From Thelephora terrestris (taxonomy: Eukaryota; Basidiomycota; Agaricomycetes; Thelephorales; Thelephoraceae), in the NCBI GenBank assembly GCA_015956445.1, contig WIUZ02000016.1, forward strand, positions 1 through 64,000: 64,000 nucleotides of DNA, written 5' to 3'. The notes under the pieces were generated by a model. That model saw nothing but the letters and a program-made list of their open reading frames with translations. It had not been told where the DNA came from and did not search any database. Positions within the stretch are counted from its first letter, which is position 1. Every line of letters begins with the position of its first letter. The position numbers were made by a program, and so were the translations under genes. Below, one piece after another: positions 1-64,000 of this stretch.

Positions 1-25
1 CCTGGCAATCTGGCGGCTCAAGAGC

Positions 26-1302
26 ATGGAAGAGCGTCTGAAAGAAGAGACGGCGCTTGCGGAGCCATGGGCTCAGCACCTATCGGCTTGGCTGGTAAGT
101 AACGTACTCAAGAGCTCCAGCGTACGGAAGACTCACCGCGCAAGGGCGCAGACGAGGCACAGAGAGCTTTGCCTGGCATTTCATCTAACGCCATTCAAGA
201 TCATTGCAGAATATGCGAACACTTGCGTTAAACGACGCCGCCTGCCCGAGGATATGGCTTTCCAGGTTGATAGCCCCAAAGGAACACCCGAGACAGCCAA
301 CACTGCGAGTGCTGAAGGAAGTGCGACTCCGCAACCGCCCCAAGCATCGACGAAGGACGTGAGCAAGCCACACACAGACACGAGGTCTTTTTGTCCAATG
401 GGAATGAACTTGAGCTCGATGAAAATGACAGAGGGGGATAGGCTGGACACGAAGGTAGTTCCTCAGGCAGAGGGATTGGTGGGTGGCATACGCCAGAGGT
501 GGATATGGTGAAGCTCATCGTCCCCTAGGTGTGCGGCGCGTGCTCCGCTAAAAAATCGCCCCAAACGACTTGCATCCCTATATGGTGCAAAGGCAAGGAG
601 GGTACCATCGTGATGTGCGAGCCTTGCCGCAACCGCAGACAAGGATGCAGCTTCCGCCCCATGCACTTTGGGATTCGAGTCTTTCCTGAGGTAAAGAAGA
701 AAAACGAGAAAATTAAGGTTGACATCAAAGACAGTGGTCCAAGTGTAGTGAGGGAAATGGTGAGCTTTCCAACGAGGGCGGAGAACGCTGACGGTCGTCG
801 GCTTGACCTGCGGGACCTATCCACATCCGCGAGCAGAATGTCGACGACGCAGACGGCGAAAGCCGCACAGAAGACCCCCGCATCGGGAACAGTCCCTATC
901 CTCACTCCTATCAAGCCTAGCGTTGGTGCTCCGAACCTTACGACCTCCACCACACTCTTCTATGAAGACCTAACCCCGTTTGCATTGAAACCAGGCGGTC
1001 CCAAGCTCACTTTGCTCGACCTGCAACTCCGACGCGCGGCGGTTCGCGCAATCCTCCGCAGGGAGTTTAACGACGCCGCGGAACTGGTAGCGACAGGTAT
1101 GGACCGTGAAGAGGTCGGGACGGAGATCATCAAGGCGTTTGACAAAGCCATTGTGAGACGCAGAAGTCCCTCGGTCATGGATCTGCATTCCTCCGACCAA
1201 GACTGGAAAACAGATTCTTCACTCGAGGTGGAAAAGCAGGAGAGGAAAACGAAAAGCTTTGCGGAAGGTGGAGGGAGGAAGAATCAGCGAGGAAACGATT
1301 AA
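26..1302 (+). CDS. Cys-rich hypothetical protein, possibly zinc-binding
   Basis: I do not recognise this gene by name. A likely intron at 455-528 (GTAGTT to CCCCTAG, 74 nt, phase 0) joins an upstream reading frame to a longer downstream one. The downstream exon opens with a cysteine cluster: VCGAC, then a Cys about ten residues on, WCKGK, and CEPCRNRRQGCSF. The spacing suggests a small metal-binding module, but it is not a clean Zn2-Cys6 finger. The rest is Ser/Thr- and charge-rich, with a helical stretch near residues 330-350 of the joined frame and a basic tail. A GTAAGT at about 96 suggests a further 5' intron, so the start at 26 is uncertain and the gene may begin before the window. Confidence 0.45.
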
Positions 1303-2011
1303 CATGAGGAGGGAGTTATTACGGAGGGCTCTCCATGGGGCTCTATAGGGGTCCTGATACTAATTCTTCACAACTATGTGCTACGCCGTGACTGTACGTT
1401 TAATTCATCGCTCACCCACCCTCTTCTTCACTAGTTTTCTATCACCACCAATCCCTGTGTATTATCTGATAAACGTGACTTCGGATTTGGCGAGTGTATT
1501 GAGGGGGATGGATGTAGTCCGAAAGATCCAAAGTGTTCCTTGCGTCATCGACCATGGAGGCGTCTTCCCCCAGTGACAATCCCATGATTTGAGGCCAGAT
1601 TGACTTGTCGCCCGTAACTATTTCTGGCGGTACCAGGCTAGCTTGATGGGATTCATGGTGACCGGTCCTACCTTTTCCCCACAGGCAATCGGTGAGCATC
1701 GTGCCTCTCCACTAAGGGTTAGATGAAGTGCCATCTGGGAGGCAAAATTGAACAGACCATTCGGTTCAACGATTGCCTGCTAGTGCCAGGAACATGGTTT
1801 ATCCTGCGCGTGCTTACTTGAATGGAAAATTTTTAGTGGTCGGTATACGACTGGGCAGCGGTACAAAAGTAATTAATAGGGGTCGGTCTATCAGTTCGCG
1901 AGAAACTGGAAAACTAGGGGTCGAAGGAGGATTGTTGCAGCAATCTATTCGCAGGGCGTGAGGATTACAGAAGCCGGTCGTGGGCCATGCCGCTTGCCGG
2001 CGCTAATAATT
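1303..2011. other. Intergenic stretch, nothing recognised
   Basis: Only short reading frames occur and none has recognisable protein character. The stretch ends at the left inverted repeat of the foldback element. Confidence 0.5.
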
Positions 2012-4217
2012 ATAAAATAACTCATAGGGATTATAATGCTGTTTCAGGCATAAAGTGTTCGCCCTGGAGATTTTTAAAGTGTTTGCCCTGGGGATTTTGA
2101 TCAACCCAAGGGTGCCGGGTTACTCCCAAATGGGGTAATTTCTCAAAAAGGAAATTTTGATGGCTTACATAAGCAGGTCATGTGACTGAAAAAAGTGGGT
2201 GTTGCTTATGTAATCAGGTCATGTGACTGACCAAAAAAAGAAATGTTTGATGGCTTATATAAGCGTCTCAAAAATGCTTTTGGGGGGGTCTTTCCCAAAA
2301 AAGAAATTCCTTTTTAGGAAATATTTGATGGATTACCAAAAAAGGAAATTTTGATGGCTTACATAAGCAACTCAGAAATGCTTTTGGAAAAAATTTCCCA
2401 AAAAGGAAATTATATGCTAGAAAATTCGGAAAAATGCCAGAAAAATCCTAAAAAATACCGAAAAAAATTCTCACAGGTCTGGAAAGTGCTCAAAATTGCA
2501 AATAAATACCAGAAATATTCAAATAAATTGTTTTTCTGGCTGGATAAATCCGGAAAAAATCTGGAAAAATTACCAGAAATTCCAGAATATGTATAAATAT
2601 TTTATAAAAATTATTCTGATTTTTTTCGCCCATTAAATAGCTTGTAATTTTGATGTTAATGTATTTTCTGCCCCAAAAAATTAATAAAAGTTGATAATCA
2701 CAAATATATTCATAGTCTTCATTATATCATAAAATACAGACCTGTTTGTGGTCATAAGCTACCCCTATAACTAGTCCTAGACCTAACCTAACCTAACCCT
2801 AAACCTAAACCTAAACCTAAACCTGCCCTAAACCTAACCTAACCTAACCCTAAACCTGCCCTAAACCTAATCTAACCTGCCCTAACCCTAAACCTGCCCT
2901 AAACCTAACCTAACCTAAACCTAACCTAACCTAAACCTAACCTAACCTAAACCTAACCCTAAACCTGCCCTAAAACTGAACCTAGCCCTAACCCTAAACC
3001 TAAACCCAAACCTAAACCTAACCTGCCCTAAACCTAAACCTAAACCTAAACCTAACCCAACCCTAACCTCACCTAGTTTGGTGTTATCTTATCTTATCTT
3101 ATCTTATCTTATCTTATCTTATCCTTACCTAACCTAACCTAACCTAAACCTAAACTTAACCCAGCCTAGCTTAACCTGATGTAGTCCACTTAACCACCAC
3201 AGGTCACCCAACCTAACCTAAAGTGGTCCACCTGACCTAGCCTCATGCAACTTGACTTGATCTCATCTAATTAAATACCCTAGCCAAGCAACATCTCACC
3301 AACATCTAACCCAACCTCACCCAGCTCACCAGCACATGACTGGGCTATGGGAACACACCGTGAGCTGCACCATTCCATATCCTGTATCAAACTGTCACTC
3401 AAGCACAACAACTTTGGTGAACCTACAAGTTGGTGGACCTACAAGTCCACAGACCCACAACTGTAGACTGCTCACTCAGTAGAGACATCTGTTATTCAAC
3501 TTCACCCATGTACCACCCTCACCCTGTGTTCTGTGCAAGACTGTAACTTCACCACAACTCAAGTTCAGCTACCTGGTTGAACCATGTGCTCTCAGGCCTA
3601 TAAATCCATGGATGCATAACTGGTAGTCTATATCTATATGGCTTGCAGGTTCAGCCAGGTGGTTGGCATTTTCCCGAATTTTCTAGCATATAATTTCCTT
3701 TTTGGGAAATTTTTTCCAAAAGCATTTCTGAGTTGCTTATGTAAGCCATCAAAATTTCCTTTTTTGGTAATCCATCAAATATTTCCTAAAAAGGAATTTC
3801 CTTTTTGGGAAAGACCCCCCCAAAAGCATTTTTGAGACGCTTATATAAGCCATCAAACATTTCTTTTTTTGGTCAGTCACATGACCTGATTACATAAGCA
3901 ACACCCACTTTTTTCAGTCACATGACCTGCTTATGTCAGCCATCAAAATTTCCTAAAAGGGAAATTCCAAAAAAGGAAATTTTTTACCAAAATCATTTTT
4001 CAGATGCTTATGTAAGCCATCAAAAGTTTCCTTTTTGGGTCAGTCACATGACCTGCTTATGTTAGCCATCAAAATTTCCTTTTTGAGAAATTACCCCATT
4101 TGGGAGTAACCCGGCACCCTTGGGTTGATCAAAATCCCCAGGGCAAACACTTTAAAAATCTCCAGGGCGAACACTTTATGCCTGAAACAGCATTATAATC
4201 CCTATGGGTTATTTTAT
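2012..4217. mobile_element. Non-autonomous foldback element with telomere-like core
   Basis: Long inverted repeats bound this 2.2-kb block. The left end ATAAAATAACTCATAGGG matches the right end read in reverse (ATAAAATAACCCATAGGG). The match runs inward about 410 bp on the left and about 550 bp on the right. Each arm starts with two direct copies of a roughly 23-bp motif (AAAGTGTTCGCCCTGG / AAAGTGTTTGCCCTGG), followed by repeated GGTCATGTGACTGA and AAATTTCC-rich units. The right arm holds about 130 bp absent from the left, lying between two GGTCATGTGACTGA copies. The core (about 2420-3660) is A-rich, then has degenerate CCTAA repeats. No transposase is present. I could not settle the target duplication. 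The element marks where the DUF6589 gene on its right stops being readable. Confidence 0.8.
2780..3180. repeat. Interstitial telomere-like CCTAA/CCCTAAA tract
   Basis: About 400 bp of irregular CCTAAC, CCTAAACC and CCCTAA units, interrupted by CTGCCCTAAACC variants. It also includes about eight perfect TTATC units at roughly 3084-3122. It resembles the CCCTAA strand of a fungal telomere but is too irregular to be a functional end, and it sits between the arms of a foldback element. Confidence 0.8.
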
Positions 4218-4906
4218 CAAGACTGCTAAGATCATCTCATACGATCTTTATAATTTTCATAAGGACTACTGCTGAAGCCAGTGGAGAGCACCAACGGTTC
4301 AGTTGTGAGAGGCGTCCAGGAGCTCAGTGAGCTTGTCCATCCTGAGTGATGTCTTCTTTGGCTTCCCTTCATTAATGAACTGACGTCGTCTCTCCAGATC
4401 AACTGCCTGCGGGTTGAAACCGGCAAGTTCAACCACTGTTCCAGCCATCCCAACCTTCATTGTGTTCTCACGTCCTATCCTTGGCTCCCACTGCTTCGTG
4501 AATGTTTGGACATTGTCAAACATTAAATCCAGCCCTCGTGTTGGGTCTCCACCAATCAATTTCACCTTCTGTGCCTCATCTTCACTCAGGATCCTAAGGA
4601 TGTCAAACATATTGCTGTAGCTTGGCGCCAGGCATAATCGGCTTGCGTAGTCAAGGACGGTTTGTGTTGCTCCATTAGCCAGGAATAGAGTTCCATTGAA
4701 AACTTGCAGCCTCTTTGTGTTTCGATTGTGCGAGAAGTTGAGTTGAGACAGTGCTTGTGTTGCGACCTGTCGTGTGTCAGGGATATAATGTGGGATATTA
4801 AAATGTTGCATACAAAATCAGGAGGTCTGTAACGATGCTCCTTTGTTGGGTCATGATGCTCGGAGGTAGCAAGGCGCTTGAGATAATTGAAGGTCAGGGG
4901 TTGATA
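4218..4906 (-). pseudogene. DUF6589-type protein, 3' portion of a split gene
   Basis: The main reading frame (4299-4811) holds a segment typical of Agaricomycete DUF6589 proteins, including QALSQLNFSHNRNTKRLQ, LMFDNVQTFTKQWEPRIGRE and AGTVVELAGF. Upstream on the same strand, an intron of about 47 nt (GTATGC to CACGACAG) joins it to RYRPPDF and KYQPLTFNYLKRLA. That reading continues directly from the 5' portion at 18832-19365 once the intervening insertion is left out. At the 3' side an in-frame stop follows LLDASHN, after which TVGALHWLQ is still readable before decay. The foldback element then cuts the gene off at 4217. DUF6589 function is unknown to me; the family is often found near transposons. 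Confidence 0.75.
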
Positions 4907-5603
4907 CCCAGTGTCAGGCCGACGCGACCTCTACAGTTCAATAGCACTCTTGCTATCCAAACCTATCACACACAGGGGTCAAACACACAGTTATAACCCT
5001 GTTGCAAACCCAGGGATATCGGAAGTCTCTTCACAGACTAGATTGGAGAAGAGGAGAAAGAAGGAGACAAGGGTCTTCAAACACTCTTGCTCTAAGCACA
5101 CAGCAATAGAGGTCACGGAGAGTCTGATGATAACAAATCTAAGGAGTACAGGCTAAACTACTCTGAGTATATATACTACTTAGATTTGTGACGTGACGGT
5201 GACATGTAACTACCCTAAAGATACAAACACAGACAAACATGGTCCGTGCACAGCACTGCATGGTCTGTGCGTTACGTGGTGACTAATGCTACAAATTATC
5301 AGCTGATAAACGAAAGTGTGGCGGCCAATAGCAATTTGAGAGCATTACAAAGCAGTTACAAAGCATGACGTAGCCTGGGAATATTCGGAAGGGATGTGGG
5401 TATGACTGACTAACAGCCAATGGCAAAAGGGGAGCATATGACTAAGAAATAGGGGCATATGATGTCATGTGGGTCATGCGCAGTAAATAATAGAAATGAT
5501 GACTCAACTCCTGAGTCGTGGAAGGGGTGTGGCATTTGGTATATAACCAAAGGGGGTTGGATGACTGGTCTTCCAACAAACCCACCTTTGTTACACAGCC
5601 AAC
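4907..5603. other. Left subterminal region of the large insertion
   Basis: No coding sequence recognised. It contains an AT-rich TATATATACTAC palindrome near 5169-5180 and ends in the promoter region of the gene at 5604. Confidence 0.4.
5540..5546 (+). promoter_or_regulatory. Likely TATA box (TATATAA)
   Basis: TATATAA lies 58 bp upstream of the ATG at 5604, in a stretch with few other TATA-like sequences. This is an inference from spacing and motif only. Confidence 0.45.
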
Positions 5604-6438
5604 ATGCCTCGTGCTTCTACTCGCAATCCCACCCGTCGCTCTTCCTCTTACTCTCCTGTTCAGGAGAACAATTATAACATCGACCGCTTCTCCCATGCCC
5701 ATCGGGATCCATCCCGTCCTTATCCTACTTTGGGAGCGGTTATGGACCGGACCGCCACCGCCGACCCTAATGAAGGGTGCTCTGATTTAGGTGGGGGCCC
5801 TGCTTGTGCATTCCGATTTAGGAAACCAAGCTAACTCCTTTTAGGTTTCAGGGACTTCCTCCAAGCTGCTCGTAGGGTGTCTCGGCGCAAGTTGGCGCGT
5901 ATCGAGACCAACCCATATGCGAGCGAACTCCTCAATAGGGGTGTCGAGTTTATGACGGAGTCTAACGAGACCTTCAACTCCGTGTTGGAGGCCAGCGTTC
6001 TCCATACGGGGAACGTTGGGTCCATGTTAATGGATGAAGTGGCTCACGTCAATGAACGTATTGATGGTCGTCGGGAGGAGATAGAAACCTTGGAGAATTG
6101 GAAAGAGGATATGCAGGGGGTCATTCATGGGCAGGAGGATAGCGTTGTTCAGCAGGGGGCCGATATCGATTTGCTAAAGGTAAATGTGGGGTCGGGAGAT
6201 AATTGACTTTTCTAACCCAACATTTCCTTTAGGGAGAGGTGACCACTCTTAAGGACTTGGTCCGGGCTCTGGTTACTAAGACCGGAGAATTGGAGGACGA
6301 TAAGGTAAGGGGTAGGGGTTGAAGGTTTTTGTTATCTTCTAACCCTATTCCTTTTAGGTTCGCCTTACTCGTCATATCTCCGAGTTGACTGGAGAAGTCC
6401 GGGATCTCCAGAGGAGGTGTAACGAGCCGGAGGTCTGA
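5604..6438 (+). CDS. Coiled-coil protein of unknown function, four exons
   Basis: The product is not recognised. Four exons are supported: 5604-5790, 5845-6179, 6233-6304 and 6358-6438. Every junction is GT-AG with a CCTTTTAG or CCTTTAG acceptor, and the phases agree, giving about 224 residues. The N-terminus is basic and Ser/Arg-rich (MPRASTRNPTRRSSSYSPVQ). The rest is a long charged helix with heptad character from about residue 100 to the end (IDGRREEIETLENWKEDMQ, DLVRALVTKTGELEDDK). An acidic reading frame in the same phase follows to 6867 (VPVDDEVIEIGSDEFYQ); whether it belongs to the protein is unclear. The consistent splice signals argue that the gene was expressed recently. It lies inside the large insertion and may be element cargo. 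Confidence 0.6.
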
Positions 6439-7569
6439 GTCGAAGAGGAAGAAGGGGGAGAGGTTCTGCATCGGGCCGGGTCGCCGATAATTCCCAATCG
6501 GGCTGAGTCGCCGCCCGCTCGTCTGTTGGTTCGTCACGAGAACAGGTTGGTTCCCGTTGATGATGAGGTCATCGAGATTGGGAGCGACGAATTCTACCAG
6601 AACGTAGGAGTCGTCCGTCGGGACACTCCTCGTCCTGAGTTCGTTTCTACTCCTTGGGGTAGTCGCCGTCAATGGCCTGCTCTGGAGTATGATCCGTACG
6701 CCGAGTTCGTTCCCGATAGTGAACCAAACTCTGATACGGAGCTTCCAGATTACGATGACTTGTCGGACGTGGATCCAAACAAGATCCGGGAGCAGAACTG
6801 GTTGAACGAGGAGTTGGTGAGATCAGCATTGGAGGTAGTACAAAGGATCCGAAGAGATATTGATTAGATAACTCTTTTGTACTGTTGGCTTCCAATGAAT
6901 CTTCTATTTTGTCTATTGCGCGTGATCCATGGGTCGTAAAGCATAATGGTTTTCATAAGTCCAATCCAAGGGTCAGATTAATAAGCCGGTTGACTTCTGC
7001 GAGAGGTCAGCGCGCGACGCTTATTAATACATCCCTTGTTGTCGGTAGCCTGAATATCTACTAGTCGTCCAGGGGCAACGGAGGGCCAGGTAGGGGGGAT
7101 CTTCATACGAAGGTCCGCCGGTACATGTTCACGTATTATACCTCGGGTCTTCTGGGGTATCTTGACTAGTAGCACGTTCCACGTATTGGACTTTGAGTTG
7201 TTAAGCATAGGGCATATTGCATAATAAACAGTTTACCGCCGTGTTTAGGGCAGGGCACCAACTGACTTAGTGGTGATGAGGTGTTAAATAAAGGAAATGA
7301 AAGGGGGTAAACGGCGAAATCATCACACCCAGTGAAAAATCGGTCGAACGGGATTGAACTTGGTCGAACCTGATCAGGATTTGAGGGAGATGGACCGATA
7401 TCGATCTGGTTCGCGATGATGGCTCATTCGTTTGTCCAGTTCTGCTCGTTTCTAACCACATCGGTCTGTCTCCGTCCGCAAGCATCTGTAGATTTAAATA
7501 GATTATAATAGATCTCAATAAATTTTACCCGTGCACCAGGATCGAGCGAGCACGAATTGAATCTATTCA
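6439..7569. other. Acidic reading frame then non-coding DNA
   Basis: An open frame to 6867 encodes an acidic Asp/Glu-rich stretch (LPDYDDLSDVDPNKIREQN). From 6868 to 7569 I see no gene. The motif at 7328-7342 is listed separately. Confidence 0.4.
7328..7342 (+). repeat. Internal copy of the CCCAGTGAAAAATCG terminal repeat
   Basis: This 15-bp motif matches, in inverted orientation, the last 15 bp of the large insertion (18817-18831) with no mismatch. It probably marks the original left end of the Tnp2-bearing transposon. Its flank (CATCACA) does not match the GTTGATA duplication. Confidence 0.6.
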
Positions 7570-8887
7570 CACTGGGGGCAGAGGTTGGTTTACTGAGTCA
7601 GTAAACTGTGAGTAAATTACAAGTAAATGGAAAAAGAACCTAGCGAAATACTTGCCTGGCAAGCACAAAGCAAATTCACAATTTACTGAGCCAATTTACC
7701 TGCAATTTACTGGGTTCAGTATGCGCTCAGTATGTTTACAGTTTACTGGGTCATGTGACCACAGTTTCCCCATTAGGTAAACCTCGGAAAAATTCACAAT
7801 TTACTGAGCCACTTGCCCAATCAGTATGTTTTTAATTTGCTGAGTGGTTTGATCACGGTTTACTGAACTCAGTAAACTGGAAAAAAACCAAACTGGTTTA
7901 CTGACGACGTCCCTGATTGGTCGATTCTAAAAATAACCGAAAATTTACCTGGACGTGTCATTGTCAGTAAACTGGAAGTTTTCTTTCAGTAAATTAAAAA
8001 TACACGTCAGGTAAACTGGGAAAACACGTAACAATTTGATCGTGGTTTACTGGACTCAGTAAATCAGAAAAAAACCTGACCGGTTTACTGACGATGTACC
8101 TGATTGGCTAATTTGAAAAAAACTCGAAAATTTACCAGGACGTGTCTTTATCAGTAAACTGCAAGTTTTCTTTCAGTAAATCGCAAGTACACGTAAAGTA
8201 AACCAGAAAACACGTGAAAACTGTAAGTAAATCCAAAGTTTACGTGTTTTCTGGTTTACTTTACATGTACTTGCGATTTACTGAAAGAAAACTTGCAGTT
8301 TACTGATAAAGACACGTCCTGGTAAATTTTCGAGTTTTTTTCAAATTAGCCAATCAGGTACATCGTCAGTAAACCGGTCAGGTTTTTTTCTGATTTACTG
8401 AGTCCAGTAAACCACGATCAAATTGTTACGTGTTTTCCCAGTTTACCTGACGTGTATTTTTAATTTACTGAAAGAAAACTTCCAGTTTACTGACAATGAC
8501 ACGTCCAGGTAAATTTTCGGTTATTTTTAGAATCGACCAATCAGGGACGTCGTCAGTAAACCAGTTTGGTTTTTTTCCAGTTTACTGAGTTCAGTAAACC
8601 GTGATCAAACCACTCAGCAAATTAAAAACATACTGATTGGGCAAGTGGCTCAGTAAATTGTGAATTTTTCCGAGGTTTACCTAATGGGGAAACTGTGGTC
8701 ACATGACCCAGTAAACTGTAAACATACTGAGCGCATACTGAACCCAGTAAATTGCAGGTAAATTGGCTCAGTAAATTGTGAATTTGCTTTGTGCTTGCCA
8801 GGCAAGTATTTCGCTAGGTTCTTTTTCCATTTACTTGTAATTTACTCACAGTTTACTGACTCAGTAAACCAACCCCTGCCCCCAGTG
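7570..8887. mobile_element. CACTG-ended foldback element (CACTA-like, non-autonomous)
   Basis: A near-perfect palindrome of 1318 bp. It starts CACTGGGGGCAGAGGTTGG and ends in the inverse, ...CTGCCCCCAGTG, with arms of about 640 bp meeting around a loop of roughly 26 bp near 8228. TCA directly flanks both ends, consistent with a 3-bp target duplication. CACTR ends plus a 3-bp duplication are the mark of CACTA/EnSpm elements. The arms are made of degenerate CAGTTTACTG / CAGTAAACTG motifs. No protein is encoded. The near identity of the arms suggests recent origin or gene conversion. Confidence 0.8.
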
Positions 8888-8893
8888 TCAGCT

Positions 8894-9078
8894 CTAATGG
8901 GCTCGACGCCAATCTGCTCTGATCTAACGGGACTCGACGCCCATCAAATTTTTCCCAACGGGGCTCGACGCCCATCTATTCGGTTCTAATGGGGCTCGAC
9001 GCCCATCTATTTTGTTCTAACGGGGCTCGATGCCCATCTATTCGGTTCTAATGCGGATCGATACACATCTGTTCGGAT
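8894..9078 (+). repeat. 31-bp tandem repeat, about six copies
   Basis: Units follow CTAATGGGGCTCGACGCCCA plus TCTATTCGGTT, period about 31 bp, with the last copy the most diverged. GGGCTCGACGCCC is itself a short imperfect palindrome. The tract sits directly right of the first CACTG foldback element. Confidence 0.8.
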
Positions 9079-9186
9079 CTACCGCTACCATACGTCCTCC
9101 ATCCACCCTACCCCGTGCCCCTCCTACCCTCTCCCGTGTCCTTCCACAATATAGACAGACAACGGACTGAGTCCTATTTTGAATTA

Positions 9187-10139
9187 CACTGGGGGCAAGG
9201 GGTCAAATACCCAGTGGGTACATGCTGAATACATTGTGATCACAGTCAAAAAGTGATCACAATGTGCCCAGTGGGGAAAATTTGAATACATTCAAAATGT
9301 ACCTGGCCATGTGAACCCAATGTGCCCAGTGGGCACATTTTGATTGCGATCACAATGTACCCATCAATGTGATCTCAATGTGCCCACTGGGGACATTTTG
9401 ATTGCGATCACAATGTACACATCAATGTGATCTCAATGTGCCTGCTGTGCACATTTTAATTTCTTTCACAATGTCCCCATCAATGTGTTCTCAATGTACC
9501 CAGCTCATTACATAATAGTTTCTTTCACAATGTTGTCCACAATGTGTCCAGCATGTGGCTGAGCCACTCATTCAAACTTCTTTCACAAAGTATCCAGTGA
9601 TGTGTCCATAATGTCCCCAGGGGGTTCTTTTTGAAGTAATCACAATGTAATCACAATATTGTTCAATTTCATCATGAACTTTCAAAGAAATCACTATGTG
9701 TATGGCTGTACACATTCTAGACACATCACTGGATACTTTGTAAAAGAAGTTTGAATGAGTGGCTCAGCCACATGCTGAACACATTGTGGACAACATTGTG
9801 AAAGAAACTATTATGTAATGAGCTGGGTACATTGAGAACACATTGATGGGGACATTGTGAAAGAAATTAAAATGTGCACAGCAGGCACATTGAGATCACA
9901 TTGATGTGTACATTGTGATCGCAATCAAAATGTCCCCAGTGGGCACATTGAGATCACATTGATGGGTACATTGTGATCGCAATCAAAATGTGCCCACTGG
10001 GCACATTGGGTTCACATGGCCAGGTACATTTTGAATGTATTCAAATTTTCCCCACTGGGCACATTGTGATCACTTTCTGACTGTGATCACAATGTATTCA
10101 GCATGTACCCACTGGGTATTTGACCCCTTGCCCCCAGTG
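9187..10139. mobile_element. Second CACTG-ended foldback element
   Basis: A 953-bp palindrome beginning CACTGGGGGCAAGGGGTCAA and ending in its inverse. TTA flanks both ends, a 3-bp target duplication. The arms are about 430 bp and the loop about 105 bp. They consist of degenerate CACATTGTGATC / CCCAGTGGGCACATT units, unrelated to the arms of the element at 7570-8887. The first 11 bases (CACTGGGGGCA) are shared with that element, so both were probably moved by one CACTA-type transposase. No coding capacity. Confidence 0.8.
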
Positions 10140-10157
10140 TTAGCCTGTAGATGCACG

Positions 10158-12605
10158 TTAGATACATAATATAATTTGTAACCAAGGCGAAATGACGTAC
10201 AATATCTTTTGCGCGGGTCGCGTAAATCTGAGATCATCCGAAACCTGTCAGATAAGATAAGATACAAAGGAAGCATACAACATACCTCTTTGTGTTCCGG
10301 GGTGTGGGTTTTCCAGTAATTCTCGAATGCCTTGACCACCAGTGTAGGGTTCTTTTCGATCCATTCTTCTTGGCACACGGACCTGATGAGGATATGTGCG
10401 TGATTGTTAGTATGTGAATGAGAATAGATAGAAAATAAAAAACCCACTTTGTGGTTACTCTTTTTGCCCGAGTTTTCTTCACCGTGGCTTTCTTCTTGGT
10501 GGCTTTCGAGGTTTTGGGGTTGTCTTGAGTTTCTTGATCAGAGGAGGAACCGGCGGCAGACTCCGGAGCTGCAGTGATAGGGGGAACATACATCCCGCGA
10601 GAGACGTCGTCTGCAGAGGACATGGAAGCGAAGAGAAGAGAGGGGGCAGACTTGTGGACAACAGAATCATTACCAGAGTTGTCCTTAGGCAGAGAAGCCG
10701 GCGAGACAGAAGCAAGAGCAGTAACAGGAGAGACGACCAAGATAGAAGAACCAGACGAGCTAACGACGATGGGAGAAGTGGGAACAGGAGCAGTGAGTCG
10801 AGAAACAGCAGGTGCAGGAGACGGCGTAGCAGACGGATCGGCGTCAGAAGCAGGAGAGCGTACAGGTCCGGGAGAGAGAGCAGGCGAGAGCGTGAGATCA
10901 GAGCCAGGTAGGAGAGCAGGGCTGTTGTCTGCAGAAACAACTGCAGTGTCGAGGGCGGTGGTAGGGTGGCTAGACGTGCCGGAAGGCCCAGCGACAGGGG
11001 GAGGCGTCTTGCTTCTGTGAGTTGTCGGGATAACCTGCAGGACAGACAAATCAACGGATATGTTCGGACGACCACAAAAGTGCTTACCTTGGCTGAAGGG
11101 ATCATCAGAATGGCTGGTACAATTGCGAGGGTTCCGCTGGGGGAGGGAGTTAGCGGACAGTTCCCATCACAAAAATGGTTGAATACTCATACAACAAAGG
11201 CTGTAAAATACATTCTTAGACATGCATATAAGATGAATAAAATACTTTACTCACCTTGCGACCTTCCGCAGTGACTTTGGTTGGACGAGGACGAGTGCGG
11301 GGAGGGGACTTGGTCTTTTTGACACGAGGGTGTTTGGACGCCCTCGTGTTGTTGTCCTTGGCCTGGGGTCGTTTGGAGGACCCGTTTTCATCACCAGTGT
11401 CGTCGTCGTCGATATCAATGACCTCGATATTGCTCTCGACCTTGATGGCAATCTGGGTCGTCTTCCTGGCATTGTTGGCGGCATCGCGCCCAACAGCCCT
11501 CAAATACCACTGCGAGTAGCTGTTAGTGGCAACCATATCCGCCTTCCAATGGTTTGCGCAAAGCCGGAGGAAGGGGTACTGGGTTTCTAGCCTAAAAATT
11601 AGTTCGGTTTGCGTGTCGAGAGGCACAGATCCCCAAGTGGTGGGGGCCTTCTTGTGTGTGAGAAGCAGTTGGAAGAGGCCTCTAGCCATCTTACAAACGG
11701 CCTTTCGTGTTGATTCCGGTACGTCCTCCCCATTCTCGTCCTCCATATAGCTCGAGAGGATGGACCCTCTTGGTTTCTCCTCGTGGTCGTCCTCGCCACC
11801 TCTCCTTCCACCCTTGCAATTACCTTGATACTGATCTTGATCCCACAGCCTGACGGACGGATAGAGCGCACGGTCAAGCTGAGGGAGGAGATCCCTAGTG
11901 CGCACAGGGGAGGATGCTGAGAACCTGGAATGGTCGGGTACGTTGGGAGGAACCGAGCGACCGATGAAAGGAACCTTGACGTCCATGAATTCGGGTTTCG
12001 GGGTCGTCAGAAACGGTGCCGCTTGGGTGGAGAGGTCCCCAAACCCGGAACCAGAGGGATGGGAATTCCCGGCCAGACTCTGAAGGAGACAGTCGTGCTC
12101 TGCTCTAGATATATTTTAAACAGTGTCAGTAATGTATATAGGCAAATATCTGACACATACAATAGCATATATGCGCCGGTACAAAATAGAAACGACTTAC
12201 TTTAGCTCAAAATAGTGACCGCGCCATTGGTCGATCTTGTATTGTGACTTTATGTGGCCGTTGACCGGTCCGAGTTTATAGTTGTTCTTGTATCGGACCA
12301 TTGGCGGAGGCGTATACCACATATACTTTCAAACTGATGTTAGCGATGTAAGCGGGTGATTAGATAAAAATTATACACACCGGTTCGGACTCAAATACAG
12401 GGATCTCTTGGGGAGCTGAGGATGGATCATATGAGGCACGAGCCTCTTGAAATCCACAGACGCCCAACTGAGACGACGCGTTGGCACCCGGGATGGGCAG
12501 AAAACCGTGACCTCGGGTGGAAGACACGTCAGAATAAGCCGGAAATCCATCCGAGCTGCTGAACATCTCGTGGTCACTGGAAAAAACGAAGGGAGACGAC
12601 GGCAT
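10158..12605 (-). CDS. Unrecognised multi-exon protein downstream of the Tnp2 transposase
   Basis: No name can be given. Exons supported by splice sites and phase are 12605-12381, 12325-12201 and 12104-11255. Further exons lie near 11090-11140, at about 11036-10448, near 10380-10285, and at the end (to 10158). Recognisable stretches are YMWYTPPPMVRYKNNYKLGP in exon 2, a globular-looking segment in exon 3 (THKKAPTTWGSVPLDTQTEL, then LCANHWKADMVATNSYSQWY), and an acidic, Lys/Arg-rich linker. A long Ser/Pro/Thr-rich low-complexity region follows, then a short C-terminal motif (QEEWIEKNPTLVVKAFENYW). The phase at the exon 4/5 junction does not close cleanly in my model. It lies downstream of the transposase on the same strand, with about 200 bp between them, so it may be a second transposon gene in the position of TnpA in plant CACTA elements. 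That role is inference. Confidence 0.55.
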
Positions 12606-14372
12606 TTTGTTGGAAGATGGTGGTAGGCAGAAGAGACGGGGAGAAGAGGAAAGAGAAAAAAAAATCGGAGAGGTCGGAGGAGAAACTCCGTGTCCGATCT
12701 GACATATCTAATCTACCCGGGACGAAGCACATCGACTCCGATCAAAATTACATTGATTCGTGGCTCAACGGAATATTTCTATAATTTTGTCTATACGAAA
12801 AAACTCTTGAATTATTCTAAGATAATGCCTGTGTCAACTACGCCTAAATAAAATTTTTCTACTAAAAAAAGCCGTAGTGGGTGTCCCTGGACTCGTTCCC
12901 CGAATGGGACCATTGTCACAACCGAGAGCACGGCTGTTGCTCGAATAATTATTAAACTATCTTCACCTTTGTACTCAAAGACATTGAGAGCGCCGTGAGT
13001 CGCACGGTTGAGTTGCTCGTCGGCGGGGGAGTAAAGGGAACAGAGGACGAGAGTCTCTCTAGTTCCAGCAACGTCCGCATGGAAGTAGAATCTTGCTTCC
13101 ACGATGTGAACAACGTTTTGATGAAGAACCTATTAATTGATGTCAATCAAAGTCAAAACGTAGACGCGAATTAGGTAAATTTCGCGTACCTTAAGATTTC
13201 AATCTGTACGTGCTGTTCTAGACAAGCGTGTCACCTCTTTTCAATGAGAACGGGCGACTTGTTCGGTGGGAATTTGAAGCCGTCCCCATCGGTAAATAGA
13301 TCTTGGTGGGACGGACTCGGGACCCAGAAGACTAGAGTAGAAATTTTGAAGCGTGTTTTGTTCGACATCAGAGGGCGTGTAAGGGCGTGTGTCCTTTGGC
13401 CCAAGTAGGAGATATCCTACACCGATATTGATGGAACCGTGGGGGTCGTTTCTGGGACGTTCGAGCTCCGGCCAGATGGCAACAATGGCGTTGACTTCAG
13501 CAATCTTCTTTGCCTGTTCAGTCAGATTGGCGAAGGGATTGGAAGGTTGGTTGATGAGTGAGCCGAGGATCCCAATCATGCATTCCATGGTCCATTGGGC
13601 CGAAAGCGCTGGAGGTCCTACCCAGTCAGTTTCAGGGCCAAGGTGTGTGAGCGAATGAACGCATTGTCGAACGAAATGGAGTCGCTCGATCTTGCGCTGA
13701 TAATACAGGAGTTCGAATTCGAGGACCCACTCGAGGAGGAATTTGTGGGCGAGCTCAAGCTGTGGGCGTGTGATCTGGCGTTGATAAATGATACGGATCC
13801 CAATGACTAACTTGCAATAGTGTAGATAGTACTTCTGGGGTACCACACCGTAGAACAAGCCAGGTCCCAGACCATAGAAATAGAGTAGAAACTCCCATGC
13901 CTTGTAACCGCTTGACATTTTCTCAGCCGGATTACGAGGCGTCCGGTCAAAGGAGCGAGGGAAACAAGACGCTGCAGCTGCAACACGCTTGCCGTGGGCG
14001 GACCAGACAGCACCCTTCAGTACGGCCCAATCCCAGACACTTCTGTCTTCCTTGCGACAGGATTTGCGACCACACCAGAGGTCGAACATGAGTCCTGTGA
14101 GGTTGATAATGGGCTGGTGCATAATGTCACCAGGGAAACAGGCCGGCGGTTTGAGTGTGCGAGGAAGACAGTCAAAGATACTGGCCTTCCTTATCCCAGT
14201 CTTGAGTCGTCGCTGCTGGTACTGGGTGTTGTTCTCGGCAGTCATGACTTTCTTGAGGTTCTCTCAATACTTCGTGGGATTTGGGGCAGGGAGTTTGGTG
14301 ATATCAACGTCGGCGTGGTTGCAGGAGGCGCCGTGGGTGCCTAGAGGTCGAATGTCAGGGTTGTGGGCCTGC

Positions 14373-14996
14373 TTACTGTTTAAGGGGCGCTAGAGGATTG
14401 GTGGACGGGTGAGGAGTGTTGGAGCGAACGTTGAAGGGAGTTCCCGGGGTGGATGTGAGAGGAGGAGGGATATCGAGCGAGAGCGGTGACTCGGATTGAT
14501 AGGGGTGGAACGGCAAGTGGTAGTCTTGGCAGAACTGACTCAGTTGCTGAATAAAGGGGTCGAAGTCGTAGTCGCTAAGGCGTTCGAAGCTGACGAGGTA
14601 TTCTAGAACGGAGTAAGGTAGTTCAGTTGGGATTTCCCACCACAAGATGATAATAGCCGGAGAGTGGGTGTGAACGTTAGTAGTAAGGTGAATGCGGGGG
14701 TTGGGGAAGTAAAAGGCAGGACTTATACTGAAGTAGACGGTTGCTAAGACACTCTCAGTAAGGTCAGAGTTCCAGAGGAACTGATGGTCTGCTCCTAATA
14801 GGAAAGGGGGAGTGGTAACTCCGGAATCGAGAGCGGCGAAGGGGCGGTAGTAAGGGAAATGAGTTAGTAAACCGGCAGTTCGGTTTACCTGAAGACTTCT
14901 GATGAGTTTATACTCCCAGACAGATCTTCTGGCGTCGGGTATGACCGGACGTTGAACTGGGCTAGTAGAAGGGAATGGGTTGGGGGCTCTGAACAT
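14373..14996 (-). CDS. Hypothetical protein of the 2.3-kb element
   Basis: A single-frame protein of 207 residues, not recognised. Pro/Ser-rich termini surround a central segment of hydrophobic and aromatic residues (SPAIIILWWEIPTELPYSV). A TATA-like GTATATAAGG lies on the same strand near 15151, with a pyrimidine-rich leader before the ATG. The reading frame stops 20 bp short of the element's left end. Confidence 0.4.
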   Translation of the reverse strand: MFRAPNPFPSTSPVQRPVIPDARRSVWEYKLIRSLQVNRTAGLLTHFPYYRPFAALDSGVTTPPFLLGADHQFLWNSDLTESVLATVYFSISPAFYFPNPRIHLTTNVHTHSPAIIILWWEIPTELPYSVLEYLVSFERLSDYDFDPFIQQLSQFCQDYHLPFHPYQSESPLSLDIPPPLTSTPGTPFNVRSNTPHPSTNPLAPLKQ

Positions 14997-15660
14997 ACAC
15001 TAGCAGGAGAATTCCTGCTTGAAAGAGTCAGAAAGAAGTAAGGCGTGAAGAGGATTCCTCAGCTTACTTTGTTTATTGAGATGGTTGGTAGTGGAGTACA
15101 GAAGAGATTGAGAATGGGGAAAAGAAAGGAGCGAACGCTCTTCCTTATATACCCAGTTCTCTACAGGAGTCATTATTCTACAGCGAACCAAACTAGTATC
15201 AACATGGTCTGTGCGTAATTTAGGGCAGGGTAAATGAATCAGAGTAAGAGGACTTAGAATGATAGATGGTAATTACTAATGCGGGAACAATAGAGGTATG
15301 GGCTGATGGAAGCATTCAGGGATTTCTCGTGTTTCGTGGTAGCAATAGAAGTGTGATGGGGATTTCCCATGATCGATGGGGATTTCTCTGGATCAACGGT
15401 AGCAATAGAAGTGTGGCGGGGACTTCTCATGATCGGTGGGGATTTCTCAGGGTTTGATGGGATCGTGATTAGGGCTAAGGGTTCGTTTATCCTAATTGGG
15501 ACTCTAATGAGTGATGCCTTATTGTTTTTACTTTCTTGGCGTCCTTTGAGTTAGTCGTATATAATCCAGGGGGGATTATTGGTCTTTTCCTCCCATCGTC
15601 TCTTTTCCCTCCCCACCAATACCACCACTACTTCTCCTCTCAAATCGTCTTCGCCACTAT

Positions 15661-16078
15661 GTCTGCTTATCCTGCCAACGCCGCCCTGCTCAATGCTGCT
15701 GCCACCCCCTTTGATCTCTCCCCGTCCTTCGAGACGGATGCTCCCTTTGACGTGGAGCAACATTTGTACGACACCCCTGCCAACATCGCCCATGACAATC
15801 AGGTGGCGGTGGACTTTTTGACCGCTCACAACGCTCCCGCCGAATTCTGGGAGCAAGCTGGGTATGAAGACCCCAACAGGACTCGCAGGTGGGCTCCTGG
15901 AGTCACTCCCATGCAAGATGCGATGGAACAGGAGAGGGAGGATAGGATCCTCAAGTTGGAGAAGAGGATGGACATCATGTATGTTGTTGTTAACAGTCTT
16001 AACGAAGACTTCTCTCACTTTGCCTTGGAACATTGGAAACCTTTCCAGGAGTCTCTCCTCCGATACTTTGGTCATTGA
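15661..16078 (+). CDS. Hypothetical acidic coiled-coil protein of the 2.3-kb element
   Basis: About 139 residues from the ATG at 15661, 100 bp after a TATATAAT. The N-terminus is Ala/Pro-rich (MSAYPANAALLNAAATP); the C-terminal half is a predicted amphipathic helix (MEQEREDRILKLEKRMDIMY). It is divergent from the gene at 14373-14996 and shares its upstream region. Function unknown. Confidence 0.4.
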
Positions 16079-18831
16079 TGCCATGGGGCCTTCTGCACCG
16101 ACGCAGCTCCTCACTCCCCCGTCGTCCCTCCGCCATCTCCAGGATCGAGGAGTTCCTCTTCCTCAGTCCCCTCCCTGGAGTCCTGTCCTGAGTCGTCAGT
16201 TGGTGGAGAGGACCCAGAGGAAGAGTCGCAAGAGTCCGATGACTCGTACTGGACAACGTTGTCGTCCCTCCGACAAGTCACGGCAGGTTCGGATGAAGTT
16301 GAAGGTAGAGGTAGCGGGTCTCCAGGACCGTTATGGGTTTGCATTAGTGAGCGCAGCGTTGACAGACGTGAAGCGGGAGATGCATGATAGCTTGTTTCAT
16401 GATGTGTTGGGGTGTCGGGACTGTTGGCAGGATCCGGTAACGTGAGCATACTCGTACTGCCCTCAGAGCGTTCATAATCCTCACCACTTCGCTCACCGTT
16501 GTCCGTTTGCTCAGGAATGTACTTGTGACGTAGACCCTTTTGTCCTTGTCTAAAGTTGTAGTTTTTATTGGCCGTCTTTGTATTTTTATTACTGCGAATA
16601 AGACCAATGTCTTGAATGATCTGTGTGATTTTAGACACTATGTCACGTGTTCGTGACATCGAAGAAGAACAGGGTAGTAGTGAGATCCACTCGGTTTGTT
16701 TCACCCAGTAAATTCACAAAGTAGACGGCAGCCTCTCCTACCGTGATGACCGACAGAGCCGCTGAGTTCGGCCATAGCGATACAATCCGCAATAGCCAGG
16801 AGAGCAAAGACCCAAGAAGTGACAACCTTGCGATGGTAAGAGTCGTAGAGACGAAGACCTTCCCTCTGGATCGCAGAGACGTGTGCCAGGCCCGGGTACA
16901 AGAACAAATCCAGGTTCTTCGGATGTCCTGGGCCAGGAATAATACCCCCAGGTAGGATATTGCGAACCTTGTAGCGCTGATTAGGTGCCAAGTCCAGGAT
17001 TATCCAGATGTACATCCAGCAATCCGACTTCTTGTTGTGAAACATCTGTGCGCCATCAACAGAAAGCATTACCACCGTGTCTTCGTCGTTGATTTCGCCG
17101 TTCTCTACGGCCTCAAGATAAGCCGAGCCGCAGAAAACATCGTCATAGACGTAGTCTTCTGCATTCCTATCGCGAAGCAGTTCCTCCTGGGTCTTGCGTC
17201 TCCGATAGAGCATCTTCTCGGCCATCGCAGGATTTGCCCAGCGAACCTGGAGTTGTGGGCCGGCAGCGAACGTCGTAAAGACTTTCCTAGGTACCTTGTC
17301 CCTCCCGTTAGACTTCGCGAGTTTCTCCTGGTCGTAGCAAGGTTCCCGGCAATGAGGTTGAGGACACTGCTCCAGATTTTCGAAGGGACCGGTGAAGCCG
17401 ACACAGGAGTTGACACACATGTGGTGTTTCCAGGTAGTGTGTCCAGAGAGCTCAGAGACTCGTCGTTTGACCTGGTCGTAAGACAGCACCTTGGACTCAG
17501 GAAAATGTCCCTGGATGTCCAGACGAGCCGCAGAGTATGCCTTCTGCGATTGGTTGTGGTCCAGCAACGATATATAAAATCTGATTGAGAGGCAAAGGTC
17601 TGGGTCATCAGCTGGAGAAGAGCGAGTTTCCTGAGGATCCTGGAATGCCTTGAGTTCTGCAGGACCGAACTGAGACTCTAGCGTAGCCTCCTGAGCCATC
17701 TCGATGAACCGGGCGTTGATTTTCATCCGATTCAGAGTGATGTTGACTTCGTCCTCGTCAAGATTCACCTCAGATTCAGCAGGGGGAGGGGGAGCGTCGT
17801 CGCCAGCACCAGAGTCAGAAGGGAGGGGTTCTTCATCTGAGTCAGAGCCAGAGGGAGGGTCTTCGTCAGAACCGGGATCAGGAGAGCCAGGGGGACCTTC
17901 GTCAGAATTGTGGCCAGGAGGAGGATCTTGATTTTCCAGGATGTTCCCTGTGTTGCGATCGTCTGTCGAAAGGCCAAGAAGAGTGGAAGGAAGGTGTTCT
18001 CCAACCCTGGGGCCAACTGAAGAGAGCGCAGGGAGTTCCAGGTTAGTATCGCCCATTTCATGACCGGAGGGGGGAGGGGGGGGTCGCGTGCTCGGACTCG
18101 AGCAAGCCCATAAGATGAGCAGAATGGGCTATTTCTGGGGACGTTTCACTCCTATCGGTAACATCCATATGTCCACGAGCATTCTAGATGTGTATTCCAT
18201 GAGTATCTTGAGTTTGAGGCGCATATATCCACTATCTTATCTCGTACGTACAGTGCTCGGCCCCGCGGCTCGGTTAGATACACGCGCCCGGAGTTCTTCG
18301 AGTTCCTCTCGGAAGTTCTTTTTACATCTTTTGGAGAACATGGGAGCGGGTCGACTGAGCATATAGTCAATCTCTGCCAGGGAGAGATTCGGGTGTTTCG
18401 CTTTTTTGCCTCCTGGGTTGTGGTTGTACCAAGTTCTTCTGGCGAGAAGTTGGCCACCCAAACGTGCACATTTTTGACAGTTGCAGGGTATCCGGTCGCC
18501 TTCAGATCTGCTGGCAGGGGGAGGCATTCGGGCGATGGTCTTATCGGATGTTCCAGGAGATACGGGAGGCACGGGACAAGGAAGGGACTTAGGAAAAATA
18601 AAAATACTAGCTCAATTCACGCTAGATTTTTCGGTGGTACACACACTGTATTCTAATATAATTCTAAAATAGAGGACGGCGTTGAACTTGATACAAACGA
18701 CACGTCTTAATTAAGCCCATGTGACTTCGGTTCGACCCGAGTTGACGTGGCTAGATCCAGTTAGATCCGCTCTACGCGTCTCCGTCCCAGGGAGATTCGG
18801 TTCGTTCCGGTCAGAACGATTTTTCACTGGG

Positions 18832-19365
18832 GTTGATATTTCATCAGTAGTGTTTGGACATCTGCAAAAGTGGATGCGCCATATGTGTCCCAGCTCAAAC
18901 GTAGATTCACAGGATCTGTCTTCTTGCGGGGGGCAAAGACATGAAGCCCGCTCTCCGGGTCCACTGCCACACGTTGTTCAACTGACAGCCGCTGATGGAC
19001 TTTCTGGGCTGCATAAGCGGTGAGGGCAGTTGGCCACACTTCAGTGACTTGTACGGATGTTCCAGTGAGTAGTCTTCTTCCCTGTTTTCGAACTGCCCTG
19101 CAACTGTATCGAGCTGTTTGAGCACATCTCCAACACTGAACGTTGTAGTCCCTTGGAGAAAAGCGCCCAGCATCTTCCCGTGACGTTCTGATCTCCCTGT
19201 ATCACAGAAGAGGTCCATCAGGAAGTCGCCAAGCGCATAGCCATGCATAGATGCGATGGATTGAAGAATTTCATCAAAGGGATTGGTGCGCTGCATCAAT
19301 ATCACTTGAACTTGGTTCGAAGCGGTGAGAGGGGGGGGAGACGGGTAGATAGAAAACAGGGGCAT
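18832..19365 (-). pseudogene. DUF6589-type protein, 5' portion of the split gene
   Basis: From the ATG at 19365 the reading gives the N-terminal region of a DUF6589-type protein: HGYALGDFLMDLFCDTGRSE, then MLGAFLQGTTTFSVGDVLKQ. It continues in the neighbouring frame with VDPESGLHVFAPRKKTDPVN and LRLSWDTYGASTFADVQTLL, ending at KYQP. One frameshift near 19040 separates the two readings. The reading ends exactly at the 7-bp target duplication (18832-18838) and resumes at 4906 with LTFNYLKRLA. Upstream, at 19445, lies another CCCAGT-ended element. This host gene copy was probably already weakened, or has drifted since the insertion. Confidence 0.75.
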
Positions 19366-19444
19366 GAAGAAATGCTATTTATTATCTAGCTACTGTGCTC
19401 TAGCAGAGTGGAAGTGATCTAGCACGATTCAACGAGCTCTCACC

Positions 19445-20768
19445 CCCAGTAAAAAGTTCATTGACCAGCACGGATCGGTATGGATCCTGGTTGATCACGT
19501 AGACCCCGGGCGACCCCAAATGAGGTCCATCAATTTGGCCACCGTTTTCGACCAACTTCAACATGCATCTTCGCACTTCAACATGCGTCTTCACACTTCA
19601 ACGATGTGTGCGCGCCGCCTTAGATAATTATAATACATTTTTAATAAAATTTCGAAGCAATGCGATTGAAAAAAATTCACCTTGTCAGGAAAAACTTCTC
19701 TAAGTCTAACAATAACTTGATCCTCTGACATGATCTCCTCATCAATGTTTTGACCTCTGTGATGAAGTGTACTCCTGAAGACAACAAATGGTGCAAGCGT
19801 CCAAAGCATCATAAGAAGATTGAAAGAAATCTTTACACTGGGGATACCAACAATATGTAACCCCATTTGCGCGGGCAACCTCTCGCAAAGTTGATTCCCA
19901 GCCGCGGTGCGATCTTTTATATCATACGTCATCGTGATCTGCAATCCTCAAACATAAGTTAAAACAAACCAAACCCGACTGCCTCCCTCAAACTCCTTTT
20001 GCCCCCCAACCACTTTGACATCGTCAGCCGCTACTGTGCCCCCTCCTCCCTCCTCCCATTTCCTATGATTTTGTCTAATTTTACTGCTCCTAACGTAACA
20101 GCCCCACAGGCACAACCTCCAGGCGGTCATTTGCATGCCAAGATGCTGCCCGCCTGTGTAGACAAGTGAGCACGACGAGGGAAGTTTGGAACGACGCGGG
20201 TACAGTGCGTGAAATGGTTACTTGACGTGGCATCTCATCTAACCAGTATCTCATCCCACTTTGTTTTGTATCTAGGCTCAGCTGGACGCGAGGGTATGTA
20301 GTTTCACGGCAATCCTCTCAACTGTGTATGTCGATCACATGCCTTCCTGGCAGAACAGAAGGCGCAGAACCCTGCAAGGACGCAAGTCAGAGAGGAACTG
20401 TATTGATTATCTCACGTTTGTGTACTAGCCTATATAAGTCGCTGTAGATCTACAGCTGAGCAATCAACAAATGTCGTTCCAAATTGACTGCAACTGATGA
20501 AAGCAAGTGACAGCGTGCATAGCAACAATAAAAACAAGTCGACAGCAGTCGATAATGGTCGCCCCAGGTCACCCGAAGTCATCCAGAGTCGTTTATATTG
20601 CACAAAAATAGGCGTAAAAAAATATGCGTTACGCAGGATGCACAAAAAATCTACAGAGGTAAATGAAATATTCGATTTTTGGACTCCCATAGACCCCGGT
20701 CGACGGGCGCTTTACCATCGACGGGGATCACCGGAAGTCAACCCACGTCGTGAGAACTTTTTACTGGG
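19445..20768. mobile_element. 1.3-kb element with CCCAGTAAAAAGTTC inverted ends
   Basis: The left end CCCAGTAAAAAGTTC (19445-19459) and right end GAACTTTTTACTGGG (20754-20768) form a perfect 15-bp inverted repeat. TCTCACC (19438-19444, 20769-20775) flanks both, a 7-bp target duplication. Both the CCCAGT start and the duplication length match the large insertion at 4907-18831. The interior has small frames, including one of 117 residues at 19591-19944 on the minus strand with a hydrophobic centre, but no recognisable transposase. It looks non-autonomous. Confidence 0.75.
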
Positions 20769-20927
20769 TCTCACCTCCCTGAGGACAGGCGGACCAGCCG
20801 GGCCAGGCGTGAGAGATGCTGACCAATTCACGACGTGCCAGAGCCGACGCGTCCAGTGGCAGACCACTATATAACGACATCCCTCAGCGGCGATCATCAG
20901 TATTAGTACGTGGTCTGCTTGAGGAGA

Positions 20928-22316
20928 CTAGAAGCACCCAGCAGATGCAGCTGCCAGGCTTTTCAGCTCTTCTGTGATTGTTACACTTCCTCTGTTGATA
21001 CTGATGGTACCAATGAAGATATTGAAACAAAGCACAACGAGGGTGGGGTCAAATTCGGCAACTTCCAGCACCGACAGGAGGTAGAACATGGCCGATGTGT
21101 GGATGGCCTTATCGAGGGATGTCTGGAGTGTCCATGAGATGCAACGCAGGTCGAGCGTGGCAACCTTCCGGGTTAATTGCTGTTCTGGAGTGGAGGGCTC
21201 AACTTGTGGCCGGTTACGTGCCCTGCGAAGAAGGTGGTAGACTTTAATGGGAACGACCAACGCCCGGATGAAAGCTCGCCAGAGACGACGGGCGTCAGTA
21301 GCAAGGGCAGGAGGTATTTCGGACAACAGGTCCCGCAAAAAAGGTTTGGTTTTGCCCCTAGACCACCAGGGGTGATGACATTCTGTGTTGAGCCAGATGG
21401 TGTCAATTGTCTCCTTGAGGGTTTTTCTGAGAGCCAAGGCAATGCCTGAACGAATGGTCTTCCCCAGATAGCGAAGGAATTGTGATCCAGGTGTTTGATA
21501 TGGACAGCTCTCGGTAGCCATCCCGGCAATGATGATGAAAAGGTAAAAGATGACGCCAATCAAGGTGATGCCAAGGACAACCAACGCGATCATGATATCG
21601 ATGTCCCAGAGGTACCGCGAAAGCGCACACCCTAGAAGCAACAAGGCGGCCTGCAGCATCAACCGCAACGACTCCATCACAGATTTTAAGTACCACGCGT
21701 CGACACCGTCCAGTTTCCTCTGCCGATTTTGGCTGCGCTCGATGGCCGACCCTCGCATATCGGTCGATTCGTAGCGGTTCAGCCACTGCTTGCCAAGCAT
21801 CGCAAGGAATCCGGAGAAGAGGGAGGCGGCAAGACTTGCGAAGAGGATGGCCTGGACATGGACCATCGTGCGCGGAGGGCCAGTCCATTCTGGGAGGGTG
21901 GGGACATTGTTTCCGAACGTGGTGTTATCCATCTTGTAGATGATGATGCGGAGCAGCGCAACGGTCTCGTCACCCGGGTCTGGCTGCAGTTGGGAGGCGA
22001 CTTGGATGATAAACGCGGACGTAACGGCGGAAAACAGACCAGCCTGTCCTTCTGATGAACACATTTTCATGACGGTTTCATTTGGAAAACTGCTCACGAA
22101 GATCAAGGACGTATTCAAGTCCTCATCGTATTTCTTGAGGAATTCCTTGTCGAACTCCTCAGCAACTTTGCTATAGTGCTCGTAGAATTTGGTCTGATGT
22201 TCTTGATCAAGGGACGACATTCCTTGTTTCTGGCTGTAAGGCGATCTTAGTGACGCTCTGGTCAGGCGCGAAAAAAGCTCACTCATCGGCCTGGGGTCGG
22301 ACACTTCCTCCGCCAC
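20928..22316 (-). CDS. DUF6535 membrane protein, C-terminally shortened
   Basis: A fungal DUF6535-type protein of unknown role. Residues from the KYDEDLNTSLIF motif lead into AGLFSAVTSAFIIQV, MLGKQWLNRYESTDMRG, LMLQAALLLLGCALSRYLW and a strongly hydrophobic stretch (VVLGITLIGVIFYLFIIIAG) before CPYQTPGSQFLRYL. These suggest about four membrane segments, then a cytosolic tail. An intron at 22044-22097 (54 nt, GTGAGC to GGACAG) falls exactly between LIF and AGLF. It has a length divisible by three and no stop, so retention would leave the frame open. The start at 22316 is the first ATG in frame. The reading ends at GCF, where the paralogue at 28173-31015 continues for hundreds of residues, so this copy has lost its C-terminal half. 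Confidence 0.75.
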   Translation of the reverse strand: MAEEVSDPRPMSELFSRLTRASLRSPYSQKQGMSSLDQEHQTKFYEHYSKVAEEFDKEFLKKYDEDLNTSLIFVSSFPNETVMKMCSSEGQAGLFSAVTSAFIIQVASQLQPDPGDETVALLRIIIYKMDNTTFGNNVPTLPEWTGPPRTMVHVQAILFASLAASLFSGFLAMLGKQWLNRYESTDMRGSAIERSQNRQRKLDGVDAWYLKSVMESLRLMLQAALLLLGCALSRYLWDIDIMIALVVLGITLIGVIFYLFIIIAGMATESCPYQTPGSQFLRYLGKTIRSGIALALRKTLKETIDTIWLNTECHHPWWSRGKTKPFLRDLLSEIPPALATDARRLWRAFIRALVVPIKVYHLLRRARNRPQVEPSTPEQQLTRKVATLDLRCISWTLQTSLDKAIHTSAMFYLLSVLEVAEFDPTLVVLCFNIFIGTISINRGSVTITEELKSLAAASAGCF

Positions 22317-23890
22317 TCTCGGCCTCCTCTTGCCTTTTTTCGGGGACCCGGCTGCGATGAGAAATCGGATGAATAGATATCGGTCGAAAACGAGAAGGAT
22401 AAAATATACCCGGTCTCGGAAAAGCCCTGTGATCCTCCTCCGTTCCGACGCCTCCTTGACCTGAGGATCGGATGCTCAACGAAGCGAAGGATTTGAACGC
22501 AATAGAACACACCGCGTTCGCTTCGTTCCGCTCTGACGAGGCAAATCCGTCTCATCCTCATGTTTCGAGCCGTTTCCATCGTCCGTTCGGCTGCGAACGC
22601 AGGCGGGAGTCAGCTAGTACAATCCTGGGCGAATGAGATGGACCAACAAATCTTCCGTAATCTCGCCCACATCTGCCATGGCGGGTGGTGTGGAAAGAGA
22701 GAATGGCGACGAGCGCCACGCCCATGCCTTACCTCATGGAAGTGGACCCACAGCTATGTGCGTCCCCCACCGTGTCAAGTGACGCATCGCGCACGATCAA
22801 ACTTCCGGATAGCAAAGGGGATTTGTCGTATAGGTTCTGCGGAAGCTTGGTACGAGACCCAAGCTCCCATTGGCGTGCAACACCAGGAAACAGAGCGGTT
22901 ATACAACTCCTAGAGGCACAAATAAACACCAAGTTATTCGATCACGAAGGAAAGCGTCGACAAAACCCAGAGCACTGGAACTCAGAACTGGGCCTTGTTT
23001 GGAAGATCATCGGACACAGTAACTCTAGGGTGGAAAACGGAAGGGGAATAGGATACACAAGAAGCTGAAAAAACCAGGCCGCGATCAAGCAACGGGAACG
23101 AGCAAAGCTCTGAAGGTCCATCAGGCTGAGATCCAGCCTCAAGGTCAGGGGTGGCGTGGCGGTCTTGCCGCCTGAAGCAGCCTGAGGTTTATCCCACAAA
23201 CACAGGGTGTGACAGGGAAGAACATTTGAGAGAGTCCTCCGAGCCCAAAAGTCTTTGCAAAATCTCTATATATATTGAACGACAACGTCAGCAGGAACAT
23301 GAATCGCGTTTGGTAGACCGCTCACGCTTGTCATCGTCTCAAACTTGCTCGTGAAGTCGGGCCTCGGCCTTAGGACCTTTACCACCACGTGGCAGACTTG
23401 TGTTGACCCTTCCAGTTACTTGTGCACCCACCTCGATCCATCGGGGCATCCGAGAGGTTGCAACGAAGTGGGATTTTTGTGGAATTCGGAAGGAATGCCT
23501 CGCGGTCACGGTCACACGTCTTGTGTAAATCGCTCAAACACTTGTTCTGGAGTCTTAGCCCAAGCGTATCCAACCTCTCGTATACCACATCCATGACTGA
23601 GTCTCCTCTCCTCAAAGGCGCTTGACCACCTCAGTCTCGTGGTGGTCAGAGAAGATGTCCGTAATCACGCGACGAGTTCTGCAGAAGTGAGACTTTGAAT
23701 CAGGCGTTTCAGCTGGATTGCCGCCGCTTTGAAATAAACGAGTCAAGCCGATGCCTGCATGGTTCTGTAGTTGCAACTCACAAGCCGCACGAGATCTGCA
23801 AAGCATGTAGACGCATGCGAGCTTCCCGATGCCGGTACTGTTGTGTCAGTGCTCATAAAGCTTCGGTCAGACTCTGGTGGGCTAGTCGTG
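22317..23890. other. Region without a recognised gene
   Basis: Short frames only. Those near 23379-23615 on the minus strand may belong to the decayed kinase-type gene to the right, but I cannot show it. Confidence 0.3.
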
Positions 23891-24019
23891 GCGGACGTTC
23901 ACCACTCGTGATCGCCGATATAGCGTTCTGGGGTAGTTTTTCACTGAACGGACCCGGACCGGTGAAAATCTGGGCAAAATTAAACAACAGTTGGTCACTC
24001 GTTTGCGCATTAGCCCCGA

Positions 24020-24942
24020 TCAGTTTGTCAACGACGGACCTGTATCATGACCCCCGAAACTGAGAAGACTTCTTTTTCTGACTGTGTGACCCCCGACCGT
24101 CCAGGATCTCCGGTGCAATCCATCGTGTGGTCTGACTGTGTCCATTGAAGCATTCGGTATTGAGCTTAGGTCTTGAGTGACCATAGGAAGTCTAAAATCT
24201 GTTGCGGGGCCGGTCGCATCTACGAGAATTTTTGGCTGACTGTTTGTCAATACGACCGAGCGAAATCTGAAACAATCACCTACCACCTTGAGGTCTCCAT
24301 GAGTCATGTAACAAGAATGGAAATACCTGAGGCCTCCAGCCACGCCGGGCGACTGATGAGAGGGCCAGCCCGTTCTGCATCGCCGCAATGGAAAGAGAAC
24401 ATACGAAAGATCCGCATCCGAGTGGTTCTCAATGTACTTCGTCAGGTCCCCGCCCAGCATCTGATCCGAGACGAGGTCGAGGACCTAGAATGGGACGATG
24501 TTTGGATGTCCAATGCGCTTTGCCATTCCGGCTGCCTGATGGAAGGCCCATGAAACCCCTGAGTGTTCGACAACAGAGGATTGCAGGATATAATACGAAC
24601 CTCCATGACCTTCCGCGCATCTCCCTCAGGGCATTCTTGCTTTATCGGGAACATCGATGAGGGCCTACACCCGCCATGGGCGCAGCGCGGAGAAATATGA
24701 TTCGAAGACCACGTTGTCCAATCAATCGACAAGCCATGCCAGATCTTCGCTTTGTAGCTTGGGCAAAACGTTTTGATACTTTTTCCCGCGAGTCTTTCTT
24801 GAGATTGCAGGTAGGTCGATGATTGAGGCGGTTGACTGTCAGTTTTGCCGTACCAGATTAAGCAGCAGTGGACACAATCCCTGGCTTGATCCTCAAGGCT
24901 CCAGAATGAAGCTTGAAGCGCTGTATTGAGATTAGACGCCAA
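24020..24942 (-). pseudogene. Protein kinase remnant (Agaricomycete Ser/Thr kinase-like)
   Basis: Fragments of a kinase domain are readable in more than one frame. GHPNIVPF (start of the small-to-large lobe transition) and MLGGDLTKYIENHSD come first, then LRYFHSCYMTHGDLK. That last segment matches the YLHSxxVIHGDLK catalytic loop pattern of basidiomycete kinases. Further on are KILVDATG and TDFRLPMVTQDLSSI in the position of the activation segment. The DFG motif reads DFR and the catalytic-loop Asn region is disrupted by extra sequence (VVGDCFRFRSVVLTNSQPK, perhaps a retained intron). The start at 24942 is only the start of the longest frame. Almost certainly non-functional. Confidence 0.55.
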
Positions 24943-25374
24943 TACCTCAGACGCTTTGGTCGCTGATTATCTGACGAGGGATGATCCTCGTGTGTCCATC
25001 ACCTGTCTTGGGCATTTTGGATCTCGTACTTCCTACGACCTCCTGTGAGATGGCAAACAGCCGAATTGCAAACGTGACAGCCATCGTGTGCCAAAGGGTA
25101 CATGTGAGAGCATCTTCATAGGTGTTTTAGTCAGAAGTTTCGACGCAAAAAAGTGTGGCTGGCATGGTCCTGTGTAGAACTCGGTTGCTCGGCGGCCTTC
25201 TATTAAACCCGAAGCCTTGGCGTTGCTCGATACGATCTATAGAGACACGAGTCGTCTGGTTCAGTATAAATTGAGGTACACTTTGTTTGCAATGATAAAT
25301 GAACATGATGTTATACGTGTCCGTGCTTCTTTGAGCATCGATATAATTTACAATCGTGTAGTCCCTGGTCTTGC

Positions 25375-26885
25375 CTAGGACTTGTAGTCGTTGTTGAACT
25401 CGCGGCCGATGAGCATCCGTCGAATCTCCTGCGTGCCTGCACCAACGGTATACAACCGAGCATCTCGAAGGAGCCTCCCTGTCGGATAATCTGAAAGGAC
25501 GTCAGAGATACGACAAGCGAAGGATGCGTGTGCTGACCATTGATGTACCCGTTCCCGCCAAGGCATTGCATAGCCTCCGATGCGACCTCAACCGCCTTCT
25601 CTGTCGAATACAGGATCGCGCCTGCACAATCTCTGCGGCTCACATGACCGTTGTCACAAGCACGGGCGACAGCGTAGACCAGAGATCGTGATGCGGTGAG
25701 TTTCGTGTACATGTCAGCGATCTTGCCCTGCATGAGTTGGAAGGTTCCGATGGGTTGACCGAACTGATGACGCTCGTGGATGTAGTCAAGGGCGTAATCG
25801 AAGGCGGCCTGCATGATTCCCAAAGGACCACCGCTCAGCACCAGACGTTCGAGGTCCAGTCCAGACATGAGGACGGAGACGCCTTCGTCCACACTTCCTA
25901 GTACGTTTCCTGATGATTGTTGTGGTCAGTGAAACGAGGTGTGCAGGCGGTCCGAATGACATACTGTCTGGAACCAAGCAGTCCTCGAATACCAATTCAC
26001 AGGTGTCACTCCCCCTCATTCCGAACTTATCCAACTTCTGGTGCGTAGAGAATCCCTCGAATCCATTCTCAATGATGAATGCGGTGATACCCTTGGGGCC
26101 CTTCTCGGGTGAAGACTTCGCATAGACCACGAGGGTCGAAGCCACGGGTCCGTTCGTGATCCAGAACTTATTCCCGTTCAGCTTCCAACCCCCTTTAACC
26201 CGATCCGCTTTCAGCGTCATGCTGACGACATCGCTCCCGCTCCCTGCTTCGCTCATGGCCAAACTTCCAATCTTCTTGCCCGAAATCAGATCCGGGAGGT
26301 ACTTGGTCTTTTGCTCGGCTGTTCCCCAGCGGTGGATCTGGTTGACGCACAGGTTGGAATGTGCACCGTACGAAAGGGCGACAGAACCAGATGCTCTGGA
26401 GAGCTCCTCCATAACGAGTGTGTGTTGGAAATAGCCTTGGCCGAGACCACCGTACTCCGGCGAAACCGTGATGCCTAGGAGACCCATTTCGCCGAACTTC
26501 TCCCAAAGACTCTAAGAATTTGACGAGATGTGAGGAGGTTCGGGTTGACGTAGAGCAACGGAAAGGGGTGTACCATGGGGAAAGTGTTGGTGCGGTCGAT
26601 CGCGTCAGCTCGGTGCGCGATTTCCTTCTCAGCAAACTGGTGAACTGCCTCGCGAAACTGAAGTCAGCGCGAAGATTGCCGAGTCAGCTTGTAGCCACAC
26701 AACGACGACACGACACGAACCTCTGCTTGCTCCTCAGTCAACCCCGCAAGACTGACATTGTAATGTGACGTCAGCCGCCGTTGGTTTAGGATTGCTACTG
26801 AAGCACCCGCTGTCCGTCTTGTAACCGGGGATCGCAAGGGGTTTCTTGCGGTGGTCAAAGCGAGCCTGGAAGCCATGCTATGCAA
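25375..26885 (-). CDS. IVD: Isovaleryl-CoA dehydrogenase, mitochondrial
   Basis: FAD-dependent oxidation of isovaleryl-CoA to 3-methylcrotonyl-CoA in leucine breakdown, in the mitochondrial matrix. Five exons: 26885-26721, 26657-26574, 26511-25965, 25909-25538 and 25490-25375. All have GT-AG borders and agreeing phases, giving 427 residues, the usual family length. The N-terminus ([20 protein letters not shown]) is basic and Ser/Arg-rich, as expected of a mitochondrial presequence. Family marks are [37 protein letters not shown], the WITNG flavin-site segment, [11 protein letters not shown] and [14 protein letters not shown]. Next is [15 protein letters not shown], whose Glu (about residue 286) corresponds to the catalytic base placed in this helix in IVD rather than in the C-terminal position of other acyl-CoA dehydrogenases. 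The end has [11 protein letters not shown] and [16 protein letters not shown]. No defect seen. A host gene surrounded by mobile and decayed DNA. Confidence 0.93.
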
Positions 26886-28172
26886 GGATGGAAAGTGAGA
26901 ATCTGCGGGGAATATTGGATCCGGGTACCGCTAACCGGAGCATGGGTTCGGATGAGATCGATCAGAGTTTATTTCCCACGGGTGCTCAAGCCAGCATTTT
27001 GCCGCCACTAGGCTCACCTGCCAGGGATGGCAACGCGTTGAGCTTGAACCGTCTGGATACTAGTCCCCTGTCAAACCAGTTTAACCACGCGACTTCGCAT
27101 TGCGGATGCAACCCCATTGGTTAAGCTTATAGCACCCAAATCTCGACAAGTTTTATGGCATCCCAGTTCATTCATCGTTCTATTCGCCTCTGTGGATCCA
27201 GTGCGCGAACTCCATAAACAGGACTTAATCAAGGGAAGAGTCATCGATTCCAACCTCGTTGCTCTAAAATTTCCCTTAAGGTCTCCGCGGCTCCTCGGTA
27301 CGTATCCCTTGTAATCTACTGAAGACGCATCGCGATGGAATGCTTCAATTGCGAGTACGCGAAGCCAAACGTCGACATCCACCACTTTTTCCACATATTC
27401 TTCCATCCTTTTCTGCGACCCAACCCTGCGTGTCCCCGCGTGCCAATATATGCGCGCCCGACGCTTCCGTCTGTATCTTGCATCTGCTTAGACTGAGCCT
27501 CGACAAAGCTCATCGAATCAGAGAGGTTTCTCGTGCTGTCATATCAACCACAAAAGCGATCAATTTTAGTGAGCGGAGATTTCTTCGGGGACCCCCATTT
27601 CTCGATCCAATACAAGCAGAAAACCCATTGCAAGACGTGGGATGGCATGTTCTATGGTGACCTAGATATGTCAAACTTGGTCCTTTTTGTTGCTCGACCC
27701 GAACACCGGAACATGAGATTGCTGATCGTGTCTTGCTTGTGACCGAGCAACCGGGGTGGGAGTAAGGTGCAATTCGACTAAATCATACACTCAAGTGGCG
27801 GTCATACACACGAGGGAAGGGAACCCCCGTTTTTTACTACAATGGCGGTTCGACGCTAGCAAAAAGACAAGAAAAGCTGTCCAGAGGTACCGCTAGCTCT
27901 GTCGGAAGCGCAGCAACTGTCCTTGGTTTATCCTGGCAGGACTGCGCGGCTGTTTGTAATAGTGTCAAAGAGAACAAGAAATTGTGAAAGATTCCGCTGC
28001 CGATAGCGAAAACGACGAGGCAAAGCCGAGCACTGATGTACAAACCCGGCGAAGCGGCCTCGACCATCGCGAACGCGAAATCACTGATACGGAAGAGGCA
28101 GAGCACAAACAAAGGTCTGGGACACTTCTGCACTCACCCACAAAAATCAGTATGCTCACTGAGGAGAATCAA
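26886..28172. other. Intergenic region, nothing recognised
   Basis: Short frames on both strands, none with recognisable domains. Contains the promoter of the isovaleryl-CoA dehydrogenase gene next to 26885 but no clear TATA box. Confidence 0.4.
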
Positions 28173-31015
28173 CTAGGAAGACGTACGAGTCAAAGGTTCC
28201 ATCGCCTTCCTGTCCACCTCCAGCAGCGTACCCCTCAACTTTTCGTATTGTTCCTTCCTCTGCTGGACGTCATCTTCCTCAATCTGCGGCTTATGTTGTC
28301 TGAAGTATGCCAACCCCCGGTCCAACTCCCCAAGTACGTGATCCAACCGTTCGATCAGGTCGTCCCGGTGGTAATACATCGTGATCCCACCAAAGTCACC
28401 CCTGATCGCGTCCTGCATCTCCTCGAGGCCATAGGGATTCAGGTGATCCCACTCAGACCAAATTAGGAGGAGGTAAGACTTGACGGTTTCGATATCCCCG
28501 AGTCCTCGGATGTAGAGGACAGTGGATGGACAAGATCCGTTCGATCGTCCCCGGCACGCAGGCGGGAGAGCAGGCCGCTTCTTCAACCAAGCCCAAATTC
28601 CGATGGGAATGTACGAATGTAGGGTGCTGAAGTCTGAAATTCGCAACAGGGTGTTGACCACGTTCTGGACTACCTCCTCTGAATATGGGACAGCTAATGC
28701 TGCCGCCGCCCACCTGGCGACCGCGTGCTGAGAGTTTGGCCCGTCGTACCAAGGAACGTACGGCGACGCGCACGTAATCGCTCGGTTCAAAGAAGGTGGA
28801 CTCGATTCGCCAAACACTGCGGTGATGTATTTTCCAATGTGACGCCACCTGAATCCCTCGGAAACCGACTCCGAGACCTGGGCAGCGCGTAATATTGCAT
28901 CGACCATCTGTTGTTGCCCGCCTTTCTCCAGACGGATCGCATAGGGGAATAGTGTACTGATGGCCTTGCGCTTGGACCGAAGGACCGTATCCACATCAGG
29001 GTCCTCGACCATGATTTTGAGCTTCTGAGTGACGAGGCTTGAGACCGTCTCCACCCGCGTACTGATCCTCGGTCAGAAATGTAGATATCCACCAGATTTG
29101 AACACACCTCTCATCTAAAGTCGTGATGTTTGAAACGTCACAGTCCAGTTCTATTGCGACAATTGTCAGGGAGTCGGCAACAACCGACGCCGTGGATGGG
29201 GGGTCCAAAGATAGGGAGTGGAGTGCAAAGCGGAGAATCCAGCGGGGTACCCTCCTCCGTTGCGTCTGCTGATATTCCACGTGGGCAGCTTCTAACATAC
29301 TCCGTGCGAATGGAATATATTCCTCGTTGGGTGGCCTGTAGTCGTCCCACTGGGAGTTGCGGGGGTTCCATTGTTTTTCGGCCAACGCATGGATCTTCTT
29401 CATTGTGTGATAGAACGGAAGGCCCCTGAAGTCTGTATCAAAGGGAAAGAACCTGTCATATCGCCGGCGGAGGTCTGTCAAGGTACCCGAATTCGGATCC
29501 GTGTCTGCGAGATGATGAAGGGTCCGGAAAAAGCATTCGACGGACACCGTCGCGAGCTGCTCCAGCCCTTGCAAAATCTTCAGCTTGCGATTGCTGAAGC
29601 TGACACAGCCAACAAAGACGTTGAAACAATTTGGGACGAGGATGGGATCAAAGCCCGTGAGGTCCGTCACGGTGCCAAGGTGTTTCAAGGTCGATAAATG
29701 AACAGATTTATCCAAGGATTTCTGGAGCGTCCATGAAATGCATCGCAAGTCCAACGCAGCCGTGTGCTGGCCCAATCTCCGCTTGATGGTGGAATATATG
29801 CTGTAAAACAACCCGCGATCCCCTCTGCGAAGAAGGTTGTAGGTTCCAAGCGGAATAGCAAATAAACCTCGGATTGTGGCTCGCCCGACGCGATAGAAAT
29901 CAACGGCGAGTCCAAGGGGGACTTTGAGGACTGTGTCCCTCAAGAAGGGAACGATCTCGTTCCTGGACCACCAGCGCTTATACACCTCGGCGTTCTGCGT
30001 AACGGTTTCAACGACTCTGGACTGCCTGAAGCTACTTTGAATGAGTGAGGATATTGCTGACGGAACTGAAATGATGAACGAGGCAGTTGCCGAACGGGCT
30101 GAAATGATAAATGAGGGAGTCGAACTAATTTTGCTCCAAAACTTCGGCGCCAGGTAGCGAAGGACCTGTGACCCGGGTGTTTGATACGGACAGCTCTCGG
30201 AAATAGCCCCAGCGACGACGATGAAAAGGAAGAAAAAGACGCCGAACGAGGTGATGCCAATGATAACCGATGCAACAGTGACGTCGATATCCCAAAGGTA
30301 GCGGGAAAGGGCAAAACCGAGCAGCAACAGAGCAGCCTGCATCATCATCGGCAACGACTCCATCACATGGTTAAAGTACCACGCGACAATGCCGTCTAGC
30401 TTTCGCTGTCGGCTCTGGCTACGGTCAATGGGTGACCCCCGCATGTTGGTCGATACATAACGGTTCAACCATTGCTTTCCGAGCATCGCTAGGAAGGCGG
30501 CGAGCAAGGAAATAGCGAGACTGGTGAACAGTATGGCTTGTACGTGGACTATCGTAGGGGGAGGTCCAGTCCATTGTGGGAGGGAGGGGACGTCGTTTCC
30601 GAAGGTAGTGTTGTCGATCTTGTAAATTAGAACGCGCAGGAGGGCCGCGGTTTCATCGCCCGAGTCAGGCTGCAGATGAGAGTCGACTTCAATTATGAAA
30701 GCGGAGGCGACAGCTGAAAATAGACCAGCCTAGTTCCCCAATTAGCATGCATTAACCAAACCTAGACATGGAGCTCACGAAGATCAGGGTAGTGTTCAAA
30801 TCTTCATCATATTTATCCATGAACTCCTTATCATACTCTTCAGAAACTTTGCGGTAGTCTGCATAGAATCGAGCCTGATGATCTTCTTGAACTGGTAATA
30901 CATCCTCTTCCCCGCTGTGGTACAGTCTTAGTGGCAACATGCTCGGGCAGCGAAGAAAACCTACCCTTTTGCCTGCTGCTGAATATTCTGGCCGCCATTG
31001 AAAGGCTCCACCCAA
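28173..31015 (-). CDS. DUF6535 membrane protein, long form
   Basis: The second DUF6535-type gene. Exon 1 ends FMDKYDEDLNTTLIF at 30779. A 49-nt intron (30730-30778, GTGAGC to GAACTAG) is followed by AGLFSAVASAFIIEV, again placing the intron between LIF and AGLF. Then come SLLAAFLAMLGKQWLNRY, MMMQAALLLLGFALSRYLWD, a hydrophobic hairpin (SFGVFFFLFIVVAGAI) and CPYQTPGSQVLRYL. The long C-terminal region is helical and Leu-rich (DLRCISWTLQKSLDKSVHLS, VPRWILRFALHSLSLDPP, YSEEVVQNVVNTLLRISDF, ELDRGLAYFRQHKPQIEEDD). Near 29054-29065 the reading shifts frame after FLTEDQ, which is either a one-base change or an unrecognised short intron. The ATG is uncertain; 31015 is the start of the open frame. Function of the family is unknown. 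Confidence 0.75.
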
Positions 31016-34000
31016 CTCTTCTCAGAAACTCGGCTGTGACTGAAGTTCAGGATTGGGATCGCGAACCGGCGATGAGACATAGATCATACCCGGATGGCGA
31101 GGTCTGCTTATATACACCTGATCCAGCAGAATCCCGTCGCTTCCTCGACCTAAGAATGGAGCACTAAGTAGGCGAACATATGATAGTGCGATTGAACGTA
31201 CCTCTTTCGCTTTGCGCCGTTTCGGTGAGGTGAACCTTTCTCATCCTCGTTTCCCAGATAACTACCATCGTCTCTTCGACTGTAGATCCGAACAGGAGTC
31301 AGCCAGTGAACACCACAAAAGGAGAGGTAACTTGCAGCTCCTCAACGACATCCCCTAGATCTGCCATGATGGATGGTGGGAGAGAGATAAAGATAGGAAA
31401 GGAGAGAAAGTCATCGAATACCCCGTCACAAAACTGCCGCGACACAGACCATTCCTAGATGTCGATCTTCGTGGCCAGCTGTCAAATGTCAAGATGAACC
31501 TAATCAACTGCCTATCCACAACGAACAAGAAAACGTGAAGAGTACTCCAGAGTCTACTGGTCAACTCAAGGCAAGGCAAGCTGGAGAGCTTCCTCCACGG
31601 CGAGAGCCAGCCCTTTGGTTCGGGGAGATAGCAATCTGTATTTTCTGTTCAGAGCGCCTGTCTTATCCACAGCGGGTTAGTCACCGTTAGTGAGCGAACC
31701 TTACCTGATTCTTACCAATGCATGACATAACTTCCGCAAAGCTGTCAATCCAACTATTGACGGCCGCCAGCCTTATCAATTTGGTGAACGGCATCGTTCC
31801 CCACACTTACAGTAGGCTACAACCCCAGCTTTTTGTTTACATGTGCACGTGCCACGAAGGAGCAGCGAATCGTCCAGACCCGGGCCCAGTTGCACACCGT
31901 CGCATCACGGATGAACCTCGGAAGGTTCCCAAACAGAGAGCGAAGACTGGGGAAGACTGGAATCTGGAGGACGCATCGTGCAACGTCGTGGTTGTTTGCC
32001 ATCGGCAACTTCCGTGCGGTTAAGCGCTCGTCTCCGCTCCGCGTCTACTCGGCGACTCCGTTGTTACATGTTGTTATGTACTGTGTATATGCGCCCCAAC
32101 AAACCACACACGTGGACCCATCCGCGACGTCATCGAAGGCCTCAACCCACTCTCTGTGATTGCCTCGTCCCCTCTCCAGGCCCTGTGAAATGAACTTCCT
32201 CCAAAACCGCGGTACCTCGCCTCCTTCCAAGGCGCACACGATGACCGACCCATTCGCTCAGTCACTCACACTAACGGAGTTCCGCCAGTCCACAGCGCTC
32301 GACTTTGTACGCTTGGCGTCACAGGCGCCCGCTGGTAAGCTCGACCCTTGAACAGGAACATCGGAAGCCACCCCAAGCCATCACAAGAATCTGCCGTCGA
32401 ACCTAAGACCTTGGCTAAACGAATGCGATCAGGGACGGTGTGATGCTGAAGTGGAAAATCGGACGTGGACGTCGAAGCTAGCGTCTAAGGGAACCCGAGC
32501 GGCGCTCAGGGAGGGTGCATGCCAAGAACTCTCTGGACTTGGTTTTTAAGTAGCCTCTCGGCCGATTCTGCCTTCGTTTTTCGCCCTTTCCCCTGCTGTC
32601 CTTATATCCTCCCTCGTTATTTCATTCACCCATGTCCTCCGACCCGAACCTCCCTATCGATATCGAAATTTACATGAGAAACCTCTCATACTTCTATGCC
32701 TTTCACTAACAGCTAACGCGGATACACTCGTCAGAACTTCAACTAAGGTATGCCGCCATGATTCTCAAGTGCTTCCACCAAACTGATGGTGACGAGGTTG
32801 TTCGAGATTTCACCCAGCATATCCAGGTCCCCTGCTGAGATCGCGTTTCGCTAAAGGCCAAATCCTTCTGGTCCGGAAAGAAATCGTAGGGTGCGTACGA
32901 CACCCGAAACACGTCCTACCTCTTACTGATCTCTTGGCGGCGTCTTGGTTTTTTATCGCGCTTCGTCCGCTCCCTTCCCAATCGACGTCGTTTCTGACTG
33001 AGGGTCGCAGATAAGGTATTCCACGATGCTGTATCAGCTTCAGCAGATTAATGCTTGAGTTTGCCTCCTGCATTCTGGGAAATTGTCTACTAGTCCCCGT
33101 TTCAACGCAGTGGACGCTAACCTGCCATTGAGCATGCACGTGAGTACCATCCGACCCAAAACCACACAACTCCCCTCACATTCCCATCAAGAACGGATGC
33201 GAAAAAATCCTGTTCTTCCCTATCGTGACGTTCGTCGTCAGCAGTTTGATTGTACAAGTGGTGTTGACTTCTAGATGAGGTACGTGTTGTTCTGTTTGCT
33301 GTCCAGCGGCCGTGGTTCGACCCCCGTGGATGCTGTTTACCGTAAAGTTGGATAAGATACCCATCACGATTTGGTTCGCCGTTATTCCTCTTTCGCCATA
33401 CAGGCTCGGGGTAGTTTTGACACGAAGAAGGGAGGTAAGAAGGGGAAAACCCACCCTCATAAATAACACCTACCTACCTCACCTTAATTCCGAAAACATA
33501 GCCCTCCCGCCTCTACGGCGTGGTGATCTCCGGTCTGAGGCAGGGCTGGTACTGATGCTTGCAGAAATCCGTGACACAAGCTTCACTCACGCTCTCCTTG
33601 AGGAGCGAGAGGGTCGAAGATACCTGGGCTGGAGGGACCAAAGACTAAGAAACCATGACAGAGAACGAGACGCGGTATTATCCCCACCATATTCACCTCC
33701 CATCTCGTGCTCACGATGACCCCAATTCCTTGGACAGGCAAGCTAGACCGTTCCTCTCTGCGTTGCAGTCGACGACGTCCGATGTGTGTCCCTATAGGAA
33801 ACCATTCAGCTGCTTCCGCTTATGCGAGTCATCACCAACCTACGCTTAGCACGAGCCTCGCCATGCCTTTCTTCTCCGGAATCAGCGGCAACGCCGTGTG
33901 AGTCCCCGCAATTCACCAACACTTTCTTCTTCGAGTGACCAACGACCGGTTCCAGATAAGATATCTCGCAGAACTTCCTGCAAGTGGTCCGGGTTCCAGG

Positions 34001-36928
34001 GATACAAACGAGAGGCAAGACGAAGTGACGCTCGACACGTATTCTGAACCCTAGGACCGGCCGTGACCTGAGGCAGAACCTGTTACTGGTAACGTCGTTG
34101 AATTTGTTCCGAGGTCGCGTGTTAGACTGTTTCACAGGGCTGTGCGATAGGGACACCAATGGATGCGAATTAATCATTGGTCGTTTTCCTAAACAAGGGC
34201 AGAAACGTGGTCTATGCGAGTTTCGAAGGCCTACGCCTTTCTAGGTCCAGTCCTGTCGACGGCTTTGGAGTGAATTCCGGCTGCCTTGACCTGGTTTCGC
34301 CTAAGGCTGAATCTAGAGCTGGATACTTGTGAATCTGCAATGAACTGATGTCGGTCGCTTGGTACAGCCATACCGGTCGATACGGCGCGAGAGACCGCAT
34401 CGAGCGAGACAAAGGTGGACCCTTCGAAGGCCCAGGTCCACCCCATTGTCCGATAGCCCGAAAATGGCCCACTCCATTCTCACCAGGGGGCGAGATGAGA
34501 CGTTAAGGAGGTGCTTACCACTAATCAATTTTCGGAGGTCACTTGACTTAGGACGGATTTGCGACGTGTCCTTCGTTCGTCCCGGGTTGGTAAGGGACCG
34601 ATCAGGCTGGGTGGGGCTAACCTGGGATGGACTCCCCTTGGAGTCGAGTGGGGTTTGGAAACACTTGCAGAGATAATGTAAGTTTCGCGATTGTGGAGTT
34701 GCAAGGCGTCTGGTCTGAAACTGACTTTGCGCAGTGTGATAAGATGATAAGAGGCTGTATGTTGCAACATATGGTTCGCGACGTGTATGTTCCTATCAGT
34801 GGGGTTTAATGATCGGGTCACCCAAAGTCGCCGGCCGCGTCAGAAAAGACGGTTGGGTATTTTGACTCCTTCGTGAGGACACCGTTTGGAAACTTCGAAC
34901 CTTCGTCGAGGATTTCGAGAGGACTATAAAGTCTCATGAGGTCAAGGTAGGCCAAAACACAACCAAAATATTTGACCGATTTTTCAGTTGCCGAGATGAC
35001 TGGAAGGGATCCGTGTTGGACGCCCCCGACGGTGAGTTCCCGTACGAGGTTCGGAGTGGGGCTGCTACAGCACGATCAGTTCGTGAGTCTGCCGTCGCAA
35101 GCCGAAAGGGCGTCAACGATAATGTTATGGAAGGTGGCGGTGGAATCCCTCCCGTGATGATCTTGCGCGATGTTGATTCGATCCGCTCGCTGTTCAGGGT
35201 AACCTCGAATCCGCCCCGTATCCATCTCCCTGACACCTCTTTATTTTGGCAGGTATGGAGCGGGGGGCGAGGCCCGCGAAAGTGTATCAGGGGGCGCCTT
35301 TTGTGTCAAAAAGCTGGACGTGAGTGGGATAGGAATTCAACTTCCCCGCGGTGGAAGTTGATCCGGTCAGAGGTTGTCTTGACTCATCCGACACACACTT
35401 TTCACTAACAGCCAGCTAAGCGCCTCCTGGTGACGAGTTGGGTCGTTTTGAATCCCTACTCTCAGTTTGAAGATTGAGTAACCGCGACTGGCCTATGAAC
35501 TGGTTTCAGCCCCGCTCTGGTGGCGTCCAACGTCAACACACGCGAGAGAACGCGTATCCAATGCTGTGTGTTGGGTTGATCGAGCGGATCGGAGTTTGGT
35601 GGATGACGGTCAACACGCTCCAGGCGAACTGTATGTTCTGTTCTTCCCACGGTTCTCTTCACTCCTCCACGCCGCTTTGCTCTCTCGGGGAACACCTCGG
35701 TGAAACTGGACCTAAACGGTTGATCACGCTCAGCGGTAGGTTCGCCCCATCTCTCGCCACCGAGGAGCGTACTGTTCGACCATGCCTGTTTTCGATGGCA
35801 CACGGGCTTGCTACGCTCGACGCCACTACGGGACGCCTTTATGTTGGTCGACGTGGGCTTGCAGACCTATTTTGGGAGCTCTCTGCTATACTGAAAGGGC
35901 AAGGGACTTTGGCGGCTGTGCGGCCACTAAGCGTTGATTGGATTTGCCGCCGACCACAGGGCGCGTTACTTTCTTTTGACATGTGTATTGCCGTACTTAT
36001 GTGTACAATCCTCGGTATGTGGATCCTTGGATTGCCATAAGGCTTGCCACGTTGTGGTTACGACTGCGCGTCATTGAATACATTGTATCGTCCGTGCCCC
36101 TTGCCACGACGAAAATCATCCTCTTAGACTTATCGGTCCAGCACGCACTAGCTCATGTCTAGACGTGACGTATTCGGGCGAACACGCGACCCAGCTCGTG
36201 TATTCCAGCTGTCATCTGATCATTTCCAATACGGGATAACCTAAGTGGGCGGTGCGATGCCGGTTGTTTCGTATTGGCAGGTCAGGAACCCGGAACGTAA
36301 AGTCACTTACAATCCTGAGAGGGATCGACCTGTGCTCGGTTGAGAGATACGGTCGGTGAGCAGAGAGACACGCATCCCGAGCGAAAACCGACGGGTGTGT
36401 TGCGCTGTTCGCGGAACGATGATTTATTGATTCCGAATCTGCTGTCGTCGCAACCGGCCTCCTGGTGCACGTGGAAAGCGCCGCGATCTAACCCCCCCAC
36501 CGGAGAACGTAAGGGGGACCGTCGGTGCCTTGGGGGTGAAAAGGCAAGCTTGGATGAGCGTTGACGACGAAGGGGGATATTTTTCGGTGGTCCGTACGCG
36601 AAGACGAACAAAAAAGAACAGTAGCAGGTATACAAGACCTCCTAAACCGAGCACTGCCATCGATTCATATGAGAAGATCCGTTACCAATTTGGGTCGAAA
36701 ACATCGCTCTTGATTTGTCGGGAAATTGCCGGTCTAATTCCTCTCACGCCCTGACGAGCGGTCTAAAAGCGAAAGAGCGCCCAGCACCGCAAAACGCACT
36801 TGTCTATTTTATCAAGGGCGTCCGCTGCTGCCTTTTTCTCCATCCTCCCCCTACATCTCCTCCTTCACTATCAGTCTTCCCTCTCGTCCCCTACCGAAGA
36901 CTGACGATTTCAAACTCTCAACGCTACC
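31016..36928. other. 5.9-kb region with no recognisable gene
   Basis: Many short frames and many sequences resembling splice sites (for example TTTTCACTAACAG at about 35401-35413, CCAGATAAGATATC near 33955), but no run of exons gives a recognisable protein. An ATG at 33862 opens with MPFFSGISGNAV next to a GTGAGT, which resembles the first exon of some Agaricomycete genes, but I could not continue it. The longest frame (35474-36040, plus) has no domain I know. It may be a decayed gene cluster or a gene of many small exons. Confidence 0.3.
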
Positions 36929-39900
36929 ATGGATCCTCATCCGAACAATCCAGGTTCCCCACCCTACACAGAACCCCATGACTGGATCACGGGTTATCTG
37001 ACCGTCCATTCCATGAGCAAACCCAGCTACCGAGTCGCCTTCGCCCTCTGGATCATTATCGCTGCCTTCTTTTTGATCGGCACTGTCGTCCATCTTACGG
37101 GAACAAGCAAGCCGTTCTGGTTTGCTCATTGGTCCAAGTGGGCGTTGCGGAGGAGGACGTGGCGGAAGCATGCAGGAAAGAAAGAGGCTGAGAAGACGGG
37201 AAAACCTCACAGGCAGCCAACTCCATTACCCTCGAATTCCCAACTCCTGTCTCTCGGATTCATCTTTATCCTTTCCATGATCCTCTGCTTCGTCGGTCCT
37301 GATTATATCGCCCCTCGTAGACCAGCAGGCATTCCAGACGGTCCTGCTCCCCCATCGACCCTCCAGAACCGAGAAGTGGACCACAAACAGATCGCGGAAT
37401 ACGTCGCCTATTACACTATCAACAAGTCCTGGTGGACCGTGGCTGGAAGAACGGGAAACATCGCCTTCGCCCTTTTCCCGTTGTGCATCCTCTTCGCGCT
37501 CAAAGCTGCCCCGTTCGCGCTCTTCGCTCTTCCGTACACCACTCAATTCTCTTTCGACAAGCTATCGACCCTTCACCGTTGGGTCGGTCGACTGATCTAT
37601 TTCATCACGTCGATCCACGTTTTGTCTTGGAGCATTCAACTCGCGACCACCAAGAATCCCGTCACTAACAGGACTACCTACATCTATGCGTGGCTTTACC
37701 CGCCATTCGTTTGGGGTTGGGCTGTAAGTTCCACTCTCACCGCCCATGTTTCGAGTCAATACTGATCGTCATTTCCAGGCATTCGTTCCGTTCACGCTCC
37801 TGATCGCCTCCTCTTTCCGTTTCTTCCGCTACAACTTTTACGAAACCTTCTACGCCCTCCACGTCTTCCTCGTCCCTATCACCTTGTTCACCGCTGGAAT
37901 GCATCATCCCTCCGTCGGTTGGTGGTGCTGGAGCGCTCTGATCATCTGGGTCGCAGAAAGGGCTTGGCGCGGTACCTGGTGGTTCTGGGTTAATGGAATC
38001 TTCAAACGGCAAATCCCGAACGCCCCCCCACGGGAGAAGTCCTTGAGTCACATGTCTAGGAAGTCTTCGATCTCCAGCCTCGGTCTCAAAGGCACTGCCA
38101 ACTTGGACACCATCTCCGAATACACCGATTATGAAGCCCCGTTGCTACGGAAGCATTCTCGGGTGCCCACGAGGGTCGAAAGCTTGATGTCCCCACCTTC
38201 GACTTACGTCCCTCCTCCCGGTTACGCTCTCGCGGAGCTGATGCCCGGAAAGACGATCCGCCTCACCGTTCTCACTCCAGCATGTCGACCATGGGCCCCC
38301 GGACAGCATTTCCTCCTCTCTATTCCGTCCATCAACAAGTACACCTCCCATCCGTTTACCGTCGGTTCGATCTGCGATCAGGAGTCTTCGAACCCCGCCG
38401 GCCGAGTGCTGATCTTCTTCATCCGCGCAAAAGCCGGATGGACAAAAACTCTTTGGGATACCACCGTCGCACTTGGCGCCAGGGACAAATTCCACTGCGA
38501 CGGTGAAGAGCCTCCACAGGGAACGTACCCCCCAGAGCGCGGTGTTCTGCTCCGCACGTTCGTGGAAGGACCGTTCGGCTCGGTGGCGAGGACTGATTGG
38601 ATCGAGTATTCGAGCGTGTTGTTGGTCGCTGGTGGCTCTGGTGTAAGCTTCGCGTTGTCTGTGCTCGTGTATCTGTGCTTGTGTTTGAGCGGACGGGCCT
38701 CGAAATACCTCGGAGGGCAGGCAAAACCGTTCTCTAGAGTGTCTAGGGTACGCTTCGTTTGGCTGGCTCGAGAATTCTGTAAGCAAACCGCTTGTCTTCG
38801 TTCGTGCCTACGTTCTGACTATCTCTCTTTTCTAGCTCATATCTCATGGTGCGCGTCGATCGTGAGGAGATGTATGGCCCTCGTGCCCGGTTCAGCCCTC
38901 CAAGTCGACATCTTCGTCACCAACGTCCCCAAGGACAAAAAACCCACGACCCCCGCCGCCCCAGGAACCGAAGGCACCAAACCGCCACGACTCTCATGGA
39001 CACCTTCAAAAAGCCCTGTATCGCTGAACCCCACCGGAGCCGCCCCGAGTATGGAAGACGTGTCGTTGGAGGCGGGTTCCCGAGGCCCCGGCCATCTCGC
39101 ACCCCCTGAAGAAAGGAGGCCCCGGCCCGTGTCTATTTCGTCTTTCAGCGACGACCACAACTCGTTGCTGATGCCTAACCCACACGAGGGCGGTCCCGGA
39201 CGATACGGCGACGGAGGGTTGAAAGGAAAGGATTACGATTACGAGATGGGCATGGACGGCCAAAACGGGCAGTTCCAGGAAGACAGCACGTACGACGTTC
39301 TCGATTACACGCATTTCAACGGAGATTTGGACGCGGAGGTCGTCCCTGCCGAAGAGTCGTTTAGTAGGAGGCTGAGGCAGGAGGGTGCGTTGAGGAGGAA
39401 ATTGACGAGGAAGATGACGATGGGGATGGGGATGGGGATGGAGGCGGGTGGACATCAGGATCAGGAGAGCTTGTGGGCGGATTTGGGGCAGCAGGTCGCG
39501 TCTCCGACGTTGATTGCTACCCCTGGCCCTGGAGAGTATTTCACGCCTCCGAATTCTTCACATGGTCACAAGGGAGAACACGCGCAAACCATGCATGAGG
39601 GCGCTGACGAAGACACTATGGGCAGGGATGCCCGACGGTCGTCCATCCCACCGTACCTCCAGAAGTACGCCGAGCTCGGAAAACGGGACGCGACCAAGTC
39701 GTCGAGGGCCCAGAGGCTGGAACGTACTTCGATGAGCTCGATCCGGGATAACATCATGGACGTTTCGGCCGTTCAAGCGATGCTCCCCAAGACTGGGAAG
39801 GGTGCTCGAGGCGAGGAGGTCGCCCTTCAGTTTAACGATGAGGAGGTGGAGGATATGTTGGCGATGACTGAGTATGCTTGGCCTGGACGTCCGATGTTGG

Positions 39901-40155
39901 ATAAGCTCCTGAGGGAGGAGGTGAAGTTGGCGAAGGGTCCTCTCGTCGTTGCTTGTGCGTTCTCTCTCTCTCTCACTGTTCTTGATTATTGGTGATTCTG
40001 ATTCGGGCTTTGCTTGCTTTTTCACAGGTTGCGGTCCTACCCAATTGAGCGCGTCGATTAGGAAGATCGTCGCGGCCCAGATCGACCCTGTGAAGATCAA
40101 GGCCGGAGACCAGACCGGGTACATCTCGTGCGTGACCGAGGAGTTCGAGTACTGA
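36929..40155 (+). CDS. Ferric-reductase-like flavocytochrome (FRE/NOX family)
   Basis: A plasma-membrane metalloreductase-type enzyme moving electrons from NADPH through FAD and two haems. Exons 36929-37723, 37779-38778, 38836-39954 and 40028-40155 give 1013 residues with matching phases. About six membrane segments lie in residues 30-370. Haem-ligand histidines are likely those in KLSTLHRWVGRLIYF and ITSIHVLSW, and in FYALHVFLVP and TAGMHHPSV. The FAD site shows HPFTVGSICDQ, and the nucleotide site shows LLVAGGSGVSF and a terminal VACCGPTQLS (CGP motif). Between the last two lies an acidic, low-complexity insert of about 300 residues, unusually long, including repeats of MGMGMGM. The 57-nt intron at 38779-38835 keeps the frame if retained. 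Iron, copper or other substrate cannot be told from sequence. The nearby ATX1 gene makes a copper/iron uptake role plausible. Confidence 0.85.
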
Positions 40156-41485
40156 ACGTGAACACGCGAGAGAGACAGAAACTTTTTTTTTCTTTTCGGA
40201 TTCACGAGGTTTTTCTTTATTGAACGGTTACTCTTCCTCCTTTCTACCCCTGGTACTTTCGAACTTATCCAAATGTGCCATTATATATTTATGATATGTC
40301 ACTTTACTTTTCTCCTTCTTCTTCCTCCTCCCTCCTCCCTCCCTTCCCTCCCATCGCTCGCACTCCTCCTCGCACTCTTCGCAACGCTCCTCTTCATGCA
40401 CTGTTATATTTAACGAGTCTTGTACCCCCTCAACCTTGCTTCCACAGGCACCACGAAACGAACCGCCTTAATCTGTTTACGCTCACGATTTACATGTACA
40501 ACTCTCTGTTCTCGCGGCCCCCCTGTCCTTACCATTAATATAGAACGGTTTTGAATAAACATTCGACCAATTGTAACCCCCCCTTCGCTATGACTGAGCT
40601 GCCGCGACCTCGGCCTACTATGAAGGTCTCTTTGGTATCCTTGACGTGATGCCACCATGCATATGTACATACTTGAATTCCGTCGTTACTGCCCGATTCC
40701 CCGATGCTTCTACCCGATGCATGAATACGAATGTACTGCTTCTTCAAGTTTGGATGGCCGATGACCGCACAGGGTTCTTTCCCAGGAAGATGTGTATAGC
40801 ATCTTAACGCAACGGCTGGACCATGTGGGAGGGTGACTGGTGACTTTGAGTGCTGTACATATATACACATACATGAATTACATCTGTGTGCGGCGGGCCT
40901 AAACTTACATCCTCGCGCGGAACTCATTGATTTTGATGCGCCGGAGGTCGCCGAGCTTCATCACGAATCATGCATGGAACCGGGGGCTCGCGACTTTTGG
41001 GTCACACATGTACCGTACACTGGCTTCGGCAATTTAAGGTGAGAGCTTCAGCCGCTCACTCTATACGCTGAGTAGAGTGCTGTTCTGATCGTTTTGATCG
41101 AATTCAGCAAATGATATTGCTGCGCGCAGGCTGGAATCCAGCCTCCGAATTCAGAGCGGGGGATGGGCTCAGGGGGGAATGCTCTGAATTTGCTGCGCTG
41201 GAAATATGTTAGCGCGAGCTCGGTGCACGAGGGGGGGGAGTTTTCGTGTTCAATCTGTGGGTCTGGTTCTTCGGCCAAGTGGATACATACATATAAAAAT
41301 GGGGTACAATACGTGCGTTTGGTGTTTGCGAAGGTAAGGGGCAGCTATAACTCTAGCACGTCGACAAAACCCAGAAGTCACGGGCCCGGCCAAAACCTTA
41401 TGTTCGACGCTTGGATATAAACCGCCCCGCCGAACCCTTCAGTTCACTCTACAGTCGTTCCAGATCGCACCTGGGATAGACATTT
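40156..41485. other. Convergent intergenic region
   Basis: Separates the ferric reductase (plus) from ATX1 (minus), so it holds both 3' ends. T- and CT-rich tracts just after 40190 and at about 40300-40380 fit a 3' untranslated region. No gene recognised. Confidence 0.4.
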
Positions 41486-41928
41486 TTAAAAAAGGAGGAG
41501 GGGCGTTTCAAGGTCAACGCCTGTCGTTTCTCGTACCTCTTTTCCAGTCTTTGATATCTTCTCGAGAACCGTCTCATACGGAACGGTAGCCTTGACGATG
41601 ACCTCCTGCTTCTCAAGAGAGACTTCGTAGAACGTGACGCCTACAATGTGCAAAACCGTCAATCGGTCACAGTCAAAGCGGTGGCGGGGAAGGTGGGAGG
41701 TTGAGAGAAAACGGTCGAATGTTGATGTATGATGGGAGAGATAGGATGGGTGTGGGTGCATGCGGTGACGTACCCTCCGCCTTCTTGAGAACGCGCTCAA
41801 CCGCGCCGCTGCAACCACCACAGGTCATCTGAAAATGGGCCGCCCAAAACCGTGAGATGATAACAGATAGATCAGGTCGTTGGACCGACCTTGACGTCGA
41901 ACTTGTACGTATGCTCGACCTCGCCCAT
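41486..41928 (-). CDS. ATX1: Copper chaperone ATX1 (HMA domain)
   Basis: A small cytosolic copper(I) carrier that hands copper to the Golgi P-type ATPase (Ccc2 type) for loading secreted cuproproteins. Exons 41928-41890, 41828-41774 and 41640-41486 (GT-AG, phases agree) give 82 residues, slightly longer than yeast Atx1 (73). MGEVEHTYKFDVKMTCGGC shows the MxCxxC metal site at residues 14-19. SGAVERVLKKAEGVTFYEVS and EVIVKATVPYETVLEKI complete the beta-alpha-beta-beta-alpha-beta fold, and KTGKE carries the lysine that follows the last helix in Atx1. The tail ETTGVDLETPLLLF is an extension not usual in the family. Convergent with the ferric reductase gene. In yeast the fungal Fre, Ctr and Atx1/Ccc2/Fet3 systems are linked in high-affinity iron uptake, so neighbourhood may be meaningful. 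Confidence 0.92.
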
Positions 41929-42477
41929 TGCTGTTATCTGATATGTGAGAGAGTGTTCGGGAGAAGGAGTAAGCTGGACGTCAAGGTAGGAGATACTCAG
42001 TCAAGTCCAAGGCTGGAGGATGTGCCCGGAACTCACAGTAAGAGAGGAAGGAGGAGGGAAACAAAGGCTTATGTGATCACAACCTGAGTTCAGCGGTTGG
42101 GTTTATAGTTAACGTGGACGCACAAAGCACGCAATCTCATCACAAATCCCGACCCAATGGACCCGCGGAACTCCCTCAACTTACTTGAAAGAACGCGAAT
42201 CCTAACACTATCGGCTCTAATGCTACATGCGACGTAGCGAATTATCAGTGTCCATAATTACACCGTGTGTATACCTATAGCGGGAAAAAACGCGATCGAC
42301 GATCGTCCCAGATCCTGCCTGCGGACCATATGCATAGATTCCAACCGCGAGCCCTCTCACGGCGGGCAGCCGCTCAAGGCTATATCTCGGACCCAGGCGG
42401 TGAAGTCATGGAACAGAACCAAGAAATTCACAGTGGGCACAGGTCCTCGCTCTGAGCCTTCGGCGCCTGACTGAAAG

Positions 42478-44826
42478 CTATTGAGGCGAGTAAATCATCT
42501 CCACCTCATCAGTAGCAACGGCCTGCCACCCGGACCCGACATACGGCCTGGCTCTGGTTCGGCTGAAGAAGTTTGCTATGGGAACTACAATCGCCGTTAG
42601 CCTAGACCCAATTCGACCCGGTTCCGGTACACACCAAACACTCGGGGCATATCTTCGGGCTGTTGCGTGATGTAGTACACCGGAACGCCCAACAGTACGA
42701 ATCCTGGCAGAGGGCATCAGCGCCCTGGCGATCTGAGAGAAGAAGCCCTTGCTTACCTATCACGCATAACGACTGCAGAGGGGCCGCAAGTATAGGCATG
42801 CACAACAAGAAGAGGGCCACCTTGTCGCGGTTTTCAGCAGAAGTTCGTCGATGGTTGGGCGGGGCCTGCACTCACAGCACAAAAAATTAAAGGAGTCGTG
42901 ATCCAGGTCTTATATGGGCTTGAGATCAACTGTGTGAGTTTTGGGATGTCAGCAGGGTATCACGAGAACGTACCGTTCAAGTGCAGGCTCCTTTATCCGG
43001 AGAATAACCAACCCAAGGACCTAGGTTCCATAATAGATTTGTTGGTATATTAGTCGTCGCCGCCGGGAAAAGTCAGGGAAACTCACAGTCAAAAAGAAAG
43101 CCAGCCACGCGACGATGACGGCAAAGTTAATCAAGGACCGGAACCCATCTCCGAAGCAAATGAAGACAATCGTGATCACCGCTTGGAGCAACATCGCGTT
43201 GAGAGGGGTCTTGAGTCTGGAGTTGAGCGTCCCAAACAAGGAAGGGAGGTAGCCTTCCTTTCCAGCGACATAGATGAGTCGGGCAGAGGTGAAGAAGGAT
43301 CCTGAAGTATGTGCGTAAGCTATCTGTTATTGAGGAATCGACTGTGCGCTCACCATTCATGGCGCCGAAGCACGAGATGGCGACCATGACAGCGAAGAAG
43401 ACGCCACCAAAGGGGCCGAAGAGGGTGCGACCGAAGTCCAAAGCGACGGTATTACTCCGAGCAACGGTATCCTGAGAGGGGGGTTGGTTTTTATCCTGTG
43501 TCAGATGTGAACAACGTACTTTGTCAAGGACAGCAAAGTAGGCAATATTAGCGAACGAAAACAGGATCTACAGAAGAATTTGAGAAACTCAGGATATGAT
43601 CGACCCCATGACGACGTGCGTACCATCACGAGGAACATGCTGAAGTGAATAACCCTTGGGAGGGTTTTCTGTGGGTTTTTCATTTCTCCTCCCACGTAGT
43701 TCGCCTGATCCCAGCCATCAAATGCCCAGAGTCCGGAGTAGAAGGCAAGTGCATACGAAGTGGGGCTGGTGCTTGAGTTTGCGAATAATGGTCCCGTTAA
43801 CGACGTGGAAGCCTTTCCTCGCGCGATATGGATAATTCCTAGTGTACATACAAGGCCCTGGAGATGTGGCTCCTCAATCAGTAAACTCGTAGAGGATAGC
43901 CACCGAGAAGCCTTGAACCGTACTTACCAAAGCGCAAACCTTTACAGTGGTGAACACAACAGCGGCATGTGTAGCCAGGGAGGGTGTAGCAACACATAAA
44001 ATCGTTACGAGTAATACAGAAATGATGGCGGTGATTTGAATGGCCCACTGAGGGATAGCATCTGGAGAGGCGTCGGCGGAGGTGGTATGAAATAACAGAC
44101 GGTTGACATATTCAGCTGCAGGCCAACATTAGTACATGAGGGCTGTAGTGATAGGCGCACGCATACCAAATATCAGGCCGACGACCGCGTTCGAACCAGG
44201 TCTGAGCGCAATGGAAGTCCAAGTGAACAGATATGACATCAGAGGGCCGTAGGCGTATGCGAGGTACGCTTGAGCTCCCCCATTAACGGGTATTGAAGCT
44301 CCTAACTCCGCGAAACTGCTGGCTCCCGTCCACGCCAATATACCGGCCGCGATCCAGACCGTCAAACTTGCCCCCACACTTTGGGTGTTTGCAACCACGA
44401 TACCGGGAGATGAGCTGGGCGATTCAAAGTAAGCGGTGCGAGCGTGATGACGAAGCCGAGCGCATACAATATACCAGACCCAATCTAAAATGCGGTATCT
44501 AATGTGAGAAGTCGAACGCACTGAAAATAGACTATAGGATTTCGCACCTGCAAGCCCACGCACAGCGCGACGCCCTTCAAGAACCCAATCCGCTTCTTCT
44601 CCCCAAGTTCTCCGCTCTTCTGCTCATCCGGCCCATCCAGCGTGCTCGTGAGTTGAAACAAATCCGGCTCGAACTGGAATCCAGACACGGAATATGATTT
44701 GGATAGGTGCGTTCTGGAGTTGTTGAGAGCGGTTGGGAATCCCGACGGGCCTTCTGTCAGTTCTAGTGCTCGTAAAGAGTCGTCAGAATCGTCGGAAGTC
44801 CGTGGAGAGTAGTTTCCGACGCTCAT
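42478..44826 (-). CDS. Amino-acid permease, APC superfamily (LAT/Mup1-like)
   Basis: A polytopic plasma-membrane transporter of amino acids. The gene has many short exons. After an acidic, Ser-rich N-terminus (from 44826), KKRIGFLKGVALCVGLQ leads into IGSGIFSSPGIVV, the signature TM1 loop of the APC fold. TM2 and TM3 follow: VWIAAGILAWTGASSFAEL and IPVNGGAQAYLAYAYGPLM. Later segments are YALAFYSGLWAFDGWDQANY with VGGEMKNPQKTLPRVIHFSM (matching the substrate-gate region of LAT-type carriers), FGPFGGVFFAVMVAISCFGA, SARLIYVAGKEGYLPSLFG and SLINFAVIVAWLAFFLTV. The last exon ends DEVEMIYSPQ. Twelve segments can be counted approximately. Substrate (methionine or other large neutral amino acids) is inferred from family likeness only. 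No break seen. Confidence 0.82.
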
Positions 44827-45392
44827 TTCCCTAGTTCGCGAAGTCTACGGTGCGTGGAGATTGAAAAGGGATTCTGCTTGCAAGGGCAAGCGACATGCGA
44901 CCCGAGCGATCAGCACCACGTGACGCGGGAAGTCGTAGTGCCAAGCCTGATCAATCTTTCGGCATCACACCTCTAACTTGAATGATCCCCACACCCTTTT
45001 CTATTCAACCATCTTTCACGTCCGCACAATGGAGCATGGGGTCAACACCCCCAGCATTCAAACTTTGCGCACATGATTGGCTCGGTCTCGCATTGGGAAA
45101 TTGGAAATGGCTGGTGACAGAGGGTAGAGACAAATCCCGACCAGACATACCATTGCAACCCATAAGAATGGTTGAAACCGCTTCGCACGAGGGGGAGCCT
45201 CTCTGTGGGTTGGTTCGGAAATTGGAGTCACCGCCATCCCATGCTATCGTCTCGGTAGATATCTGGCATGAACGGCGATCCGTGCGCTCGCCGCTATCAA
45301 GTGAACACTAACCAAAGCTGCCAGAAAGACTTTGGAAGGGAGCGGGAACCTGGAGGAGGCCATCTCCGATTAACCCTGCCGTTTTACTCCAG

Positions 45393-45940
45393 CATGTCCA
45401 CCGAACAGGGAATTGCCCGGAAGTTCGAGGAGGCGATCAAGACAAGGAACATCGACGCCCTCCTTCCCTGCATGAAGGAGGGCATGATCTATGAGGTACT
45501 TCCTCCCGCGTGCGTTATCCTCCCCGAGCGCGTGTTCTAAAGCTCAATCGTGATAATGCAGAGCTGGAGAGAAAATGACCGAGGCTGAGTGAAAGGAGAA
45601 CACAAATGGTATGATTTCGTTTCAGTTAGAACTCATCAACGTCGCCGAAGATCCGCTGTTCTACTGGCACCTCGTGGTCATCCACGCTGACTTCAAGTCA
45701 ATCACACAAGCTCAATCCGCCTCATTCACTCATGTAATGTTGTTTATCCAAGTTTTCTCCCGGCGCCGATCTACCCAAGCCAACGCAGTCCACTCCTGCG
45801 CGGCTCGTTCAATGAATGCTCGCTGCGTGTCGTAGCGGGCACTGGTGACTGACGCTGGGGTGGTTATTGTCTCGGCTTAACACAGCAAACGAGGCTGTGC
45901 AGGCCTTCACGAAGCTGGGGCAGTTCGTGTAATGCCCCAC
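45393..45940 (+). pseudogene. Possible SnoaL/NTF2-like small protein remnant
   Basis: The ATG at 45393 gives ARKFEEAIKTRNIDALLPCM and EGMIYEVLPP, resembling the first helix and strand of SnoaL-like (NTF2-fold) proteins. A second stretch near 45625 (INVAEDPLFYWHLVVIHADF) may be a later strand pair. I could not join the pieces with good splice sites and the reading is short, so it is either a remnant or a misread exon set. Weak. Confidence 0.25.
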
Positions 45941-46018
45941 CTTCTCCCCGCTACCATCTACCAGAGCCACACCGTCCCCACATCGTCTCACGACATCCAC
46001 ACGCGCACACGGCAACTC

Positions 46019-49000
46019 ATGGGTGACTCTATCAAGGGTAATACGAACGAGCAGGAGTCAGCGCCGTTGCGGATTGACCAAAAATGGTACTTTCAGCACA
46101 CCATGTCGCTCGTACCGCTTACCCCCGAGAAAACATAGTCTCCAAGATGCTCTCAGAGGGTTTTTCCAACCCATCAAGAACGAAGATCCTCGACTCGACT
46201 TCTACACAATGTACAAGAGGGAGGCGACCGAGTACGATATCGACCACGTCAAGAAGTACGACGAGGACCTCAATACCACATTGATATTTGTGCGTCGCCC
46301 ACTTACTCGTGATCACTAGCCATCTCACCCGGTCTTGCACATCAGCAAACCCGTCCGCTCTTCAGAGACCTTTGAAGACGCGAAAGTGCCAAAAGTGCCA
46401 AAAGCTTCACGTGTTTTTCAAAGATCATTGAAGATCGCACGCGGCTTAGAAACACTGTTAAAGTAGCTACGGTACTTTAAAGTAGTTAAAAGACAACGGA
46501 AAGATGCCAAAAAGTGAACAAAAAGATGTCAAAAAAGCGAACCAAAAGATGTCAAAAAGTGGACAAAAGACCCGGGTTAGTGCCGGTCGCTTTACTCGTT
46601 TTCGGCGCACTCAGGTATTTCGGATCAGGGGGAAGATTGTATTGCTCAGTTGACTACCTACAGCTAACTACGAGGCGCACTTGAACGGGAAAGGAGGGAG
46701 CAGGGTTGGTAGTTAATTAAAGGAGTGTTAAACATTGTATCGAGGATTAGGAAGGGGAGAGGCGAAGACCTATTTGGAGCTCAACTTGAGGGAGATGGTT
46801 GTCAGAATCCTGGACGCCGTGTTGGTTTGAGAGTTCATGGACCTGGCAAGACAGGTGAGCCACGGAAATAGAGAAGGGACTAATACTCACATTCCAAACC
46901 CAGCCCACGCAGCGAGGCGTTCCTGGAAGCAAGGTCCGTCGATTGGATCATCTTCAACAGAGGCCATTGCGTGCAAGATTTCATCATACACTTCCTTGTA
47001 TGGTTTCCGTTCCAGTTTGACGGTCCGGGGGTAGCCGTTGGACCATTCATCAATCGCATTCCTATACTGAGGATATTGTGAGCGAGGTCAGGGGCCTGTT
47101 GGTCTTCAATGGAACTTACGATGGCACCGATCAACGCGACGAGTGGTTTCGGGACCGCCCCTTTGAACGTGTCTGGGTCGTGGGTAGATATCTCGTGCCA
47201 TTTGTCGAAATAGAACAGCTTGGTAGTGGAGGCGATGATTGGATGGGCAAAATGGATTTGATCGTCCTGGAAAAAAAATGAGCAGGGGCTTGAGTGGGTT
47301 CGAGTGTTACGAACCGAACCGGGAGTGACGTCGTGGAGATAAGAACCATCTCTGACCCATGTATCTATGGTAGCTTTCACCTTTGACTGAAGCTCTTGTG
47401 CAGTGCCAGTGAATCGGTCTGGAAAAAGCGACTTGAGGTTGCGTACTTGGGTTCGGAGGTCAGTCTTGAGTTGGGAACGAAGCAACCAAGATTCAGCATA
47501 GACCTGGTATTCAAGGTTGTTAGCGTCGGGTGGCACAGAGACAAAGAGACTTACGAGCATGATCATATCTCTGTCAATCGTCTGACCTGGTTCAACCACG
47601 CCTCCATCGTCCAGATGAACAGCCAAAGCGTCGTCGAGGCATTCTCGGGCCTCTTGAACACCGGTGAGCGCATCAGGAAAACCATTCTTCCCAGCAACGT
47701 ACGCCCTGAATGACTGTTTTGCATAGCAGATGACCTCCTGCCATTGCGGCGGATATGTGCTGAGAGTACGAGAAGTGTTGGTGTTTTCTTGTTGCGGTGG
47801 TGGCGGCAGGGGATTGACAGATGGTGAACGTTGAATGCGAGACGGGTTCGGAGCTTTCGGCGTACAGTTCCGGGCATAGTGAGCCTGAAGCACAGACGTA
47901 TCGTTACCAAGCTCCTGTTTTGCATGGAGGGGTGTGTGTCAGTAGCGTTCACTCGTGTAGTGGCTCTACTTACCGAAAAACCCTGGTGACTGTATGGGAG
48001 AACCATGGGAGAACCATTGGCGAACGGATTGGTCGCTGTCGGCTCGGAACGTAGGAACTCGTGGGCTGCACGATCATCCTCGTCATCCGATCGTTCGTCG
48101 ATTTCAATGTCGTCATCCTGGGCAATATCAGCATCCCCTCCATCCGATTCAGGATCGCTCAGGTGGTGGTCCGAGTTATCGAACGAGGGGGTGGGAGCGC
48201 GTGACGGACGAGCGGGTGATGCAGTCACGGATGGTGGAGACAAGCTATTGAACGAGGGGGTGGGAGCATGTGACAGAAAAGCAGGCGACACGGCCACGGG
48301 TGGTGAAGACAATGGCTGCGCGGGGTATGGCGACAACCTGGAGGTTGGCTGAGCTAGGGCCTGCGGGGGAGAAATGGGAGATGAAGGAGTGGACGGTGGT
48401 TGGGAGAATCCAAGACGGGGATCAATGTTGGAGAACAATTGCTCGCATGGCTGGGACGCCGTTGGTGGTGGCAAAGTTGCCTATTTGTCGTTGAGCGGTC
48501 ATTAACATAGAAGAAGAAATCATAATATACATACCTTCTTGCTCCGACGCTTTTTTGGAACAGGGGCGAGGAGATTGTTGGGAAGAGACAACCCGTCACT
48601 GGGAGCGAAGCGTTTCTTCGTCTGGCGAGCGGGCGCAGCAAGAAGGTCACCGAGCTTGTCAAGTTGGACATCTCGGCCGTTCGAGCCACGACCACGGCGA
48701 GAAGAGCGACGTGCTTGGGTTGGCGGCTGAGCCATGGACCCAGGTTCTATAGTCAGAGGGGTACGAGGACTAGAGACGAGGATGGGGGTTGTGTCTCGTT
48801 CGAGGCGGGCTTTTAATCCCCAGAGGAAGCGGGCCTCGTGCACAGGCCCAAGATGTTGGACCAAGGGCATAAGGCGAGTGGAAAAAAAGAGAGAAATTTC
48901 ATTGATTGGAGGGGCAGGACTGAGATCGCGGTCGTCGACGAGAAAGACGCAGTTTCGAGTCGGAGCGCCATCCACGGCCGCCGTTTTCGCCTCATGGATG

Positions 49001-52000
49001 GGCCCGAAGTAGTCTAGTAGCTGAGGGGTTGAAATATTGGAAATCGGGTCAGGCGATGGACGGATTCGTGGTTGGGTGTTGCAGCAAAGGAAGAGAGAGA
49101 GAGGATGAGTCGTGGGAGGTTCGCGGCCGTTTTCTGCCTCGAGCCCGGAAGCGCTCAAGCCGCGTGCTGGACCCGCGTGCTGGCTCGTTCGATTTTCAAA
49201 GATCGAAGGCCCAAGGGTTGACGTGGCCTCTCTCACCCGCTCTCCCAACAGTGCGTCGGCTTCCCCACCTTTTATATTTTATTTCCGCTAATTGTTTGCG
49301 AATTTTAGGGGTCTAGATAGGTACGGGGAACAAATATCAACATTTTGCCCTTCCCCACCCCCTCGCAATGAGAGGAAGAAGGCTTCGCAGCCAACAATAC
49401 ACCCGCCGGTTCGCCTGCCCATACTGCGGGAAAAGATTTGCCGACGTCCTTCGCCATCTAAACCACCGCGAGTCCAAGTGCTCTGGTTGGTTTATGGACC
49501 GACCATCCCCTTCGCGCTCGGTATCGCCTCTCCCACCCGATCCCTTTGACGACCTCGAACCCATCATCAGCATGGACGATGCACCCCTGTCTCCCCCCTT
49601 AGTCAGTTCTCAGCTAGACCCCCAACAACGTCATATGGACTTCCCTGGTGCCAGCAACACCTATGGCCGTGGGAAGACGTTCGTCGACCGCTTCAACAAC
49701 GACAAGTTTGCGCCATACAGAGTCCAGAACCCTTACTACCCATTCGCCGATCAGGAGGAGTGGGAACTTGGATCGTTCCTCCTTCGTTCAGGCATGTCAA
49801 TGCAGAAAGTGGACGAGTTTTTGAGACTCAAGCTGGTATAGTGAATTTTCGCTTTATTGTTACATCGTTAATTAACTTCTACCTAGATCAAGGGTGCCGG
49901 GGTTACATTCCATACTGCGAAGGACCTACGAACTCGTATCGAGCTCTTGCCGAGTGTCCCCGAGTGGAAGTTCAAGAAAGTTGCACTTACTGGATACGCC
50001 ACAAAGGAGCCAATGCTCCTATTCTATCGCGATGCCCTCGATTGTGTCGAGTACTTGTTTGGGAACCCCCTTTTCGCCAACCGAATGGACTTCAGCCCTG
50101 TCCGGCGCTATCGCGATCTTGAACGGACGATCCGTGTTTACACCGAGTGGATGACTGGGGACGCCGCTTGGGAAATGCAGGTTAGTTTTTAATTTTACCT
50201 CTCAAATCCATGCACGGTCTCACCTTGGGTTAGGAAATGCTCCCGGATGGTGCAACGCTCCTCGGTGTTATTCTCTCCTCGGACAAGACAAACATATCAG
50301 TTATGACTGGCGATCGTACAGCCCATCCGGTACTTTTAAGCCTGGCAAACATTCACGCAGACGTTCGCATGAAGTCTTCGAATCGTGCCTTCCTCCTCGT
50401 TGCCCTCCTTCCTTGTCCAAAGTTCGTCGTGAAGGACAGGGGAGTCCGTGGTGTCCTCGAAAACCGCGTCATCCATCTCTGCCTCGATATCATCACCCAC
50501 CCCCTGAAGCTTGCCGCTCGCATCGGACGAATGATGTCAGACCCTCGTGGCTACAGTCACTTCTGTTTCACATTCCTCGCATCATACATGGTGGACACTC
50601 CTGAGGCTGGCATGCTGGCTTGCGTTGCTGGGAAGACCTCACATCTCACCATGGCCGACTACCGCAAGTTTGGTGACCCCACTCGACAGGAACCGCGCAC
50701 AGCATCAACAACCCTCGCACAACTCGCCGCAATTGCAACGTCATTTCATCCCTTGGATCTCCCAGCCTACATTCCTGCTGCGAAGGCCATCCGGCTCAAC
50801 GGCGTCCATCTCCCTTTCTGGCGCGACTGGTTCCTTCAATCGCCACCCGGGGTCCCACCACGAATGCTTATCGCAGATCCCTCTCAATTCCTCACCCCCG
50901 AGCCTCTCCACCATTGGCATAAGCAGTTCTGGGACCACGATATGAAGTGGTGCATCCGCGTTGTTGGCGCAGACGAGCTCGACTTCCGTTTCTCTACTTT
51001 GCAGCCAATCGTCGGGTTCAAGCACTTTAAGGATGGGGTGTCTAATCTCAAGCAGGTCACTGGTCGCACTCATCGAGACCTTGAACGCTACATTGTCGGC
51101 ATTATCGCCGGGAAGGCACCACCCTTATTCGTGATTGCAATTCGTGCCCTGATGGATTTCCGTTACCTGGCGCAATCCCGACTGCTTGATGATAGCTCCC
51201 TCTCCCGGCTCTCCGCATCACTCAAACTCTTCCACGAACATAAACAGACGATCCTCGATATCGGCGCCCGTGTTGGCAAAGGCAACAAACGACTCGATCA
51301 TTTTCAAATCCCAAAACTCGAGCTGATGCACGGGGTTGTCCCTAGCGTTATCAAGTCAGGATCCGTCATTCAGTGGTCAGCAGATAGGACCGAGCACGCC
51401 CATATTACCGAGATCAAAGTCCCTGGCCGTTCCGGAAACAATCAAGATCACAACCCCCAGATTTGCAGGTGGCTTGACAGGTCTGAGAAACACCAAAATT
51501 TCTCCCTCGCCCTCCAGCTCCACACGCCCGACACGGACCTCGCGGTCACGCTTGATGACGAAGACGCTCTTGAAGATGCGGATGATATCAATCAACGTAA
51601 CGACCTAATGCCACCCCCGGATTTCTTTTTGCAAGCAGCCCAGCTTGCTGCACGTCTTTCGCCTACCACCCCACTCCCTCTTCGAACGTTCTCCACAGAC
51701 AGCACTGCGTTCCACCTTAACCGGCGCCCAGACCTTGGGCCGTTGACTGTTGACGAAGTCGCTCTCAAGTTCAACATCCCACATCTTCGCCCAGCGCTTG
51801 CAGACTACATTCGACGTGCACGAGACCTTCAATCCTCCATGTTTAAGGTTGGCCAACGTCAGCTGTCCCACGCCAATGCCACATTGCCCTTCACCCACCT
51901 CCGAATCTGGTATTCGGCCCGTGTTCAGGCGCGGTCGATTGACGCCACAGACACAAATGTTCCCATCAAGGTCTGCGCAGAACCACCTTCGCCTCAGTGG

Positions 52001-55000
52001 CCATTTGGCCGTTATGATACCGTCCTGGTTTCCGACGGATCCCCACCGGGGCGGGGCCTATCTGGTATGTATTTGATGTTGATTGTAGTACCCTCAATCT
52101 CTGACCTCTTCCTAAGGCTTTGACCTCGTTCAAATCCGTTTGATATTCCACCCCATCTGGCCGCTCAACACGTTCCTCACCTATGCCGAGCGGTTCGACT
52201 TGATTCCCCAGCCCACCCACTTTGGCAGCACGACACGTGCATGTTGCCCTGATCCTGTGACAGGGATGTACGTTATGAAACGTGCTTCCCGTTCCAACGG
52301 CACTCGCATGGGGGGTGTGATTCCCCTTTCGCAAACACAGACCGCTGCCCCACTGATCCCAAAGTATGGCCCTAAGGCTGATCCAAAACTGACCTCTCGT
52401 AATAGTCTGGAGTTTAGCACAGAATTTTTCTTGAACCACTTTTTTGAGAAGGATCTTTATTACTTCTTGAATGATTTGTAGTAACCTAGTTGCCTCGTGA
52501 AATCCAATGCTTGTGTTTCGTCTGAAATGAAATTTGACCAACGGGTTCAGCAACCCATCTCATACTTTTCAGACTTGAAACATGAGCCTCGCCCACTCTG
52601 CGAGAACTGGCCAGTGGGACCAGCAGCCCATCCCATACTTTTCAGATTCAATATCACTCTAGTAATAAAATTCGTGGCCCTCAGAGAGTCAAAGCCAGCA
52701 ATCCATGCTTTGCCGATGAGCGCTCGGATCCGTCTTTGGATCACTTTGGTTCTTTTGTCCCTTTAGCGCCCTAACCGGCATATTCGATAATAAGCGCCCT
52801 TTAGGCGCCCTTAAGCGCCCTTTTGCTTGCTTTTTGGATCTTTTGGGGCACTTTTCGTGACTTTTCCAGCTTTTCCACTTTACAAAAAATACTGTTTTGC
52901 TGATGCAGGCAGGGCTTTTCTCTGCCGTTAGCTCGGCTTTCGTCATCAACATTCATTCGAAGCTCCAACCAGATCCCAGCAATCAAGCAGTGGCTCTTCT
53001 CCTCGCCACCCTCCTCGCCCTAAACCATTCAGCGACTCTTAACGAGGCAGTCACCGTTCCAATCGTCCGAGAGAACCCTCCCGGGGAGATCGTCACCGTC
53101 ACTTGTTTTTTGTACGCGAGCCTTCTGATCTCTCTTTTGGCCGCGTTCACTGCAATGCTGGGGAAGCAGTGGCTAAACCGATACTTGAGGCACGTCGGAG
53201 GGTCGATGGTCGACCGCTGCGGGGACCGCCAAATCAAATGCGACGGGCTCCGGAAATGGCCGTTCCACCTCTTCATCGAGAGCCTTCCGGTGATGCTCCA
53301 GGCCGCTCTCCTTCTCCTTGCCTGTGGTCTTTGCCGGTATATGGCTTCTATCAACACCTCCGTAGCCGCTGTCCTCATTGGCCTCACTCTGCTCGGAGTT
53401 CTGTTTTACACTTGGATTGTCTTCGCCGGCGCATACTCGTACGCTTGTCCATTTCAAACACCAGCGTCAGTCCCGCTGCGTAGTTTGTGGACGAAAGTTG
53501 GCCCCCGCTTAATCCCCGTTGTCATCCCCATCGCACAAACCCTGCATAATCTAGAAGCAATCACTCGCAGGTGCATCCTCGCAAGCCATTTGCAACTCAC
53601 CGACTTTCACCATCACATTTGCAGCTTGTGGGAGAAGATTCGACCTGGAATCATCAATGTAGGGCGTCGTATCTTATGGCCAAGATTGAATAGTTCCAAT
53701 CATCCATCACTACCGTCGGTTAATGTGGTGTCACATCCGCCTCCTGTTCCCCGAGAAGTTACCCACTGGTTATCGCCGAAGGAGTTGGTCACCATCCAGA
53801 TGACAAACCTGAACGACGCCCGCTGTGTCTCATGGATCCTCAGGTACATCACTGACCCGGAAGCCCTTGATACCGCTCTCCCCCTTGCTGGAACAATTCG
53901 GTGGTTCGAGGATGGGGCTGACACTGCCCCCCCGTACGACATAATCACCTCCACATTCCACGCATGTTTTGATTCAAACGGGGAGGTCTATCCGGGGTCA
54001 AGAGACAGAGCCTACTACTCTGGTCGGGCAATTCTATGGATTCACACTCTTGCAATGTGCAAATCTGAGGTGGTCGCTCGCACGTTCCCTCTTCCAGACA
54101 CGCAATACAAAGCCCTCACTTCTGACAGTGACCTTACACATCTTCTCAACGCCAATGTGGCAATGCCTGTCGAGGAATGCATTGCTCTTCTGCTTCAAGC
54201 TGGCAGAGGAAACACCCCCTCGCACTTACAATGGATTTCAAATGTGTTGCTGCACCAATCTTGGGCCAACCAAGCCACTCTAGATGCGGAAGTATTTGTG
54301 CGCCCACCTACCTTCCCTGTGGATGTCAACCCTCCCCTTGATGCGGTGCTTAACTGCCTCTTGATGTATTGTAATTTCCTTGGCTTTTCCGTTGAGGAAG
54401 AGGCATTGAAAGTCCAAGATAAATTGTGCAGCGTCTCATGTACTTGACCTTCAACTTGCTCATACCCTCATTCACTAGTGATCGATTGCAACTGGTCCTA
54501 AATCAAGTGGACAAAGCAGTTGTTTTAACCTTGATCACCACCCCCTCCCTCAATGAACTCGTAACATTTAGTGTGTTATCAAATTTGAAGAAGTTGGAAA
54601 ACCACCCCTGGTGCTTGACAGAAATGGCATATGGGTGGTGTGATGTGATCTGGGAGAGTCGCCATGCCGGTTGGAATTGGGGGATCTTTCTTCTTCTTTC
54701 TTTGGAAGTTGGTTTTCGTCACCTTACCCCAGCTCCACAGAAATTACGAATGGGCACTCTCACCCACACAGAACACCACCGAGAATTGGTCGAAATGGTC
54801 TTCAAGAGCAATGATAGCGAAGCAATTGCAGACCTCCTTTGTGCTTTTACGATGACTGATGAATTCTGTCCACTGCCATACAAAGTGCTCGATGTCTGCA
54901 CTCGGTACATTGCCGATCTTCCTTATAGGCCCCCGGTCCATTTTTCCCCAAGACTGCGGGAATATGTTATACACTACATTGGGCTCATGGGTTGCAGGAT

Positions 55001-55505
55001 ATTCCAGGAGGTGGGCGCAGGGGAATTTATTGGATTGCTGAATCACCTATATGTTGGTGTTGAGGATGTGGGCAGAGAACTAACATGGGGAGCTGTACTC
55101 TTGGGAGTGATGGAATCCCCTGAAGGAGTTCAACTCCTAGACATCCAGTCTTGGGAATTACTGGTGGAACTCCAACTGTCATTCTTATGGCCTCCAGAAG
55201 GTTTCACACTCAGCCCACATGTCATGGACTCCCTCTTGGCATCCCAGCAATGGGACAAGCTTGAGTGCTGGGTGGGTGTTTGTTGGATGTCACCTGATTA
55301 CCTGGAGGGAAACCTCCATCCTGGAACACTTTCATTGTTTTGCCAACGGCCTGGTGCTATTCAAAAACTCAGGCAATGGATCCAACGTCACAACATACAT
55401 GTACCAGAGACTTTTCGACAAATCTGCAGGCAGGCACATGAAGCACAACTGTTGGTCATCTTTTGCACCCATCAGACACAGTCTCACTCTTTGGTTTTTT
55501 TCTAG
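46019..55505 (+). CDS. DUF6535 membrane protein with a transposon-filled intron
   Basis: The third DUF6535-type gene. The 5' exon ends IDHVKKYDEDLNTTLIF at 46289. The intron 46290-52908 (GTGCGT to GATGCAG) is 6.6 kb long because it contains a whole Plavaka transposon. The coding sequence resumes in phase 0 with AGLFSAVSSAFVINIHSKLQ. Then come LLAAFTAMLGKQWLNRYLRH, LPVMLQAALLLLACGLCRYM, a hydrophobic stretch (VLIGLTLLGVLFYTWIVFAG) and CPFQTPASVPLRSLW. A 53-nt intron (54426-54478) joins to DRLQLVLNQVDKAV and a Leu-rich helical C-terminal region to 55505. No stop interrupts the exons after 52909. The exact ATG is not settled (46019 is the best upstream candidate). Whether the giant intron is still removed is the open question. 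Confidence 0.75.
46747..48735 (-). CDS. DUF6532-type protein carried by the Plavaka element
   Basis: Function unknown. From the ATG at 48735: a basic N-terminus (ARRSSRRGRGSNGRDVQL, and PKKRRSKKV, which looks like a nuclear localisation signal). A Pro/Ser-rich and acidic linker follows (DIAQDDDIEIDERSDDEDD). Then comes the DUF6532-like domain: PQWQEVICYAKQSFRAYVAG, DMIMLVSLFVSVP, RTQVRNLKSLFPDRFTG, and IHFAHPIIASTTKLFYFDKW with VPKPLVALIGAIVSSI. The last exon, after a GTGAGT intron, ends HLPQVELQIGLRLSPS at 46747. About five introns. An open frame continues upstream of 48735 to 49248 in phase, so a longer start is possible. Encoded divergently from the transposase within the same element. A role in transposition or its regulation is inference from context. 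Confidence 0.65.
48736..49367. promoter_or_regulatory. Shared upstream region of two divergent transposon genes
   Basis: 632 bp separate the DUF6532 ATG from the transposase ATG. TTTTATATTTTATTT near 49270-49284 is the best TATA-like candidate for the transposase side. The minus-strand open frame to 49248 overlaps part of it. Confidence 0.35.
49368..52481 (+). CDS. Plavaka-family transposase
   Basis: Cut-and-paste transposase of the Plavaka group, a lineage described from Agaricomycetes and related to the KDZ/CMC transposases. Exons 49368-49835, 49887-50180, 50234-52064 and 52117-52481 have GT-AG borders and agreeing phases, giving 985 residues. The N-terminus carries a single zinc-finger-like motif (FACPYCGKRFADVLRHLNH plus a Cys). 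The core shows LSSDKTNISVMTGDRTAHPV, LSLANIHADVRMKSSNRAFL, LTPEPLHHWHKQFWDHDMKW, VGFKHFKDGVSNLKQVTGRT, VIAIRALMDFRYLAQSRLL and TEHAHITEIKVPGRSGNNQD. The likely first catalytic Asp is in SSDKT. The Pro-rich C-terminal half ends FLNHFFEKDLYYFLNDL. No stop or frameshift in the spliced frame, so it looks intact. Confidence 0.85.
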
Positions 55506-56331
55506 GTTAGCCTTGTCACTCAGCAAAGAAAGTGAAACATCACCTTCTGTGCTGCCATATGCCCAGTCTGAGTTGCCAGGAGGCAATGAGTTTCTGGAGT
55601 CACTACCATAAATTTAAATGGTCCCTATCTTTATCATGATATCTAACTTTCAAAGGTATGTAGTGTGGGTGTTCACACTCATGTATCTCAATCTCATCTG
55701 CCATCCAGCTACCATGTGGTTATATGGACTCACAGTATATAGACTGCCATCCATTATCAAACTAGGATTTTCTGGGTCTAAATGTAATTTCTGACTCGCT
55801 GGATGTTGTTTCCTCCTTCTGGGCATGTTTTACTACAGTTGAACAGACTACAGAGCTTTCATGCAGAATGTAACCTTCCAAAATCACCTGATTACCCTGA
55901 CTGCCACTGTCAGTCATCAATGAGAAATGTGGAGAAGTTATTGGTTGAGGTCCTCACATTTATGAACCGTGTGGTATAAATCATACCCTCCGCTGTCCAG
56001 AAATATCGTATGGATTCCATAATAATCTTCCAACAGAGTGAGCATACATTGTGTAGGTCCAACAGGTTTTTTTTTTGCTGGAGCCCCATGATGTTTGCAT
56101 TTGGATAACAATGACCACCTCTGTGAAGTATGGAGTTGTAACTCCATTGCCAATTGTGCAAATTATTGAGCAAGGCAAGGTCCAGCTGTCCCATAGATTC
56201 ACTGGATTACAGGTGATCTGGAGAATGGCGAGAGTGGTGTTGGAGATGACAATGACTATGTCCACAACAAATGGGAGGAGTCTGATTTCGAGGACTGACC
56301 AGCAGGAGGGATTTTTTGCACACTCACAGGG
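55506..56331. other. 3' flank of the DUF6535 gene, nothing recognised
   Basis: A+T-richer, no clear reading frame. Ends at the terminal repeat of the large palindromic element; GGG directly precedes it. Confidence 0.4.
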
Positions 56332-56489
56332 TTCAGCTATCTTTTCTCCATGGGTCATGGACCATACATCGTGACAATTCTCCATGGGTCATGGGCCATG
56401 CAACGTTGTACAACGCGTTGTACAACCCATCACCCATGGAGAAAAGATACCATTGTACAACCCATGACCCATGGGTAATGGAATAGTAT

Positions 56490-57890
56490 CCGTTGCCCAT
56501 GTCCCATGGGTTGTACAATGGTATCTGTTGCCCATGCCCCATGGGTTGTACAACACTATCCCTTCCCCATGCCTCATGGGTTGTACAATGCTATCCTTTC
56601 CCCATGGGGCATGGGTTGTACAACGCTATCCAATTCCCATGCCCCATGGGTTGTACAACACTATCCATTTCCCATGGGTCATGGGTTGTACAACACTATC
56701 CAATTCCCATGCCCCATGGGTTGTACAACGCTATCCGTTCCCCATGGGTCATGGGTTGTACAACACTATCCTTTCTCCATGGGGCATGGGTTGTACAACA
56801 CTATCCATTTCCCATGGGGCATGGGTTGTACAACGCTATCCAACTCCCATGCCCCATGGGTTGTACAACACTATCTGTTCCCCATGGGTCATGGGTTGTA
56901 CAACGCTATCCAATTCCCATGCCCCATGGGTTGTACAACGCTATCTGTTCCCCATGGGTCATGGGTTGTACAACACTATCCGTTCCCCATGGGTCATGGG
57001 TTGTACAACGCTATCCATTCTCCATGGGGCATGGGTTGTACAACACTATCCATTCCCCATGGGGCATGGGTTGTACAACACTATCCATTTCCCATGGGTC
57101 ATGGGTTGTACAACACTATCCATTTCCCATGGGTCATGGGTTGTACAACACTATCCATTTCCCATGCCCCATGAGTTGTACAACGCTATCCTTTCTCCAT
57201 GGGGCATGGGTTGTACAACCCTATCCATTTCCCATGCCCCATGGGTTGTACAACACTATCCATTTCCCATGGGGCATGGGTTGTACAACCCTATCCAATT
57301 CCCATGCCCCATGGGTTGTACAACGCTATCTGTTCCCCATGGGGCATGGATTGTACAACGCTATCCGTTCCCCATGCCCCATGGGTTGTACAACGCTATC
57401 CTTTCTCCATGGGGCATGGGTTGTACAACGCTATCCATTTTCCATGCCCCATGGGTTGTACAACACTATCCATTTCCCATGGGGCATGGGTTGTACAACA
57501 CTATCTGTTCCCTATGGGTCATGGGTTGTACAACGCTATCCATTCTCCATGGGGCATGGATTGTACAACGCTATCCGTTCCCCATGGGTCATGGGTTGTA
57601 CAACGCTATCCGTTCCCCATGGGTCATGGGTTGTACAACGCTATCCATTCTCCATGGGGCATGGGTTGTACAACGCTATCCAATTCCCATGCCCCATGGG
57701 TTGTACAACACTATCCATTTCCCATGGGGCATGGGTTGTACAACGCTATCCAATTTCCATGCCCCATGGGTTGTACAACGCTATCTGTTCCCCATGGGTC
57801 ATGGGTTGTACAACACTATCCATTCTCCATGGGTCATGGGTTGTACAACGCTATCCATTTCCCATGCCCCATGGGTTGTACAACAGCATC
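56490..57890 (+). repeat. Left 35-bp minisatellite array, about 40 units
   Basis: The period is 35 bp. Each unit carries the 10-bp palindrome GTTGTACAAC, then an ACGCTATCC-type spacer, then a CCCATGGGGCATGG-type block rich in CCATGG palindromes. Variants fall into a few classes (GGGTCATG, GGGGCATG, GCCCCATG) in irregular order. Because 35 is not a multiple of three and units lack stops, all three frames of this strand stay open for over 1 kb. Those frames are repeat artefacts, not proteins. Confidence 0.9.
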
Positions 57891-58064
57891 TTGTGCCCAT
57901 GGGGCATCAGTTGCAGAATGGTGTCCTTTCTCCATGTCCCATGGATTATATCACTATTCCAGGAAAGGAGATACTTTATAAATCAACCATTAGCTGTGTG
58001 AATTTGAAAAAATTAGACTCTGTTTGTATGCATGATAGACCATATATCAGTTTGTGGCTCTAAC

Positions 58065-58310
58065 CTAATGGAAACTAAACTTAACCTGATAATAGCCACA
58101 ACCTAATCCTCAATCTAACCTGAGCCAATGTAAACTTGACCCATGAACCTAAGCCTAACCTAATCCTAAACCTGGTCTAATCCCAAATCTAACCCTAACC
58201 TGACCTGACCTAACCTAACCTAGCCTAACCTATACCTAAACCAACCTATACCTATACTAACCTATACCTAACCTAACCTGGTATGGGCAAACCTAACCTA
58301 CCTATCATGA
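58065..58310 (+). repeat. Telomere-like CCTAA tract, left arm
   Basis: Degenerate CCTAACCTAA, CCTAATCC and CCTATACCTA units. The mirror copy in the right arm lies at about 58905-59150. Confidence 0.75.
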
Positions 58311-58904
58311 CCTGTTTCAGCCTAATGTCATGTATGCCAGCCAAGACTAACTTCACCCAGTTGCAAACATATGACTTGGGTCACAGGACCATAAAGCAAA
58401 CTGCAGCCCCCTCACTCTGTGCCCAACCATCCCATAAGCCCACAGACGCACATATATATCATCAGCAACCCAGCATCATGCTTATCACCCATGTTCAACC
58501 ACAAACCACTCTCACCCTTTGTTCTGTGCTATCTCAAAGCCTAACCATAACTCTAGCTCACCCACCCATATTAATCCTTGTGTGGAATATGTTATAAGTC
58601 TATAAACCATATGTTTGTAGGCCACTTGCTTGTGGGCCCAAGGAGGTGGATGAACTTGAGTTGTGGTTTGTCTGTGAGATAGCACAGAACAAAGGGTGAG
58701 AGTGGTTTGTGGTTGAACATGGGTGATAAGCATGATGCTGGGTTGCTGATGATATATATGTGCGTCTGTGGGCTTATGGGATGGTTGGGCACAGAGTGAG
58801 GGGGCTGCAGTTTGCTTTATGGTCCTGTGACCCAAGTCATATGTTTGCAACTGGGTGAAGTTAGTCTTGGCTGGCATACATGACATTAGGCTGAAACAGG
58901 TCAT

Positions 58905-59150
58905 GATAGGTAGGTTAGGTTTGCCCATACCAGGTTAGGTTAGGTATAGGTTAGTATAGGTATAGGTTGGTTTAGGTATAGGTTAGGCTAGGTTAGGTTA
59001 GGTCAGGTCAGGTTAGGGTTAGATTTGGGATTAGACCAGGTTTAGGATTAGGTTAGGCTTAGGTTCATGGGTCAAGTTTACATTGGCTCAGGTTAGATTG
59101 AGGATTAGGTTGTGGCTATTATCAGGTTAAGTTTAGTTTCCATTAGGTTA
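58905..59150 (-). repeat. Telomere-like tract, right arm
   Basis: The inverted counterpart of the tract at 58065-58310, reading GGTTAGGTTAGG and GGTATAGG on the plus strand. Confidence 0.75.
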
Positions 59151-59324
59151 GAGCCACAAACTGATATATGGTCTATCATGCATACAAACAGAGTCTAATT
59201 TTTTCAAATTCACACAGCTAATGGTTGATTTATAAAGTATCTCCTTTCCTGGAATAGTGATATAATCCATGGGACATGGAGAAAGGACACCATTCTGCAA
59301 CTGATGCCCCATGGGCACAAGATG

Positions 59325-61190
59325 CTGTTGTACAACCCATGGGGCATGGGAAATGGATAGCGTTGTACAACCCATGACCCATGGAGAATGGATAGTGTTG
59401 TACAACCCATGACCCATGGGGAACAGATAGCGTTGTACAACCCATGGGGCATGGAAATTGGATAGCGTTGTACAACCCATGACCCATGGGGAACAGATAG
59501 CGTTGTACAACCCATGGGGCATGGAAATTGGATAGCGTTGTACAACCCATGCCCCATGGGAAATGGATAGTGTTGTACAACCCATGCCCCATGGAGAAAG
59601 GATAGCGTTGTACAACCCATGACCCATGGGGAACGGATAGCGTTGTACAACCCATGGGGCATGGGAACTGGATAGTGTTGTACAACCCATGCCCCATGGA
59701 GAAAGGATAGCGTTGTACAACCCATGACCCATGGGGAACGGATAGCGTTGTACAACCCATGGGGCATGGGAACTGGATAGTGTTGTACAACCCATGCCCC
59801 ATGGAGAATGGATAGTGTTGTACAACCCATGACCCATGGGAAATGGATAGTGTTGTACAACCCATGCCCCATGGAGAAAGGATAGCGTTGTACAACCCAT
59901 GACCCATGGGGAAAGGATAGCGTTGTACAACCCATGGGGCATGGGAATTGGATAGTGTTGTACAACCCATGGGGCATGGGGAACAGATAGCGTTGTACAA
60001 CCCATGGGGCATGGAGAATGGGTAGTGTTGTACAACCCATGCCCCATGGGGAAAGGATAGTGTTGTACAACCCATGCCCCATGGGAAATGGATAGTGTTG
60101 TACAACCCATGGGGCATGGGAAATGGATAGTGTTGTACAACCCATGCCCCATGGAGAAAGGATAGTGTTGTACAACCCATGCCCCATGGGGAACAGATAG
60201 TGTTGTACAACCCATGGGGCATGGGAATTGGATAGGGTTGTACAACCCATGACCCATGGGAACTGGATAGTGTTGTACAACCCATGCCCCATGGAGAAAG
60301 GATAGCGTTGTACAACCCATGACCCATGGGGAACAGATAGCGTTGTACAACCCATGGGGCATGGGGAACGGATAGTGTTGTACAACCCATGGGGCATGGG
60401 GAACGGATAGCGTTGTACAACCCATGGGGCATGGGAACTGGATAGTGTTGTACAACCCATGCCCCATGGAGAATGGATAGTGTTGTACAACCCATGACCC
60501 ATGGGAAATGGATAGTGTTGTACAACCCATGCCCCATGGAGAAAGGATAGCGTTGTACAACCCATGACCCATGGGGAAAGGATAGTGTTGTACAACCCAT
60601 GGGGCATGGGAATTTGATAGTGTTGTACAACCCATGGGGCATGGAGAACGGATAGTGTTGTACAACCCATGGGGCATGGAGAATGGGTAGTGTTGTACAA
60701 TCCATGCCCCATGGGGAACAGATAGCGTTGTACAACCCATGGGGCATGGGAAATGGATAGTGTTGTACAACCCATGACCCATGGGAAATGGATAGCGTTG
60801 TACAACCCATGCCCCATGGAGAAAGGATAGCGTTGTACAACCCATGCCCCATGGAGAATGGATAGCGTTGTACAACCCATGACCCATGGGAAATGGATAG
60901 TGTTGTACAACCCATGCCCCATGGAGAAAGGATAGCATTGTACAACCCATGACCCATGGGGAACAGATAGCGTTGTACAACCCATGACCCATGGGAAATG
61001 GATAGTGTTGTACAACCCATGCCCCATGGGGAATGGATAGTGTTGTACAACCCATGGGGCATGGGAAATGGATAGCATTGTACAACCCATGAGGCATGGG
61101 GAAGGGATAGTGTTGTACAACCCATGGGGCATGGGCAACAGATACCATTGTACAACCCATGGGGCATGGGCAACGGATACTATTCCATTT
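59325..61190 (-). repeat. Right 35-bp minisatellite array, about 53 units
   Basis: The same 35-bp unit as the left array in inverse orientation, with about a dozen more copies and a different order of variants. The arrays have therefore changed in length independently while the inner arm sequence stayed matched. The open minus-strand frames are artefacts as on the left. Confidence 0.9.
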
Positions 61191-61334
61191 CCCATGGGTC
61201 ATGGGTTGTACAATGGTATCTTTTCTCCATGGGTCATGGGTTGTACAACGCGTTGTACAACGTTGCATGGCCCATGACCCATGGAGAATTGTCACGATGT
61301 ATGGTCCATGACCCATGGAGAAAAGATAGCTGAA

Positions 61335-62108
61335 GGGGCTCGCACACTACACCACCTACATTTGACTTAGGATTATTTTTTGTACCGCAGCCTCTGTTAG
61401 AGGTCAGAATTGAATTTGTGTGCTTTGTTTTTCTTAATTTCAGATGGCTGAGCAAGCCTGAGAACTTTGCGATGGGCACTCTTCCATGGGCACTTGTGAC
61501 TTGAGAAATTTGCACCATCAACCTTGGGCGCTTATGACTTGTGTAATTTCATGAGCACAGTTTCAGTTGCTCAACTTTGCCCTGGAAAAGACGAGACACA
61601 GCTCAAATTTTATTTATAAAATGTGCAATGTATCTATGAGATAGATTTAATCATTATTGAAGGTATGGGAAGGCAAGATTCACGGCTTTCTGCAGCACCA
61701 GCAGAAAAGTCCAAAAAGGAAATGATCCTGCCATTTCTGATCAAGAATAGCTGAGGTGTGTGATCTGCCGCCTCACTGGAAAAATGGGATGCAAATCCTG
61801 GGCTCAGCAAAATTCACAGTCATGTTGTTTTTAGTGGGATTGGTTGTGGGTTAGATGGGCTACCTGCCCATGTTTTTATTTTTGGCATTTTTGCTTCGAA
61901 ATTCATCATCTTGCTAACAATCACATATATTCAACATATATTACAATATATTTCTACAGTATATATAGCCGAGAGGGAAGATTAACTGGGGGGGGGGGAG
62001 TGGTCGTGGGATAATTTTTATGGGGGGGAGGGGAATAACCGAGTGGAGGGAATAATTGAGGGGAGGGGAATAACCAGGAGGAGGGGAATACAGCTGTTCC
62101 GGAAAACC
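61335..62108. other. Non-coding region with G-rich tract
   Basis: No gene recognised. At about 61991-62092 runs of four to ten G recur (GGGGGGGGGGAG, GGGGGGGAGGGG, GAGGGGAGGGGAATAACC), which could form G-quadruplexes. The GGGGAATAACC motif repeats about three times. Confidence 0.5.
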
Positions 62109-62169
62109 TTGTCCTCACCGATGTAGTGCCTCTAGTTCTGGGGATGTGGGATTCTGGTGTTTGCTGTCC

Positions 62170-62800
62170 TCAGTCCTCATTCCTCCTCTTTGCTTTTCCT
62201 CTTCTTTGCAACCTTTGCAACTTTGCAACTTCCTCTTTGCCAGAACTTCCTCTTCTTCGTGATCTCCTCTTTGCTGGAGCTTCCTCTTCGCGAACTTCCT
62301 CTTCACCGGAGCTTCCTCTTCTCCAGAAGGCTTTCCTCTTTGCTTAGTTCCCCCCCTTTATGATGACTTTCCCCTTTTCTCCTCTTCCACTATGACTTCA
62401 CCATTGCATCATAGGTCCTTATTTCGCAGTTTTCCTCCTTTCTTCTCTGGATCCTTCTCAGAGCAGACCTTGGGTATATATATCCTGTATTAGCTACTCT
62501 GCAGGACATTGCGCTCCATCCTATTGAGGCCCAGTCAGTCATGTTTCCCCCCTCCTAGTCTGAATCTTAGCTCTAGTCCCCTTGTTGTCCTCAAGTGTCT
62601 TCTTGTCTTCCTCAGTGTCTTCCCATTGCATTCTTTGCTTTCCCCATTGCATTCCCCAGTTTCCCCGACGAATCTTCTCCTCGGAACTCTCGGAACCCTT
62701 GGAACCTCTCTGTTCTTCTTGCTCGTTTTGTCTCTAGCTCTCTTCTGGTTTCTCCACCTTTGCGCTTTCTCCACAACTGTTTCCCAGTCACTGCTAGGAG
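62170..62800 (+). other. Pyrimidine-rich tract
   Basis: The plus strand is dominated by C and T over about 600 bp. CTTCCTCTT-type repeats fill 62170-62345, including GGAGCTTCCTCTTC units, and TTCCCC/CTTCC stretches follow. Short frames here are compositional artefacts. Confidence 0.5.
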
Positions 62801-63134
62801 TTCCTTGACACTGTACAACCTAGGACCCACCTTCACAGGAACTCTCTGGGCCCTGATTTTCTGTCTTCACAGAGGTTCCCCAGAAAATCCCCTGTTCACC
62901 AAGTTTTTTTTTATTTTGTGACATTGACAGCTGTCAATGCAGAAATGGTGAGGGGGTGCTGCAGGGTAGGATCCGCCTGTTTCCTTGAGAATTTCAGGGA
63001 TGAGAGAGTGGAAGCAATAGGCTGTGAGCCACTTGAGGGGGTAGGGGAGATCTGCGGCAAAACCCGCTATTGCCCATCATGCTCCTCATGGTCTACAGAA
63101 AAATTAGCAAAGACATTAAGGATCACACCATCGA

Positions 63135-64000
63135 CTTGAGCTATCAAGGTCTCATTCTGCAGGACATCTGTGACCTTCTTGGGATCTCGTCTAGGAGCCT
63201 ATCAAGATAGAAAAATTATGAGGACGTCCATGGATCCACCCTCCCTCCTCCAACATACACAGCCGGCCGGCCACGGATTCTTATTGGTGAACAGGTCCTC
63301 TCAATCTGTGAACAACTAAATTGGGCGCCGGAGATGTATCTCGACCAACTACAGGATTGGGTTGCGCATCCATCTCGAAGAGCGCGCTATCTACACTGAT
63401 TCAAGACGCAGGCCACTCATTCAAGATGCTTCACAAAGCAGCAGCTGAACGGGACGAGGAGGAATGGGAATTGTTTCAGAGCTGGGCCCGTGATTTTGTG
63501 ATGGCAGAGATGGTTGTCACGGCCGATGAGTCCAGCAAGGACAACCATACAATTTTTTGATGGTGGATGCATTCGTTCAAGGGAACACCAGCAGGGGTAA
63601 ACTCAAGGTTTGCAAGAGGTGAATAGTATAGCATCCCGGCCGCCATTAGCATGGACAGGTATGTTGCAACCCACGTTGTTGTTGGTGCAGTCAACAGCCA
63701 CGAATTTTTTGATTTCATTGTTTCCGAAGTGGTATGCTCATGTATTTGTTTCATTTCATATTCACTCATTTGTTACTCCAGCTACAAACAATGAACCCCT
63801 ATCCATGATCTCGAAGTGTTCTCATCCTCGATAACTGCAACATTCACAAGTCCAAAATACTCCAAGAAATTGTTGAGGCATATGGTCAGTCCTGATTTCG
63901 TGCGGTATCATGTGTTTTTCACCATCTTTGTAGGATGTATTCTCAAATTCCTCCCTCCTTATTTGCCAGATATGAATCTGATCAAAGAGAGCTTCAGTTC
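63135..64000 (+). pseudogene. DDE transposase remnant (Tc1/pogo-like), runs off the window
   Basis: Fragments in several frames follow the order of an Agaricomycete DDE_3-type transposase. A helix-turn-helix comes first (LILQDICDLLGISSRSL), then GRPRILIGEQVLSICEQLNW, RALSTLIQDAGHSFKMLHKA, and AEMVVTADESSKDNHTIF with the probable first catalytic Asp. Next is a stretch matching HEFFDFIVSEVV in position. The last readable piece is FLPPYLPDMNL near the window end, corresponding to the PPYSPDLNPIE region before the final acidic residue. Frame changes and stops show it is dead. Confidence 0.65.

What the first reader, a model, noticed from the sequence alone, without database searches (positions are those of the whole stretch)
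46290..52908. A Plavaka transposon inserted in a splice acceptor that its own duplication rebuilt
Removing 46340-52905 and one CA leaves a 51-nt intron ending ...GGTCTTGCAG, at the same LIF/AGLF position where the other two DUF6535 genes have introns of 54 and 49 nt. With the element present, the right-hand CA plus G again gives ...GATGCAG in front of GCAGGG. The insertion hit the acceptor itself but regenerated a CAG. Both the host exons and the transposase read open.
Basis: partly seen in the sequence, partly recalled or inferred. Interest (0 to 1): 0.85.

Follow-up and report, generated by a model that had tools for sequence, protein, structure and literature searches.

The report
Jumping gene at a splice acceptor
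In what looks like a fungal gene, a complete transposon sits right at the end of a short intron and leaves the final CAG next to the following exon, but the sequence suggests that the gene is cut in two rather than neatly spliced across the 6.6-kb insert.

Summary
Window 46340-52905 is a complete Plavaka element: CATCAGCAAA..TTTGCTGATG ends, CA duplication, open 985-aa transposase, divergent DUF6532 gene. Its ends fit the published PlavakaB rule. Removing it and one CA gives a 51-nt phase-0 intron; the halves abut at DUF6535 profile positions 29|30. Two paralogues have 49- and 54-nt introns there. A CAG does stay before the second exon, as any such duplication would leave it, but the host's branch-point-like CTCAC now lies 6.6 kb upstream. 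The element's first six bases, CATCAG, put an AG 6 nt past the old acceptor, 18 nt after CTCAC; splicing there ends the protein after nine codons. The element's last three bases are an ATG in frame with the second exon. Introns here are 48-59 nt (10 of 10 placed) and the insert carries a sense AATAAA, so a spliced 6.6-kb intron is unlikely, though the right end's pyrimidine content is no worse than local introns. Best reading: an ordinary PlavakaB insertion that splits the gene and traps its splicing at the left end. Only RNA can decide.

The parts
46074..46289 (+). Left host reading frame ending ..KYDEDLNTTLIF; paralogue similarity starts at about its codon 36; start codon not placed
   Evidence: DUF6535 profile 3-29, E 0.034; tblastn to paralogues from residue 36
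46290..46339 (+). Host intron remnant: GTGCGT donor, CTCAC branch-point-like motif at 46324-46328, first CA of the duplication at 46338-46339
46340..52905 (+). Plavaka (PlavakaB-type) DNA transposon, 6566 bp
   Evidence: termini, transposase Pfam Plavaka 1-325/325 E 2.2e-90, family rule from PMC12730594
46340..46349 (+). Left terminal inverted repeat CATCAGCAAA; its AG at 46344-46345 is a possible premature acceptor 6 nt past the old one
46887..48735 (-). Divergent gene in the element, DUF6532 family, 5 predicted introns, 527-aa model
   Evidence: Pfam DUF6532 E 1.5e-9 on the unspliced frame 46883-47938; spliced model; ATG position; stop codon
49368..52481 (+). Transposase gene, introns 49836-49886, 50181-50233, 52065-52116, 985 aa, same orientation as host gene
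   Evidence: stop codon
52664..52669 (+). AATAAA, possible poly(A) signal in the host's sense direction (hexamer match only)
52861..52908 (+). Frame open into the second exon; contains another in-frame CAG ending at 52869 and an in-frame ATG at 52903-52905 formed by the last three bases of the element
52896..52905 (+). Right terminal inverted repeat TTTGCTGATG
52906..52908 (+). Second CA of the duplication plus host G: the CAG in front of the second exon
52909..54444 (+). Right host exon beginning AGLFSAV, DUF6535, open for 512 codons to the stop at 54445-54447
30730..30778 (-). Paralogue B: 49-nt intron at the same LIF/AGLF site
22044..22097 (-). Paralogue C: 54-nt intron at the same LIF/AGLF site

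Best explanation
A PlavakaB-type cut-and-paste element inserted at the last bases of a 51-nt phase-0 intron in a DUF6535 gene and duplicated CA (shown from sequence). The host donor and branch-point-like motif stayed on the left of the element, and the CAG plus exon on the right (shown). Most likely (inferred), transcripts from the host promoter splice the donor at 46290 to the AG in the element's left terminus (46344-46345), a 56-nt intron. They would then read LIF-QTRPLFRDL-stop and be cut short or degraded. The right half is thereby uncoupled; if it is translated at all, the simplest start is the ATG that the right terminus places in frame.
For: Termini, duplication and full-length transposase; family rule CATCA..TGATG with 2 or 3 bp duplications. 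Profile continuity 29|30 and the score gain on joining. Left AG at 46345, 18 nt from the A of CTCAC, against nearest-motif distances of 11-24 nt in 10 of 10 placed introns and 13 nt in the empty site. Fusion reading LIFQTRPLFRDL* and in-frame ATG at 52903. Intron sizes in one amylase gene family across basidiomycetes: mean 61.6, median 56, third quartile 62 bp (PMC3584928, passages). In Cryptococcus, introns of 40-60 nt splice best and those over 500 nt are named poorest, with those under 40 nt poor as well (PMC11913375, passages). Among published human variants creating an AG between branch point and acceptor, 258 (74%) made a new acceptor there (PMC10655562, passage).
Against: There is no transcript evidence. 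The branch point is a motif match only; CTTAC at 46302 is a second candidate, and an AG ending at 46319 lies after it, so another short splice is possible. Acceptor choice is inferred partly from human data. Paralogue C's intron has a CATCAG 8 nt before its inferred acceptor that is evidently not the junction, so a CATCAG is not always taken; there its AG ends only 4 nt after the A of TTCAT. Pyrimidine content does not separate the left (0.70) from the right (0.50) acceptor, since local introns span 0.35-0.85. The gene may be silent, in which case no splice fate applies.
Confidence: 0.55

Rival explanations
1. One reading: the whole element is removed as part of a 6.6-kb intron from 46290 to 52908, so the full DUF6535 protein is still made.
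For: CAG and phase 0 are kept at the right junction; the domain is complete when joined; a TTTAC lies 26 nt upstream and pyrimidine content is within the local range. Elements acting as introns are known in maize (titles seen in a reference list).
Against: The length is over 100 times that of the ten placed introns (48-59 nt). An earlier AG lies next to the host's branch-like motif; the right end's motif lies outside the local 11-24 nt range, and another in-frame CAG ends at 52869. A sense transposase gene and an AATAAA lie inside.
Confidence: 0.07
2. The transcript is not spliced at the left end, or ends in the element: the intron remnant is retained and the protein ends LIFVRRPLTRDH.
For: The retained reading stops inside the remnant; poly(A)-like hexamers ATTAAA at 46716 and AATAAA at 52664, which are short motifs that chance also gives.
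Against: A donor, a branch-like motif and a YAG at a usual distance are all present.
Confidence: 0.15
3. The right half is expressed on its own from a start in the element's right end, using the in-frame ATG at 52903-52905, giving an N-truncated DUF6535 protein.
For: ATG in frame, frame open from 52861; the right exon alone keeps profile positions 30-175.
Against: In frame by chance one time in three; no promoter shown; other ATGs lie upstream in the element's right end (seen, not counted).
Confidence: 0.1
4. The gene was already dispensable or dead, and the insertion is a neutral passenger at a chance position.
For: No in-frame ATG before the conserved block in the open stretch; a frame change at 54423-54444; two other copies of the family in the window, one of which stops at codon 371 of its second exon.
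Against: The frame change can be a 53-nt intron; 512 codons remain open.
Confidence: 0.13

Closest known systems
PlavakaB DNA transposons (PMC12730594, 2025; passages and section 3.2.2 seen)
   Same: CATCA..TGATG ends, 2-bp duplication, Plavaka transposase
   Different: No TET/JBP hit in the element's 8 of 8 ORFs of at least 150 aa, whereas some PlavakaB families carry one; carries a DUF6532 gene. I did not see whether published PlavakaB families carry DUF6532.
Maize Ds1 elements spliced as introns (Dennis 1988, Wessler 1991; only titles seen in a reference list; details recalled)
   Same: DNA transposon removed from, or altering, a host transcript by splicing
   Different: Different superfamily, small elements, RNA evidence (recalled). 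Here 6.6 kb and no RNA evidence.
Introners (PMC9860276, 2022; passages seen)
   Same: Splice sites recruited partly from the target duplication in some families
   Different: Introners are short (family medians 30-654 nt), multicopy and create new introns; this is one large coding element in an intron position shared with paralogues.
Soybean CACTA element Tgmt* in intron 1 of F3'H (PMC2613891; passages seen)
   Same: Large element with a CACTA-class transposase in an intron, 3-bp duplication
   Different: 20.5 kb, plant; tied to a known mutant trichome colour.

Membership tests
Plavaka | Plavaka transposase domain, full length and open | tested here: met
   PF18759 1-325/325, E 2.2e-90, in a 985-aa open model
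PlavakaB | Termini CATCA..TGATG | tested here: met
   CATCAGCAAA at 46340, TTTGCTGATG ending at 52905; rule from PMC12730594
PlavakaB | 2 or 3 bp target duplication | tested here: met
   CA/CA; three-base versions differ (GCA left, CAG right), so 2 bp
PlavakaB | Position in the PlavakaB branch of a transposase tree | not tested
   No reference transposase sequences at hand
TET+ Plavaka | TET/JBP dioxygenase gene inside the element | tested here: not met
   No such family at E 0.1 in 8 of 8 ORFs of at least 150 aa that lie within the element (list; scans); shorter exons were not scanned
DUF6535 gene family (host) | DUF6535 domain above the curated cut-off | tested here: met
   Right exon 120.9 bits, joined 156.8 bits, cut-off 23.9; the left exon alone, 14.4 bits, is below it
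Introner | Short element creating new introns | tested here: not met
   6566 bp, coding, intron position shared by two paralogues
Introner | Many copies in the genome | not testable with these tools
   No other copy in the rest of the window; whole genome not held
Transposon that acts as a spliced intron | RNA joining the two flanking exons | not testable with these tools
   No transcripts available

The most novel reading that the evidence does not exclude
PlavakaB ends work as built-in gene traps: CATCAG supplies a YAG acceptor at its sixth base and TGATG supplies a start codon in its last three bases. An insertion near a 3' splice site would then make a short trapped transcript on the left and a re-started protein on the right. 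A bolder form is that the family prefers acceptor-like CAG targets.
Probability: 0.1. Interest if true: 0.55.

Novelty: new member of a known kind. Interest (0 to 1): 0.3.

Why it matters
It is a clean natural test of which acceptor a short-intron spliceosome picks when a large insert separates the branch point from the old CAG and supplies a new AG nearby. If the 6.6-kb intron were really spliced, it would challenge the view that basidiomycete splicing depends on very short introns. Otherwise it documents how PlavakaB ends split genes.

Tried and rejected
Other copies of the element in the rest of the window: none by blastn at E 0.01, and no transposase relative by tblastn at E 1. Relatives of the main transposase exon in viral and prokaryote contigs: 3 and 11 stretches matched a pattern and none was confirmed by tblastn, as expected for a fungal element. 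The window's own genome is not held, so target-site preference over many copies and an empty allele could not be examined. Rejected: that the CA match alone proves the duplication (1/16 by chance). Rejected: that a CAG at the right junction shows a working acceptor. Rejected on re-check: my own argument that the right acceptor is poor because only 50% of the preceding 20 nt are pyrimidines; ten local introns span 0.35-0.85. Rejected: that the frame change at 54423-54444 proves a pseudogene, since a 53-nt GT-AG intron with CTCAT fits; it is one of seven GT-AG pairs that connect the frames. My first DUF6532 gene model used a wrong donor for its fourth intron and was replaced. As far as the listed titles and abstract openings show, none reports a Plavaka at a splice acceptor, but most subscription papers are not in that library.

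Full report
The window is eukaryotic. All conclusions come from this one 64-kb stretch plus papers.

The element. CATCAGCAAA stands once in the window, at 46340, and its inverted copy TTTGCTGATG once, at 52896-52905. The general repeat search lists the same pair as a 15-nt inverted repeat, 87% complementary, among other pairs of similar length that look like chance, so the repeat by itself would be weak. It becomes strong with the published rule that PlavakaB families end CATCA..TGATG and make 2 or 3 bp duplications (PMC12730594, passages and section 3.2.2). Here CA flanks both ends, and three-base versions differ. The plus-strand gene 49368-52481 reads as 985 codons after removal of introns of 51, 53 and 52 nt and matches the whole Plavaka profile, 1-325 of 325, E 2.2e-90, followed by DUF6830, E 7.8e-39. 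A divergent gene, 46887-48735 on the minus strand, belongs to DUF6532 (E 1.5e-9 on its unspliced frame); its corrected model has 527 aa. No TET/JBP family appears in 8 of 8 ORFs of at least 150 aa within the element. No second copy of the element lies in the rest of the window.

The empty site. Taking out 46340-52905 and one CA joins GTGCGTC.. to ..GGTCTTGCAG, a 51-nt intron. The left exon matches DUF6535 profile positions 3-29 with 14.4 bits, below the curated cut-off, and the right exon 30-175 with 120.9 bits. Joined, they match 3-175 with 156.8 bits, more than the sum and close to the two paralogues at 160.3 and 158.8 bits. The paralogues have introns of 49 and 54 nt at the same place.

What the duplication does. 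A staggered cut at CA leaves one CA on each side. The exon keeps its CA, and with the host G it reads CAG. The same outcome follows from any 2-bp duplication at that place, so it says nothing about use. What changed is the context: the host's branch-like motif is now 6.6 kb away.

Left end. The host remnant keeps the donor, CTCAC at 46324-46328 and CCCGGTCTTGCA. The element then adds CATCAG, so a YAG ends at 46345, 18 nt after the A of CTCAC. In ten introns that I placed in this window (three of the transposase, five of the DUF6532 gene, two of the paralogues), of 48-59 nt, the nearest YTNAY motif lies 11-24 nt before the end, 10 of 10; the empty site has 13. These introns were placed by eye from frame continuity and paralogue comparison, without RNA. 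Use of the left AG would give a 56-nt intron and the ending LIF-QTRPLFRDL-stop. Two cautions: paralogue C carries CATCAG 8 nt before its own inferred acceptor, apparently not used, though that AG ends only 4 nt after the A of its TTCAT; and the remnant has a second candidate pair, CTTAC at 46302 with an AG ending at 46319.

Right end. The last 60 nt up to the CAG hold TTTAC (26 nt) and CTGAT (5 nt) as the only YTNAY motifs, and another CAG, in frame, ends at 52869. Pyrimidines make up 0.50 of the 20 nt before this CAG, 0.70 before the left AG and 0.65 before the CAG of the empty site; ten local introns span 0.35-0.85, so this measure does not tell the two apart. The frame into the second exon is open from 52861, and the final three bases of the element are an ATG in frame, giving MQAGLFSAV. 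This is a one-in-three coincidence but offers a simple way to translate the right half.

Splicing over 6.6 kb. In a study of one amylase gene family across basidiomycetes, mean intron size was 61.6 bp, median 56 and third quartile 62 (PMC3584928, passages). In Cryptococcus neoformans introns of 40-60 nt splice best; those over 500 nt are named the poorest, and introns under 40 nt are also poor (PMC11913375, passages). In humans, of published variants that create an AG between branch point and acceptor, 258 (74%) made a new acceptor there (PMC10655562, passage). The insert also has the transposase in the host's sense direction and AATAAA at 52664, a hexamer that chance can give. I therefore give the 6.6-kb intron about 7%.

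State of the host gene. The right exon is open for 512 codons. The next 360-codon frame joins through a frame change at 54423-54444; seven GT-AG pairs of 41-107 nt would connect the frames, of which 54426-54478, 53 nt with CTCAT 16 nt from its end, looks most intron-like. On the left, similarity to the paralogues begins at codon 36 of the stretch examined, and the only in-frame ATG after the last stop is 46209, inside the conserved block. The true start must lie in another exon or is lost. Whether the gene was intact before the insertion is open.

Verdict. A well-defined member of a known transposon lineage at an unusual spot, with a plausible trap-like effect of its ends. The insertion near an acceptor is one post hoc case, and nothing here shows targeting.

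Noticed in passing
56461-60750: Two arms of about 2.1 kb, 91% complementary, 78 nt apart, containing a 35-nt minisatellite (53 copies listed for the family starting at 59156); five stop-to-stop ORFs of 504-732 aa lie open in several frames there.
   Followed up: no
20931-22106 (-): Paralogue C of the DUF6535 gene stops at codon 371 of its second exon while paralogue B runs to 577 codons before a frame change, so C may be truncated.
   Followed up: partly
54423-54444: Frame change in the host gene that a 53-nt intron (54426-54478) could explain.
   Followed up: partly
36905-39992 (+): Ferric-reductase-like gene over two ORFs: Ferric_reduct in the first, FAD- and NAD-binding domains in the second, all above cut-off.
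   Followed up: no
46488-46568 and 52791-52823: Short repeats near both ends of the element, possibly transposase binding sites as in CACTA elements (the comparison is recalled).
   Followed up: no
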